Source: Calonectria ilicicola
Taxonomy: Eukaryota > Ascomycota > Sordariomycetes > Hypocreales > Nectriaceae
NCBI GenBank assembly: GCA_020809705.1
Contig: CP085833.1
Span: forward strand, 4,836,001-4,900,000
Reading direction: 5' to 3'
DNA length: 64,000 nucleotides
Numbering within the stretch: position 1 is the stretch's first letter; each line of letters starts with the position of its first letter. Positions 1 through 64,000 of this stretch are shown here, in pieces. Below the pieces are notes generated by a model. That model was not told where the DNA came from. It searched no databases and saw only the letters and a program-made list of their open reading frames with translations. The translations under genes were made by a program, and so were the position numbers.

Positions 1-263
1 TCTGGCGCTAAAGTAGAGGGGCCCAATCACGTACTTTCAGTCTAACCCCTTGTCGGCCCCACCGACATCTTCCTCCAAGACGTCGAGAACTAACACAAGG
101 GCCTAATTTTTTAATCTCTCGTCCTGTTGTCTCCACCGACGTTTTCTCTGAAGACGTCTTCCTCCAAAACGTCTTCCCTGCCAACGTTTCACCATCCCGA
201 ACCGCTGACGAGTATTCCCGCGCTTTCCGCCGGTCTTGTCCGTGAGAGACTTTCTCCAATAAA

Positions 264-1274
264 ATGATTTGCAGTTTGAATCTCTTTGCTAGGCCCGAAT
301 TGGTCGAGGTGGCGGAAGACGTTGTGAAGACCCTCACGACTCAGTTGAAGCTTGTCAGCGCTTTTGATCATGCGAAAACCCGACTCGATTCAACAGGGCG
401 CTTAGAAACTAATATGCTCAACCATTGCGATGTATTCGTTAAAGAGGTCAATAAAAGAGCGATCGATGATCAGTTTGTCTTGGCGGTTCACCGGCTGACT
501 CTAAACGAGCTTGCCTTCAGTGCTATCAGCTTTGATGCGCGAAGAATGCAATGGGTTCCGGGTTCCTTTAATGAATTACAAGTTCGACAGTATATGGAGT
601 CCCGAAAAGCATCCTGTATTGGGCGTGAAGAGATTTTCTCTCGGTTGAAAAAGTTATGTGGCGATGCGCAAAGCCCGTTCTCAAACATCTACAAACTTGC
701 ACAAGAAGCCCATGGCAAACATGATGAACTTGATGAACCTGATGACCTTGATAAGAGTCAGTAAATATCTCATTCATTATCCTCGGTACTGACTCTTAGC
801 AGAACCCGAACCGCTTACATCATTCTACGACCTTGGAGGAGTAACAAGAGAAAGTGTATCCGAGGTTTTTGGATCTGCTGTTTTGAGTCTTCTCCCTCAG
901 GACTATAATATTTCTGATAAAGTCAAAACTCGATTTCCATTTGACGCTTTGCCTCTCGATAGCGAAATGTCCATCGAGCTTTCACATGAGGCACCCTGGT
1001 TGTATGAGCTCTTTCCTGGGGTTGGAGATTGCGCTAAGGCCAGTGCTATTGCCGACCTACTTGGCCCACAACTCGCGGATGCCATCGAGAACAGCGCGAT
1101 GAGGCAGTGGGAATTACGCCATGGATATACCGAGTACACAAACTGTGTAACACTATGCCCAACCTTGAAATTGCGCTTTCAATATAGTGCTCCTATATAC
1201 AGTATTCATCGAGAAACAACAAATCTCATGCATACTTATTTATCATACAGATGAGGGTCCCAACGAAAATATAA
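264..1274 (+). CDS. Orphan protein, two or three exons, model uncertain
   Basis: An open frame starts at ATG 264 and runs to 764 (MICSLNLF...). A second open frame in another phase runs from about 800 to 1254, and both have ordinary coding composition. They can be joined by a short intron: donor candidates GTCAGT at 757 or GTAAAT at 761, acceptors TTAG at 799, CAG at 802 or AAG at 848. The pairs 757-799 and 761-848 keep the frame. A further intron from GTAACA at 1147 is possible and would end the protein at about 1274. The second part contains an LYELFPGVGD segment and an acidic, helix-prone stretch. I recognise no domain. The gene may also be a remnant, because the next 800 bases hold only broken frames. 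Confidence 0.4.
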
Positions 1275-1280
1275 CTTGTA

Positions 1281-1788
1281 TTAATTTAGCGAGTAGCGAC
1301 CCTTGTTGATTACTATTGTGACATTTGCTGGAACTGTCCCTTTACCACAAGTTCCAATTTCCCCAGTAGTCCAGATCAGACTATCATCCTTATAGAAGCC
1401 GACAACCTGACAGTTATGTATTAATAATCGAGGAGTTGTTGCTGGTGGTTCTTTGCGAATTGGAAAGTAGTCTTTTGTCGACACGCTCTTGATATCAGGA
1501 TCATCGGTAGGAAGGGACGTCCAGGAATTCTATGCCAAATTAGAACCTATTATTCAACAATGTGAGGAGTCTCACAATAATGACCTGCACAAGGTCACCA
1601 GACTCCTTATTATCGTTTGCGTCTTCTGGCATAGTCGGGATGCTAGGATATGTGAGCTTCTGGCACATTAGACTTTGGGATGAGGGGGAGACGATTCCTG
1701 ACCTCTTTTTCAATACTCCCAAGGTGGCAGTAGATGCTTGCGCCACGGTTGAAACAATAAGAGAGATGGATACATCAGGGTTGAAATG
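1281..1788 (-). pseudogene. Possible two-exon gene remnant
   Basis: On the minus strand an open stretch (about 1788 down to 1569, ...KESGDLVQ) ends at a GTCATT donor and can join in frame at acceptor CATAG to a second one (about 1526 to 1281, NSWTSLPTDD...). The second reads like real protein and ends ...NKGRYSLN. No good start codon or upstream exon is visible. A TGA lies just upstream of the first stretch, and frames between 1790 and 2096 do not connect. Likely a truncated or decayed gene; the function is unknown. Confidence 0.3.
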
Positions 1789-2398
1789 TCATAGTCGATA
1801 TATATCAGTATTCCGACGCGATATGAAGGGGAAGGCGGCTCAACGCTCAACAACCTGAGGATTATTTGGGCAGCAAGACATGGCAATGAAAAAGCGTGTA
1901 TCCACCCGGGGAGGAAATTTCCTGGCATGCTGTCATGGTTCCACCACCACGTGAGCTTGCATTTCAGCCACAAATTCACGGCCTCAGGCGCCACACTCAC
2001 GTGGAAGGCAGCCACAGGCAATTGACCGTCGCATACTTGTTCTCTGTTGATGACGGTGGAGATAGATTTGTAAAGGTTTTTTTTTTTTGAGATCAATAGT
2101 ATCTAATGCTAAGAATCTATAGTAAGCTGTGATTGATTTGGCCTTCGTACCAGATGTTCATTTGGTGATCTTGGCTGCCGCCCAAAAGCAAGGGTAAAAA
2201 TAGAAATCTAACCTCTCACACGTTAGTCCTGTGGATCGCCTCAAGGATGATGCGGTACCGAGGCAGCCGCTCTTGAGGCAAGGGGCACACCATGGCGTGA
2301 AATGTAAAGATATGAGGAAAGAGGTGACAAGCCATCTAACACACCTACATCCCGTCTTCCACCGTCTCACTCATTGAGACAACGCTCTAGGCCTAACA

Positions 2399-2420
2399 AG
2401 GCAAACCTCGAAACCTAGAA
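2399..2420 (+). repeat. Dispersed repeat core, copy 1
   Basis: AAGGCAAACCTCGAAACCTAG matches the core of the family described for 59520-60375. It lies in the gene-free stretch 2097-2722, where I see no other feature except the promoter of the next gene. Confidence 0.5.
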
Positions 2421-2722
2421 TGATGCATCCACCGGACAGGGGGCCCCCACTAAAAATCCTCCCAGGATGGTCGAGGACTTTCTTTTTTTAAGCCTCTCGG
2501 TTCCGTAGTTCCAATCTGAGCCGATGTTCCCCTCTTGCTCAAAATCTGATTAATACAAAAATTTGTGTCGGTTGACTTCACGCCTTGTTTTCCGGGCAAC
2601 AATTTCTCCGCTAGGGAAGTATATCTTTGTGACGAACCTCGTACAATAGACAGACCCTCTGTCTTGTTATCATCATCACTCGGTCCTTTACAAGCTACAA
2701 GATCCGATTTCTATCCGCCAAG

Positions 2723-3304
2723 ATGAATACGAATGATTCCGTCCTGTTTATAATCTTGGGCGCCTTGGGTTTCTCTCTCATTATCATCATCTTCGTTTGG
2801 TTATGTCTAAAAAGGCGCTCTGGGTTTCTCTTATCAAAGGGAAAGAGGTATGTTTTATACATAGGTTGATGACGTTCGGATGCTTACAAGGAAACAAGAA
2901 CTTCCATTGCATCTTTTTCGGGGGAGAGCCAATCAGCAGTACCCTTAAAAGCGCCATCACGCCCACCACGTCCATCTCAGGATTTGGAATATGGCTGGGC
3001 ATGTGACATTGGTGGTAAATCTCAAAGTCACTCGATTACACAAGGTTCCATGATTCTCCCACCATCATCACAAGATATAGGTCCACGTTTTACGATAGAA
3101 TCACGGGATCCAAGCGACCAACAACAGAGCATCAAGGAGAAGCAGGGCCATAAATCGAAATTGAGTATCTCAATCTGGCCAACGGTAATGCCTCCGCCCC
3201 GACCAGTGTTCAAACTTGCGTCTAAATGTTCAAATGCGACTCCGTCTACAAATTGGGACGATCGTGAGCCTTGGTGGGAGATAAATCAACAATCGGGAAT
3301 ATAA
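2723..3304 (+). CDS. Single-pass membrane protein, two exons
   Basis: The exons are 2723-2847 and 2899-3304, with an intron GTATGT..AACAAG (51 nt). A nearer AG at 2889-2890 would lead to an early stop, so the later AAG is chosen. The 176-residue product has a short polar N terminus (MNTNDSV), one strong membrane segment at about residues 7-28 (LFIILGALGFSLIIIIFVWL) and a basic KRRSGF border. A hydrophilic, Ser/Pro/Gln-rich tail of about 130 residues follows. By the positive-inside rule the tail should face the cytosol. There is no signal peptidase site and no known domain in the tail. The joined frame is exactly 177 codons, which supports the splice choice. Confidence 0.65.
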
Positions 3305-3687
3305 TTTGCAAGTAGTCAGCTCGATAGTGTCTAAATCAATATTTACTTGTACCATTTGCCAATCCAAAAGCACCAACAATTTTCACCCAGTTGAGTCAGG
3401 ATAGAATGGCGCCCAGGGTAGCTGCACAGCCCGCATGATGCAGACGCCTCATTTTTCTCGCCTTATCCAACTTGACACTCGTGAGAACCAGGGATCCTGT
3501 TGACCCCTGTATGTGCTTTGGCGCCTGGCGGCTCAGCCTGATGTCCGAGTGGCAGTCGGTGAGGTAGCAAAAAGCCAGGGTTTACTATTGGAAGAATGAA
3601 ATATAAATATAGCAGCCTGCGCCCTCTGATATTTCTTTAATGCAAAATTAATCGTTAACTCCCAGCGAGCAAAAAAATCTTTTGGAA

Positions 3688-4077
3688 ATGTCGGTGTCGC
3701 TATCTTGCAACAAGAGGGTAAAACGCCAAGTGTAGAACCTCTCGCAGTAAAATGCTAATAATCTTTAGACCGAAGTGGATGCCACAAGCTGCCAAAATGA
3801 TGGTCCTTTCGAAATATTCGCTCGTATCTTCAGTCCCCGAGATGAGAGTCAAACTAGCAGCTGTACAGATATCGACTATAGCAGTCAAGCTAGCAGCTGT
3901 ACGGGTTCGATGAGAGCAGATGATCTCAGTGAACCAGTGCTATCTGTAAAGGATAAGATAAAAGATTGGATCAATAATAGATATTGGATGAGATGCAAAG
4001 AGTTTGAGGACAAGTTGATAATGGAGGAGAATACACCCTGGACAGTCAAATTGAGGCAGAGATCTGCTACTATATAG
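3688..4077 (+). CDS. Small orphan protein, two exons
   Basis: The exons are 3688-3717 and 3769-4077. The intron begins GTAAAA, has a GCTAATAA branch site and ends TTTAG (51 nt). The first exon encodes only MSVSLSCNKR and was chosen because it restores an ATG in frame. A TATAAATATA box lies at about 3600, roughly 85 bases upstream. The 112-residue product contains a near-duplicated Ser/Cys segment (SSCTDIDYSSQ then SSCTG) and a basic, aromatic second half (KIKDWINNRYWMRCKEF). No family is recognised. The 380 bases upstream hold only the promoter. Confidence 0.6.
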
Positions 4078-4416
4078 ATTGTTTCTCCATACCTTGTGGC
4101 CTTGGGATTAGATTAATTTAAGTTTAGGAATTGAAAGAATCTAGGATATTACCTTGCACGCCTATTCATAGTTCCCTGTTTAATTGCCATTGACCTCTAT
4201 TTCATCTAACACCTCTTTATACTCCACTAACAGTCTAGCTTCGAACATGGTTTCAACTTCTCTGAACCCACATATGCTTGGTCCCCGCTCATTAGCTCAT
4301 CTATATTCATGAAGTTCTGATTAACATAATAGTATAATCCTAAATTGATTTTATAATATAAACTATCTCTTCCAACCTACCCACTAAAAAGCAAAATCTG
4401 CTGTTACGTTGTTATT
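4078..4416. other. Convergent intergenic stretch
   Basis: AT-rich spacer between two convergent genes. No open frame or repeat is seen. Confidence 0.5.
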
Positions 4417-5781
4417 TCAGGATTCTATAGGCGTTCCCTTCCTTGAACTTACATCTAGTGTATCCTCAAGGCAGCGGAGACTTATCTCATTCGTGAGAAT
4501 TCCAAGTCTTGTAAAATATTCCGTCTTAGATTTCCATTGCATCTCAAAGGCGCGTTGCTGATCATCTGCTTCGAGTTCAATGAGGGATCGAATTGGCCTA
4601 TTATCTCCTTTGTCCTTTAGCTTCACCCATCTGTGAGTTACCTGAGACGGTTTATTAACATGCCATGAAAAGTAAAGTCTCTGTAAGCTCTTTCCTTTTT
4701 GCATGAATGTTTTTGTCATTGGCCCAATAGCCACATGGTACATAGATCCATCATTCTCCGCGAACCGGGGGACAAAGCAGAGATGTTCATGTGGAATCCG
4801 AAAATTCTTCCTTGATTCCAAATCAACCACAGATATTTTATCAGTGTCATTCGATTCAAGCGGAAAGCCGTTCTGGATCCAAACCCGCTGCCCTCTGCTA
4901 TATTGATGATGATTATCAGTCTGAACGCGTTGTTGAGAGATGGATTCGCCCTTTCCATTACAAACAATAACACCATCGGCATTGTCTATGGTTTCTTCGC
5001 CAAATACTTTTGTCAAATGCTTCTCAGTATACTCCTGCATCCATACTTTCCCCTTTGCACCGGAGTTGACTTGACGAAAGAGAGTCGGGCTGTGTTCCCT
5101 CAACAGTTCTTGAGGAGAATGCAATATGATATCATCTCCATATTGGTATTTCCACACTTTTAGTTTGTAATTGGGAATCAGTGAGGTCAGGCTGTTATCC
5201 ATGATATCTGGTTCTCCATTTAGGAGACTCGTATGAATAAACCCTTCCCCCCAATGACACCCTCCACCCAGGTGCGTTTCAGTGTTTGGATTCAGGCTAA
5301 TAGTGCCCGTAAAGTTGTCGCTAGCCACTTCGTTGGCGTACATATCGATGAATTCGTGATGGCCACCTTCACAGAAGAGCTGTGATAGAATCAAGGCAAC
5401 AAACATAACGCCCTGGGCCGATAGCTTGACAGCCTCCGAATCGTCAAGCGTTTTAATATGGTAAATAGCCTCCAGTGCATGTGACAATACTTCCATCAAT
5501 GGCTGGCTTGATATCTTGATCGAGGCTTGATCATTGTGTAGTTCAATATCTGAAAGCAAAAATGCACATCCAACCATGACTTGTGAGGTCTGTAGAAAAA
5601 GCGCTTGTATGAGCGAGGGCTTTGCAGTTTCGATTTGATCTTTCAGATATTTTTCCATCCTATTCCAGAGTAATTTGAATGTCATCATGTTTGGTTCTAA
5701 AGCGATGGTCTGAATGGTAACGACTGTAGGCGCGGTGCGTAAGACCTCGGAGAGGACGGAGAGGACGAAATCCAGATGCAT
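4417..5781 (-). CDS. Large orphan protein, 454 residues
   Basis: One uninterrupted frame starts at ATG 5781 (MHLDFVLSVLSEVL). An in-frame TGA five codons upstream with no AG between supports this start. The N-terminal third is helical and hydrophobic-rich without clear TM segments. The centre has a Gly/His cluster (HLGGGCHWGEGF, about residues 170-181). The C-terminal third is mixed, with a long charged helix (ELEADDQQRAFEMQWKSK). An open frame further upstream (5972-5790, ...CARCFGGNANYD) might be an extra first exon, but no acceptor fits it. No family is recognised. Confidence 0.6.
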   Translation of the reverse strand: MHLDFVLSVLSEVLRTAPTVVTIQTIALEPNMMTFKLLWNRMEKYLKDQIETAKPSLIQALFLQTSQVMVGCAFLLSDIELHNDQASIKISSQPLMEVLSHALEAIYHIKTLDDSEAVKLSAQGVMFVALILSQLFCEGGHHEFIDMYANEVASDNFTGTISLNPNTETHLGGGCHWGEGFIHTSLLNGEPDIMDNSLTSLIPNYKLKVWKYQYGDDIILHSPQELLREHSPTLFRQVNSGAKGKVWMQEYTEKHLTKVFGEETIDNADGVIVCNGKGESISQQRVQTDNHHQYSRGQRVWIQNGFPLESNDTDKISVVDLESRKNFRIPHEHLCFVPRFAENDGSMYHVAIGPMTKTFMQKGKSLQRLYFSWHVNKPSQVTHRWVKLKDKGDNRPIRSLIELEADDQQRAFEMQWKSKTEYFTRLGILTNEISLRCLEDTLDVSSRKGTPIES

Positions 5782-6519
5782 GGTCCAACAGCGTCAGGGT
5801 TGACTTTGAGCCCGGGAACTACACAAAGGATTCTAGCACTGATCTGTATTAAAGTACAATGCCATTTCCAAGAGTACGAGCTCTTCAAAGCAATCAAATT
5901 GAGCGCCTGCACCGATGCAATGGTCTTGTACACGTCATAATTTGCATTACCACCGAAACACCTGGCACACAAATTTTTCCTTGCACCCGCTCGATTTCTG
6001 AGAGATCATGCCGTGCATCCCAGTAAAATTCTAATTACGTGATGGGGACCACACCCCTTCCACCAACAGGTGGTCCTTGTTGGCCAGTCCGAGTCAGGTC
6101 GACGGCAGGGTGATACGCAACACCTCCATTGTGTGGGCAAAGATCCGCATCCAAGCTGAGAGACAGCTTGGACACCAAGTGGGGGCCCCACATCATGGCC
6201 CGCCATTAATCATTCGTCTGACATGGGTTGACATGCGCCAGTCCAGGACAGGAAGACCTCGAAACTTTAGCAAGCCGTGTCCCGCCTGGATCGTATCCAC
6301 TCCACTCCCCTTCGTTGTGGGGGGAAGAGCCGGTTTCGCGATCCCGACTAGCAGCCAACGGTGTCACCATCTCGGCTCAGTTGTCAACAATCGTTTCTTT
6401 TTATTCGCTTATTATTTCCTATCATTGGTCATCATCGGCCCATCGGTATTTCCTGTTTGGCTCAACGGAGTTCCTGGAAGCCCCTACACCCCCTCTTCAC
6501 TCATGCGCTAAATTTTCGC
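5782..6519. other. Intergenic stretch with one repeat copy
   Basis: No gene is supported. A copy of the dispersed repeat core lies at 6250-6275 (GGAAGACCTCGAAACTTTAG). Confidence 0.45.
6250..6275 (+). repeat. Dispersed repeat core, copy 2
   Basis: ACAGGAAGACCTCGAAACTT followed by TAGC matches the family at 59520-60375. Confidence 0.55.
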
Positions 6520-6807
6520 CTAACGAGTGAATCGAATCTCAAGCCATTGTCCCTCTTCCTCTTCCCCTTTCTCTTCACTACTCTCTTCCCCACGTTGCTT
6601 CTTGATCCTACTTAATTTTTTTACCTCATGTTTACCATGGATATCAACACATCTAAATGAGGAATTCTCGCGCTTAGCGAAACAAAAGGGGCCCCCGCAA
6701 TGAGGGCATTCGCCGGTGCTTGATTTAGCTACATTGGTGTCCTTTTGCTGACTGTCCATTTGGAATGTGGTAGGTGGTGTAGGTTTTAATGATTGAATCT
6801 TAAACAT
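6520..6807 (-). CDS. Small Cys-rich protein, zinc-ribbon-like
   Basis: A 95-codon frame starts at ATG 6807, with a second ATG 16 codons later (MDSQQKD). The middle carries CPHCGGPFCF..SFRC plus a following HGKHE, a spacing that could bind zinc. The tail is very acidic, with runs of Glu, and may partly reflect low-complexity sequence. The family is unknown. Being short, it could be fortuitous. Confidence 0.35.
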   Translation of the reverse strand: MFKIQSLKPTPPTTFQMDSQQKDTNVAKSSTGECPHCGGPFCFAKRENSSFRCVDIHGKHEVKKLSRIKKQRGEESSEEKGEEEEGQWLEIRFTR

Positions 6808-7470
6808 GGATTAATAAACTGCAGATACAGTCATCGAGCAACTTGCTTACATTGGATTTGTGGTGTGAATGCTCTTGATCTCAATGTATCAATTTACTCA
6901 TCAAAGGCACTGCTTAAATACTTATTTGATCTACTGAAAGAAGACCCCTTGCAGCGATGCCATCCTCTGACTGAAACCCCGCTATCATAAGTAGGCAGAA
7001 AGTATGCACCTGAGTGGCACATGCATCCAGTACGGCCGAGCCAGAGGGGGTGACTGTGCCCACGAGGCGCTCAGTAGCTTGCGTGTGGGGGTTCTGGCGC
7101 CAACACGAGTGGGTCTCTTTATTAGTCGTCAAGGCTAGGACACATGTTAATCCCACGGATGGAGTGAGTGCGATGGAGTCGGTTAGTTGACGGATTAGAT
7201 TAGGGGGACGGGGCAAGGTGTGTGGCATGTCTATCGCAAGACCTTACGCCAACCATCAATTCTCTACTCAAATTCTGCACAATCCCCTGTGTAATGAGCC
7301 CAGTCACACGATTTCTACTTCTTCCAGAACAACATAAATTTCACAGCTTGTTTTGTTTTTAATAACTACAAGCTTGCACTACGTTTCTCCTTCATTTATA
7401 GTTATTCTCAATCTTCATCTTCAATTCAAGCTCTCATCTTCCAGCGACTATTTTATTCATTCGCTCAGCC
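6808..7470. promoter_or_regulatory. Upstream region of the zinc-finger gene
   Basis: No gene is supported. The last 150 bases before ATG 7471 are pyrimidine-rich (CTTCATTT, TCTTCATCTTC), the usual look of a fungal core promoter and 5' leader. Confidence 0.4.
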
Positions 7471-10086
7471 ATGGATGATGATGCATTATGCAGGCGACGT
7501 CTTGAACGCTTGAGACACGACAGGCAACATCAGAGCATTCAAAGAAACATCTCCTTTGATGCCTATGACGAAGATAAGGGGTGCGAGGATGGTCGATATC
7601 TCAGCGACCTTCAAAAGCAGAAGATGCGTCAACATTTCAAACACCGTGGCCGCCATTGGTTTCTAAGCACAGAGATCCAAGTTGAATATGACGATGTCTA
7701 TTGGTTTCTGGGTGCACCAATCTCATATCACAACGGACAATGGTGTATCATCTACTGGGCTGAGCAAGATGCCTTTATCGACTTAAAGACATTGAATCCT
7801 TTCAAGGAGTTTGGAGCCAACACGAAAGTTTCATACATTCAAATTCATGGTTGCAACGAATATAAAGCCTCTCTAAATAACAGCTTTGCCAATGAAAGTC
7901 ACATCAGATCTTTCATTACAAAGAATCTTGGGCACTTCTTTCCAGAGCATTCCAAGTCCCCAGCCACAGGACGCCTTGAGTTCCCAACACCCAAGAGTGT
8001 TGATTATTTCGGAACAACTCTGATAGAATATCCACCTAAGAGCGACAGATGGTATATTCTTAAATGCCCGGATTGCAAAACAGTGTTTACAGAGATTCCT
8101 AAAGCTATTGAGCACCTTCAAAGCATTGGGATCTATCGTCAGGACTATGTCAACATCCTCGATTTCTTTGGCGAGGTTCATGCAAATTCACCGCCCTGGC
8201 AATTTCTTCACCAGGATCGCCGAACCGAAAAGTCTATTACAGCTGATAGGCTTCAAGAAGACCCTGTTGAGCAATCAGAGGTCTGTTTTATAGGCGATCA
8301 CAACTTATCAGACTCCAGCTCAAGGAGCGAAGAGAACCAGACAAGACTACTAGAAGTAAGGGAGACAATCTCGCGATCTAGTGGCAGCCTAGATCCTAAC
8401 AATCATCATGGGCAGTTTGATTGCCATGGGGAGGGAATATATCACAAGCAGGTCGACACCCTCAGTATTCCTTCTCTAATGGATGCCAATCCATCACCCG
8501 GGGAAAATGACAACACGCAAAACAAGATACCTCAAAAGAGAGCTCGAAATGAGGACCAGCTACCAGTAGAGGACGATGAAGCAATACTTCCGAAGAGAGC
8601 ACGAATAATCACTCCCCAGTCATTCGAAGACGGTGGGGGACAGCCTGGGGGCTCAGCCCCAACCAGGTCTCCATCCAATACGTCAAATCAGGTACAGCAA
8701 CCTGTAGCAGCAACTCAGACGACCCCTAATAATCATAATGGGCAATCTGAAAGCGACAGCGCCCAGGAGATAAGCGAGGATCAACCTGGCGAACTTGAGG
8801 CATCTTCTTGTCCAGACATCGACAACAATAGCAGCGCCTTTATCGATAATGAACTGCAACTCTGCGAAACCTCCCTCGACAAAGAGACCCAAAAAAATAA
8901 TTATCTCCAGCGCATCAAGTCAGGAAATAGGGACCCTGTTCCATTTTATTTTGTCTATGAGGCGACAAACGCAAAGATCATTGGATTCCAACAACACTCG
9001 GAACTCTTGCCAGAATGGTATATTCTTTATTGCGAGGAACGTGGTTGGTTTTTAGACCGCTGGCACTTCGAAGACTCAGCTGATATTAAGGATCTTGTAT
9101 ATCATTACGGTATCAAAGTTATTGGTTGTGATTGCGAAAAAGCTGAAAAAAATAATGCCAAACCTCGAAAAAAGCTCCAGGGTGCTGGGGTGCAGGCAAA
9201 TCATGAGCCATCCGATATCCCCATCGATCCAAGCCTAGCCATTCACATAAGCACAATTCAGAGACTTCCAACACCAAATAATCCTGGCAGGCAGCAGGTA
9301 CCGCTCATGGGTGACGAGCAGCCCGGTCCACCTCCGTCAATAGATCATGAACACCATCAGGTTGACATCTCGGGAAAAGAAAACAACGCCAGCAGTCACG
9401 AATCACAGCTCATTTCCCCAGGAGAAAAATTGGTTTCAATGCCAAATGATGCATCTTATCCATGCAGCAGGTGTAACAGACACTTCAGAAAGACATCTGC
9501 CCTCTCGATTCATTTAAAATCACATAGGATTGGGAAACCGTATAAATGCAGACATTGTTTACGGAATCTTGAACGCCCTGAACTATTGACACGTCATGAA
9601 ATAGACGATCACCCGGAGATAAATAGGGATCATATCTGTTTAAACTCTGAATGCGACCTACTATTCTCATCAGCTCCTGAGCTACATGAACATCAGACAA
9701 ATCATCCTCAATTGGCAGCTATACGGAATAATTTTGTTTGCTATGCTGCTGATGCTCAGAAACGTCCTGATTGCAGTCGAGAATGGCCTAATGATAAACT
9801 ACTAACAAAACATATGCAAACTCATAACGGGATTCCACCTTTTCGCTGCAAGTTTTTAAATTGCAATTGGACTCTGTTCTCCGCAGCCAAAAGAATCGAT
9901 CATTACAATAGTAGCAAGCATAAATATCCTTGCATGTTCTGTGGAGAGAATAGGAAAGGTTTCGCTGATCTCGCCACACACATCAAAGATCATCTTGATG
10001 ATGGGGATCCAAGGAAAACGGAGGTTATGCTGGATGGAATGATAGAAAGTTTCGTATACTCGTTCATTAAAAATAATCCTAAATAG
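7471..10086 (+). CDS. C2H2 zinc-finger protein with repeated WYIL modules
   Basis: An 871-codon frame without introns. The C-terminal part, from about residue 660, holds a row of C2H2 fingers. The clearest are CSRCNRHFRKTSALSIHLKSH and CRHCLRNLERPELLTRHEIDDH, followed by CLNSECDLLF..H..H, CYAADAQKRPDC..H..H, CKFLNCNWTLF..H..H and CMFCGENRKGF..H..H. The first 550 residues contain three related modules: one near residue 75 (VYWFLGAP...QWCIIYW), one near residue 175 (DRWYILKCPDCKTVF) and one near residue 495 (PEWYILYCEERGWFL). A basic motif PKRARII near residue 375, preceded by PQKRARNE, is a likely nuclear signal. A DNA-binding nuclear protein is inferred; the target is unknown. It is followed on the same strand by the JmjC gene, with an octanucleotide array between them. 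Confidence 0.8.
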   Translation: MDDDALCRRRLERLRHDRQHQSIQRNISFDAYDEDKGCEDGRYLSDLQKQKMRQHFKHRGRHWFLSTEIQVEYDDVYWFLGAPISYHNGQWCIIYWAEQDAFIDLKTLNPFKEFGANTKVSYIQIHGCNEYKASLNNSFANESHIRSFITKNLGHFFPEHSKSPATGRLEFPTPKSVDYFGTTLIEYPPKSDRWYILKCPDCKTVFTEIPKAIEHLQSIGIYRQDYVNILDFFGEVHANSPPWQFLHQDRRTEKSITADRLQEDPVEQSEVCFIGDHNLSDSSSRSEENQTRLLEVRETISRSSGSLDPNNHHGQFDCHGEGIYHKQVDTLSIPSLMDANPSPGENDNTQNKIPQKRARNEDQLPVEDDEAILPKRARIITPQSFEDGGGQPGGSAPTRSPSNTSNQVQQPVAATQTTPNNHNGQSESDSAQEISEDQPGELEASSCPDIDNNSSAFIDNELQLCETSLDKETQKNNYLQRIKSGNRDPVPFYFVYEATNAKIIGFQQHSELLPEWYILYCEERGWFLDRWHFEDSADIKDLVYHYGIKVIGCDCEKAEKNNAKPRKKLQGAGVQANHEPSDIPIDPSLAIHISTIQRLPTPNNPGRQQVPLMGDEQPGPPPSIDHEHHQVDISGKENNASSHESQLISPGEKLVSMPNDASYPCSRCNRHFRKTSALSIHLKSHRIGKPYKCRHCLRNLERPELLTRHEIDDHPEINRDHICLNSECDLLFSSAPELHEHQTNHPQLAAIRNNFVCYAADAQKRPDCSREWPNDKLLTKHMQTHNGIPPFRCKFLNCNWTLFSAAKRIDHYNSSKHKYPCMFCGENRKGFADLATHIKDHLDDGDPRKTEVMLDGMIESFVYSFIKNNPK

Positions 10087-10100
10087 TTCATTTGTTATTT

Positions 10101-10384
10101 TTCTTTATTTCTTTATTTCTTTATTTCTTTATTTCTTTATTTCTTTATTTCTTTATTTCTTTATTTCTTTATTTCTTTATTTCTTTATTTCTTTATTTCT
10201 TTATTTCTTTATTTCTTTATTTCTTTATTTCTTTATTTCTTTATTTCTTTATTTCTTTATTTCTTTATTTCTTTATTTCTTTATTTCTTTATTTCTTTAT
10301 TTCTTTATTTCTTTATTTCTTTATTTCTTTATTTCTTTATTTCTTTATTTCTTTATTTCTTTATTTCTTTATTTCTTTATTTCT
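10101..10384 (+). repeat. (TTTATTTC)n octanucleotide array
   Basis: About 35 nearly perfect copies of the 8-bp unit TTTATTTC start 15 bases after the stop codon of the zinc-finger gene. They probably lie in its 3' UTR or in the promoter of the JmjC gene. Because 8 is not a multiple of 3, all frames cycle; one is open (FISLFLYF) but is not a gene. Confidence 0.95.
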
Positions 10385-10509
10385 TGTTTTTTTTTGGCTT
10401 TATTCACTTAGTTTTAATAAATCCTGCGTTGAAGCATTCCTGTTGGTTGAACTTCGGCTAATTGTCGGCTTGTGAATATAAGTACTGTCCGCTCCCCCAA
10501 CACGTCCAA

Positions 10510-13026
10510 ATGAACACGTCGTCTCTGCAGGCCCCGCCACACTACCTACTGCTGCACGTCCCAATCCCCGCTATGTCGAACCTTGAGTCTTGGAGGCTGC
10601 AGGTGGTAGCTCTGCGCAAGCAGATTGAGGAGGCTATCAAGCCCCCCGAACCAAAAACGACTCGACAATCAACCAAGCAGCAAAAGAAGGCGCCAAAGAG
10701 GAAAAGAGACGCGCGATGGGGGGCAATCCTCGACCAGATCAATGAGTTGGAAAAACAACTTAACACTCCGCGGGAAGATGTAGAGGTAACGGCTCCCCCT
10801 GCACCACCATCACCGTCACAACCACAAATCGATATCCCCACAGTCCTAAAAGCAAGGAGAGCGCAAAGTCTTCCGCCAATTGGAGCATTCACCAGTGACA
10901 AAACAAGACATTTACTTTCCAATGATGAACAAGCCCCCTCTAACTCTCTGCGCCAACCTTCCCGCATTGTTCAATCTTCAGATGAACGAAGTATTATACC
11001 TAGCCCCTCCCCAAACCTGGACTCGGATGCCACTACTTCGACATCGTCTCAAGATGGAGCCCTGTGTTCCAACTCAACACAACCAACCCAGAGCCAAACC
11101 CCGACCGATTCGGCCCCTTCAACACCGTCTGATACAGAGCAAGACACACCCGAATCCCCAGTGTCAATCATTGCCTCAACCTCAACCTCTTTACCGTCTC
11201 AAGATGACGCACTGCGTTCCAGCGTGGTGGAGTCAAGCCGAGACATGCAAACCCCAACTGAAAGCGCGCCGTCATCCCCGTCGAATACCGAACAAGAGGT
11301 ACCTGAATCACCAATGTCAATAACAACTCCAGCACGAACTAGCTTCACATTGGCACACGATGATATGGGCGAAAACCTTGTCTCAAAACTAGCGACATTC
11401 ATCGAGGACCCTAACTTCAATAATAAAATCTCTGTCGATGTCAACATTAGTGTTTCCATACTTCAAGATGATATAAAGTTTGACCGACCTGTCTATACTG
11501 CTGTTCAGTACACTCCTGGTCCAGGCGATGCCCGTTTTTCACAGTTACTTGTGTCCGAGCCAGGGGGCGAGTTCGAGTGGCCAGACTTTGCTCAGCAGTA
11601 TCAGAAACCAACTGAGATAGAGATGGAGAATCATTTCGAGAAACTTGCGTGTGAACCCCCACAAGAAGAAATTCTCTACTACGGTGGAAATGTCACATCG
11701 GAGTATAACAATCTCCTCGACCCTGGGGAGCAGCTCCGACAGGCCAAAAACATTGAAGTTGCAAACGAAACATATTGGCATATCGGTGGGCCATGCTCGG
11801 GGACTGTCACCCACAAAGAGGACTTCAATTTTCGATCATTCAACCTCACACTTGCCGGTTATAAGCTTTGGATACTCTACAAGGACCAGGACCAGATCAC
11901 AAAGTTCATTCAACAACACTGGCCTGGCAAGCACTGCGACCAATTTATCCGCCACCAATCCTTGATGATCGCGCCGTCAAGGCTTCGTGAAGAGGGGATC
12001 GAGTTCGAAATCTATTGTGCCGGACCTGGTGATGCGGTAGTCACAAGACCAGGCCAAGTCCACGCAGTTGCAAACTTCAGTCCTTGCGTTGCCATCTCAA
12101 TCAACTTTCTACTTCCGAATGAAAAAATCATGTCAGGAAAGGTCTGCAAGGATTGCGGCATGTTTAACTGGGACGAGGCGTCTCAACACAAGACTATCGG
12201 GCGTAAAAGAAAAGCCGATGATCCGCTGCAACCAAGAGCCAAGAGACTATCCCGAAAAGACACGGCGGCGCTTGTCGATACCATAAAAAAGATCCAGGAG
12301 CATGATCCTCTTTGCAGCATCCCCACCAGTTACGAGTCCCATTCACCCGAACCGCATGTCCTTAGCATGGCTGCTGCCACACGAAGTGAGCATGCCATTC
12401 ATCAGTTCATTGATATTGTCAAGACCTGGATAGACCTCAAGACCAACGCCATAGAGGGGTCTTCCGTCTTATGCTCTCCATTCGACCCAAGATCTACCGA
12501 CAAGAATCTCCTAGCGGATCGAATCAAGCAATTTAATCGCGCTTCAAGATCATCTGCATTTTTCTGTTTTATATCTCGATTGAATTCCATATATTTCGTC
12601 AAAGAACGGGAGCTCTTGCTGGGTTGGAAACTAAGAGCAAACGGTCAAATGCTTGATTTGATCTGCAAACAGAACGATTTGACTAGATCCCAGGCCGAAG
12701 CAGCTCAGAAAGAAGGCAATGTATGGAAAGACATACATAATGGTTGCAAAGGGATCCTCCCATTCTTATTCCTAGACGCACATAAAAATCCTTTTGGGAT
12801 TGGGAAAAAGGATTACAAGGGCCTTCGTGCTGAGGATTGCAAGGTTCTACTCAGTTTACTTGATGATGATATCACGAAAACGCTATGTTCTATTGGACAG
12901 GCTTTCGAAGAATGCGTCACTGGTGGTCAGGATGCATATTTCAAACTGAACGGAGAGGTTATTTCTTGGGACAGTCTTTCAGTAGAAAAGATTCGCTCAC
13001 TTCTTCCCATCACCACCAGCCCTTAA
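10510..13026 (+). CDS. JmjC-domain protein, putative histone demethylase/hydroxylase
   Basis: A single frame; the first ATG is at 10510 (MNTSSLQAPP), giving 838 residues. The N terminus has a helical segment (SWRLQVVALRKQIEEAIK) and a basic patch (KKAPKRKRDARW). A Ser/Thr/Pro-rich region at about 170-275 follows, in which a block of about 48 residues is duplicated (SQDGALCSN..TPESPVSI and SQDDALRSS..VPESPMSI). The JmjC core spans about residues 400-545. HKED (His435, Glu437) and GQVHAV (His518) fit the Fe(II)-binding H-x-D/E...H triad, and GYKLWILYKD and PGDAVVTRPGQ fit the flanking JmjC strands. After it comes CKDCGMFNW and a basic segment GRKRKADDP. The C-terminal 250 residues are helical and unassigned. 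An Fe(II)/2-oxoglutarate oxygenase acting in the nucleus is inferred; the substrate is not visible. Confidence 0.8.
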   Translation: MNTSSLQAPPHYLLLHVPIPAMSNLESWRLQVVALRKQIEEAIKPPEPKTTRQSTKQQKKAPKRKRDARWGAILDQINELEKQLNTPREDVEVTAPPAPPSPSQPQIDIPTVLKARRAQSLPPIGAFTSDKTRHLLSNDEQAPSNSLRQPSRIVQSSDERSIIPSPSPNLDSDATTSTSSQDGALCSNSTQPTQSQTPTDSAPSTPSDTEQDTPESPVSIIASTSTSLPSQDDALRSSVVESSRDMQTPTESAPSSPSNTEQEVPESPMSITTPARTSFTLAHDDMGENLVSKLATFIEDPNFNNKISVDVNISVSILQDDIKFDRPVYTAVQYTPGPGDARFSQLLVSEPGGEFEWPDFAQQYQKPTEIEMENHFEKLACEPPQEEILYYGGNVTSEYNNLLDPGEQLRQAKNIEVANETYWHIGGPCSGTVTHKEDFNFRSFNLTLAGYKLWILYKDQDQITKFIQQHWPGKHCDQFIRHQSLMIAPSRLREEGIEFEIYCAGPGDAVVTRPGQVHAVANFSPCVAISINFLLPNEKIMSGKVCKDCGMFNWDEASQHKTIGRKRKADDPLQPRAKRLSRKDTAALVDTIKKIQEHDPLCSIPTSYESHSPEPHVLSMAAATRSEHAIHQFIDIVKTWIDLKTNAIEGSSVLCSPFDPRSTDKNLLADRIKQFNRASRSSAFFCFISRLNSIYFVKERELLLGWKLRANGQMLDLICKQNDLTRSQAEAAQKEGNVWKDIHNGCKGILPFLFLDAHKNPFGIGKKDYKGLRAEDCKVLLSLLDDDITKTLCSIGQAFEECVTGGQDAYFKLNGEVISWDSLSVEKIRSLLPITTSP

Positions 13027-13061
13027 CTAACAGCACTCTTTAGTAGCCAGTGCGTTGTTGA

Positions 13062-13096
13062 TGACTAATAAGCGGGCTCAACCCGCTTATTAGTCA
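13062..13096. repeat. Perfect hairpin element, copy A
   Basis: The 15-nt arm TGACTAATAAGCGGG (13062-13076), loop CTCAA, and a perfect complementary arm (13082-13096). It lies 36 bases after the JmjC stop codon. A second copy with the same architecture and similar flanks is at 50063-50097. It could be a foldback repeat or act as a 3'-end structure. Confidence 0.9.
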
Positions 13097-13175
13097 GCTC
13101 CCCAAGACAGAACAACGACGACTGAAGGCAGCATGGATTCGTAAATATTGAGCTTAATAATTTGATACATCTTTC

Positions 13176-13842
13176 TCACATAGCCTGCACAAGTGGCTTC
13201 GAACCCTTTTTTGCCCCCACACAAACCGCCAGTATCACCAACGCTGCTGCAACAATGCTACAGCCCATCGAAACCCAGCCATATAATTGACCCGAACCAA
13301 CTGATACTAAATGCCCGTACGAGTAGATCTTTTGCTCCATAATTTTATATACTACCATCATAGCCACGGCCGGGAAAACAGGGAGAGAAACCGAGAAAAC
13401 AACTGCAGCTGCGACCCAAAAGCTCATACTCAAGGCCAAAGATAGTCCGCTACAGAGGCTGAGTACACTAATGCTAAGTAGAAAATTTGTATAAAGAATT
13501 GTCGAAAGCTGTGCCTGAGAATATGTTTCTAGAATATTATTGGTGTCATTCATTCCAAAAGATGTAGTTGTGTTAACATCATAACATGCCACCTGCTGCC
13601 GAAGTTCGATACAGAAGCCGCCAAATCCTAAGGTAATATTGAGTGGCTCTCCATTTCCTTCAGTTGTGTTGAGCTGGGGCCCGGCTTTAGCTGGATTTGA
13701 TTCACCTGGGAATAGTGGGTCCTACCTGCACTGTGATCAGGCCACTGTTATGTAAAGCATTATGGTATTTAAAGATCGCGCAAGCTGTTAAATGCGCAGC
13801 AAGGAATAAGATCCCAATGGAAAAGATACTTTTTTTGGCCAT
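13176..13842 (-). CDS. Four-TM SUR7/PalI-like membrane protein
   Basis: The exons are 13842-13726 and 13673-13176, with a 52-nt intron GTAGGA..CCCAG; the later of two acceptors is needed for the frame. The product is 204 residues. The first exon supplies ATG (MAKKSIFSIG) and TM1 (SIFSIGILFLAAHLTACAIF). An extracellular loop with GFGGFCIELRQQVACYD follows, the two-Cys pattern of SUR7/PalI proteins (there typically G-x-W/F-G-x-C...C). Three more TM segments follow (LYTNFLLSISVLSLCSGLSL, VVFSVSLPVFPAVAMMVVY, MGCSIVAAALVILAVCVGA), then a short cytosolic tail. In known members this topology serves plasma-membrane domains (eisosomes), cell fusion or pH signalling; which applies here is open. Confidence 0.75.
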
Positions 13843-14085
13843 TGTATTTGTGAAATTTAGTAAAATATGTCGAGAGCAAATGTGCGATATGTTTTAAAAT
13901 GCATTGTTGAAATAAGCGCTGATCTTATTTGGGGAGCATTGCTAGCCTAAGAGTAGCCCACCAAAATAAGCAATCGTATCATTAAAATAAATGAAATCAA
14001 TTAAGAAAGCGGGCCACATAAAGACTCTCAAATATGCTCTTCAATCCAAAATATCAAATATTTTCAATCTTACTTTACCGAAAAA

Positions 14086-14889
14086 ATGGCCATGATCCTT
14101 TGCGATGAACATCACCCAGAGGAGGTGGTGGCATCAACACCCCGCCCAAGCCCCGAGCCAAAAGGATTTAGCCTTGATCAGTTGGCTCAATCCCTAATAC
14201 TGCCAGAGCCTCTCTCTATCTTTTTGGATAACATCGAAAATGTCTACCATTTCTGGACCCTTGTACGGAGCAAGTCGGCTAAGAACAGCGTATGTAACGC
14301 AAATACAAGCGCTATCGAGACTTTCCGTTTCATCGATTCCATCACAAATGGCCAAGAACAGCCCTCTCAGCTCATCAGGCTTGGCCATGTGGCGCTTATT
14401 AGGGTTATGGAACAAGTGAAAAGTATGATAGGGTTTCAACGGCGCCAGGGTAAAATCCAGTCACGATCGGGTCGACGAAATGCTGCTGTTGCCTTTGATC
14501 TCTATGTTGATGCTCAAATGGACGTTGTTCATCGTATTCAGGCCAAGAAGCACCTATATAAGCGGTTACAGACTAGCCGTCGTTGGTTTGAGCTAGCTGG
14601 GAGGTTTCCGCTGCTCTTGGTTACCTATTCAGATGCTGCGGAAAAGATGATGTGAGTATTATTTATTTTTCTGTCAATGTTATTTACTAATCTTCCAAGT
14701 TCAAATCGAAGCATACCAAATCATGCTCTTAGAGCCTTGAGCGGCAAGGTTTCTGAAAAATACCCACCCAACCTTCTTCAAGCTGCTGCAAAATTGGACG
14801 ATATCGTGAAAATGGTTGTGACGGGAGCCATGCCTCCACAGCAGGCTCAATATGCTATTGTAAGATTGAAGACAGAGGCCTTAGTTTAA
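14086..14889 (+). CDS. Orphan protein, two exons, 251 residues
   Basis: The exons are 14086-14651 and 14700-14889. The intron is GTGAGT, branch TTACTAAT, CCAAG (48 nt), phase 2. The product starts MAMILCDEHHPEE, has a Pro-rich linker, then a mostly helical body with a basic centre (QRRQGKIQSRSGRRN). The second exon is a short helical tail (LLQAAAKLDDIVKMV). No TM, signal peptide or known domain is seen. Confidence 0.65.
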
Positions 14890-15317
14890 CCTTTTAATAT
14901 GCGAAGGCTTTGTATAGGAGCGAAAGTTAGGACTATAGATAGTTTTGAATGGTTGATGACTTCTTTCTCCGCTTTACTCCTTTTATTCGAGATTAGTTTC
15001 CTAGGCTATCTAGGATTTGATTGTTAATAGAGGCTGCGTATTTCTATAATATTTTTCAAATGCTCTCCAAATACCTTTCATTCATTCCTATTTTAATGGC
15101 AAAAGCGAGCTCAACCTAGGAAAGAGCAACAAATATACTTTTTATGTAAATCAACAATCAAGAGATATTCAACTAGATTATAAAAATAAGCCATAAGTGT
15201 AAACTAGATATATATAGTTATATATCGCTTCTTGTATCCTATCACACTAATAGTATACTGTTACATTTATTATATCCTGTTATTTATATTCCTCTCTAAT
15301 GAACGAGTTTAACACAG
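14890..15317. other. Convergent AT-rich spacer
   Basis: AT-rich 3' flanks of two convergent genes (TATATATAGTTATATATCGC near 15205). No gene is seen. Confidence 0.5.
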
Positions 15318-17769
15318 CTATAATTCTTCCTCCAGCTGTTCTGGATCAGGCGCCTCAATTCCTCTCTCAGCCATAGTTGGTACAGTCAATTCATGTTCCA
15401 TCTCCGCATCTAATTCCACTGGAAATCCAGCCTGCCTTGAGATTTCATGTTGTTGCACAATTATTGGCTTCTGCAAGGTGCCAGTGAGACTACGTGGAGC
15501 ACTGGGATCCTGAGTCGGCGTTAGACAAATATTCCTAAGTTCTTCCTCAACACACCTACCAAAACTTTCTGAGAGTCCTGGTTTGACCCGGGTCTGACAT
15601 TGCTCACCCCGAATTTATTAGATACCATTATTTCAATTGCTGAGGGCCGTTCAATAGCCTGCGTTGTGTTGCCAACCTGGGAATCTGCTGTTAAGGGTGG
15701 TTGATTATCCTCAGGATCGATGCCATACACTCTTTCCGGTTCAAGCTGTGGTACTTCTAGGGCAAGAGTGGAATTTTCGATATGTTCCTGGGAACTCGTT
15801 GCTAAATTTCCTTGTGAAGCTACTGTGTTGGAGGTTTGTCCCCTTTCAGCCTCTGTGGGCACTCTTCTGTCTGCTTTGTGTCTTTTTCTTCGAATCTCAT
15901 TCTCGTTTATTTCCTGAGCGTTGCCTCTTCTGGTATTTATTTCTACCTGTGCTTTGCTTCTTTCCCAATATCGTTTCCTTGAATTATCTGGAGTTTTGGG
16001 ATTCCAGTAATTGGCATTCCCCATGGCGAGGACCTGTTGTTGGAATTCTGCGTTCATCTCTTGTTGGTCCCCTCCCATCTGTTGGTGGTCTATAACTATC
16101 ATTTGCTGGTTTTCAGAGATTCCATTATCCATTTGAACATCATTCCCATAGCTTCCTAGGTCGACTTCAGGCATATTAAGGGGCTGTGGAACCTCAAAAT
16201 CTTTAAAGAATGCTCGCAACAAATCCCCCAGGATCATTTCTGGAGTAGGCTCGGTTAGATTTCGTGGTACTTGAAAGATATTAGGTAGAAAAGCGGTTTC
16301 TTTCAATGCTCGAAAGGCATGTATTGTAGGCTTTCCCCCTCGCCAGTTACATTTGTCCGACCAATTCATAGAATCAGCTTTGATGGGCCAAAGATCTTCT
16401 AGAGTACCTGGCAACCCTAGTCCTTGTAAGATCGTATCATTTCGAAACCCTAGTTTCATTGCTGTCTCACATAGGCACCGTTGTTGATACCCCACCAGAT
16501 ATGCCCTTATGCCCTTTCCCTTTATATCCTGAAGAGGCTGTTCAGAGCCCAGATATATCATATTCCTTAAAGCGGATAATAAGATCCCAATAAAGGATAC
16601 TCGCGCTGATGCCGAGTCGGTTGTAACTTGAAACACGTGCTCACTCGCCTCCACCACATTGGCCCGAAAAGCCCCAACAAGGTTTGGTGGGCTCCAGTCT
16701 TGCTCGAGGCGTCTGAATAAATTTAGCTCCGGTTTAGGTTGATTACCTTTAATAGGGCCTCGAGTCTTTTTGAAAGGCTTAGCTACATATTTTTCCAATA
16801 TTTTCAGGCCAAGTGTAAGGTACCGTAGGTTCTCTTGAAAGGTTAGAATGCTTGGGATAACCACCTTTAGAGATAGAATGTTTTCCATTAACTTTGCTCT
16901 TAATCCATCGGTAAGCTTTGGGAAATATTCAATAGATTTAAAAACCTTTTGAATATCCCTTCGGTCTTCCTCGCTCCAATGCGGCGCTTTATATTGAAGA
17001 AAATGGACAAGTCTTATATCCAATAAATGCCGTTTATCCATTATGCCCTCAAAAATCTTTGACCACACAGCGTGTATATGATTCCAGTAGTTAACGATCA
17101 TGTCATTGCAATGCGCCGCCAGGTGCTTTGCAAAATTTCCTATATGTATGTCTTCCCAGTGGCCCGCGAACGGCACCAATGCTTGCATTGCAGTCCATAT
17201 TTGACGATGCTTCATGAGCATGCGAACATGCTTTTGTTTACCATCGGACAGCCTGTGCATCCAGGAATAAAACACTTTACTATCGGAATCGTCAGAATGA
17301 CTAAGGATTTGCCTCAGGATCTCTCCATCGCAATATTTCCCTGCATCATAAAAATAAGCATATATAGGGTAGGTATCAATAAAATTTTGTTTTTTTTACC
17401 TGGAGGAATGCAATAAATGCGTATTTCGCATTTAAAGTTATCACCCAAAGCTGCCTTGGCTTTATCCAAAAAGTGATTTCCAAGTAGACAATCAATTTGG
17501 TAAGTATTGTTGTGAAGTGATCGATTGTGATCATTTAGCGTTTGTTGAAACCGATTTTCAGATACATCCAACACTTTCAACATCTCCTGAAACGTGTGTG
17601 GGGTCACAATGCCCGTGATTGGCTGCTGTGGATCTTGGAGAAAGTCTTGGAGTTGGGGCACCGTGGCGTGTTGCGAAAACGCGATTGGGCATTCAGCAAA
17701 GCCATCGGATGAGAGGAGAGATAAGGGAACTACTACAGCTCCCTTGAGATGGTCAGATAAAAATGACAT
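15318..17769 (-). CDS. DUF3723-family protein, Starship-type cargo
   Basis: Three exons: 17769-17400, 17340-15560 and 15509-15318. Introns are GTAAAA..ATGCAG (59 nt) and GTAGGT..TCTAACG..CTCAG (50 nt), both in phase; the product is 780 residues. Residues about 230-320 carry the family signature: DIRLVHFLQYKAP, SEEDRRDIQ, then SLKVVIPSILTFQENLRYL. The N-terminal 120 residues (QQPITGIVTPHTFQEML...CEIRIYCIPPG) and the region to about 480 also fit. The C-terminal third is polar, low-complexity and Gln/Glu-rich, with a basic cluster (RRKRHKADRR). DUF3723 has no known biochemical role; its genes are a recurrent accessory class in Starship giant transposons. It is divergent from the patatin-like gene with only 235 bases between the starts. 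Confidence 0.85.
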
Positions 17770-18004
17770 TTTTGAGTCGTCTTGTTATCAATTACGACCA
17801 ACAAATATTGAGCGCGGCGCTGTGTTCAAATAGGCCATTGTTGATCTTTGAGAAACTGGTGGGGCCTTCTCAGATACGCGTGACGCGAGCGCTTAACTTT
17901 AGCGCCTAAAATAAAATCGGCTTAAATACATGCCTGGACGAGATTCAAGGTAAGCACTTGCGTGTATAAAAGCATGGCCTCTATACAACGGGGCAGCGGG
18001 GCAC
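17770..18004. promoter_or_regulatory. Shared divergent promoter, DUF3723/PLP
   Basis: Only 235 bases separate the two start codons on opposite strands, so both core promoters must lie here. A TATAAAAG-like sequence (GTATAAAAGC) at about 17960 fits the + gene. A GC-rich patch (GATACGCGTGACGCGAGCGC) near 17872 may hold control sites. Confidence 0.55.
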
Positions 18005-20432
18005 ATGCCTGTAGAGCGCAGCTCGCAATTTATTATGTATTCAGACAGTTTAATTCAGCTTCGATCTAATGCCCCGGGTCTTCCTGGCCCCTTTCTCCAG
18101 GAAAATCTCTACCCATACCGTCTCTTTGATGCGCTAGGATCCGCCAGGCCGCGTATAGTTTTGGCCCTTGGCGAGCGTGTTAAAGATCAATTTCTTTCTT
18201 GGGAGTACTCCATGGCTATTGATCATGGCTCAACTTGCTCAGTGGCTCTTGCATTGGTTGATAACCATACGCTATGGCTTGATTGTGAGTTGCACCTTCA
18301 AGTGGACTGCCAAATTCCTCGCATCCAGGCAAGGCATCATGCCCGAGGGATGTGCAATATATATCCTCTCAGATGCGCAGCTAGCTCGGCAACTCAAATT
18401 GCTGATTCTATCTACCGAGATGTCTTGACCCCATTCAGCGATGTTGTGCTTATCTTTGTTCCTGACTTTGGGGGCATTGGGCCTGTAATACAGTTTCTTG
18501 GCCTTTGGGTCCAGAGCGCTGCGAAAAGGCGGTTCTGGAACCCACTGCGCGTTGTGCTCTTCCGCGAAGACATGGCCAAGGATGAGGATATAGATGCTCT
18601 TGTTCTCGCTTCCTTCGCATCACAACTCTCGGATGCAACGAGCCATTACCCCCATCAGTCGATGAAAGAGACAATGGCAAAATGCATTCGTATCAGCAAT
18701 GTGTCGGTGTGGGATGATATCCGACCAACGGTTGAATCAGAGATGATGAACTCATTTCATGATCGAATAAGCCAGGGGCTGGACTTTAAAGCCTGGCATC
18801 TCAAATCACTTCTTCAACAAGCAATTCATCGCTATACAAAATTGCCGCACGAAAACTTTGATCCAATATTAGCATCACGATGGCGGTATCCGTTGCCTAC
18901 TCAACTAGACACACATATTAATATATTTTTGAAAGGGTTCAAAACCATTGGGAATAGTGAGATGGGAATAGCTGCTTCGGCATTGGTGATGGATGCGTAC
19001 CCGCCCGGAATGCATCGTATGTTTCTTGGAGTGGTTCTTAACCTTTAGCTAACAACGCCATAGATTTCCCACCAAAGAATGTTTTTAATAAATTATATAA
19101 GGATTCGGTCAATGAGTGTGAGAGATCACTCAAGCTAACTGGGTTTGCTTCCTCGGTGGAGGAAGATTTTGTGAATCTCGCAACCGATCATCACGCTCTT
19201 GATCTTGATCTTGCTGAAAGCCATTATGCAAGGATCCAACGAAGCCCAATGATGAGAAGTATCAGATTGGAGAGCGTGTGCTCGTTTTGCATTATAAAGA
19301 ACCCGAGATTCACGCTGGACTGTAGGCATCGTCTTTGCTGCACATGCACCATAATTCATGGACATGCTATAGAAGCCTGGCGCTATGCTCTAAACGCCTG
19401 TCCTGTTTGTCAAAGTCCAAACTCAACGACGTTCATTATCCAGCCGCCAACTGCTTGCACCCGAATTCTCAGCCTAGGGGGCACAAATGCAGAGGATACA
19501 CTTAAATTTCTGAAAGATCTTGAAAGATCAGTTGGCCTCAACTCTATGCCTTTTCGAGAACACTTTGATAGTGTGAATGGGTCAGACATAGGTAAAAAAA
19601 GGCGATACCCCTTTACTACAAAGAAAAGAACATTGATTTAGCTGCAAGGTATTTTTTTCATATTAACGGCATTCATGGGAGGCTGGAGTCTTGAAGATTG
19701 TAAATATCATCTCCGTAATATTAAGGGTGCTAGGTTTCGGAAAAGAGCCATCAAATTTGGGAAACGCCTAAAGTTTGATCTTAGTCAAACAGTATTTTTT
19801 AACCATACTACGGTTTCCTTATCGACAGGAAAGAACAAATTCAACAATGGGGTAATTGCGCGGTATGTGTTTATTCTCTGAGGCTTATCGTCGTATTAAT
19901 ATATTTCAGGGATAGCTCCGCTGTTCATCTGCGATACGAAGGAGGCGCATACAATCATCAATTACGCACAATATCAAGCGAATTACAGGCTAGTCTATTT
20001 TATATAGAGCTTGCGAATATGCCCAAACTCCATACAAGCCCTGAAGTATGCACTGTTAGGATGTACTGCCGGGTACCACCTGGCAATGCGTTATTGGATC
20101 TTGTATTTAAGCTTCATAGGGAGAGCAGGCGTCTTTACTATCGAGGAAGTGAACCTGGACTGACCCAGTCGGCATTATGTCCTGAGGATGTAGTAAAGAG
20201 ATGCTGCGGCTATGAGCCCTTCATACGAGAATTTCGAGTGGAGATATCCTCCCTGGATACGAGCATTCAGGTATCAATCGATGGTTCTAACGGAGACGGA
20301 AGCAGATACAATATAAGCAAATGTCCATTTACCATTAGAAAAATCATTCAAGATCAGGAGCTTGATTGTGTTTTTGGTAGGAGAGATAGGAAGATATGCT
20401 ATAAAACATGGGTTATAGGGGGGGGGATATGA
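18005..20432 (+). CDS. Patatin-like (PLP) protein with ruined active site
   Basis: Four exons: 18005-19016, 19064-19591, 19649-19862 and 19910-20432. All introns are GT..AG and frame-keeping; the first has branch TAGCTAACAAC. The product is 758 residues. The N-terminal 330 residues match the fungal PLP head (DSLIQLRSNAPGL, LYPYRLFDAL, LGERVKDQFLSWEYS). Next comes a Cys-rich RING-like element (CSFCIIKN..CRHRLCCTC..CPVC), then the patatin start PPTACTRILSLGG. The oxyanion motif DGGGxR is replaced by GGTNAED (residues 476-482). The nucleophile elbow GTSxG reads GSDIG (510-514), with Asp512 where Ser belongs. After GWSLEDC about 200 residues of the usual domain, including the catalytic Asp, are missing. 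The family's C-terminal part resumes at ASLFYIEL and CRVPPG. Splicing and frame are intact, so this looks like an expressed pseudo-enzyme or a recent internal deletion. PLPs are recurrent Starship cargo. Confidence 0.8.
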
Positions 20433-20528
20433 GGCTGGATAAGCCATCTGAATATTTTTAAAGTCAACCGATGTCATATAATAATATAAATAATATCGAT
20501 AAAAAGGAACTGTAAACCGCCCTCCACT

Positions 20529-22061
20529 TCATTCATCATCCTTCATATAGTCATCTTCATCCTCGGTATAGTCTTCATAATCCTCCATATCATCTTCATC
20601 ATCGCTCATATGGCCTTCATCGTCAATATAATCTTCATCCTCCTCTACTACCCTAAAAGACTGGGCTTCCTCTGCTGGGAATGACTTTTGAAATAGTAAC
20701 TGCCTCACACCTTCAAAAGTATATGGTAGTTTGGCGGTATCAAGTTCCTCCACCATTCTGTGAAATGAGTCATACTTTGAATTTCTTGCCCATGATGGAT
20801 TCGCTTCTTTAGCAAGAAGCCAAAGATCAATCATTCCTGGGCGCAAGTGTAGCCAATTCAAGAACTTTGTTCCTGACAAGGATTCAATATTCTCGAAAGC
20901 CGATCCAAGTTGATCAATGGAAAGGCCCATTTCAGCTACCCGTATCTTTTGTGTGGGCATTGTCGGAGGGGTCGGTGGAATGACCAATAAACGAGATTTG
21001 ATAGCCTCCGCAGCATCAAATTTAAAACAATCAAGCGCCGCGGCTATATCACTATCGCGTGCTTCAATTCCGAGCTCGAATAGGACAGGGAAAATTCGTT
21101 TCCAAACGTCCCCAGGAGACCTGGCGACCCAGCCAAAGATCCCATAATAATAATCTGACATCTTCATTTTTTTGGTTTTGATGAGATACCTCACAAGGTC
21201 TTCTGACCCAACTGCAGCAGCTGCATGGAGAGCCGTGGTGTCATTACTGAAGTAAAGTGGGGCACCCCTCCGAATTAGTAGTCTAGCCACCTTGAACTTT
21301 TGTGTATAAATAGCTGCTTCCAAGGGCTGTCGATCATCGGAGGATTCGTTGTAAAGAGGAACACCACTAGCGATCAGATATTCAACCAGAGCGGTATTTC
21401 CCTGTTCAGCTGCTAAGGCCAGTGGTGACATCCACACTGTTGTAAAGGACAGCAAAGGTGTCCAGAATACCTTTCTCGGCATTTGGATCCTCTTGATCTT
21501 TGCCCCGGCTACTATAGCATCCGCAATCATCGTAAAAGTCGCTGAACTTTTTACTTTTCTGGAGCAAAGTGTAAGAATTCTCAAATCTGGGGTTTGAGGA
21601 AGTGATTCATTGTAATAATGAATGGTTTGTAGTTTGCTGACATCCAAATATCGAATTTGTACACCGTTTATTTTCTGTAGAGATTTACGACAGAAGGGAC
21701 AAGATTTGATCTGTTTTTGTTGCCAACACTTTTCGCAAAATGAATGTCCTAAATTATAATTAATATTGACCATATTTAATTTTAAACTAGTCCTTACCAC
21801 AAGGCGAGAATATCTGCACTCGACTATCAATACATATGGGGCAAGTAGAGTCATCCCAATTGTATTGCCGGATCATGGAGTTTGATCGGCAGCAGTCGCA
21901 ATACAGCTGAGACCAGGTTAGATAAAAATGGATGAGGTGGGCACAGCACATACCCATCCATCTCCAGGGATGCGAAAGACTTCTTGACCTTCCTTGAAGA
22001 CTTTGAGGCAGTTTCTGCAATTGAAGCAGGGCTCCGCAGAATCAACGATTGTGGTAGACAT
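20529..22061 (-). CDS. RING-finger ankyrin-repeat protein, putative E3 ligase
   Basis: Exons 22061-21954, 21906-21798 and 21748-20529, with introns of 47 and 49 nt. The product is 478 residues. The N terminus has paired cysteines (CFNCRNCLKVF, YCDCC). A RING finger then spans exons 2-3: CPICIDSRVQIFSPCGHSFC, CEKCW, CPFCRKSL. Ankyrin-like repeats occupy about 170-290 (SPLALAAEQGNTALVEYLIA, RQPLEAAIYTQKFKVARLLI, TALHAAAAVGSEDLVRYLI). The last 45 residues are almost all Asp/Glu/Tyr. RING plus ankyrin suggests a ubiquitin ligase with a repeat-based substrate reader, which is an inference. The neighbouring + gene at 22855 is also an ankyrin protein and shares the 793-bp divergent promoter. Confidence 0.8.
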
Positions 22062-22854
22062 TTGAATGGAATAAGAGGTTGATGAATCGAGGGAGAAAGG
22101 GAGATATTAGCTGAGGACAGTTGATGAACTCAAGATTCGAGAGGACATCGGTATTTTATAGTTTTCTTGTCGGACCGAGAGGATTGGCCAACAAGCAGAC
22201 CCGGCTCCGCCGGCAGGGGGAATCTGACTATTCAGACTTGGAGGCGCATATTACGCCTTAGCTGATGAGTTATGACTTCAGCCGGCCTTGTAAGAGGCCT
22301 TGGAACATCAGGAGAGAGGAGACGAAGGAGGGTGGTTGCATCATCACCGGTTACAATAGCCAATAAGAATGATGTGGAGTATCCTCTTCTTGACCACAAG
22401 GTCACCCACGGACAGCTTAACGGCCGTCATGATACAATTTGGCGCCGTAATTGTGGCGATGTACAGTGACGTACCAATCAAACTGAAGAACATACCGGCT
22501 CAGGGGACATGAAAGCCTGGGTGTGCCTTGGCTTAGCTTGGCCTGCTGGAAGGTTGATCTAGCATGGTAGCTCATTGGATACGGCGGAGCGGGAAGACCC
22601 AGGCGGCCTGTCAACGAGGTCTTTACACGATGGGTTCGAAGTTGGCTTGTTGGCTCCCTGTGTATGGGTTGCGGAGGCGGTGCAATATAGAGCCCCTGAG
22701 TTATCGTACCCCTTTATTACACTTGGTACAATGTAGCTGAGAGGTTAATGTGACCGGAAAAGAGATATAATGCTTGGGTTTCGCCCTCTAAATTAGCAGA
22801 CGCATTTCTCATATCAATCATCTTACCTTCGGAAATCACCAAGAAGAAACGGCA
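22062..22854. promoter_or_regulatory. Divergent intergenic region between two ankyrin genes
   Basis: It holds the promoters of the flanking genes. I see no gene, tandem repeat or RNA. Confidence 0.4.
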
Positions 22855-23667
22855 ATGAAGAACGATCAAAAAATGGCACCATCTGAGCAGGTCCAAGAAG
22901 TTCTTGACATGACAGAAGAGCTTTTAAAGCTCGTTCAATGGAGGCCACAGCCTTTTCGATTTATCAGACGTCAAGTATTAATTGTCAGGCTCAAAAAAAT
23001 CATCTATGAAGAAGACCTCGATAATTCAAAACTATCCGAAGAGCAGAGATTGATTCTGGCCATTGAAAATGGCCGTGAGGAAGAATTCTCTCTACTATTG
23101 CCATTTCAGACTTTTCCCCTCGACGACTTTGAAGGGAAACGAGAATCATCCATCAAATACATCGAATACGCCTCAAAGCGGACCTTAATGTGGATTACTC
23201 CTTTGCTTCTGGCAGCTATGGAAGGCCGTGATGTAGTGTTATGTGTCCTATTGGAGTTCTTGTATATCGATCAGACACCAAGTGACTCCAATTGCACGGC
23301 ACTTTTCATGGCTATCTCGTGTGGACGAGTTCAAACTGCGAAAATGCTTTTAGGCCGAGGCGCTTCATTGGGTGCATGTGGGCGACATGCTATTCAAGCT
23401 GCGGCTATAGGAGGCTCAGAAGAGATGATCACAGAACTTGTAAAAGAGTTTGGAGCAGACCCGAATTTGGAAGACGTTGATGGAACTACGCCGGTCGTTT
23501 ATGCTCTGCAGCTTCCATTGGAGAAAGCGGCCAAAATAATTAAGCTGCTCCGTCAATTCGGTGCATCAGACAACCTCGAGTTGGGGGAAAGACGAGATTG
23601 GACATTCAGAGACTTGGCTTATGCAGCAGGAAAGGAGTCATTGTCATTGATTTTCACTGAGCCATAG
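22855..23667 (+). CDS. Ankyrin-repeat protein
   Basis: A 270-codon single exon. The first 60 residues are helical and charged. From about residue 65 the chain shows ankyrin-type helical pairs: QRLILAIENGREEEFSLLL, TPLLLAAMEGRDVVLCVLLE, TALFMAISCGRVQTAKMLLG, HAIQAAAIGGSEEMITELV and a last one starting TPVVYALQLPLEKAAKII. The GADPN turn motif is present once. There is no RING or other effector domain, so it probably acts as a binding partner. It differs in sequence from the ankyrin part of the RING gene but could share ancestry with it. Confidence 0.75.
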   Translation: MKNDQKMAPSEQVQEVLDMTEELLKLVQWRPQPFRFIRRQVLIVRLKKIIYEEDLDNSKLSEEQRLILAIENGREEEFSLLLPFQTFPLDDFEGKRESSIKYIEYASKRTLMWITPLLLAAMEGRDVVLCVLLEFLYIDQTPSDSNCTALFMAISCGRVQTAKMLLGRGASLGACGRHAIQAAAIGGSEEMITELVKEFGADPNLEDVDGTTPVVYALQLPLEKAAKIIKLLRQFGASDNLELGERRDWTFRDLAYAAGKESLSLIFTEP

Positions 23668-23758
23668 GACACAGAAGTGTGCTTAAGATATAAGAAATGT
23701 ACATTGGAAAGACTGGCAGATTATTTAATAATACATTGGCTTATTTCATCCCTCCTTC

Positions 23759-24400
23759 CTAATCGAATACCTCCAGTAGTGAGACGAGTGCTCTCCTCTG
23801 CCGCGCGGACATAGATGGAGATCTTGCTGGAGATCTTGATATGCGCCGTGGTGGTGGAGACGGTGATAGAGACGGTGACGGAGATCGTGGTGGTGAAGAC
23901 TGTGATGGAGGCCGTGGTAATGATCTTGTGCCGGTAGATTCTGGAGTTGGTGACATTGAGGGTGCTCTTCGCGGCGTGCTTGGTGGTGTTACGCCGGTGG
24001 CAGCTGAGCTGGCTGACGAGCTGACTGACGAGTTGGCTGTTGACAAGCTCACCAATGAACTAGCCGATGAGATTGAACTAGCATTGGATGAAGCAAAAGT
24101 CGAAGTCGAGGAGAATGAAGCCTGTTGGCTTAACTGTACGCGCTCTGGCGTACAATTCACCATGTCTGAAGGGGTCTGAAGTGTCAGGCCACCCGACTGA
24201 TACTTTGCAAACTCTTGTAGAAGGCCAGGCTGAGACTCAAAGCCAGTGAATCCATCCTCATCGTTGCCGACTAAGACGACGACTTTTTCTTGATAGAGAC
24301 GATGGAGGTCATAACATTTTTTGATAGTACCCTTTCGGCAATTTTTAGTGCCAGCCTTCATGTTCTTGTTCCTCTCTGAACGGATTCGGGCTCGGGCCAT
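23759..24400 (-). CDS. MADS-like small DNA-binding protein with Ser/Pro tail
   Basis: Start chosen at ATG 24400 (MARARIRSERNKNM); an in-frame ATG at 24490 would add 30 low-complexity residues. The product is 213 residues. Residues 10-50 (RKGTIKKCYDLHRLYQEK then VVVLVGND) follow the pattern of the MADS-box recognition helix and first strand (R-x-x-T/G-[IL]-x-K-K-x-x-E/D-L...V-x-V-x-V). The extreme N-terminal MADS residues are lost. GLTLQTPSD follows, then 130 residues rich in Ser, Pro, Thr and Arg. A related domain sits at 39215. A degenerate MADS fold is inferred from pattern only. Confidence 0.55.
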   Translation of the reverse strand: MARARIRSERNKNMKAGTKNCRKGTIKKCYDLHRLYQEKVVVLVGNDEDGFTGFESQPGLLQEFAKYQSGGLTLQTPSDMVNCTPERVQLSQQASFSSTSTFASSNASSISSASSLVSLSTANSSVSSSASSAATGVTPPSTPRRAPSMSPTPESTGTRSLPRPPSQSSPPRSPSPSLSPSPPPRRISRSPARSPSMSARQRRALVSLLEVFD

Positions 24401-24580
24401 GATGAGCAAATGTATGTTGGGATATTGTAGTGATTGTGAAAGGAGGAGTGGATGTGGTTGGTGAGATGATGATACTGGTAATGGCACCATGGCGGACCTT
24501 TAAGTAGAATTCATGGTGAAGCGCCGGGAGGCGAGGAGGGTGCATAGTGGATCAAAGCAAGGCATCGAGAAGTGTACAGT

Positions 24581-24700
24581 GGATAACCGCCTTGCGGCCC
24601 CACCACACCGGCGCTTGTGCGCAGAGCCAAGGGGTTGTAGGAGGGTACCGAAATAGTCCAAGGCGGATAACCGCTTTGCGGCCCCACCACACCAGCGCTT
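24581..24700 (+). repeat. Two direct copies of a 36-bp GC-rich repeat
   Basis: GGATAACCGCCTTGCGGCCC...GCGCTT at 24581-24616 recurs almost unchanged at 24665-24700, 84 bases on. It lies in the 575-base gap between the MADS-like gene and the ferric reductase gene, which otherwise holds only their promoters. Confidence 0.75.
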
Positions 24701-24975
24701 ACGCCGGAAGGGACCCACTGGTTGCGCCGGCCTGCCTCCGATACTAACATAAAAATTGCTGCCACTTGAAGGTTTGCTGCAGCTTGGCGGTTAGAATAAA
24801 GTAAAGACCTTGGCGCTTAACTCTCAACAAGTCCCAAACTTAATTTTGAGCTCTTAGTTTGGGTTCTCAGTTCTCATTTTCCAGCAACGAAAATAAGCAG
24901 TACCGTTCATAACACAGGCAATGCCGTTGACTAAATCAATGTGCAAGTATTTCAACCCTCAAATGAATTTCCGCC

Positions 24976-26927
24976 ATGGATACAACACTATGGTATCTGA
25001 TTGCATTCTGCATTCTTTGCGCTACCTCTGTATTTATCCGCGTCTTAAAGTCTTGGCTTCCCAACTTTAGGAAACGGTACATACGGTTTATTAAATACCC
25101 TCTCTTTATCCGTCGTCGAAGGTATTGGGATAGTGTCACGCGCCTAGAAGCTGGGGTTGTGATTCTATTTTTCTTGGTCAATATTCTTGTCATTATTGCA
25201 CCATGGAGCACTATTGACTGGAGACATATTGAGAAGCGATTAGCTCTAACTTCTAGTATCAATATGATTCCCCTGTTTTTAGGGGGCCGTATGGGATACA
25301 TTATTCAGACGTTGAATATACATAGGAGCACATATATATTTGTCCATCACTGGATTGGTCGGATAGCCATTCTAGAAGCTTTGGCTCATGCAATCATCGC
25401 GCTTCAGCTTCGGCCACGCCCTGGAGCGCTAGTGACATCTGGATGGATCGTAAGTATCACCACAGAGCGTTTGAACGGGAATAAAGCGCTAATTTACCCT
25501 TTTAAGACTTTTGGAACCCTATTAGGCCTATTGATACTGTCATTGTGCGGTATAAGAATAATGTTTGGCCGGTGGTTTCTGCTTAGCCATCGAGCAATCG
25601 CGCTCTGTGCAATTTCTGGTTTAGTATGGCATGCCTTCACTGTCTCCAATTTGCAAGCTCAGATTATTGCCGGAGTCTGTTGTAGTATGTGGGGGTTGTC
25701 TACTTTACACCGAATGTATAACATCTTTAGCCGGCGGTTGTGGGCTGAGGTTGTTGACATTGATGCGGACTCAAGTATGGTTCGCCTTGATGTTACTTTA
25801 CGGTATCCAGTAAGAGTCAACCCTGGCAGCTACTTCAACATATTTTTCCCTGGAAAGGTTAGCTCTTATGCTTTAATACACAGTTATCCGACAGTAGCCT
25901 TCTGGCACGTGCCAGATTTCGCAAGTCCCTCTGGGGAGGTCTCGGATATTAGTTTCTTGCTCACACGTCGAGGAAGCTATGCTGAAGCTCTGATTAGGCT
26001 CCAGAGGGGCCAAAGACTGCTTCTAGATGGTCCATATGGCCAAAATCTTGGTCTTGAAACATATGAAAACGTCATTCTAATGGCAAAGGGAGTTGGAATT
26101 GCTGGCGTCCTCCCGCTAGCGCTTGAGCTTGCAGAAAGACGGCAGCATGATGACCAAGTTAGGGCGAAATTACAACAGTTATCAACTAAACAGCAAGCTC
26201 TTATAGCGCGAGAAAAAAATTCCGAAGAGGCTAGTCGGGTATCAGTCGCCAAGGAGCGGGCGGAGATTACGCAGGAAAAGGCCGTGTACGCTAAAAAGTC
26301 GCTCTTTCGTGATGCTACAAGAAAGATTATTATTTTTTGGTCCCTTGAGCATAACTCGCAGATGGGCCTTGTTGAAGTCCAACTAAAAGTTCTCCAAAAA
26401 ATGGACCCTGAAAATGTAAGCGGAATATTTTTTCTTTATCCTTTTCATCGCTCAATGCAATGCTGATGCATTAATAGAAGCTATTTGTGGTGTGGTGTGG
26501 GGTGCCTTGCCCGATGGTCGGAACCCCTCCATTCAATCTCGAATCTACATTTTGGATGTGTATTGAACCAGCTCCACAGCGACGATCATTTGAATCACTC
26601 ATTATCTCCAAAATTAAAGAGGAGCGCCGGAGGTTGCATGGGCGTATGATTGTTACGAGTATGTGTCTCCGATTTAGTTTCACCACTCCAACTCCACTAA
26701 CCCTTATAGCGTGTGGCGATGCCGAATTTACGAATGGGGTCCGTCAAGGGGTTATTGACAGCATTGATACTATGGATATTGATTTTACCGAAACTGAATA
26801 CCGCCCTCAGGGTATGAACATTTCTCTAGGTGGCGGGACAAGGAGGCGCAGTAACTCGCAAGAGACCGAAATGCGCGACCTCAACCCTCGTCTATCTTAT
26901 GGATCTTCATACTCTGTTCGAAAGTAG
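24976..26927 (+). CDS. Ferric-reductase-like (FRE) protein, Starship-type cargo
   Basis: Exons 24976-26415, 26478-26658 and 26710-26927 (introns 62 and 51 nt, the second with branch CCACTAACCC); the product is 612 residues. Several TM segments fill residues 5-245. Two histidine pairs with exactly 13 residues between (His124/His138 and His205/His219) are the bis-heme ligands of the family. NADPH-site motifs are present: GPYG (352-355), KGVGIAGVLP (371-380) and, in exon 3 after splicing, TCGDAEF. The FAD motif HPFT is altered to HSYPT (302-306). A coiled-coil insertion of about 65 residues (QLSTKQQALIAREKNSEEA..) splits the NADP domain. It transfers electrons across a membrane in known members; here cofactor use may be changed. 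FRE is one of the recurrent Starship accessory classes. Confidence 0.8.
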
Positions 26928-28143
26928 ACTAGATAAATAGTTTCTGGCGATTCATGAAAATTATTATTATTATTTCGTAAGGGTGTGCTATACACGGCAA
27001 TATGAGAGTTAATTGTATGGTACAGATAAAATTACTAACAGTACCGATGATTATAAAACCTAGTTGTATTGATGGTGCTCCCTTCTTGGTTGAGCTCGCT
27101 CTTACCTTTAGAAACAGAATTTATGATTATTGATTTAGTTATTTATAGACTTTCTAGAATCAAACAGGCCTCACTGATTCGTACATAGTACACATATAGA
27201 ATAAATCATGTCTTTTAATATGTCTTTCGGTCACGAAAGATGGTCTTAATCCTGCCAAAAATCTACACTCAAAAAAACAAACACTTATATCCCTGATCCC
27301 TGTCGCTGGCTTTTCAATTAGTGGACTAATAATTACCTGATTAGTAAGTAATTTATGACCTTCTACTGGACTGGATTAATCTAAAAAATCGGCCTTCCAA
27401 AGTTTATTTTCTTTCTCTTTGCTTAGACTTTGGCCTTGAAATAGTACTAGCTTTTGTTTTTCTTATTGGCAGTAGGATGTTTTATGAATTTTATATTTGT
27501 ATATATTTATTTTTATTGGGTAAGGGTTTGGCTGTTAGAAGCTGATAAGGGCCATTGGAAGCTGTGCTAAGAGTACATAAATAGGCGGCTACCGCCGCGG
27601 CCGCCTAACTGTTGAAGGTAAGGTTAATTAATTAACTATCGATTATAAGCTAGAGAAGAGGCTTTAATATTAGGATCTCTTAATGATCATATCACCTACC
27701 TAGGCATCTAATAGTCTAATTATAGTTTTAATTAAGTATATTTAGTTACTCTATGTGCTTAATAAAATATATAGATAATTTATTATGAAAGTAGGCTCTT
27801 TATATTTATTATTTATCTTATTATTATAATCTACTTTTAATATATTTTTATTAGATATTATAAAAAATAATTATTTAATAAAGGTAATATAATTAAGTTA
27901 TTAAGCTTATACTAAGTATTCTATAGTAGGCTATAATTTCTATTATAATATTATAAAATAAAATATATATATCTTTTAAAATAATAGATTCTTCTTTAAG
28001 GCAAATTAAGTAAATATAGAATTATTTATAATTATACTATAATTATTACTATTATTTATAATTACTAATTATAATTTAATATTTTTTAATATTATTTAAT
28101 AATAATTAAACTATTAAACTACTTCTAACTCCTAAACCCCATT
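26928..28143. other. AT-rich intergenic stretch, left edge of RIP block
   Basis: No gene. Composition falls from ordinary to strongly AT-rich at about 27620, just after a GC-rich island (GGCGGCTACCGCCGCGGCCG near 27582). After it almost all sequence is A/T, consistent with RIP beginning here. Confidence 0.55.
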
Positions 28144-31100
28144 ATATTAACCCCTCCAATACACAAGCAGCTATCCCCATACAAATATACTATCGGCTAG
28201 ATTAGCACACTATCTATCAAACACACTATAACTATCAAGATGCTTAACAAGAAACACAAACCCTTACTATTGCAAAACAACAACACAACCTTATATATAT
28301 TAAGCTAGGTCTATAACCACAATATTATAATCGCCTATCTACCTGCTAGTATAATTAGCATCATCTTCGCCACAACCATCATAATATGCTTAGTAAATTA
28401 TTTTCACAATATTAGAATTAATTTTATAGTTAATATTAGTAGTAGTATTCTGTCCGAGGTTAATATCTGTTTGGGTGATATAATTGTTAATTAACCTAGT
28501 AGTGGGTATAGCGGTGTGATATAGTATGATATGGGGAAGCGACTGCCTGGCGGCAGATTCGAATAGACTAGCCACCTTAATAAGCTGCTAAGCCTATTAC
28601 TAAGTGTAGTTGCTTAGGTGTAATTGAATTACTTCCAGATATAAAGTACTTTTGTAAGTTACCTCTTTAAGCTTGAATAAAACCTGGTGTTCTAGTGGGA
28701 GGAGGTAGGCTTACATTGATTATTTTAATTAATATATTAGTATAAAGGTGGCCTGAGTTGTGTTAGATATGATAAGTAGTAGTTAGTTTAAAGAGACCCT
28801 TGCTTTTAATATAAAATAATATAAATTTATTATAATAATATTATATTAGTTAATTTATTTATAAAAGATAGTATTAAATATAATAGTATTTATTAAAGCC
28901 TTGGTAATAATATTCTTTACTTTAAAATAGAGATAGCTAGCCTAATAAATAACTTCTCTTATTTTATAGTATATAGTATTTACGATTATATAGATTTTTA
29001 TAAAAATAAGATATAGTAGCTGTATATGGTAGCAGTAGTAGTAGTGTATGTAAAAGAGATCCTATTGGTTATTCTACTAAGGGATATAGTAAACCTAGAT
29101 CTAATAAAAGATAGGCTAAATCTTATATATAATATAGAATAATAATATAATAAATATTAATTAATTAATAAATATTTTTAATAATATTATTTATAGTACC
29201 ATTTCCTAGAAATCAACTATTTATTAACTAAAATAATATCCTTATATATCTCTATTAATACTTTAAGGATCCAAAATAGCATCCTTATATTACTATCTAT
29301 GGCCTAGGAGGTAATAGGAAAACCATTATTACTATTAAACTTATATATCAAATTCAACATACTTATCCCTACTATATAATATACTAGATCTTTTCATTTA
29401 TAATAAACTGGTTCTAGGAATTATACTAGGAAATTGCTAAATACTTATAGATTCCTAGTATTAATAATCTAAAGAAAGATATACTTAAGCTAGTTTGTGA
29501 AAGATTAAGTAGATTAGAATAAGAGAAATGGCTAATAATTATTAATAATATAAATAATAAAAGTATTCTATTTATTATAATTAATAGCTATTGTTTATAT
29601 AATTATCTTTCTAATAATTAATATAGATTAGTACTTTTTACTATATATAATCTTAATATTATTATTGATTTTATATAGAATAATATTTGCAACTTAGAAG
29701 AGATAGAGCCTAATAAAGCAATAAATTTAATATAATATTCTTTAGATTTTTTACTAAAAGAAAAAATAGTTTATTTAAAAAATACTATAAATAAATTTTT
29801 AATCTTACTAACCTACCTACCCTTAACTATTATCTAAATACTTACTTTTATAAAAAAGAATAATTATTTTTTAAAAAATATAATAAGCTCTTTTTAAAGA
29901 TCTATTAATCTACAATTAAGTTATTATAAATAGATTTCCAAGATCTAACCTATATAAAAAAATCATATAATACTATAATTATAATATAGTAGATCTCTTT
30001 TAAGTAGATTTAAAAAAGAACCAACTTATTACTAAGTACCTTTCCCTTATAATATATATTATATTATAAAAGATCCTATAGATACTCTTTCCTTCTATAT
30101 AATCTTAAATTAAGTAAGTATAAGCTATTAGTATATTTATAGATTATATTTTTTTAAGTAGTTAAAAAGAGAAAGGCTTTTATAATATATATATTCTTAT
30201 TTACTATATTATATAGAACTAATTAAGGATAAATAAAAAATAAATCTAGATTACTAAAGAGAGTATTAAATATTTAATAGAATTAATTTTAACTAGTAGA
30301 TATAAAGAGTTTAAATAATATCCTCAATATATTTCCTATAATCTATATATAATAAATATTAAAAAAATAAATAAAAAGAAAAAAATAATTTACCTATTAA
30401 ATAATATTAACTACTATTACTATTAGCTTAAAGATTATAATAATATTATTTTAATATATTAAAAGATACTTAAATAAAGGGAAGAAATGATTAGATTAAA
30501 GTAAAAAGCTATATTAAATAGTATAAATAGTTTAAGAAGGGCATTAACTAATCAAAGGAACTATAGTAAAATAGTTAAAATACACAAAGAGATATTAGAC
30601 TTAAGAATAGAGGTTCTTAGGCCTGAATATCCTGATATAATGATCAGCATGGCTAACCTTGCATTAACATACAGGGACCAAGGCCAATAGAAAGAGGTAG
30701 GGAAGCTAGAGGTATAAGTAATAGAGACTTGCAAGACTAAGCTAGAAGCCGACTATCCAGATACACTAACTAGCATAGCTAATCTTGTATTAATATATAG
30801 GAAGTAAGGCCGATGGGAAGAGGTAGAGAAGTTATTTGTGTAAGTGATGGAGATGAGCAAGATTAAACTAGGAGCCGACCATCTAGATATATTAACTAGT
30901 ATGGCTAACCTTATATTAATATATAGAAAGTAAGGTTAATAGGAAGAGGTAGAGAAATTATTTATATAAGTGATAGAGACTTATAAGATTAAGCTAGAAG
31001 CCAACCATCTAGATACACTAATTAATATAGCTAATCTTATATTAATATATAGAAAGCAAGGCTAATAGGAAAAGGTAAAGAAACTATTTATACAAGTGAT

Positions 31101-31443
31101 AGAGACTTGCAAGACCAAGCTAGAAGCTGACCATCCAGATATACTAATTAATATAGCCAATCTTGCATTAATATATAGGAAGCAAGACTGATAGGAAGAG
31201 GCAGAGAAGTTATTTATGTAAGTGATGGAGACTTGTAAGATTAAGCTAGGAGCCGACCATCCAGATATACTAACCAGTATGAATAATCTGGCTTTTACTT
31301 AGAATAGCCAAGATCGCTATAAAGAAGCACTGGCGCTAATAGAATCTTACATCCAGGCTCAGCAATAAGTCCTTAGTATACATTATCTATATATAGTATC
31401 ATTATTATATACTTTAGAAAAGTAGAGGTTTCTTAGGTACTAA
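28144..31443 (+). pseudogene. RIP-degraded NLR: PNP_UDP, NB-ARC, TPR
   Basis: A fungal NOD-like receptor is readable through many stops. From 28144 to about 29110 one frame carries a nucleoside-phosphorylase-like (PNP_UDP) domain: TIG*ISTLSIKHT, SEVNICLGDIIVN, SGYSGVI*YDMGK, then FYKNKI**LYMVA. Near 29190-29500, in another frame, NB-ARC begins with FIVPFPRNQLFIN and a P-loop YGLGGNRKT where GLGGIGKT is usual. From about 30560 the first frame resumes with six 42-residue TPR units (PDIMISMANLALTYRDQGQ and similar) ending in ALALIES near 31350. Stops fall where Trp, Gln or Arg codons are expected (TGG, CAA, CAG, CGA to TAG/TAA/TGA), the mark of C-to-T changes. The frame changes may be introns or indels. 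In intact relatives the protein senses ligands through repeats and triggers cell death; this copy cannot be made. Confidence 0.85.
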
Positions 31444-32339
31444 TCGAAGTACCGCAGAAGCCTAAGTGGTAAACAGCTTAAAGGAGCTAGCACTATCATA
31501 TTTAATTACAACTAGACTCTCGCCATATAATAGCCAGATGTAAACAACACTAAAGAAAAAACAATGCTCTCAGAAACCTACAGCCAAGGCACTGGCAGCT
31601 ACCTTAATAGCGCCTTTAGTATGGCTCTAGATCTTACCGCGGCTTATGGTAAAACCAACCAGACGCAGGCGACCCCAAAGCCAAATCAAACTACCAAAAT
31701 GCCTCTATCACCATCAATTAGAACAAAGCATTCTGACAATATCACACCAGGAACAAGTAAAGCCTATAAGCCCGAGGAACATACTACAAACACAAACCTC
31801 CCCCAAGGCCAAAGCAATCTGAGCCACAACCCTACTCAAGCGAATAGCTTATAAAGCTATCGGTAGCGAAAAAAAGAGAAAGAAAGTCTGAGATCAGTAA
31901 GAGCGAAAATAGTAGTAAAAATAAGAGCTTGCTGGCAGAAGTTATTTAAACGTAAGAATAATTCATAACCTTTTTCACAGCTATTATTTAATACGACTGG
32001 GGAATTTGATGATGGGGTTTTCCTTAAAATGATATATATAAGGCTAAAAGATCAATTCTTCTTCCCAACTTCTTTTCTTGCCCCCCTAGAACTAAATACA
32101 CTTGATTAGAGCACTATTTTCACAAACAAACAAAGCAAGGGCCAGCTTTAAGCCTCGTGCCGAAAGACTAATAGTGCAAGGGAGCCGCCAATCTGCCCGC
32201 CCAGCCCGCCTTCCGACTTCCAACCGGCGGACGGGCACATTCCTATGCTCGAGGAACGAGAGTTCTTTTTCCCCGCTTTTTTTTCGCCCTCTAAAAATCT
32301 CTAGGCGAGCTAGTTGAGAAAGGTAGGTGTTGCTCTCTG

Positions 32340-32360
32340 GTCACATGAATATCATGTGAC
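32340..32360. repeat. Perfect 9-bp-arm palindrome
   Basis: GTCACATGA, ATA, TCATGTGAC. The arms contain CACATG/CATGTG, so it could be a dimeric regulator site, but it also looks like the foldbacks common in this region. Confidence 0.6.
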
Positions 32361-32422
32361 TTTACCATCAATCAGTTTGATTAGACCAGCTTATTATAGC
32401 AGCTTAAAGCAGCCCTCAAAAT

Positions 32423-32618
32423 AGCTAGGTCAGGTCAACCCGACCGCAACAGCTAGGTCAGGTCAACCCGACCGCAACAGCTAGGTCAGGTCAACCCGAC
32501 CGCAACAGCTAGGTCAGGTCAACCCGACCGCAACAGCTAGGTCAGGTCAACCCGACCGCAACAGCTAGGTTAGGTCAACCCGACCGCAACAGCTAGGTTA
32601 GGTCAACCCGACCGCAAC
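32423..32618 (+). repeat. 28-bp tandem array, seven copies
   Basis: Unit AGCTAGGTCAGGTCAACCCG + ACCGCAAC, exactly 28 bp. Seven full copies are followed by a broken eighth. The first five are identical; the last two carry a C-to-T change (AGGTTAGG). Each unit contains the dyad GGTCAGGT/ACCCGACC. Confidence 0.95.
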
Positions 32619-32640
32619 AGCTAGATCAGACCTATTAACT

Positions 32641-32716
32641 GCCGCATTGCCGAGCGCTCGCTCGAAGCTGGGGTGCGAAGCGCCCCTGCGGAGAGCGGGG
32701 CGCCCGGCAATGCGGC
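32641..32716. repeat. GC-rich inverted repeat
   Basis: The arm GCCGCATTGCCG (32641-32652) is repeated in reverse complement at 32705-32716. The interior is also partly self-complementary (GCGCTCGC.., GAGCGGGGCGC). It abuts the 28-bp array. It may be a hairpin-ended element or a transposon end. Confidence 0.65.
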
Positions 32717-33018
32717 TATAATGGTGGTTATGGTTAAACCAAGGCTCGCGTTCCTCGAGCGTATTATGTGCGAACGCCCTTTGTGTTTCTAGCTCGCTCG
32801 CTTCTCGCTTCACAGGCGTGAGCTCATTCCGCAATGTGAGTGAGTCTGGGGATTTGGGTTATAGGAATAGTAGCTGCTGGGTTATAATTACTAGTCGTTT
32901 TATGCAACTATTGCGGGGTCAAGAAGGTGTTGAGGGCAGGCCACGTGACCCTAGTCGACACGTGACCGATCTTTGGGAATACCAAAATTGTACTCTTTTC
33001 TCAGCCCGTACAGCTATC

Positions 33019-33312
33019 ACAACAGTCCTCGCAGCAGTCCTCGCAACAGTCCTCGCAACAGTCCTCGCAACAGTCCTCGCAACAGTCCTCGCAACAGTCC
33101 TCGCAACAGTCCTCGCAACAGTCCTCGCAACAGTCCTCGCAACAGTCCTCGCAACAGTCCTCGCAACAGTCCTCGCAGCAGTCCTCGCAGCAGTCCTCAC
33201 AACAGTCCTCGCAGCAGCTATCACAACAGTCCTCGCAGCAGTCCTCACAACAATCCTCGCAACAGTCCTCGCAACAGTCCTCGCAACAATCCTCACAGCA
33301 GGTATCACAGCA
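33019..33312. repeat. 12-bp minisatellite (CAGTCCTCGCAA)n
   Basis: About 24 copies with small variants (GCAG, TCAC, CAAT). The unit is a multiple of 3, so long frames arise in several phases: TVLA and SPRN repeats on +, CCED repeats on -. None has a convincing start, so I treat it as DNA repeat rather than a gene. Confidence 0.9.
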
Positions 33313-33538
33313 GTTCTCTAAACACTTCTCGCAACAGCCCTCACAACATTCCGCGCAAGAATGTGCCACGTTGATATTTTTGCTTAGGGAAGCAAATTGG
33401 ACTAATAGGATATAAAAGAGGCTGGGGCCCAACGCGTGCCATTTGTAATCGAGCCGTAGCTCCACCTCGTACACACCGCACGGAGGCGCGCAGTTTTCTC
33501 CTTGGTGAAAATAGACCTAATGTTCAATTGGTCAATGT

Positions 33539-33736
33539 TTATGAAGATTTAGATGAGTGAGGTGTATATACTATTCTAGCCCAACGTGCATTGGGTTTGT
33601 GCTGAATAGGTGTGGTCTCTAGACGAGCCTGTAGCTCGGCTGGGTCAATCAGCTCATGCCAAGCCAGAGTCGCTTTCTCGCAAAGACAGAGCTGCGATAA
33701 AATAGAAATAATAAGAGCGATAGAAATATGTTTCAT
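33539..33736 (-). CDS. Small secreted protein, 65 residues
   Basis: ATG at 33736. MKHISIALIISILSQLCLC is a textbook signal peptide with cleavage expected before or near EKATLAW. The mature part is about 46 residues, basic and without cysteine, so it would not be a disulfide-rich effector. The function is unknown. It is divergent from the BRCT-like gene, with 375 bases between starts. The frame is short, so chance is possible, but the signal sequence argues for a real gene. Confidence 0.5.
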   Translation of the reverse strand: MKHISIALIISILSQLCLCEKATLAWHELIDPAELQARLETTPIQHKPNARWARIVYTPHSSKSS

Positions 33737-34111
33737 GATTTTGATTTTAGTTATCAGATGTTCTAAGTTACCTGATGGTATGAGGGGAGGGGTATTGGTT
33801 TAGGCTGGGGTATTGGTTTAGGCTACCTTGATTTAGCGCACTTGAGAAAAACTAACCCATTTATTTGGGCGATCTTGATTCAATCTGCTAGGATAAACAG
33901 ACCCACTTAGATACTGAAACAGACACAACATTTCTTATTTTTAACCATCACTTGAGTACTTGATTAAATAGAAATGATTAACTTTAACCTTGCTCAGAGT
34001 ACTTAAACAGGGAGTTCTCTGACCAGAAAAGTAAATCCCAATCATAGTTACAGTCAAGAACAACAAATAACAACAAAGAGCCACCATTCAAATCTACTTT
34101 TTTGCTTCAAC

Positions 34112-35878
34112 ATGGCTCCAAACTCAAGCGATATATATACCATCATTGGATCCCTGAAAAACGTCAAACAGCAACTAGCTCAAACCAGGCTTAAGAAATA
34201 CGGCGTTGTGTTCGGCACACAAGGTGATTGGACACATGTAATTGTGGCCAATAAAAACTTCGATGCAGGGGATCAAACCAACTTATTCAAACAAACCGTG
34301 GCAGGAAATTGTCATCTTGTATCGGAGCAATGGTACCATGATGTGATTTCCGAAAAAGCCTGGATAGATCCAATCCCGGACTATCTAATCGACCGCAGCC
34401 ACATCAAAACCGACAAGAACGGTCAATTGTTTCTGGATAGTAGAGCCAAAGAACAGGAGGCCCAAGAGGAGGCCCAAGAGGAGACCCAAGAGGAGAACCA
34501 AGAGGAGACCCAAGAGAATGGAGACGAAGAGGAAGATGAAGATGAAGATGAAAGCGGAAAAATCAAACAGGAAGACACTGGAAGCACTAGCCCCCGAAAA
34601 ACCCCTTCTAGCGGTGAAAAGCAGTCCCCTGCTGAAAACGACAAGCAACCTGCTTCCAACAGTGACAAGCAACCTGCTTCCAGCAGTGACAAGCAACCTG
34701 CTTCCAGCAGTGACAAGCAACCTGCTTCCAGCAGTGACAAGCAACCTGCTTCCAGCAGTGACAAGCAACCTGCTTCCAGCAGTGACAAGCAACCTGCTTC
34801 CAGCAGTGACAAGCAACCTGCTTCCAGCAGTGACAAGCAACCTGCTTCCAGCAGTGACAAGCAACCTCCTGCCAACGGCGATGAGCAGCCTGCTAAAAAC
34901 GGCAAGCAACCTCCTTCCAATGGCGATAAGCGGCCTCTTGCCGACAAGGAAAAGCAACCTGCTGATAGCGGCAACAAGTCTGGCAGCGAGGTACCAGTCC
35001 CCAGCGTCGAGCGGTCTGGTAGCGAAACCTCCCGGGGAACACCGAGCGATAGAAGTACATCTAGTGATAGAAGTACACCCAGTGATGGAAGCACGCCCAG
35101 TGCTCGAAACACACCACTGGCTGACCGAACCACACCAAGTGTTCGAAGCACAACGGTGGAGCCTGCAGTTGCCGATTGGAATGAAATTGATATCCCAGCA
35201 TATATGCGACCGGAAAATACACCAGCACGAGGGATAATAATTGGCATGGCTGGTTGTGATATTATCGTGGAGGAGCAAATCGAGTTGCCACGGCCTCGGT
35301 TGCATGCCATTCCAGGAAGATTGGCCGACTTGGCGAAAAACCGTTTCATGAGAAACGGCGGCGCGGATATTCCAGCGCAGACAGACCAAATTTTCATGGA
35401 CAATGGTATTTATGATAAGAAAAAGGTGGTGATCTATGGCTATGCATTTGTGATGGGGGTGCATGGTAAGGTAGTTAGGCATCACGCCATTTTCCAGCGT
35501 AGCGCCAATTTCTCGAATAACTCCGATATCGAAAAATTTGGGAATTTTTTTCGACTTAATGGCGGAAATCTTCAGAAACTTTGGACAAAATCAATCGCTG
35601 AAGACAAAAAGCGGGAAATTCTACGAGACACCCACATGGATAAAATGATCCAGTCAAATCCCTTATACAACAAAACTGGAGAAATTAGGGATGCGTTTCG
35701 GCCAGACAATAATGTATCTCAGGACGACACATTTGAGCGAGAGAAGAGTATTTTTGAGCGAGAGAAGAGCATTTTGGAGCGAGAGAAGAGTATCTTGGAG
35801 CGAGAGAAGAGTATTTTCGAGCGAGAGAAGAGTGTATTTGAGCGAGAGAAGAGTGCGCGACAGACGAGTGTGCTTTAA
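34112..35878 (+). CDS. BRCT-like protein with three tandem-repeat regions
   Basis: A 588-codon single exon. Residues 5-95 resemble a BRCT domain: TIIGSLKNVK, WTHVIVANKNF, HLVSEQWYHDVISEKAWIDP, the last matching the conserved Trp helix. Residues 110-145 are Glu/Gln repeats (QEEAQEET). An 8-residue repeat DKQPASSS (24 bp at DNA level) then runs about ten copies near 175-255. Ser/Thr-Pro repeats follow (PSDRSTSSDRST). A globular domain at about 350-535 (IDIPAYMRPENTPARG, RGIIIGMAGCDIIVEEQIEL) is unassigned; a PARP-related regulatory fold is conceivable but not shown. The C terminus is a seven-residue repeat EREKSIF/L (21 bp, about six copies) likely to be one charged helix. A nuclear DNA-damage role is inferred from BRCT only. 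Confidence 0.65.
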   Translation: MAPNSSDIYTIIGSLKNVKQQLAQTRLKKYGVVFGTQGDWTHVIVANKNFDAGDQTNLFKQTVAGNCHLVSEQWYHDVISEKAWIDPIPDYLIDRSHIKTDKNGQLFLDSRAKEQEAQEEAQEETQEENQEETQENGDEEEDEDEDESGKIKQEDTGSTSPRKTPSSGEKQSPAENDKQPASNSDKQPASSSDKQPASSSDKQPASSSDKQPASSSDKQPASSSDKQPASSSDKQPASSSDKQPASSSDKQPPANGDEQPAKNGKQPPSNGDKRPLADKEKQPADSGNKSGSEVPVPSVERSGSETSRGTPSDRSTSSDRSTPSDGSTPSARNTPLADRTTPSVRSTTVEPAVADWNEIDIPAYMRPENTPARGIIIGMAGCDIIVEEQIELPRPRLHAIPGRLADLAKNRFMRNGGADIPAQTDQIFMDNGIYDKKKVVIYGYAFVMGVHGKVVRHHAIFQRSANFSNNSDIEKFGNFFRLNGGNLQKLWTKSIAEDKKREILRDTHMDKMIQSNPLYNKTGEIRDAFRPDNNVSQDDTFEREKSIFEREKSILEREKSILEREKSIFEREKSVFEREKSARQTSVL

Positions 35879-36035
35879 AGGAGGTTAAATTTCAGATTAG
35901 TTTTTAATTGATTATGTTTTTTGCGATCTTGACCCCCCTTGATGATCTTGAATACCTTGGCGACCTTAGTGACCTTGATGACTTTTTAGGGTATATTTCC
36001 TTTCAATTAGCACCTTATCCCTAATCCCTAATCCC

Positions 36036-36113
36036 TGATGCCCCTGATGCCCCTGATGCCCCTGATGCCCCCGCAACCCTTCATACCCTTCATACCCTTC
36101 ATACCTTTCATGC
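36036..36113. repeat. Two adjoining 9-bp tandem repeats
   Basis: GATGCCCCT about four times, then CCCTTCATA about four times, in the 300-base gap between convergent genes. Nothing else is seen in that gap. Confidence 0.8.
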
Positions 36114-36181
36114 CCTAGATGAACTTGGTAGCGCTTGAGAGAAACACAGCAATCATTTATAAACAAATTAATATCGACCTA

Positions 36182-37452
36182 TCAAAATGACAAAGCAGAT
36201 CTCCCATTCCTCAGAGCATGCATAACCTCATTGTGAGAACGCTTCCGGGATGTTCTTTGAGTCCAATAAAATATAGATGGCCCCGCAACAGGATTGAACC
36301 CTTCCTTGATAGCACTAATTCTCTTAATAAAAGCAGCCAGCTCTGGTCTTTGGGTCTTCATGACCAAAATCAATGATGACGCCATCTGGTCCATCATATT
36401 AGAAAATTCAGCACGCGGATCCTTATTCCTAAACTCCCGACTATTAAGCCGGAGTAGTCGGTCAAAGGCAAACACAGGGCTACATGTGGAACGAATAGGA
36501 GCCTTGTAGACTCTACAAACGACCAGTATAGCTGTGAAGTCGATGACCAGCTGTGCATGGGATTCTGTTCGACTGATGTCTGAGACAATCCCACTCCAAT
36601 AACTACTAAGAATTGCGTTTGAGATCTTCTGTAAATCAGGCTCACTATACCTCATACATGTCCATATCAAATAAATTCTCCACATGTATAATTTATTGTT
36701 GATAGTGTGGCAAAGAGATACTGTTTTCTCAATAAATAACCGGAGATCCCATGTAAGATGGAGTGGAAGATCTTGCGTCCACCCGGGCGGGAATGGCTTC
36801 CTCGGTTAGTATGAGATGCTATTCGTGAAATAAAGTTACTTACGGTAATGATTGACAAAACTTGATGGCATGTATTTTTCAAACCCACGAGTTCTTCGCT
36901 GGTTCCAGGTTCGTTCTTGCGCTGATGTGAGAGAGAAAGAATATATCGAAGATGAAAAATTCTTCGGAGGTGTTCGCCGGCACTCCTGTCTTGCCCTTGA
37001 GTAAAGCCAACAAGGTTTCGACTTATGATTTCAATGACCTTGTCATGGTCAAAACCTCGAGGATTATGGGCAGATCTTCCATTCTCGGACTCGCTTTTCA
37101 AAGCTAGGTGCACCAGCACTGTCGAAAAACGCACTCGGATGGCTGGAAACATGATATGCTAAAATTTTGATTTGTTAGCAATGATAATAATACGGCCAAG
37201 TACACATACAAGTATATCAAACTCCAAGTTAAAGTATTCAATCCATGTCCGGAAATCTGGATACATCTCCTGGTAGGATCGGCCTTTGCGTGTTCCCTCC
37301 ATGCTGATATGGTCTCGAATGTCATTGAGAAGAGCCTCTATTTCATTCTCTCTTGGAGCTGGAGGAGCGTAAAGGATTGGCGTGAGTCCTTTCTTGGATC
37401 TAAAGCCAAGAGCCGGGCTGCCGTTGGCAACATTGTATATAAGACGAGTCAT
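36182..37452 (-). CDS. Orphan protein, three exons, 390 residues
   Basis: Exons 37452-37210, 37158-36844 and 36796-36182. Introns are GTATGT..GCTAAC..TTTTAG (51 nt) and GTAAGT..ACTAACC..GAGGAAG (47 nt), both phase 0. The whole reads as one continuous frame. The product begins MTRLIYNVANGSPALGF and is mostly helical. It has a conserved-looking motif PFPPGWTQDLPLHLTWDL at the start of exon 3 and a basic C terminus (TSRKRSHNEVMHAL). No TM segment, signal peptide or known domain. The precise fit of three exons makes a real gene likely. Confidence 0.7.
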
Positions 37453-38083
37453 TGAAAGGAAATGGCTAAGGTGATTTGTGTGTGTTGGGTTAGTTCATGG
37501 TGGGTTGGGCACTTCTTTAAATTCTGCAGAACACACTATTTACGACGTGCCCATCACCCCCGCAAGGCACACCTGGTGGGTGATGAATATTCCCGCCGTG
37601 AGCGCCGAGCCGCCGTAATGGGGTCCGTGGTGGAGAAGTCCGAGTGTGGTGGGTAGCGTAACCGCCGGGGGTGTGGGGCCGGTTCAGGGTTTTCGGTATC
37701 CACATGTACTAGTTGGCGCCGGGTGCTAGGTTCCACACCCACCTGATCATTTTGCCAACACACTACCGTGCGATAATAGTGAACACATTTCGGCCTGTCC
37801 TCATTCGAGTTAGTGTGAAATGGTGCAAGCTAGCAAGTGATCCTGCCCGTTTTGCCTCCAGTTGGGATGTGAGTTCCACCCTCATTCCCTCCCCTCATTC
37901 TCCCCCCTCATCCCTCCATCCCCATATCCTCCCATCCGCTTCATTCTTACTACCATGGAATTCCAATTTGAGATATTAGGACTGAATTTCAAGAGTGAAT
38001 TATAGGTGAATTGTCGGTAAATATTGATTATTTATCCTGCTTTTAATCTCGAGCAATTTAGGTACATTGATTCATATCTCTCT
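37453..38083. other. Intergenic stretch
   Basis: Promoter of the 390-residue orphan on its left; a GC-rich part (37540-37740) without gene or clear repeat; then a C-rich tract (CTCATTCCCTCCCCTCATTC) near 37880. Confidence 0.4.
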
Positions 38084-38851
38084 TCACAATGCGTGTACGG
38101 CCTGCATCAAACTCTCCGTCTCCGCTAACATATTCTTTACTTGAATGTAGTTGTTTGCTACTTTCTCTTCAACTTCCATAAGATCTTTATGTGCCTTGCC
38201 AAGTATGAAATGATCGTTCTTCACCTTGGAAATATTTGCATTAGTTGATTTTACCTTGATGCCAATCAAGGACAAGTTGAGGCGAACTTTTTTCAATGCT
38301 TCGCAAACCGCCTGTAACTTCAGTGCATTTTCAGCAAACCCCTCCTTACTTCTGTAATCTTGGTGAGGAGTTGTGCTCTGAGTCGAAATACACTCTTCAG
38401 CTTGATCCTGAGCAGCAACAATTTGCTGACCATTTTTTGCATCAGAATCAGTAGGTTGATGAAAGGTTTCAGTTACATCTTTTGACTGATTAACGAGGTG
38501 CTCCAAAGACTTTTCTTTTTGGGCCGATTGCCTCCGAAACTCGCCAAACTGGAATTTTGGTTGTTCAGGGAGCTCAGGCCTCCCAGGCTGGGACATTTCT
38601 TCACTTTGCGCGTGATAGTTCCCAGTGGAGTTTTCGGTAAAATGTTGGCCAGGCTGTTCAGCATTGCCAGGCTGTTCAGTGTTCCCGGAGCCTGATTGAA
38701 CTGGCTGAGATGTCGATCCGCCAAATTGCTGTTGATGTTTCACAAACATCTCAGGTTTGCCAGAGTAGTTGAGTGTGAAAGTTTGATTGAATTGTATCTC
38801 GAAATTCCGAGACTGGTTGAGGACAATGTTAATTTGAGAGGTTGATTCCAT
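38084..38851 (-). CDS. Gln-rich protein with C-terminal coiled coil
   Basis: A 255-codon single exon, start MESTSQINIVLNQ. The first 45 residues are beta-prone (NFEIQFNQTFTLNYSG). Residues 45-165 are low-complexity and rich in Gln, Pro, Ser and Glu, with a PGNAEQPGQ-type repeat. The last 85 residues form helices with heptad character (ALKLQAVCEALKKVRLNLSL). It could be a scaffold or transcription cofactor; no family is recognised. Confidence 0.6.
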   Translation of the reverse strand: MESTSQINIVLNQSRNFEIQFNQTFTLNYSGKPEMFVKHQQQFGGSTSQPVQSGSGNTEQPGNAEQPGQHFTENSTGNYHAQSEEMSQPGRPELPEQPKFQFGEFRRQSAQKEKSLEHLVNQSKDVTETFHQPTDSDAKNGQQIVAAQDQAEECISTQSTTPHQDYRSKEGFAENALKLQAVCEALKKVRLNLSLIGIKVKSTNANISKVKNDHFILGKAHKDLMEVEEKVANNYIQVKNMLAETESLMQAVHAL

Positions 38852-39214
38852 TGCTGTGGATGAAATGTACCGGGGAAATGCGGTATGAGTCTCAGTAACC
38901 CTCCCGGATGAAGCGTCCTTTTAATCCCAAGAAGTTTGACCTGCTGCCCAGTGGGCCGTGGCTTTGGCTAATTCTCACCTAAACTTAGCATCAATAAGCG
39001 CCGAGTCGAGTCAAAGGTACTGACCCCACCCCACCACAGTCAGCTGTGGATTCCCCTCTAATGTAAGTGAAGTTTATCGTTGGTATAAGCCAATTTAGAA
39101 TAAACAAACTTGAAATAAATACAAATAATGTACTTAAATATCTACTTCGATGTTGAAATAATTGGATAATTGTATATGTTTCAGTTGAGCAAACAAGAGT
39201 TCACCCATACAAAA

Positions 39215-39587
39215 ATGTCAACCTCCATTAAGTGTGACCAAGAAAAGTTGATCCCCATGCAACAGCTCCTCCAGAAACAGATCAAAAAGAGGAACACAAA
39301 ATTTTCAAAACGCCGACAAACTATTATTAAAAAAGCACATGAATTGTATAAGGATTGCGAAGATGTCGATATATATTTGGTTGTACGCAATCGCCGGAAT
39401 AATAGGCTATGGGAATACTCCAGCGGCTACATTCCTCCTACCATAACAGAAATGGTATGTCTGGCCTTGAATTACCCATTTCACCCTCTAATATATATAG
39501 AACGAAATATTTCCGCTCCCAATAATCTTACGACCCGAAAATTTTGATCATATAGAAGATGCTGCAAGTTTAGAGACTAGACAGTAG
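39215..39587 (+). CDS. MADS-like small protein, two exons
   Basis: Exons 39215-39454 and 39501-39587, intron GTATGT..ATATAG (46 nt); the product is 108 residues. ATG 39215 (MSTSIKCDQ) is chosen; ATG 39176 in frame is an alternative. The core KKRNTKFSKRRQTIIKKAHE + LYKDCEDVDIYLVV matches the MADS-box pattern well (R-x-x-T-F-x-K-R-R-x-x-[IL]-x-K-K-A-x-E-L...V). WEYSS follows where MADS proteins have a short strand. Splicing replaces a run-on frame with NEIFPLPIILRPENFDHIED, similar in position to TLQTPSD of the copy at 23759. A DNA-binding regulator is inferred. Downstream (39588-39895) nothing is seen. Confidence 0.65.
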
Positions 39588-39895
39588 TATATCCTATCTT
39601 GTAAACATTCGCATTAATAGGCTATGTAAAATCAGGGGTTTGGATAGTGTTGCAATATACAGTCACTTGTCGCGATTTAATGTCTTTGTGTGAAAACGTA
39701 GAGAAATTCCAATCCTATATTATCAAGCGCTGGTTCAACTGACTTTAAGGCATTTCAACACCCAATTCGCGTGATGTACTAGATATCAGGAGAGCTGATC
39801 TCTGAGCGAACTACTACTGGCCAGCTATCACACATTGCTTCAGGTGTTGAAGGGCTAAAGGTCCCCGAACTTGAGGTCAGAGGTCCTCGCATGGC

Positions 39896-40234
39896 CTAGG
39901 CTGTGTTAGTACATGTGTCAAATAATGATTGCTGATAATGAACTTTTAGTATGCTAGATGCTTCATGCACATCACGAACCTCTCGTAGTAGATCTTCAAG
40001 AACTCGGCATCGGTCTTTAAGAAGGTCGATCATTGCTTCGTGTTGACGGACTATGAGCTCATTCTGCTGTTTAATGAGCTTAAGAACAGCTTTGTGTTGC
40101 TGATCGGGTCGTCCTCCGTTTCCTTGATCCAAAAATAATTGGATCGGGTAGCTTGCATGAAGGCATTGGTCACAAGTACCAGTGATCTCTTCATGTAAAC
40201 GAGGACGGAGCGAAGGCAAAGTTGTATCAGACAT
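39896..40234 (-). CDS. Small coiled-coil protein
   Basis: 112 codons, ATG 40234 (MSDTTLPSLRPRL). It contains CDQCLHAS near the N terminus and a long helix from about residue 45 to 100 (HKAVLKLIKQQNELIVRQHE.., CRVLEDLLREVRDVHEA) with heptad spacing. A TATATATCCCCC box lies about 80 bases upstream, at about 40313. It is likely a dimer; no family is known. Confidence 0.55.
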   Translation of the reverse strand: MSDTTLPSLRPRLHEEITGTCDQCLHASYPIQLFLDQGNGGRPDQQHKAVLKLIKQQNELIVRQHEAMIDLLKDRCRVLEDLLREVRDVHEASSILKVHYQQSLFDTCTNTA

Positions 40235-40424
40235 GGTAATTCAAGAGTGAGAAAAGCGATTGTGGATGCAGTAGGCTACGAGGTGTCAATTTCGGTGTAG
40301 CAATGATCGCACTATATATCCCCCCTATCAAAAATTAAAAAAAAAAATGCACACAGCCAACAACTTTCCAAAGCTTCCCGCACCCCAATTCCCATACACG
40401 TCAAGGGTTGCCACATCCTCCATC

Positions 40425-41449
40425 CTATCCACTCGTGCACTCGGCGGCTACAGTATGGATGACCGTTAGAGTGGAGATAATTGACATGGTTACGGCCGGG
40501 ATAAGCGACACGTTGGTTGTCCTCGTGGCAGTGCTCAAAAATACGCTATCGTTGGTGGGATCAGACCCCGACTGCGTTGCTCGAGTTCGGGGCTTTGACG
40601 CGCCGTGGGTGGGGCTTGAAATGCCGCTTAAGCCCGGTGTGTGTGGATCAGCAGCCGGTGGAGTGGAGGTCTCAGCTGCGGACTCGGCCTTGTCGTCATG
40701 AGTACTAGTTCGAGTGCGGGTCCGTGTGCGGGCACTTGTTGGCTCGTCTGTTGAAGTTGGTGTGGGATTGTCTATTGTTTCAACACTTAACTCTGCAGAG
40801 GGTGTAAGGGCTGTCCGAGTGGAGTGGTTTGTAAATTTTGAGTTAGTGGCAGTAATGAAGCTTGTGGATGTTGTTGTAAAAATCGTTGGGGCCGTTTCGG
40901 TAAATGTTCCGGAGGATCTAGTCAGAGTGACAAGGGCTGTTCGTGTGTGCAAGTTCTCAAGCAGGCATCCAACTGAACCCTGGTTCTCAAGTGGAATAGA
41001 TAAATTAGCGCCGCCACCGGAGATAACCGCATGGCTGCATGTTGGAGCCATCCCAGAACATTGCCTGCATCGGTTAGCCAGACGACCAGCAGGGGGGGGC
41101 GCTGTTACCAAATCACATCCGCATCTCCGCTTGGGGCTTCATTCGGAATAGTGAAATAATTGATCTGCAGACCATCGCATGACGCAGGCTCAAAGGAGAA
41201 CCGAACTGGAAGGAACGATGGGTCGGCAAATTGAATGGTAGCCTCGCAACGAGTCTCCATTGGTGAATCGAGCCTGCAGGTTTAGCTTCTAATACTCATG
41301 AGGTTCTGGATCACCTACGTAATAGAGACGCTTGAATTCCCAGCCTCAAGTAGCATAGCTGGTTCCATAAAGCACAGGGGTGATGAGCGCGTAAGCGCCA
41401 ATGCCCCTGCAATCAGCGTTTGAATAGGGAGAGCTCTCTTCATATGCAT
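40425..41449 (-). CDS. Secreted Ser/Thr-rich surface protein, possibly GPI-anchored
   Basis: Exons 41449-41319, 41273-41109 and 41064-40425 (introns 45 and 44 nt, all phase-consistent); 311 residues. The first exon gives a signal peptide (MHMKRALPIQTLIAGALALT). The ectodomain of about 130 residues has five or six Cys (TRCEATIQFADPSFLPVRF, SCDGLQINYFTIPNEAP, WQCSGMAPTCSHAV). It is followed by about 130 residues of Ser/Thr/Pro repeats (STRTRTRTRTS) that should be O-glycosylated. A hydrophobic end (TMSIISTLTVIHTVAAE) suits a GPI signal. A cell-wall or surface role is inferred. Without the two small introns only the Ser/Thr part would be annotated. Confidence 0.75.
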
Positions 41450-41694
41450 GGTGAAAATTGCACTTGGGTGTTGGGTTTGGAAGCGCTAACTTGGTGGGCA
41501 TCCATTGGCCTTTAAGTATGCACAATCATTGTTGTTAACAAGCTTGTCTTGATTGATTTATCTTAAAATTTCTCAATTTCAAGATGTGCTAAATTCGGTG
41601 CTTGTTAATTTGAGCCATCATGATTATTTAACACAGATGCGCCCCAATCACTAATTCAGCTATCACATAATACACCAATTCGAACAGTTCTACA

Positions 41695-42284
41695 ATGGAT
41701 TACCAGCTCGACAACCAACCTCAATTCACCATCACCCAGGATGCGCCTAGCAGCTTGGGTGACCTGGACATTGCACATTTCATGGACAGCAGTTTTTTGG
41801 ATAATCTTGACAATATTAATCCTCAATTCAACAATGAATTGTTCTTGGCGACACCTGAAGATATCGGATGGAGTCCAAAACCCCAACAATTCCTTACCCC
41901 TCCTACAGACCCCAAAATTGTATTAGGAGAGCTTAGACCTCAAATCCAATCAACAAACGACCAGACCATACCAGCTAGTAATACTACAAACAACGATGAG
42001 CTTAAAGAGTGGGTTCTACAATCGTGATCAATGTCTAAAATGCTAACAAAATCCGAAGGCTTCTACTTGGAGTCGCAAGCCAGGTCGACCGGCTGGAGAA
42101 GGAAATTGACAACTTGAAGTGCCAAACCATGAAGCAGCACAAGATGCTGCATGACCTTGGCGATACTCTTAGCAAGAAAATTGAAGATATGGATAATAGC
42201 TTCAAACTTTTCGGTAGGAGACTCGTTAACTACATCATTGGGTTTCATATTGAGGGGGATTTGGATCAGAATTCAGATTCTTAA
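41695..42284 (+). CDS. Small acidic protein with coiled coil, two exons
   Basis: Exons 41695-42008 and 42059-42284, 179 residues. The intron is GTGGGT, branch GCTAACA, CCGAAG (50 nt); a donor at 42024 would also keep the frame but leave a 35-nt intron. The N-terminal 100 residues are acidic and Gln/Pro-rich (MDYQLDNQPQFTITQD) like an activation region. The C-terminal half is a coiled coil (SQVDRLEKEIDNLKCQ, KKIEDMDNSFKLFG). The layout recalls small transcription regulators without a visible DNA-binding part. Confidence 0.65.
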
Positions 42285-42832
42285 CCGTGTTTTGTAAATT
42301 GTAAAATATTTTTATTTTATTAGTTGGATCTATTGTTATATTCTGCAGGCAGAACCAATAAAGAATTTGGGCTTTTAGATACAATATACTTTGGCGAACT
42401 TATAGTTGCCTTCTATGTCTATGTTAAGAGTAAAGATGTATAATAACTAGGCTTCTTAGTAATGTTTACGACATCATCAAGTATTACCACAAAAAAGGAA
42501 TGAAGCTCATAGCAGCTGAGGAGCTATAGAGTAGTTCTACCTTCAAAATTCATTGGGTTATGGCCGCGAGATACTCTTCTTCTAAGGTTCCTGTCCAAAC
42601 ATCAACAATGGTGCGTGGATTAAATTTTAATATTTATTGATTTAAAAACTATTCTTATATTAACTTTTATTTAGAATTGAAAGAAAGGCTGTACTGTCGT
42701 TTGATCTTTGGTTTTATCTTAAGGCATCTACTAATCTTAGCAAGCATTGGCCCGTTATTTTGAGAGGAATATTTTGGTTAAAAGCCGTCGTTCATCCCTT
42801 GGAATCAGAATCAAACACCCTCCCCAATTATC
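42285..42832. other. Intergenic stretch
   Basis: AT-rich 3' flank and the promoter of the next gene. Nothing else is seen. Confidence 0.4.
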
Positions 42833-43339
42833 ATGGCACCTACGCACTGCAAAATCGTTCAAACATCTTCCAATTCTGGAATTCCAAACATTCATGGAAC
42901 CTTCGAGTACAAAACCAATGACGGTATTACTATAGCTAAAGCCGAGGCTATCTCGGATAATGACGGAAATATGATTTGGTTCCCATGGTTTCGCCCCAAC
43001 GAACCACATCCATGCACCAGAGTGTCTCTCACTTTTACCGCCAGCAAGGAAATTCCAAATCCTTGGCTTGAAATCCGAAGGGAGCTTGAGCTCCTACCAG
43101 ACCATTCATATTCATTTAGACTCGATGTACATGCAGGAACTGTTTGGGTCAGCTGCACGACAAAATTACTCGAGACTCCAATTGAAATGAATTCAATTTT
43201 CGGCAATCAATCACGTCAGCCGCAACCCTCATTCTCCAAGCATAAACTTGAACAAACCGGGCAAGTGACAAAGAAAAGAAAGCGGGGTATTGAGGATGAT
43301 GGGGGACCTGTCAAGGCGGCAAAGAGGCATGTACAGTAA
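42833..43339 (+). CDS. Transthyretin/HIU-hydrolase-like protein, paralog A
   Basis: ATG 42833 (MAPTHCKIVQTSSNSGIPNI), 168 residues. It aligns from the first residue with the product at 45804: the same C-[KR]-[IV]-x-[QD]-[TS] start, GIP-x-IHGT-[FL]-EY, then DG-x-[MI]-x-WF. The order (first strand with a V-x-D-like motif, G-[IV]-P, later N-x-DG) resembles transthyretin-fold 5-hydroxyisourate hydrolases. The C-terminal YRGS signature and the catalytic His/Arg set of that enzyme are not seen, so catalysis is doubtful. The tail is basic (KKRKRGIEDD, KAAKRH) and could direct it to the nucleus, unlike paralog B. Confidence 0.6.
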   Translation: MAPTHCKIVQTSSNSGIPNIHGTFEYKTNDGITIAKAEAISDNDGNMIWFPWFRPNEPHPCTRVSLTFTASKEIPNPWLEIRRELELLPDHSYSFRLDVHAGTVWVSCTTKLLETPIEMNSIFGNQSRQPQPSFSKHKLEQTGQVTKKRKRGIEDDGGPVKAAKRHVQ

Positions 43340-44716
43340 TGGGAGGGGGCGTGTGATGAAATTGAAAGAGCATGCATTAGTTTGAATTAGTTTATCAATT
43401 GACTCCACTCTCGTTCAATCATCCCCCCGGCAAAAGTGAAAATATCTCAAGAGACGTTGACAAAAGAGGCAATAATTTCCAGTATTTCATCATGGAAATG
43501 ACTTATACGAATGTTTGTTGGTTCTAAAAACGGTGGGAGTGGTCTATTTTGTTGGTCAGCAGGGGTCAGTGTCAGCTCGAAAAATGACGAATCGGACTAA
43601 GCTATATAGGAAAGCAAAATTCTTCAATTCCCTTCACAGCTATTTTAGCCTCGCACGGCCGTACCAGACTGTCGGGTCGCTCTTGAATATCAGGTGATTG
43701 AGTGGGTCATGCGGAAACCCATCCTAGTTTCCCCGTCATCTAATGACCCTCCAAGTGTATTAATGCCTGATCCTTGGCAGGTTCCATAATTTTATGTATG
43801 TTAGAATGAGTCAAGCCAACAACCGGCCAGGATAGCGAAGTTCCACTGATCGCCGCCGCCCTAGTGTTCACACCTGTCGTGTCAAATTTATTTCCTTTTA
43901 CCCATCCCAACCCACAACCAAATCTCTGAGGCATTTGTATAAGCCATTATTGTGAATTAAATGCAAGGAGTGGTGTCAAATAGAAGTAGATATCAATATT
44001 CTTTATAAATAATAAATAATATTTAACAAAGATAAAGAATGAGGTTGAAAAAACATCTAGGCTCTTGACTTCTTCAATTGAGAAAGACCACTCTCGCCCA
44101 GGACAAGGATCGCGTTATTTGCCGAATATCTGCCAAGCGCCGACAAGCCGATGAACCCTACCTTCCCACCATCTTTTTTCCATACGTGTTAGCATGGCAT
44201 CTGTGCTAGTGGGCGTATCGCCGGCAGTGGAGATTTGTCTCGGCGCCGGCAACATGACTGTTGGGCTGGGTGTGGGTCCGAGTTCATGCCTGAGACCCTC
44301 CAACGGAAGCTCCGCCGCTCCGTTGTGGGGCATCAGCCTCCGTCCCAGGCCAAACTAGACATTCACATGAACAGGGAATTGCATGAATCAGATGTCGCGA
44401 TGACTGGGCTCTGTGTCCTTGTTAGTGGCAAGGCGTAATGTGCTCTAAGCGCTCAGCCCCACCTCCCTTGTCTCCCTGGCTAGGACATCAAATGACCTTT
44501 CTCAACAGGGAAATTTCGAACCACAGGATCGCCACTACCTGGTGTATGAACTCGTCCTCCTGTTTATTTTTTTTTACTGTGAGGGAGGCTGCTTTGATCT
44601 ATCATTAACATGATTGATTGATGAACTCGTAACTATCTACCGCATCAAAGACTTGGTACAAAAGGCCATCGTAGAACACAAAGAGATTGACTATGTATCC
44701 CACTAATTGAAGCATC
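43340..44716. other. Intergenic stretch, 1.4 kb
   Basis: No supported gene. A 30-bp segment at 43651-43680 (CGTACCAGACTGTCGGGTCG core) recurs at 46709-46738 downstream of paralog B. Confidence 0.5.
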
Positions 44717-45271
44717 TTAAGACTGGGGCAAATCCAATGCTTCCTCGGACTCTAAGCAAAGTCGGTATGGAGAGTACAGCTCTTCATATTGGTCAAGGAG
44801 CTTTACATACTGCTGAATAGGCTTTTCAAAATAACCTCGAACATCAGCATACCAGTCCTTCATGCCTTTTGTCTCTTCAAACTCGATATCAGTACGAGAA
44901 TACAATATTTGGAAGCCCTTTAGTTTCAAAAATCGTCTATCAGTAATCCCAGATTTCTCAGGCTTAATAGGATGGTGGTTCAGCTGAGAAAATTGACTCG
45001 GAATTCCGGTATTCTCAGATTTAACATCATCCAGCTGAGAAAGCCGACCTGGAAGCTCAGTTTCAGGCTTAACATGATGGCCCAACTGGTAAAGCTGGTT
45101 TTCATTCTCAGGCTTGACATCGCCTGGCTGACAGAGTTGATCAGGAATCCCAGACATGATCACATCGCTTAGCTGACACAGCAGCTTGAGGCGATCCTCA
45201 CACTCGAGGATGAAGAGATAATCGCGCTCCTTCTGGAGCTTGAGTAGATTTGTTCGTAATTCGATATTCAT
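44717..45271 (-). CDS. Orphan protein with four imperfect 22-residue repeats
   Basis: 184 codons, ATG 45271 (MNIELRTNLLKLQKERDYL). A leading coiled coil is followed, at about residues 40-110, by four related units: GIPDQLCQPGDVKPENEN, LYQLGHHVKPETELPG, RLSQLDDVKSENTGIPS and QFSQLNHHPIKPEKSGI. The C-terminal 70 residues are globular and acidic (DWYADVRGYFEKPIQQYVKL). The repeat pattern Q-L-x-x-[DH]-x-[VI]-K-[PS]-E may be a peptide-binding or modification array; the E-x-K-like KPE sites hint at SUMO targets. Inference only. Confidence 0.6.
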   Translation of the reverse strand: MNIELRTNLLKLQKERDYLFILECEDRLKLLCQLSDVIMSGIPDQLCQPGDVKPENENQLYQLGHHVKPETELPGRLSQLDDVKSENTGIPSQFSQLNHHPIKPEKSGITDRRFLKLKGFQILYSRTDIEFEETKGMKDWYADVRGYFEKPIQQYVKLLDQYEELYSPYRLCLESEEALDLPQS

Positions 45272-45803
45272 TGTTGTTTATGGTGGTTGGGTTGCAGTTG
45301 GTATCAATGCAGAGTGGCATTTAAAATGTATAATATTTGGCGTAGAGAGGCAAACAGCAATTACTTCTTTTTATCTTGTGACATCAAGATGTCCTAGTCT
45401 CAGAACCAACCACTAAATCCCCACTACTTGAGAGTGGTTTTTTTCTAAGCCCCATTACGCGCCGGATACGGTATCCATGTCAATAGCCTTCAGTCATGGT
45501 CTTAGGATCTGCTTCACGAATGAAGATCCAACTGAGGATACGATTTTGCACCTAGCTAAGCGTCTCCGGGAGCTCCGCCATGCAGATGTGGGTCGTCTTT
45601 CGCCGAAGTGGGCACCTGTTAGGCACATTATCCTAGTGCCAACATGAACAGGATAAGACGTAAAGGGATGTTTAAAGGCCAGGTGCTGGGGGCTGGGAGC
45701 TGGGGGCTGTGTTTTGTTCAGACCTGAAGGTCGTGTTTGAAAAGGCTATATGAAGTGCAATAATAGCAAAAAAGAAAAAGAAAAAAGGTACACCTGCATC
45801 ATC
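45272..45803. promoter_or_regulatory. Divergent intergenic region
   Basis: Promoters of the repeat protein (-) and paralog B (+). An A-rich stretch precedes ATG 45804. No gene is seen. Confidence 0.4.
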
Positions 45804-46277
45804 ATGACACCTTTTACTTGCCGCGTTATTGACTCACTCTTTGCCAATGGTATTCCGGGGATTCACGGAACCCTTGAGTACCAACTGATTCAAAATCATG
45901 GAGGTACCATGATTGCCACTACGGTGGCTAGATATGATGCTCTCTCAAACGAAGACGGATATATCAACTGGTTCACATATTCTCCACCAGTGAACCTAAT
46001 CTCTGATTTTCAGATAATTCTTACTTTCATATCCAACCACACAACTTTCCCAGTCGTATGGGACACAATTCAAACGACGTTCTACCTCTCGTCCGAGATT
46101 TCGCATGAATTCAGGCTCTTCTTGCAACCGAGAAGCGCGAGCTATCGGATTGTGCATTTTCCAAAAACGCCCGAGGGTTCGAGGCTACAGGAACAGTGGG
46201 ACAGCCTGTCTCCGGAACACCGTCTTGCCCAATCGCCCTCGCCATTTCAGCTACCACCCCCAATCACTGAGCGCTAG
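45804..46277 (+). CDS. Transthyretin/HIU-hydrolase-like protein, paralog B
   Basis: ATG 45804 (MTPFTCRVIDSLFANGIPGI) is preferred over the in-frame ATG at 45750. From it the chain aligns with paralog A residue by residue, and the 18 extra residues are Lys/Glu filler (KKEKEKRYT). 157 residues. TCRVIDSLFANGIPGIHGTL closely follows the HIU-hydrolase opening (H/C-V-L-D-x...G-x-P-A). Later N-x-DGYINWF matches the N-x-DGR loop, with Arg replaced. No YRGS end. A non-catalytic transthyretin-like fold is the best guess. It lies 2.5 kb from paralog A, on the same strand. Confidence 0.6.
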   Translation: MTPFTCRVIDSLFANGIPGIHGTLEYQLIQNHGGTMIATTVARYDALSNEDGYINWFTYSPPVNLISDFQIILTFISNHTTFPVVWDTIQTTFYLSSEISHEFRLFLQPRSASYRIVHFPKTPEGSRLQEQWDSLSPEHRLAQSPSPFQLPPPITER

Positions 46278-47098
46278 TCCAGAGATGGAGAACTTACGAA
46301 TCAGGAAGATGGCAAGGGAATCAGATTGGGTTAGGATAGTACAAGAGCCGACCTGGTGCTGAAGAGATTAGGCGAGGTGATTTTTGTGGGGATGTTGTTA
46401 AGCACATGTTGAACTAGGCTATTAATTGAACTCCATATTGATTCCAGCGATCACAGCTGCAAACTCCAGCTTAGGAATAAAATCGCGCATGGCATATGAC
46501 ACGATTCCAGGCGTGTTGGTTCTAGTTCTTGTGTATGGGTTGCGATCTCTCCCCTGCTTAGCACTGCTCTGTTGGGCCGATAATGGGTTATGTTGTTGGT
46601 TCGAGGAACTTTGGCTCGGACAAAACGGAGGTAGGACGGCCTGAGCGCGTCCAGGGACTTGAAATGGTGGGATAGGAAAGCTCCGCGATTTGATGGCCGT
46701 TAGTACTACGCACGGGCTGTACCGAACTGTCGGGTCACTAGCTTGACACATTCGCTTATCGCAACTCCTGATTTGACAGATTTTGGCGAGCTGAACTCTC
46801 AGTTTTCCCCCCCTCCCTCCTGTGTCCTGCCCCTGCCTGCCCCCTGTCCTGAGCTCTGCCCCTCCCCACCCACCGGGTACATGGAAAGCAGTTGAGCGCT
46901 TGCAGCTCTTCGCTTCCCCTTTCCATGACCATCGCTTCCCCCTCTCCCATCCTAGGCTACCTCGAAGGCTCCACTCCAGCTGAATAACAGATTAGAGAAC
47001 GTTGGCTTGGGAACATAATGCAACAGGGTTTTGTCAATTCCAATGCCCAAGGAGCAAGGCAGGAAAAAGTATAATTTTATTAATGCAAACCGCATAAT
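46278..47098. other. Intergenic stretch
   Basis: A 109-codon minus-strand frame (46751-46422) exists but overlaps the 30-bp dispersed segment and lacks family support. A C/T-rich tract (CCCCCCCTCCCTCCTGTGTC) lies near 46806. Confidence 0.4.
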
Positions 47099-48445
47099 TT
47101 ACATTACCCAAACCCACGGCGAACCATCATAGAGATCTTGAAAATGAATGCTTCCAGACCTCGCAACCTCAGCCAATTCCCATTTTTTACCACGAAGAGT
47201 ATGTCTCACAGAACTGAGAAAGTCTGCGCTCCGCGCATCATCAGTAGCTGGGGTGTTCAGACTAATTATATCAGATAGACGTCGAAGACGGCATAAAGGG
47301 AGATTAAACCCCATGGTAGCAAAAGATTTCATCCTCCTGGCATGGCTTTTTGTACTGTTATTCATGATATACATTTGATCGTTGAAATCCATCCATATCA
47401 AGTCGCGAATATTTTGCCTTCGTTCAGCAAGCCAATTTTCAAGCAGATCCTTGTTTGAGTGCCGAATAAAAGGTTGAAATATGTCTCCATAGTCAATAAA
47501 TACTGACTGCGAGTCTTGGAGGCTCCTCAAAATGGGAGATTGATTTTTGGTATGTTCAAATTTAAAACCGGTTATTCCGTCCTCGACGATAGCCTTGTCG
47601 ATGTCTGGGCTCATATATGGTTGCTGCCATATCTTTGTCTGCTTTGCTGTTGTATGGTAGTAATATAGATGGCTTGCACACCATCCACCAATGAAGCATT
47701 GAATATGGCTTGCATAAAAATCGCGAATAAAGTCCAAAGATCCTTTTCCAGGCCCATTACAATCGATAATTAAGCGAACCGTTTCGATACCACTAATCGA
47801 GTTGATGCTTCCATGAATCATCCGCTCGCTTTCAGTATCAATAGCTGTCTCTGGCTGCTGTTCTCGTGAAATTTGGAATGGCTTGATATTGTCTTTCACA
47901 TTCGTGCTGATAGTAAAAGCTAGATCAGATTCATCTCGTTTGGTAATGCGGAATTCTTGCATGATAGCAAATAAGTTCTGGCCCAGGAGATCTTGCGCCA
48001 TATCTTGATTGATCCCTAAAGTCCACGACTCTAAGGCATACATTATATGTGCTTCAACCGTCACTGACCCGTATTCCATCAACCTATTGACAATTCTATC
48101 ACCCTCGGGCATCCATTCCACTCCACAGATGCCCAAGACATTAAGCATATCGGCAACAGATTCTTTGCAGCCAGGAACAAAAAAGTCCCAGCTCGAGTTA
48201 TGATATTGAATGCCAGGTATAAAGTAATCCAAGCATCGAGGACCGCTTAGCAAGGAGCCAGAATCGAACATTGCTGACAGTAGAGTAATTGGGTGTCGAA
48301 AGCTTTTTGCTAGATATACAGCTGGGTGATGTCTTGTTTGATAGCATGTTTCCATCATGGTGTCTCCTGGAAATGATTCTTTGAGCGCAAATGCGTCGGT
48401 AATGTTGAGTTGATTAAAGATGTTTTGCAAAGTTGTTTCAGTCAT
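47099..48445 (-). CDS. Fungal orphan-family protein with nucleotidyltransferase-like motif
   Basis: 448-codon single exon, ATG 48445. The stretch SAMFDSGSLLSGPRCLDYFI..SSWDFFVPGCKESVADML (about residues 57-105) is the hallmark of a widespread, expanded family of fungal proteins of unknown function. The order SG-x-R...W-D-F looks like the G-S...D-x-D active-site signature of nucleotidyltransferase folds, although only one acidic residue of the pair remains. A second conserved block is RDFYASHIQCFIGGWCASHL (about 245-265). The role is unknown; the NTase comparison is mine and untested. Confidence 0.65.
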   Translation of the reverse strand: MTETTLQNIFNQLNITDAFALKESFPGDTMMETCYQTRHHPAVYLAKSFRHPITLLSAMFDSGSLLSGPRCLDYFIPGIQYHNSSWDFFVPGCKESVADMLNVLGICGVEWMPEGDRIVNRLMEYGSVTVEAHIMYALESWTLGINQDMAQDLLGQNLFAIMQEFRITKRDESDLAFTISTNVKDNIKPFQISREQQPETAIDTESERMIHGSINSISGIETVRLIIDCNGPGKGSLDFIRDFYASHIQCFIGGWCASHLYYYHTTAKQTKIWQQPYMSPDIDKAIVEDGITGFKFEHTKNQSPILRSLQDSQSVFIDYGDIFQPFIRHSNKDLLENWLAERRQNIRDLIWMDFNDQMYIMNNSTKSHARRMKSFATMGFNLPLCRLRRLSDIISLNTPATDDARSADFLSSVRHTLRGKKWELAEVARSGSIHFQDLYDGSPWVWVM

Positions 48446-48713
48446 TTTTAGTTTTGTAATGTGAATATCCGTAATGATGATAAATTTTCAGCCTTCGAAT
48501 TTATCACAAAATTTGTACATTGGGGTTTAATTGAGGTACTTGATCTAAGCGCTAAATCAGTGCAGTGCTGCGATTAATGTTAGCGCGTTTATTTGAGCGC
48601 CGCCCGTGGCTAAAGTTAGCGAACACCAACCGCAGCCAAATACAGTATAAAGCACAACGGAAATCGGCCATGTATGGTACCAAAATTATCAGTAATTTCC
48701 CAACACCGCATCG
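48446..48713. promoter_or_regulatory. Divergent promoter
   Basis: 268 bases between the starts of the NTase-like gene (-) and the F-box gene (+). Both promoters must lie here. Confidence 0.4.
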
Positions 48714-49871
48714 ATGGATCGTCTACCTACTGAGATTATCTATGAAATTCTTGCCTCTTTATTAGGCGCAGATGGGAACAAAGAGCATATACTCGCAACA
48801 CGCCTTGTATGTTCCCGCTTTGCACACATCGGGTCATTAATAGCATTCAAAAGGATCCAATTCATCAACGACATCAAAGGCTATGGAATGTTCGCTCAGA
48901 TCATCCAGTCACCTATTCGACATTACGTATCCCAATTGGTTTGCCATTTCAACACATTTGAGTCACATCTTGCAGAAAATCTAGAAGCTTTTACATCAGG
49001 CTTCTTTTTGCATCGCCATCCAAAATCATACCAAGAAGATCTATTCAAGGTCTACAACCAGGAGAAAAATCACCATGAATTTCTTGAGCGTAATGGATAT
49101 GATAAGAAAATCATTCTTTTTGCCCTTCATCAATTTACACATCTTCGCTCAATCCGGCTGCAATATGACTGGTTTTGCCCTTGGAATAGCGATCTCTATG
49201 ATCAATATAGAGACGCTATTATAAGTCCTCCCGCGGCTTCGAAATTATTCTCGAATATTGTCAGTGGCTTGGCGCGTTCACAAAGAGGCATTGAGTATCT
49301 TGCTTTGGGCGATGATAGCGCAGACTGCCCGACTATTGGTATATTCCAAAATTTCACACCCGAAGTAACTGCAGGCTGCAATCTAGCGTTCCGAAATCTA
49401 AAGGAGTTGGAGGTCAAACTATCATGGTGGGAACCACACTTTGACTCATTATTAGCTCTGGTAGAATCAGCTCCTCTTTCCAAGCTATGCTTAATTCATG
49501 ATCGAAAAACTCTTCCTCAAGAGTTCCTCCATTCAGTCAAGGCCCCATACCTCAAGGAGCTTCAACTCATTGAACCCAAGTTCAATAATCCTGAGGACCT
49601 GCTCCAGTTCCTAGGTCAGTTTGCCAAGTCACTCCGGACGGTTAAAATAGTTCGCCCATCCATTATTTCCGGGTCCTGGAAGACTGTGTTTCAAGGCATG
49701 AGAGATGGATTGAGGCTGCAGTCATTTTGCTCGACTCGGTTTTTCCGAGCAGGTGATTCTATCGAGCTAGGAGTTCGACGCTCCAGAGGGCTGCCTAAAG
49801 ACTTTATAAGCAACTTTATCACACATAAGACAGATGTAGAGCCCTTTAGTTTGCTTTTGCCAGCAAATTAA
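48714..49871 (+). CDS. F-box protein
   Basis: 385 codons, ATG 48714. The first 45 residues are a typical fungal F-box (MDRLPTEIIYEILASLLG, ATRLVCSRFAHIGSLIAF). The remaining 340 residues have no WD or clear leucine-rich repeats. Some periodicity (LKELEVKLSWWEPHF, LKELQLIEPKFNNPEDLLQF, SLRTVKIVRPSI) suggests degenerate LRR-like strands, as in many fungal F-box proteins. An adaptor in an SCF ubiquitin ligase is inferred. Confidence 0.75.
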   Translation: MDRLPTEIIYEILASLLGADGNKEHILATRLVCSRFAHIGSLIAFKRIQFINDIKGYGMFAQIIQSPIRHYVSQLVCHFNTFESHLAENLEAFTSGFFLHRHPKSYQEDLFKVYNQEKNHHEFLERNGYDKKIILFALHQFTHLRSIRLQYDWFCPWNSDLYDQYRDAIISPPAASKLFSNIVSGLARSQRGIEYLALGDDSADCPTIGIFQNFTPEVTAGCNLAFRNLKELEVKLSWWEPHFDSLLALVESAPLSKLCLIHDRKTLPQEFLHSVKAPYLKELQLIEPKFNNPEDLLQFLGQFAKSLRTVKIVRPSIISGSWKTVFQGMRDGLRLQSFCSTRFFRAGDSIELGVRRSRGLPKDFISNFITHKTDVEPFSLLLPAN

Positions 49872-50062
49872 GTGAGCTTAGTTTTTTTCGGGGGTGGGGA
49901 GGGGTTAGAATGGTTTCAATATGAATTGCCTTTGTTATTAATATGAATTTTTTCTCTTTAAAAACTAAAAATCACTTCAAGTTTAATCCTTTGTTATTGG
50001 TGAATTGAAAAACTTGGAGCCTGTCACGCCTAAGTATAGGGTAGCTTGATGCCGAGGGATGA

Positions 50063-50097
50063 TGACTAATAAACGGATTCAGTCCGTTTATTAGTCA
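50063..50097. repeat. Perfect hairpin element, copy B
   Basis: Arm TGACTAATAAACGGA (50063-50077), loop TTCAG, perfect complementary arm 50083-50097. It lies 190 bases after the F-box stop codon, in the 520-base gap before the next gene. Compared with copy A at 13062 both arms differ by paired changes, so the stem stays perfect. The flanks agree too (GATGAC before, GTCAGCT and GACTGAAGG after). Confidence 0.9.
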
Positions 50098-50391
50098 GCT
50101 TGATTCACAGGAATGACTGAAGGGGCCTGTATGTAGTAGCCCCTCCCTCCAGGTACCCTCTGTCACAAGACAAGGCCAGGGGTAGGCATAGTAACTGGGT
50201 TGTGTGGTGAAGAAGGTAGAAGGCTCTCACTACAGTCAGCTAATATTAACATTGTATGTGTGCGTGGTACACATGGGACTTCACACATGACTGCGGGTGT
50301 GACCTGTTACACCCTCCAATAAAACATCAACTCTTCCAAATCTTAAGATATTTTTATGATAAGAATCAATAATGAAATTTGACTATTGCAT

Positions 50392-50945
50392 TCACCGAAG
50401 CTTTTGAAGAAACCAGAACTGATAGATAGCTGACATAATCCCCATCACAAGAACCCAAAATCCAATAACGCATACAGTTGCAATTGATGTACCAGACCAA
50501 ATACCATGCTGTGCAGTATAAATATTTACCAAATTTAAAATAAGAGCAAGGAACGAATTGCATAATCCAGGTCTAAAAAGTTAGTATTATAGTAAATAAT
50601 AGATAGGATTTCTTACAAGAAAATTTGATCAATCAACCAGATATAATTATTCACTTCCCAATATACCCATAATATTCCAATCCCCCCCAGAGAACAAGAC
50701 ATAATACCAAGAACAAGAAAGGGGACTTTGCTTAGAGCATACTGTACTACTCTCCCAGCCTCTGAATCATTTAGGACTGATAAGTGGCTAATAGAACTAA
50801 ATGCTCCGGGGATAACAGTAAACCCAGCAATAAAAAGCCAGTTTGATATCCTTGCAGTAATCTTGTATTTGTCATGTATATAATATGATTCGATAATCAT
50901 TGTGTTGTAGGGTGATAATCGAGGATATTGCCGAGGCCAATTCAT
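50392..50945 (-). CDS. Four-TM fungal integral membrane protein
   Basis: Exons 50945-50617 and 50572-50392, intron GTAAGA..TTTTAG (44 nt), 169 residues. The hydrophobic segments are NWLFIAGFTVIPGAFSSI, FLVLGIMSCSLGGIGILWVY, a third in exon 2 (LCNSFLALILNLVNIYTA) and ATVCVIGFWVLVMGIMSAIY. The exon junction gives IWLIDQIFLPGLCNS, matching the conserved W-L-x-D-x-I-F-x-P-G-L motif of a common small fungal membrane-protein family of unknown function. No signal peptide; a basic C-terminal end (FLQKLR). Confidence 0.7.
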
Positions 50946-51246
50946 GAGGACGATGAAGTTGTTCGAAGTAAGATGGTTGTTTCGTTGTGATATGCACTAG
51001 ATATAAGCAGATTCGTTTTGTTTATTGTGCCTCAAGCCTTTGGAGGCAGCCATGCTATAAATAAATGATGGCCTTTAAATAAGGTTGTTAATTTTAGAGA
51101 TATTAGATTGGGGGCTATGAGTCAATAAATTTAGCTTGCGCCTTGAACAAGCATGTTTATTTCAAAGCTGCAATATAAATAGTCATTCAGTGCCTGCGTT
51201 TAATTATGCGAAAATTCATTATTGCACATCCTTTAGTTTTCACTAG
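50946..51246. promoter_or_regulatory. Divergent promoter
   Basis: 301 bases between divergent starts. AT-rich; no other feature is seen. Confidence 0.35.
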
Positions 51247-51886
51247 ATGTATATCTCACGCCTTGTCCATCATTGGACAAAAAATAACTTGCTCTGCTCA
51301 GATGAGTGGGATATTATCAGTGACATTGACTGTTTAGACTACGATGACTTGAGCGACCCGCTTTTCCATCTTTTGAGCGTATCGAAAACTGAGTTTGAGG
51401 AAATAAAGATGGGTATTCCTCATATAGCGGCTCTTTGGATTGAAATACCAGCTTGGAAGGAGATAATGGAATATAAAGAGAAATTTGACAAATTCTCGGC
51501 ATATACAGTGGAAGAGCTAGCAGAAAGTGGGCATAAAAGATATATTATTATAATGCTTTTAATAATTTCAAGGCGCTTTTACTTGGTATGTATTTCATCA
51601 AGGCGAAGTACTTGACTAACATTTGTAGGTGAGAAATAAAGGAGTCAAGCCGCATATAGTATGCTTGAATTCTTGGTATATGGAATTGTTTCGTCAATAC
51701 CAAAATGAGAGAAAGAAGCTGTTCTTTCAATTGCAATGCTCTGACATAAGAAAACATACACCTCAGGTCATAAATTTTATTCATTTATTGTGGGAGCAGA
51801 GGAAGTTGGACTTAGATAGAGAGGCATTAGACATCCAAGCTTGGCTTTTTGAGCAAAGCAGTGATATGATGGAAATAGATCAATAA
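51247..51886 (+). CDS. Orphan acidic protein, two exons
   Basis: Exons 51247-51585 and 51629-51886, intron GTATGT, branch TTGACTAAC, TTGTAG (43 nt), phase 0; 198 residues. The first exon holds many Trp/Asp residues (WDIISDIDCLDYDDLSD) and a helix pair. The second is basic then acidic (FRQYQNERKKLFFQLQ, MMEIDQ at the end). No known domain. Confidence 0.6.
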
Positions 51887-52244
51887 ACTTTTACTAGATG
51901 ATATAATTTCGGATTTTCTTTTTTCAATATTCAAAGTGAATGTACGTACTGAAGGTGAACGCCATTAATATTCATGCTAGCTGGATGCTGTCTATCCTAG
52001 AGATGATGGATGCCTCAGGCAGCAATAAAACCAGTGGTCTTAACATAAGCGCGCATCACTAAAACTAAGTACTGTAGTTGACTTTATTTTAATTATGGCT
52101 CATTGAAAATCGCTTAATACAGAGATTTTAATTTGCACAAAAAACTCAGATTGAGATGATTAATAAAAGCACATCGAATATATGTGATCTAACAATGTCT
52201 CCCAAGCTCATGTAATATACCTACCAAACTATCTTATAATAACC

Positions 52245-52483
52245 ATGAAGTTCTCTCAACTGGTAGGAATAATCGAGGGGATAACTAATCGCTAGCTAAC
52301 GAGGATCAGTTTACTATGGCTACCTTGGTGGTAAGCATCAGTGGAGCACCCGCCCCCGCACCCGCTCCTATCCCCGGTTTCTTTGGCAGTTTATGGCACA
52401 AGTTAGAAGAAGGGGGGTGTATTTATCTCAGCCGGGGTGCTGTTGGGAAGCAGAAGTGTCGGGACGAGTATGGGGATAGTTGA
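52245..52483 (+). CDS. Tiny secreted protein with 6-codon first exon
   Basis: Exons 52245-52262 (MKFSQL only) and 52310-52483; intron GTAGGA, branch GCTAGCTAACG, GATCAG (47 nt), phase 0. The product is 63 residues. The join creates a signal peptide MKFSQLFTMATLVVSISG, with cleavage expected near SGA. A Pro-Ala stretch (APAPAPAPIPGFFG) and a mature domain of about 30 residues with two Cys (EGGCIYLSRGAVGKQKCRDE) follow; they could form one disulfide. TATAATATACC precedes the start. No homolog is recognised; a secreted peptide or effector-like role is possible. Too short and too split for ordinary ORF searches. The remaining bases of 51887-52667 hold nothing else I can support. Confidence 0.55.
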
Positions 52484-52667
52484 TGTAGGGAAATCTGGGA
52501 TTGCGCTCAATTCGCTGGGTTAGTTTTGATATTTCGTCAACAGTATGAAGTTTGAACTGCACAACGCTTCAGAGGGAATCACTCAAACATATGATAGAAG
52601 TTTGGCATTGAAACAATTTGACTTCTGATTATCTTAGTAATATTCCCCCGTTTAAAGTGATCCACTG

Positions 52668-53249
52668 CTAGTATCGACGACGTCGAACTCTTCTCGACTC
52701 CTCAGTATCTGACTTTCGTTTTCGACTCGGCAGTTGAGGAATATCATCAACGTTCAAGATAGTATATGGCCTATCTTGAGCACTTTGTGTGAGATCTATA
52801 TACTCCCTCTGCTTTATTGGTTTGGTATTCTCAAGCTGCTGAGTAAGATCTATATACTCCCTCTGCTCCAATGGCTTGGTGCTCTCAGCTGGCTCGATGC
52901 TCTCAGCTGGCTCGATGCTCTCAGCTGGCTCGATGCTCTCAGCTGGCTCGATGCTCTCAGCTGGCTCGATGCTCTCAGCTGGCTCGATGCTCTCAGCTGG
53001 CTCGATGCTCTCAGCTGGCTTGGTGCTCTCAGCTGGCTTGGTGCTCTCAGCTGGCTCGATGCTCTCAGCTGGCTTGGTGCTCTCAGCTGGTTGGATACTC
53101 TCAGCTGGCTTGGTGCTCTTAGCCGTATCAGCGGTCTCGGTCAGCTTGCTGACTTCAACCGGTTTCGGATCCATATCTAGGGGACTGGTAGGATCATGGT
53201 GCCCGAGAAAGCCTTGGGGTGAAACGGGGGGTTGCGCTTGGTGGTCCAT
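52668..53249 (-). CDS. PAESIE-repeat protein with two SUMO-interaction-like motifs
   Basis: 193 codons, ATG 53249 (MDHQAQPPVSPQGFLGHHDP). Residues about 45-125 are some 14 copies of a six-residue unit PAES[IT][EKQ] (18 bp at DNA level, 52874-53110). EQREYIDLTQ and KQREYIDLTQ follow, about 18 residues apart. Y-I-D-L-T is a good SUMO-interacting motif ([VI]-x/D-L-T with acidic surroundings). The end PSRKRKSDTEESRRVRRRRY contains a bipartite nuclear signal. A nuclear SUMO-reading protein is inferred. The repeat region is low-complexity and likely variable in length between strains. Confidence 0.6.
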   Translation of the reverse strand: MDHQAQPPVSPQGFLGHHDPTSPLDMDPKPVEVSKLTETADTAKSTKPAESIQPAESTKPAESIEPAESTKPAESTKPAESIEPAESIEPAESIEPAESIEPAESIEPAESIEPAESIEPAESTKPLEQREYIDLTQQLENTKPIKQREYIDLTQSAQDRPYTILNVDDIPQLPSRKRKSDTEESRRVRRRRY

Positions 53250-53953
53250 TGTAAGTGAATATGAAGGATGTGAAAAATGTGAATGATGATGAACGATGAG
53301 GCAAAGGTGCCGCGAGGGCCCCTTTATATATTCAATTCCGCTGCCAACTCTGCCTCGCCAGCTCCACTTACTACCCGGCTTCAGCTAATGTAATGATAGG
53401 CCACTGATGTGCTCTGCTGAAGCATTAGTCCCAGTCGTGGCGCATGTACCATACAATGTTACGCCCATCACGGCTCGATTAACCGGACTATGACGTACAA
53501 TCGGGGCTTGCCGGATAATCAGTTTGAGCCTACTGTATTGACCCTTGCCAGGACGATCTCATGACTGCCAGGACAACAGCTTAGAGCCAATAATTTCGGC
53601 CAACAGGCCTTTTAAGTAGGCTGAGTAGCAAGAACAGGTCGTTTGAAAGGCCGGCTGAAAGGCAGGATAGAATCTCAACCTTGTGAAGGTCGTGTTGCTG
53701 CCAATCAAGAAGCTCCTACTGGATACTGAGCCATACATAACCGCCAATGGGCCAACCGGCATTGCACCCGGAGTCATGATAAGGCTTATTGTGGTCTGTG
53801 GAAACGAAAGCTTACACAGCACAGCCGCAGTGGAATAAAGAGATGAGTTTTTATTACGCAATCATTTCAACGCTCGATCACATATAAGAGAGCCACACTA
53901 CCTCTTTACCTCAACATTCATCATTCAATCTATTCATAGACCTACGACTCGCT
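53250..53953. other. Divergent intergenic region
   Basis: Promoters on both sides. A 100-codon minus-strand frame (53861-53559) has no family support. No repeat is seen. Confidence 0.4.
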
Positions 53954-54548
53954 ATGTCCGGACCAAAGATTCAACTCTGCTACCAGACCATTCGTCGTCA
54001 TTGCGAAGAGAATGTATCATTTGCCATCCACCGGGTGTTAGATGACATAAGGTTGCGTTGCAAGACTTTCAATATTGAGCGGAGCTTTGGAACCCAATGC
54101 AATAAGTGTTTGGAACAAGACAAACCTAATTTTATTAGTGGAAGCTGCGGTATGAACTCACTTCTGCTATCAATTTTCGAAGCTTATTTATCTAGGTCAC
54201 ATCATTTGTTCCGAGTGTTGGTTGCAAGATACAACGAGGTCGAAGTCAATATGCCCTCATTGCTTTAAACCTTATGATTGGTCGATCTTGGAAACCTCAC
54301 ACATCTCCCCTCAATCAGAAATAGTTTTATTGGATCCCACAATAGCTGCTTTCGCCATATGCAGTACATATCCTGACAACGAGGATGCCGTCGACGCTCT
54401 CGACCAAGCTTGGGCAGCAGGGGCCGATGTCCGAGCAAACTATATCGTAATCACATTAGGAAACGGGGAAGAACAGACAGTGTCGCTGCTAGACATTACA
54501 AGAGCTCGAGGACACACAAATACAACGAGCTATCTTGTTGAACTATGA
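53954..54548 (+). CDS. RING-finger protein, two exons
   Basis: Exons 53954-54149 and 54196-54548, intron GTATGA..TATCTAG (46 nt); 182 residues. Splicing brings together CNKCLEQDKPNFISGSCGHI and ICSECW..CPHCFKPYDW, a C3HC4-type RING (C-x2-C...C-x-H-x2-C-x2-C...C-x2-C). Neither open frame alone contains the full finger. The N-terminal 50 residues are helical and charged. The C-terminal part (ALDQAWAAGADVRANYIVI, SLLDITRARGHTNTTSYLVE) resembles one ankyrin-like pair. A small E3 ligase is inferred. Confidence 0.75.
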
Positions 54549-54763
54549 AAGGAAGCGAATAAGAGACTTTTCGAACACGGGCGGCTTCATGAATAACGCA
54601 GAGAATGCGACATTTAGGATTGATAAAATAGGATTATGGATGAGGATGAAGCTTATTGTTGTCTAAACTACTTCTCAGCATCAGAAAATATCAATCTCCA
54701 ACAACGTCCATATCTCATCAGCTCCCTATCTACTTCTCCAAGCTCTATCATAGAATCCGAGAT

Positions 54764-55816
54764 TTAATAATTATTGATATACCGGCGGCTCTTTGTAGCG
54801 GCGGTATTAATGGCAAAAGCCATGGTTGTGCCATTAGCACACTGTGTGCCCCGAGCCATTTGCATAGGAACAGACCACAGGCCAGCCGCGCAGCGCTGAA
54901 ACAGAACATTATCAATACAGTTCCATTCACCCTCTTTATTGCAAGCACTGCCAGTCTTGAAACCTTGACTGGAACCAAGAGCGCGATTTGTGGGAGTCGG
55001 GACACTGTTCTCAGACTGGGAGATAGCAATGAAAATAGCACCACGGCTAGAGCTATTTGAGGTGGGGGTTGGCGTAGCAGAAGGCTTGGTTGACTGGTCG
55101 TATGGTACAGCCGCAGTAGTCAAATCGGTTCCCTTATTATCAGGAGCGCTGGCGCATGTGCCATCCGGAGGGGATGTATTGGATGAATCACGAGAAACAT
55201 CTTGACCAGGATTGGGAAAAACCACATCAAAGCCCGCTTTGGTAATGCAGCCATTGCCTATATTTGCCACAAACATAGAGGGCCGATTGCCAAGACCTGA
55301 GGTTCGCCGGCGGGAGCCTCCAGTGATGTCTACTGCGGCACAGTTCATGTACATCTCACGGTTTCCGATGTTATTGAACCAAGACCAGGCAAATACTGCT
55401 TCACCAGTAGGAGTATCGCTCGGGATAGTAAAATCGTAAGATGAGATGCCAAACGTAGGACAGTTCCCAATATATGAATGAATGACTTTCCAAGTGCTGC
55501 CCTTATCGAAAGACAATGATGCCTGGCAGCTACCTCCGCCGTGAGGCACGGTGCCATTGATAGTCATTTCATAATTATTGCCAGCCTGAAAGCTGGCGGT
55601 GGCCTTTCCTTTGGAGGTGCCAAGGAGGTCCAGGTGCCCTTTGCATGGAAAGTCGGTGCCGGCCGCGTCGAGAGGGGATCTCATGTTATAGTCGATATCG
55701 CCTTCGGTGTATGGATTTGACTTGGATTTGAACGGAGGAGGGAAAACCATTTCCATATGTGCTTGAGCCAAGCTTGCAAGATAGTAAATGACAGAGAGGA
55801 ATTGAAGGAGCTTCAT
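54764..55816 (-). CDS. AA11-type lytic polysaccharide monooxygenase
   Basis: 350 codons, ATG 55816. Signal peptide MKLLQFLSVIYYLASLAQA is cut before His20, which becomes the N-terminal copper-brace histidine (HMEMVFPPPFKSKSNPY). The second brace histidine is in VPHGGGSCQ. The axial Tyr/GNREMYMNCAAVDI block and SYIGNCPTFGISSYDFTIPS are diagnostic of AA11. A Ser/Thr/Pro linker joins the catalytic domain to a C-terminal module (about 290-340: FKTGSACNKEGEWNC, FQRCAAGLW) like the X278 chitin-binding module of AA11 enzymes. It oxidatively cleaves chitin outside the cell in known members. All key residues visible by eye are intact. The last residues overlap no other gene. Confidence 0.9.
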   Translation of the reverse strand: MKLLQFLSVIYYLASLAQAHMEMVFPPPFKSKSNPYTEGDIDYNMRSPLDAAGTDFPCKGHLDLLGTSKGKATASFQAGNNYEMTINGTVPHGGGSCQASLSFDKGSTWKVIHSYIGNCPTFGISSYDFTIPSDTPTGEAVFAWSWFNNIGNREMYMNCAAVDITGGSRRRTSGLGNRPSMFVANIGNGCITKAGFDVVFPNPGQDVSRDSSNTSPPDGTCASAPDNKGTDLTTAAVPYDQSTKPSATPTPTSNSSSRGAIFIAISQSENSVPTPTNRALGSSQGFKTGSACNKEGEWNCIDNVLFQRCAAGLWSVPMQMARGTQCANGTTMAFAINTAATKSRRYINNY

Positions 55817-56429
55817 TGTGATCTGAATGTGGGGTATTATTTCTAAGAAGAATTGCAGGGGATATAATAGCCTAAGTGCAAATTTATCAATTAGAATTAT
55901 TTATTCTAGCTTTTAAGTGGTTTACTTTGAGGTGGCTTACTTTAAGGCAGCTTACTTTAATATTAGCAGTAGGTGGTTGGTTATTTATGCTAGCATTTAA
56001 ACAAGATTACAGTGACGGGGGTAATAGTAATTCTATTTTAGAAAAAAAAACAAGGGAAAATAAAACATCACAAGGTAATATAAAACTCAAAATAATTTCC
56101 AAATCAATGCTTGCATTCAATCCAATTTGTATCTAACAGCATAGTAGGGAAACTTAGGCCAGCCCTACACAACACAAGGTACCTGCCCGGTAAAATGTCG
56201 GTTAATACAACGCACACTAAAGCGTGCTAGCCTATTCCTTCTCTAAAGTACCCACGGTGAAGTGTCTATATCTTTACTCTGAAGAAATCAATTGCCTTTG
56301 GTGTTGAGACCATCGGCGTTTAAACCCAGCCCCGGTGTTGCAAGTCCGGTCGAGTAATTTACCTTGACCTCCCATCCTATCAATCGCCCCCCTGATTTGA
56401 AATCGTAACCAAGCGTAATTTAGCCCCAA
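55817..56429. other. Intergenic stretch
   Basis: Promoter of the LPMO gene on the left; an 86-codon plus frame at 55876 begins with GTG and is not a gene. Nothing else is seen. Confidence 0.4.
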
Positions 56430-57716
56430 TCAGTGCGTATCTTCAGTTGGAGTTTCTGCTTCTTTTAAGCCCTGACACATTGACCGACCACTCTCGGCCC
56501 GGCTTCTGAGGTTACTGTTGCTTCCAGACGAAAGTTCGAGCCATACGAGTGCCTCTTTGTACATGTCCTCCGCCTCTTTCAGTTTTCCAAGCCCCCTATG
56601 AGCGTCGGCAAGAGAAACCATAGAACCGGCTATGTGAGGGTCTTGCTGGTCATGCCTATACCCCAATGCTACCTCGGAGAAGATTTTGGCGCGTTTAAAA
56701 TTCCCCTCAGAGAGATAGATATCTGCCAAATCCTGCCGAGCATCATTGGCCAACTTGGAGCCCGGGCGGTTGAATTTGGTTTCGTCGTGCACTACTTCAG
56801 CATAAATGCATTTAGCGAGGATAAGATCACCCATCTTACAGTGAGAAAATGCCTTCCAGAATTTGGATTTCTGGATTATTTCATCACCGGGAAGAATATC
56901 AAACCTCTGCAATTCCTCCAAGAAACAGTCGAGCACCCCCAAAGCTTTGAGATACTCGCCATGATAAATGCGACAAACGATCACACTTAAGTTGCATTGC
57001 AAAGTAAGATCATGTATCTCGCCGAGGGTTGAAATTGCATCCCTCTCTGCCCTGAGTAGCACGTTGAGAGCATCGCCATCCTTCAGATCTCTGAGAAGCT
57101 TCCCCAGTGTGAGCCGTGCAAGGATCGTATCAATAAGATAGGAATTGGATTGTTTCTCCGCTTGTTTGAGGGCTGCTTCTAGTATCAAGCGAGCGTCAGG
57201 AAGATTATGGGAGGTTTTGATATAAAGGGTCGCAAGCTTTTCTGCAGCCTCGATAGACGTTGGGCATCCTGTTTCCCATGCAGTCTGATAGTAAAATTTA
57301 ACCAAATTGAAGTCCGTATTTGAATCCCCAAGACATATCCAATAAAAGCAAGACAAATTGCATTCAGACTTCTCACAGTCTTTCAGTATATTGCTGGCTT
57401 TGGAAAAGAGGCATTGGGCTTCAATTAAAAAGTTCAGAGCTTTCCCAGCGTCTTTTTCCTCTTTGGATAGGCGAAGTAGATACGATCCCAGGCTGTATTC
57501 GAGAAGAGATTTGGCATGCTCATCAAGAGGAACTTCGACTTCATCGCGCTCACTAGTCTTGATACGCAATGTGTTCCTCTGCAACATGGATTTGACGTCA
57601 TTTTGAGCATCCTCCAAAGTGACATGTTTTGACAATAAGATGTAAAAATAATCGCGAATCCAATCATTCCATAGGTTGTGACCTAGCTGGTCGGCGGCTT
57701 GCTGTTTGTCTGCCAT
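56430..57716 (-). CDS. TPR protein, kinesin-light-chain-like repeats
   Basis: 428 codons, ATG 57716 (MADKQQAADQLGHNLW). Helical pairs of TPR type fill about residues 70-415. Clear ones: EAAEKLATLYIKTSHNLPDA, ARLTLGKLLRDLKDGDALNV, DARQDLADIYLSEGNFKRAK, MVSLADAHRGLGKLKEAEDM followed by YKEALVWLEL. Spacing of about 40-45 residues fits the kinesin-light-chain or NLR-tail TPR class. No nucleotide-binding domain precedes them, so it is a stand-alone repeat protein or a derived NLR fragment. Intact and not RIP-affected, unlike the TPRs at 30.6-31.4 kb. Confidence 0.75.
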   Translation of the reverse strand: MADKQQAADQLGHNLWNDWIRDYFYILLSKHVTLEDAQNDVKSMLQRNTLRIKTSERDEVEVPLDEHAKSLLEYSLGSYLLRLSKEEKDAGKALNFLIEAQCLFSKASNILKDCEKSECNLSCFYWICLGDSNTDFNLVKFYYQTAWETGCPTSIEAAEKLATLYIKTSHNLPDARLILEAALKQAEKQSNSYLIDTILARLTLGKLLRDLKDGDALNVLLRAERDAISTLGEIHDLTLQCNLSVIVCRIYHGEYLKALGVLDCFLEELQRFDILPGDEIIQKSKFWKAFSHCKMGDLILAKCIYAEVVHDETKFNRPGSKLANDARQDLADIYLSEGNFKRAKIFSEVALGYRHDQQDPHIAGSMVSLADAHRGLGKLKEAEDMYKEALVWLELSSGSNSNLRSRAESGRSMCQGLKEAETPTEDTH

Positions 57717-58240
57717 GATGGATGTGTGGTGTACTTGGATGTTTGGGATTGAAGCTTGAGAGGGGAGACGCTGGCTTTAAGGTACGACGATTCGCCAGCT
57801 AACAACGCTAAAATCTTGCGGGTGGCTTCCTATTTCTGACGTATCGTAATCAAGCGATCCTTGACTATGGCACTAATCTTGTAACACTGAGCACCGAGGT
57901 GGATACTAGCGGCCAGGCCTGGAACTTGGCAGTTGCCTGCCTGCATGTTCACTCGAATAAGAAATCCATGCCGATATAACCGCGGTGGTGTTCTTGGCAC
58001 CAGGACCGCTGTTGCCGGCTTAATATAGAAATGATTTATGATAACACCGTAGTCTGATAGAGATGTGGGACTGAAATAGTCACTGTACAATCGTTGTGCA
58101 GAACTGAGCGAGTATCTTCATTTGCAAATAATAGAAGATTCTAAGATATAGAATAATCAAATCAAAAAGGCAGCCTCTAAATATGTAAATCACCTTGTCC
58201 TACAGCTGTCTACATTATCTAAACTGTGAAAAGAGCCTGT
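57717..58240. other. Intergenic stretch
   Basis: Promoter of the TPR gene and 3' flank of the asparaginase-like gene; nothing else is seen. Confidence 0.35.
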
Positions 58241-59284
58241 TTAGAGTTTAGACTTCTGTGGCATTCTGCCCTCGAATATGCATTGAATCCTCTCCTTGCT
58301 ACTGTGGAGTACCATTAGGAGTGTCATCAAAGTTGCAGCCTTACGAGGGCTGAGAAAGCCTGCACTGATAGCACCCTTTATATTGTGCGGCTTACAGAAA
58401 CCTCGTGCTGAGGTGACCACCACAATAATAAGATCCTCCTCCCCTTGTGTCTTTCTTCTCATATTCTCTTCTTCTATAGCCTCCTCGAGAAGCTCGGACA
58501 CATATCCAGAAGCTGAAGCATCAAGGACGATTGCGTCAGCACCCGAGTGAGTCGGAACCCCGGGGTAAATAGCTTCCTGAAATCGTTTTACCGAATGCTC
58601 TTGGGTAGCTTGTACTATGGCCACATCAGGGATCATTTCAGGGCAGGTAAGCATGAAAATATCATGATAGTAGTCTGGAAATGGTCGTGCTGGTGTAGTA
58701 TTGAATCTGGGCTCAAAGCCAACGAATGTTCCCAATGGTCCCGACACTGGAGCTTCAAATGCAGAAACCTTATTTGCATTGACCTTGATAGCGTATCTTG
58801 CAAGAAAAAACTCCTCCCCAGAAACAACCAATGCGTCGCGGCCTCTGCTTTTATCATGAATAGCTAAAGAGAGTCCGTGGATGAGATTCATTGGGCCATC
58901 TGGGAATGCAGCTGTGCTTGGTCGGATAGCACTCACGAAAACAATAGCTTTTCTCGTATTCGTCGTACAATCAACGAAAAAAGACATTTCTTCTTGGAGA
59001 TCAGAACCGCCTATAACAACTACTCCGTATATGTCGCTACGGAGAGTATAGCTTGTGACACGATTCGAAACATCCCATCGTGTCTTGAAGCGAGTATTGG
59101 TGCTATCTTCATTCGAGAACTCATCCCATTGAATGTCGACGTCGATGAAAGGTGTGACCAATGCCATCAACTTAGGAATATCGATCGAGCTGGCGATACT
59201 ATACTCGGTAGGGTCACGGGGGTCTGAGCCGTGTTGAAAGAATGTGCCCCCAAGTATCACAACAGCTACCTTGGGCCGAGCCAT
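58241..59284 (-). CDS. L-asparaginase-like protein ending in SKL
   Basis: Start at ATG 59284 (MARPKVAVVILGGTF), 347 residues. The frame stays open to 59464, but that extension is unlike the family. GGT (12-14) carries the first catalytic Thr. GVVVIGGSDLQEEM (87-100) corresponds to the G-x-V-V-x-H-G-T-D-T block, with T replaced by Ser94 and Asp95 kept. SAIRPSTAAFPDGPMNLIHG matches the R-P-x-x-x-x-A-D-G-x-N-L motif. AIKVNANKVSAFEAPVSGPL matches the T-K-x-N...A-F-x-x-x-x-G-P-L region, with Lys167 in place. It should hydrolyse asparagine or a related amide, if the T-to-S change is tolerated. No signal peptide. The last three residues are SKL, a canonical peroxisomal PTS1 signal, unusual for this family. 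Confidence 0.75.
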   Translation of the reverse strand: MARPKVAVVILGGTFFQHGSDPRDPTEYSIASSIDIPKLMALVTPFIDVDIQWDEFSNEDSTNTRFKTRWDVSNRVTSYTLRSDIYGVVVIGGSDLQEEMSFFVDCTTNTRKAIVFVSAIRPSTAAFPDGPMNLIHGLSLAIHDKSRGRDALVVSGEEFFLARYAIKVNANKVSAFEAPVSGPLGTFVGFEPRFNTTPARPFPDYYHDIFMLTCPEMIPDVAIVQATQEHSVKRFQEAIYPGVPTHSGADAIVLDASASGYVSELLEEAIEEENMRRKTQGEEDLIIVVVTSARGFCKPHNIKGAISAGFLSPRKAATLMTLLMVLHSSKERIQCIFEGRMPQKSKL

Positions 59285-59519
59285 TGTACGTCCTGGTTGT
59301 TTTGTTGTATTCGGTACTTGTTGAAGATTTGAAGAAGCACAAAAAATTTCCCATATGTATACATACTTGGTTTCATTGGCTGTAGTGCATCCATTTTGTC
59401 TGGATGGCAAGGTAACCGACCTGCAGCAGCTGATGAGACGAGACCTTCCGCGATGACGTGTCAATACATCGCCCCAGCGTCTCAGGCAAACTTCTTTCTG
59501 GACAAAGCGTAGTATTCCG

Positions 59520-60375
59520 CTAGAAACCTTGACGCCACTGACATTTCTTGAATCAGCTGAAGCCGGAGATATGATCCGCGACGTGAGACAGCGTGAGAAG
59601 GGTGCTGTGCAAGGGGACAGATCCAGCAGATTACCACTCTAATACTGAATAGGCAAACCTCGGAATTTTAGCGGCTTATTCTGAGATCCCTATCTGGGTC
59701 AGACCTGGTCTCGTAGATGCCGTAGGCAAACTTAGCGCCGTTTATCTGCAACATACCGTATTAATCTGCTGAGGGCGGAGAAATGGTCCGCCTTGTATGG
59801 GATTGTGGGAGGAGATAGCGCTGTGCAAGGGTGGCACTGATCCAATAAATAACCACCCTAACCCTGAATAGGAAGACCTCGAAATTTTAGCTGCTTGTCC
59901 TGATGCGCCCCCCCTGAGACTTGGTTTCGTAGCTGCCGTAGGCAGATTTAGTGCTATTGATATGCGACATGCTTTCCCAATCAGCCGAAGACGGACACGG
60001 TCTGCAGTGCGTAGGATTGCGAGAGGAGGAGAGTGCTATGCAAGGGTGCGGATCCGCTAAATAACGACTTTAGTACTAAACAGGAAGACCTCGAAATTCT
60101 AGCCACTTATCCTGGTGCCTCGAGGTGGCGTCTCCGGCTTGGCGGCCCAGGTGGGATCGTCCATGCCCAACTTTCTGTCAAGTTACGTCCAGCTACCCGA
60201 ATGGGTCCAAGTAAGTTCAAAGCTAAAATCATGCCGCGTGTTGGCTAAGAGAATGCGGAAGTGTTCCGTGTGGTGTTGATCAGCTAGGGCAACAGTAGCT
60301 CACAACGTCAAAACGGCAGGGTTACATCTCACGAATTTCCACTAACACAAAATAGGCAACCTCGAAATTTTAGCC
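59520..60375 (+). repeat. Loose tandem array of a 200-270-bp degenerate repeat
   Basis: Four units, each ending in [GA]GG[AC]A[AG]ACCTCG[AG]AATTTTAGC or a close variant (59651-59672, 59870-59891, 60082-60103, 60353-60375). Units share an upstream track: a Y/R-rich GCAAGGG-G, GATCC, an AA[TA]AACCACCCTAATAC-like segment, then the core; downstream a GTAG-TGCCGTAGGCA segment recurs in units 1-2. A fragment outside the array is at 62220-62275, and the cores at 2399 and 6250 belong too. All copies point the same way. Origin unknown; probably an old mobile element. Confidence 0.7.
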
Positions 60376-60399
60376 ATCCTGCCCCAGCCATTGTTGGCC

Positions 60400-60778
60400 G
60401 AGACCTGGTTGTATGACATGTCGCGCAAAGATGGCTGAAGTTGATTGGGTATGTTTGACCGAAAACAAGAATCAAAGCTCATCGAGGGTGCTGCTAACCG
60501 CTGCGATATCCCGAGGCCCTGATGAGAAAAGAGCAAACAATGCTAGCCCCCCTTCTCGGAGGCATCAAGGGTCATCGACGGTAATACCTAACCTTTTCAA
60601 GATATCCGCGGTCCGATGGCTGATGACCCCTTCCACCAACCGCCCTGGCCTACTGCCCCTTAATCCTTGTTATCTTTGGTTGCCTTTTCATATGAGGTAC
60701 CATCCGCCTCATTCTGTTCGCGAACCATCCCATCACTCACCGCCAACTGCACCGTCCTTTACCCAAGAAAGCGTCGCA
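60400..60778. promoter_or_regulatory. Upstream region of the next gene, with a duplicated segment
   Basis: About 100 bases at 60560-60665 (AAGATATCCGCGGTCCGATG..CACCAACCGCCCTGGCC) recur, diverged, at 61930-62025. Confidence 0.5.
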
Positions 60779-61661
60779 ATGAATAAAATGCAATTGTCGG
60801 TGCACCACCAAGGTGTTCTTGACGCTAATGCAGCTAATGCAGCGAAAAATCTGCTAAATGAGGAAGCAAGCTATAAGAAGTGGTTGGAAGAGAGGCAAGT
60901 ATGCTTGTTGGAATTGGGTGAAAAATACTAACAAGGATTACAGGCATAAGCATTGGGAACAAGATGTTGGAGTTACTGAATCGGCTGAACTGCTTCAATT
61001 ACCTTCAAGTTTCCTTAATACCAATACAATAGTATTAGAGGCAGGTGCTGGAAATAGTATCTGGGCAAGGTAAGATCTTGTGTCCTCGTACTGGTATTAT
61101 ATTGACAGTCCTAGGGATTTTTTGAAATTAAAATCCAAGCATGTCGCTTCTACGATCGATCAAACATACTTGAACTATATCCACTTAATACAGTTTGAAT
61201 ATGTCCGGGATCTGAAAGCAGTTATTGCTGAATGCTTTCGGTGTAATGAGGTGAGAGGTTGGACCGAGTTTACCTGGATGAGCCCAAGGATTCATGATGA
61301 CGACGATCAATGGGCTTGGAAGCACTGGAAGGTATTTGAAGATGCATATCGCAAAAAGGCTCAACTTAAAAAGGTCACTGAGAAGAAAGTATATCGCCTG
61401 ATGTCTAAGGCGGGCTTCCAAAATCTCAACCAGGTATCGGAATATTTCTATCTTCCAAAAGGGATACGATGCGACCTCTTGGGAGCAATCACATACCCTT
61501 TACAGACGTTGGGCATGGATGAACTCCAAATAAGAGTACTAGCTAAATACATGGATATCCAATTGCTTAACCTAGAATTTGAAAGGTAAGTTTTGGATAC
61601 GATATTGCTGCTAGAAGTACTAACTGTATAAAGAGTAACTATATTCGGGCAACGGTACTAG
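60779..61661 (+). CDS. Orphan protein, four exons, one GC-AG intron
   Basis: Exons 60779-60894, 60944-61069, 61115-61585 and 61634-61661; 246 residues. Intron 1 has donor AG|GCAAGT, a GC-AG intron with branch TACTAAC and TTACAG. GT at 60899 would lead to a stop unless a poor AAG were used. Introns 2 and 3 are GTAAGA..CCTAG and GTAAGT..TACTAAC..TAAAG. If intron 3 is kept, the protein ends at 61589. The chain (MNKMQLSVHHQGVLD..) is Ala/Asn-rich at first. It then holds a Trp-rich charged part (DQWAWKHWKVFEDAYRKKAQ) and a hydrophobic end. No family is recognised. Confidence 0.6.
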
Positions 61662-62698
61662 ACTTTATCTTGTTTGTTTAATGATATATTAAATGTTCTT
61701 GAATTATCTGGATGAGTGAATTTAGCATTGTAGAAAGACAGAATTTGGTCTGGAGCATATAGTAATGTTGCTCTAGGATCAAATAGGCGACCGTGAGTAT
61801 TCGCTGCTCACTTTAACAATGATTCTTGGTCAAGGCCAATGTCACGTAATAGTTCGCATAAGGGTTAAACGGGCGATACTGGAAGCTACATATCTAATGA
61901 GAATATCCGGTCAAAAGGAAGGACCAGGTCTCATCGACGCATCCTAACCTCTTCTAGATATCCGCAGACTGATGGCCGATGGTCTCCTTACACCAACCAC
62001 CCTAGTCTGCTGCGCCTTGATTAACAGAAATAAACCGCAGGAGCCTCATGCAATGACGTGTCGTTGCATCAGCCAAGCATCTCATCGCCTACCATCCGTC
62101 TATCTTGAGGCCACCGACTTGTTTCACTGGTCAGCTGGTGGGGCAGAGATTCGATGTGTTGGTCAGCTCAAGGCAGAGACCCAAAACAAAGCGAGCGAGC
62201 TAGAGAAAATTACGGGGGCCTGGACCCAATAAATTACCGCCCTAATACCAAAAAGGCAAACCTCGAAACTGGGAAAACCTAGACGGGGACCTTGTAACAT
62301 GCCGTGAGCGTATCTCGACGCCACCAACCAACTGCAGGCAGAGTCTGGCCGGTGGCGTGCATGGTCACAGGGACGAGAAAAATTAGAGGAGAGGATGTGC
62401 AGGAGAACCAATCCAATGAATTGGTGGTCTAAAACCAAAAAGGCAATCCGAGAGTTCGATATATCACCACACACGAATTGGGTAGTCAGACACTTAACCG
62501 AGGCTCAGCCCCCCACGATTTTCCACACCAGTACAACGAAAAGGCTTCTGTCTGCAGATTTAGGCGATCAGAAGATGATGTAATACAATGATTCCTTTAT
62601 TGAAATATAAAAGGCATTGAGCCCTATCTATCCACCCAAAGTCACTCCTCCATGCTTTTTCTATTATACAACTTACACCAGCGAATTCACAAAACACA
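61662..62698. other. Intergenic stretch with repeat remnants
   Basis: No supported gene. It contains the diverged duplicate of 60560-60665 at 61930-62025 and the repeat core at 62253-62275. The TATAAAAGGC sequence near 62607 fits the promoter of the next gene. Confidence 0.5.
62253..62275 (+). repeat. Dispersed repeat core, copy 7
   Basis: AAAGGCAAACCTCGAAACTG preceded by AATAAATTACCGCCCTAATA, the same order as in the array at 59520-60375. Confidence 0.55.
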
Positions 62699-63162
62699 AT
62701 GGCCGAAACGGACCCTCAGGTTTATTACGAAGTTAGCGTAAAGCTAGGCTGGGTGCTGGTCCCCAAAGTTCTCGAAGGAACGGAGTATTTGTTCAATCAT
62801 AAGGCTTTGTCACCTGGTAAGTGGAAGTGAAGCCTTTTATACTGGGCATTTGCTAATCTGACATAGCGCTTTGGGAACCCCGCCATCTGATAACAGAGCA
62901 AGACTTTAAAAAGTTTCAACAGCTTTACCAAGATCAAGGAGGCAAAGCAGAATTGCTGGTATGGGATAAATATGATATGGTTCTATTTAAATTTTATGAA
63001 GACTCTATCAAAGGTTGTTTTGGGGGCGGAGATGATGGCGAAGGTGATGGTAAAGGTGATGGTGAAGGTGATGGCGAATCTATATGGACCCCGCGTATGA
63101 TAATCCTTTGCTTCGGGTCTGTTCTAGTATATACTGCAAGACTCCTCCAACTATCTAGTTAG
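62699..63162 (+). CDS. Small tail-anchored protein, two exons
   Basis: Exons 62699-62816 and 62867-63162; intron GTAAGT, branch TTGCTAATC, ACATAG (50 nt), phase 1; 137 residues. The head is a compact soluble domain (MAETDPQVYYEVSVKLGW, EQDFKKFQQLYQDQGGKA). A Gly/Asp/Glu linker from 9-bp repeats (GDGEGDGKGDGEGDGE) and one C-terminal hydrophobic segment (MIILCFGSVLVYTARLLQL) follow, suiting a tail anchor. No family is recognised. Confidence 0.65.
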
Positions 63163-63612
63163 ACTCTACAGCCTCGCCCCATCAATTACAGGTGGGGATA
63201 TAAGTTGCAGGGCATAGGATTGTAGATTAGGATAATATGGATGAGTCATGTTGATTTGTATTTAAGATACAACTAGCAAAATCGCTCTACCAGAATATCC
63301 TCAAAGCTCCTTCAAGTCACAGACAGATGACGCTCAACAACTCTTTGATCTTCATAATTTGCCCAACCAAGAAATAGTCAACTCCATCTTTCATACAGCA
63401 CAATCTAAAGATGAGTTATACATTAGCCTTTGATTATTTTATTCGTGAAGTGCTGATCCTTGCCGTATACCCGCTAAAGCGCTCCGCCGATTTGGCCATT
63501 GTTTTCTCTTCTCTCCAATTCCTCTAGGTATTTAAAGCGTACCCATCCATCAAGTCAGCCCTAAAATTCTTTCTCCTCTAATCAACTTGTATCGACTGAT
63601 TCAGATCAAACA
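63163..63612. promoter_or_regulatory. Intergenic region and promoter of the last gene
   Basis: No gene is seen. TATTTAAAGCG near 63529 is a likely TATA element 85 bases before ATG 63613, followed by a pyrimidine-rich leader. Confidence 0.45.
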
Positions 63613-64000
63613 ATGAGTATCTGCCAGAAAACTGGACGTTCTGTATGTGAAAAACTCGGTGCCTTTGCATACTTAGAGGGGAAGATCAAAGACAAGAATT
63701 TCGCAAGTTGCAAGTGGAAGAATGAATCCTTGTTATTTTTAGTATTTGCTAATATCCATGCAGTTTTACAAAATAAGGGCGTTCCTTTATCGAAAAAAGA
63801 CTATGATCGTATCGTTGAATTTGACATAGCCGAAGAGGGCGCATCAAAAGCCACCCAGAGGAGGAAATGGCGCAAGGCCGATTGGCACGATCTGGCCGAA
63901 TATCTCTATGATTGTGAAGCTATTGGCAATTTGAGGGACGACTTCGCAGAGAAGGAACGAATAAGCCTTCGCAAATTGGAGAATGACTTGAAGAGGTTGA
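63613..64000 (+). CDS. Orphan gene, cut by the right window edge
   Basis: ATG 63613 (MSICQKTGRSVCEKLGAF), open to the window end, at least 111 codons if spliced. A segment 63710-63763 looks like an intron: donor GCAAGTGG, branch TTTGCTAATA, end ATGCAG, 54 nt (a multiple of three, so both forms are open). It resembles the intron of the neighbour at 62699 (GTAAGTGG.., TTTGCTAATC). With GC at the donor it would be a second GC-AG intron within 3 kb. The visible product is basic and helical (KATQRRKWRKADWHDLAEYL). Family unknown. Confidence 0.55.
   Translation, partial: MSICQKTGRSVCEKLGAFAYLEGKIKDKNFASCKWKNESLLFLVFANIHAVLQNKGVPLSKKDYDRIVEFDIAEEGASKATQRRKWRKADWHDLAEYLYDCEAIGNLRDDFAEKERISLRKLENDLKRL

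Follow-up and report, generated by a model that had tools for sequence, protein, structure and literature searches.

Starships are giant transposons that are recognised by a DUF3435 tyrosine-recombinase captain, which is the first gene and lies at the 5′ edge, by target-site direct repeats, and by a presence/absence polymorphism. Four accessory classes, DUF3723, ferric reductase (FRE), patatin-like (PLP) and NLR, recur in these elements according to the text available from two sources (PMC12506042, PMC10175614), as the first-pass annotation of the locus described here had correctly stated. The same classes are given for Sanctuary, Horizon and Enterprise in the parts of their descriptions that could be consulted, and ankyrin genes are described in Horizon. 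These classes are not diagnostic of Starships, because the Gaeumannomyces Starships are without DUF3723, FRE and PLP in the available portion of their description (PMC12134995). In Cochliobolus heterostrophus, DUF3435 and DUF3723 genes are present, and FRE, PLP, NLR and other Starship features were not found, as far as the available sections of that report extend (PMC10128009). Icarus of Pyrenophora tritici-repentis is described, in the text available from PMC9594970 (where its DUF3723 is in places printed as DUF3273), as a putative Starship that lacks a captain; in one isolate it has genes for DUF3723 and patatin, and other transposons are present.

The sequence analysed here, referred to as the window, is a 64 kb stretch (positions 4836001-4900000) of contig C9, which is 5.22 Mb long; the genome is represented by one assembly of 69.9 Mb in 12 contigs. 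The features of the window are collected in Table 1. Its accessory block resembles the Starships named above in its gene classes, and Horizon in its ankyrin genes. It differs from Starships in that the contig has no match to the captain profile, the edges and target-site repeats could not be placed, the NLR-like piece sits in a separate repeat, and the PLP is gutted. It shares the features of Icarus listed above, but in the account of PMC9594970 Icarus is bounded by terminal inverted repeats, and a strain lacking the element has a potential target site. There is also a likeness to fungal accessory chromosomes and regions, as these are presented in the available part of PMC13373834, in that paralogs of the block families are found on a small contig (C12) and an island lies on a large contig. 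The reading that we prefer, at roughly even confidence, is that the block is an island of accessory-type genes left stranded on C9 without a captain, related to the gene content of C12, and not a working Starship.

Table 1. Features of the window, numbered from its first nucleotide.
Feature	Position	Strand	Evidence and remarks
JmjC protein	10462-13026	+	JmjC E 5.6e-15; lies to the left of the accessory block
DUF3723 gene	17784..15521	-	two exons, open; PF12520 E 3.1e-48 on 15524-17395
PLP relic	18005-19758	+	N-terminal and RING-like parts retained, catalytic motifs degraded
Ankyrin protein with partial RING	20532-21872	-	Ank_2 E 1.7e-11; Prok-RING_4 27.9 bits (cut-off 27)
Ankyrin protein	22792-23667	+	Ank_2 E 1.1e-15
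ORF earlier called MADS-like	23759-24499	-	SRF-TF E 0.14, 12.1 bits (cut-off 26), not significant
FRE gene	24976-26927	+	two exons, joined frame open for 629 aa; PF01794 E 1.9e-7; exon 2 by tblastn
Dispersed repeat of about 140 bp	26984-27124	.	among the matches listed, 10 of the 12 contigs have copies, at 80-92%
RIP-degraded dispersed repeat of about 5 kb	27218-32248	+	copies on C7, C3, C10 and C12; separate from the block
TPR array ('NLR remnant')	30604-31390	+	inside the 5 kb repeat; TPR_10 E 8.7e-34, stops read as X

The cluster is genuine but partly decayed, with the DUF3723 and FRE genes intact. Domains and relatives were searched for mostly in six frames, and the homologs of the block genes are fungal. 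The GC3 of the block genes (0.38-0.48) overlaps that of their neighbours in the window (0.41-0.48, compared by eye with one neighbour left out).

The DUF3723 gene, which lies on the minus strand, was correctly called in the first-pass annotation. A frameshift was considered and rejected: the overlapping frames are accounted for by a 59-nt GT-AG intron (17399..17341). Exon 1 gives a weak match to the start of the PF12520 model (E 0.0099, 15 bits), below the curated cut-off of 22. Nine homologs were found, the best by E-value having 41% identity. The genome holds one further locus, C12:718109-719830, which spans more of the PF12520 model than the window gene does. A ParB-like motif suspected in the N-terminus of the C12 protein found no support in Pfam or in sequence searches of the PDB. 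For the window protein, a single shallow fold prediction with exon 1 left out gave no useful fold match. By eye, MULE- and DDE-transposase-like ORFs adjoin the C12 gene (C12:712001-722000).

The call of a ferric-reductase-like gene also holds. The FRE gene has a 62-nt intron (26416-26477), and its product has two pairs of histidines, each with a spacing of 14, which we take to be the haem-binding residues: in an alignment of ten sequences, H124 and H138 are invariant, and H205 and H219 nearly so. At least 31 homologs are present among the matches listed. The best by E-value is 53% identical over 97% of the length, and others reach 58% over half of it. Alignment-based scans found no relatives of FRE in viral contigs or in genome contigs, and none of DUF3723 in viral contigs. 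Recent horizontal transfer is not supported, given the identities of the best homologs by E-value for the two genes. Directly 3′ of FRE lies the repeat of about 140 bp.

The third class fares less well. Active patatin-like phospholipases carry the motifs GGGxRG, GxSxG and DG[GA]. The ORFs of the window PLP have no Pfam match to the Patatin domain, and none of the 20 Patatin stretches in a scan of the genome falls in the window. In a protein search of the genome it has a single other relative, at C12:622625 (29% identity, E 2.4e-11), and it is solely through this paralog that its kinship with the patatin-like family can be upheld. The C12 copy, with which the window copy aligns through the RING-like part, has GGGIRG and GTSSG where the window copy has GGTNAE and NGSDIG. 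When pieces of the C12 protein were compared with the window by tblastn, identities were 27-28%; the third piece matched only at E 0.24, and the fourth was unmatched. At E <= 1, the C12 piece that carries QDGG has no counterpart in the window. The window PLP thus lacks the catalytic motifs of an active phospholipase and is predicted to be a relic or a non-catalytic derivative. It has an in-frame intron at 19017-19063, and ORF 19803-20432 may be its C-terminal part, as judged by eye.

Two ankyrin proteins had been placed between these genes, one of them with a RING; both are upheld, with the RING partial. The ankyrin-RING gene has paralogs at C12:1042598 (2.3e-64) and C12:951865 (1.8e-43), followed by a decayed one at C2:7207537. 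For the other ankyrin gene the top match elsewhere in the genome is decayed, at C2:7184827 (40%). On C2 the decayed relatives of the two genes (C2:7184827-7208457) lie 22 kb apart and are oriented in opposite directions, like the genes of the window; they may be the remains of a third, ruined copy. The MADS-like gene was not recovered (Table 1).

The 'NLR remnant' proved to be something else. In a self-search of 20 kb against the genome (69 matches; 39 of 216 candidates scored), the sequence containing it was found to be a dispersed repeat of about 5 kb, with copies at C7:1897945-1902445, C3:6289388-6294429, C10:4182431-4186417 and C12:734414-739135. Several of the matches have a common left end, several have a common right end, and others are shorter. 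The GC content is 0.23 in the bin 28001-30000 and 0.31 in the bin 30001-32000, with composite RIP indices of 0.62 and 0.48, respectively. The NLR-like piece consists of TPR repeats alone, in five 126-bp units (30652-31280). No NACHT or NB-ARC domain was found at E <= 1 in six frames of 27218-32199, read with X at stops, where RIP could hide one. At least 86 NACHT stretches occur in the genome, and among the matches listed none lies in the window. The 5 kb repeat is a separate insertion beside FRE, and an NLR as cargo of the block is rejected, the NLR-like piece belonging to the dispersed repeat.

Some further features of this repeat may be recorded. Possible TATG..TATG repeats flank it, a GC-rich inverted repeat lies near its right end, and several of its copies carry a TPR array resembling those in NLR genes. 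C12 has many DNA stretches like the TPR array of the window (for example 1201427-1203609 and 1318833-1322206), but just one of the 86 NACHT stretches among the matches listed.

The first-pass annotation had regarded the co-occurrence of DUF3723, PLP, FRE and NLR within 16 kb as a Starship-type set. Half of this stands, namely DUF3723 and FRE. Since its PLP is a mere relic and its NLR piece comes from a different repeat, the set as a whole is not good evidence.

That annotation had also seen no DUF3435 captain in the 64 kb, and the profile for this family (PF11917), run in six frames, agrees: it has no match in the window or anywhere on C9. The absence of a captain within several hundred kb, together with synteny of the whole block across related species, had been set beforehand as refuting a Starship; as far as PF11917 sees, no captain is present over that distance. 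The profile detects seven stretches in the genome, on C5, C6, C7 and C11, six of them above the cut-off; none is on C9 or C12, the two contigs that have DUF3723. A tblastn search for captain-like pieces covered 284 kb of C9, including 200 kb of right flank and 20 kb of left flank, and nothing convincing was found (best E 0.028). The queries were eleven ORF pieces chosen by hand from L001, L002 and L004, three captain-like loci out of the seven (L003 and L005-L007 were left out); some of the pieces overlap, and not every one is sure to code for a captain. The extension of the flanks that had been proposed as a check yielded no captain in these searches.

Elsewhere in the genome, the closest captain-like stretch lies 405 kb from a listed patatin match and 660 kb from a listed FRE match. 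For these distances the 20 patatin stretches were taken as 18 loci (three joined to adjacent stretches of a single gene, the C12 PLP added) and the 22 FRE stretches as 22 loci (one joined in this way, the C12 FRE added), while two adjacent captain stretches on C6 were counted as one.

A self-comparison of the same 284 kb revealed local repeats only, and no element edge could be placed. The target site of Voyager does not occur in the window even when one mismatch is allowed, which excludes that target alone. With no captain, no edges and no close copies found, an active or recent Starship is rejected. It is very unlikely that the block belongs to a mobile element, be it a Starship or another kind, that is still live and has a captain which escapes PF11917 in six frames. 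Introns and divergence do hide genes from a search made with one profile and pieces of three loci, but PF11917 picked up stretches elsewhere down to 25 bits. The block is also without a close DNA copy among the matches listed, and the PLP relic and the RIP-degraded repeat indicate age.

The main rival to our reading is a derelict Starship: the block would have been part of a giant transposon that has lost its captain and edges, or in which these have decayed past recognition. The gene classes fit the accessory classes reported, Icarus is a published captain-less putative element with DUF3723 and patatin (PMC9594970), and elements termed 'degraded' or 'derelict' through loss of the captain have been described (PMC12134995), all as far as the available text of these sources goes. 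Some captain-like stretches elsewhere in this genome contain internal stops, though these may be introns. Against this, the profile and tblastn searches of C9 found no captain, the self-comparison showed local repeats alone, the Voyager site (the one target so excluded) is missing from the window, and neither NLR nor PLP can be counted as intact cargo. We regard a derelict Starship as possible, and less probable than the island. Of the Starship membership that had been offered as an inference, the identification of the accessory families holds, and two of the four classes do not hold as cargo.

What the block does contain is a linkage between DUF3723 and FRE. Both DUF3723 loci of the genome have an FRE within 12 kb, the second pair being DUF3723 at C12:718109 and FRE at C12:729580. 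By chance, an FRE would be expected this close to a DUF3723 in about 0.016 cases, assuming 23 FRE loci (the lists give 22) and two DUF3723 loci. Homologs of the two genes are also found together on a 98772-nt contig of F. oxysporum (BFJ69_g12403 and BFJ69_g12395) and on a 17764-nt metagenome contig (P0003 and P0010), a shared contig being judged from equal contig sizes and, for F. oxysporum, also from locus tags. The linkage is therefore seen in four places. Two of the nine DUF3723 homologs are paired by contig with an FRE match in this way; the other seven are unmatched among the matches listed.

A second pattern concerns C12, which at 1.36 Mb makes up 1.9% of the genome. Seven genes of the window were searched for paralogs, and the best is on C12 for five (JmjC, DUF3723, PLP, ankyrin-RING and, weakly, FRE), on C2 for one, and absent for one. 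The JmjC paralog (C12:230958-232793) is 44% identical with E 1.2e-127, the next being on C3 at 4.5e-9. For FRE, the C12 match has E 2.5e-7 and 22% identity, with C1 next at 1.2e-6, and the C12 gene is nearer to another subfamily (700 bases of it score 48 bits with a Stipitochalara FRE vs 30 bits with the window FRE). As a control, eight of 208 domain stretches (NACHT, patatin, FRE and ankyrin, among the matches listed) are on C12; these listings are incomplete, having missed the C12 FRE, and the stretches are not independent genes. Fisher's test gives p 2e-6 for five of six genes and p 8e-5 for four of six, on the assumption, true only in part, that the stretches are independent and the genes were chosen beforehand. 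Ankyrin stretches are enriched on C12 regardless (7 of 80).

Paralog identity is 22-44% where measured (DUF3723 excluded), and the relationship would be an old one. Against our reading, the genes are arranged and oriented differently on the two contigs, and a DNA search with 20 kb found nothing in common between the window and C12 beyond the two dispersed repeats, among the matches listed. The telomere repeat occurs within the first 200 bases of C12 and is absent from the last 200. C12 is at most a candidate accessory chromosome.

These observations bear on a further explanation, that numerous, fast-evolving families have come to lie side by side by chance in a distal region of the chromosome. 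The families are indeed numerous (genome-wide, at least 86 stretches for NACHT, 80 for ankyrin outside the window gene, 22 for FRE and 20 for patatin), and the region is distal, the right edge of the window being 320 kb short of the end of C9 and the island about 0.3-0.4 Mb from it. However, the presence of an FRE beside each of the two DUF3723 loci, the recurrence of the pairing on two further contigs, and the concentration of best paralogs on C12 argue against chance on the sequence data, and we consider this explanation improbable.

For the island, which is the simplest account, the following history would explain the observations. The DUF3723-FRE pair, being prone to stay together, would have arrived or duplicated long ago, probably from a gene pool that is now also found on C12. 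The captain at the C9 locus would have been lost, or would never have been present. The PLP would then have decayed, and the TPR-bearing repeat would have inserted beside FRE and mutated in the manner of RIP. The frames of DUF3723 and FRE are open, and both genes are therefore probably still used by the cell, FRE presumably, from its family, as a membrane haem/FAD reductase. A more speculative version, to which we attach a low probability, is that DUF3723 and FRE form a two-gene module which persists and spreads without a captain, exchanging between small accessory and large chromosomes, with Starships as one carrier.

Accessory families serve as a hint of a Starship where the captain is unseen, and the present case shows that this hint can mislead, here through a gutted PLP and an 'NLR' from another repeat. 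What survives is the DUF3723-FRE pairing, seen again in other fungi, together with a gene pool in common with the small contig C12. The Pfam entry of DUF3723 gives no function, and if its pairing with FRE is general, this would provide a handle on it.

A few features lie outside the block. A gene on its right, at 47102-48445, has no paralog in the genome, and an asparaginase gene at 58244-59245, taken as a control for species distance, has three homolog matches at 29-31% identity and is uninformative in this respect. A perfect 8-bp tandem repeat of 35.8 copies is located at 10100-10385, between a C2H2 gene and the JmjC gene. In the region 33001-33516 there is an array of a 12-bp repeat (33020-33358, 28 copies), and the minus strand there has a cysteine-rich repeat ORF. 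Finally, the right end of C9 and the left end of C11 have identical sequence in opposite orientation, which is subtelomere-like.
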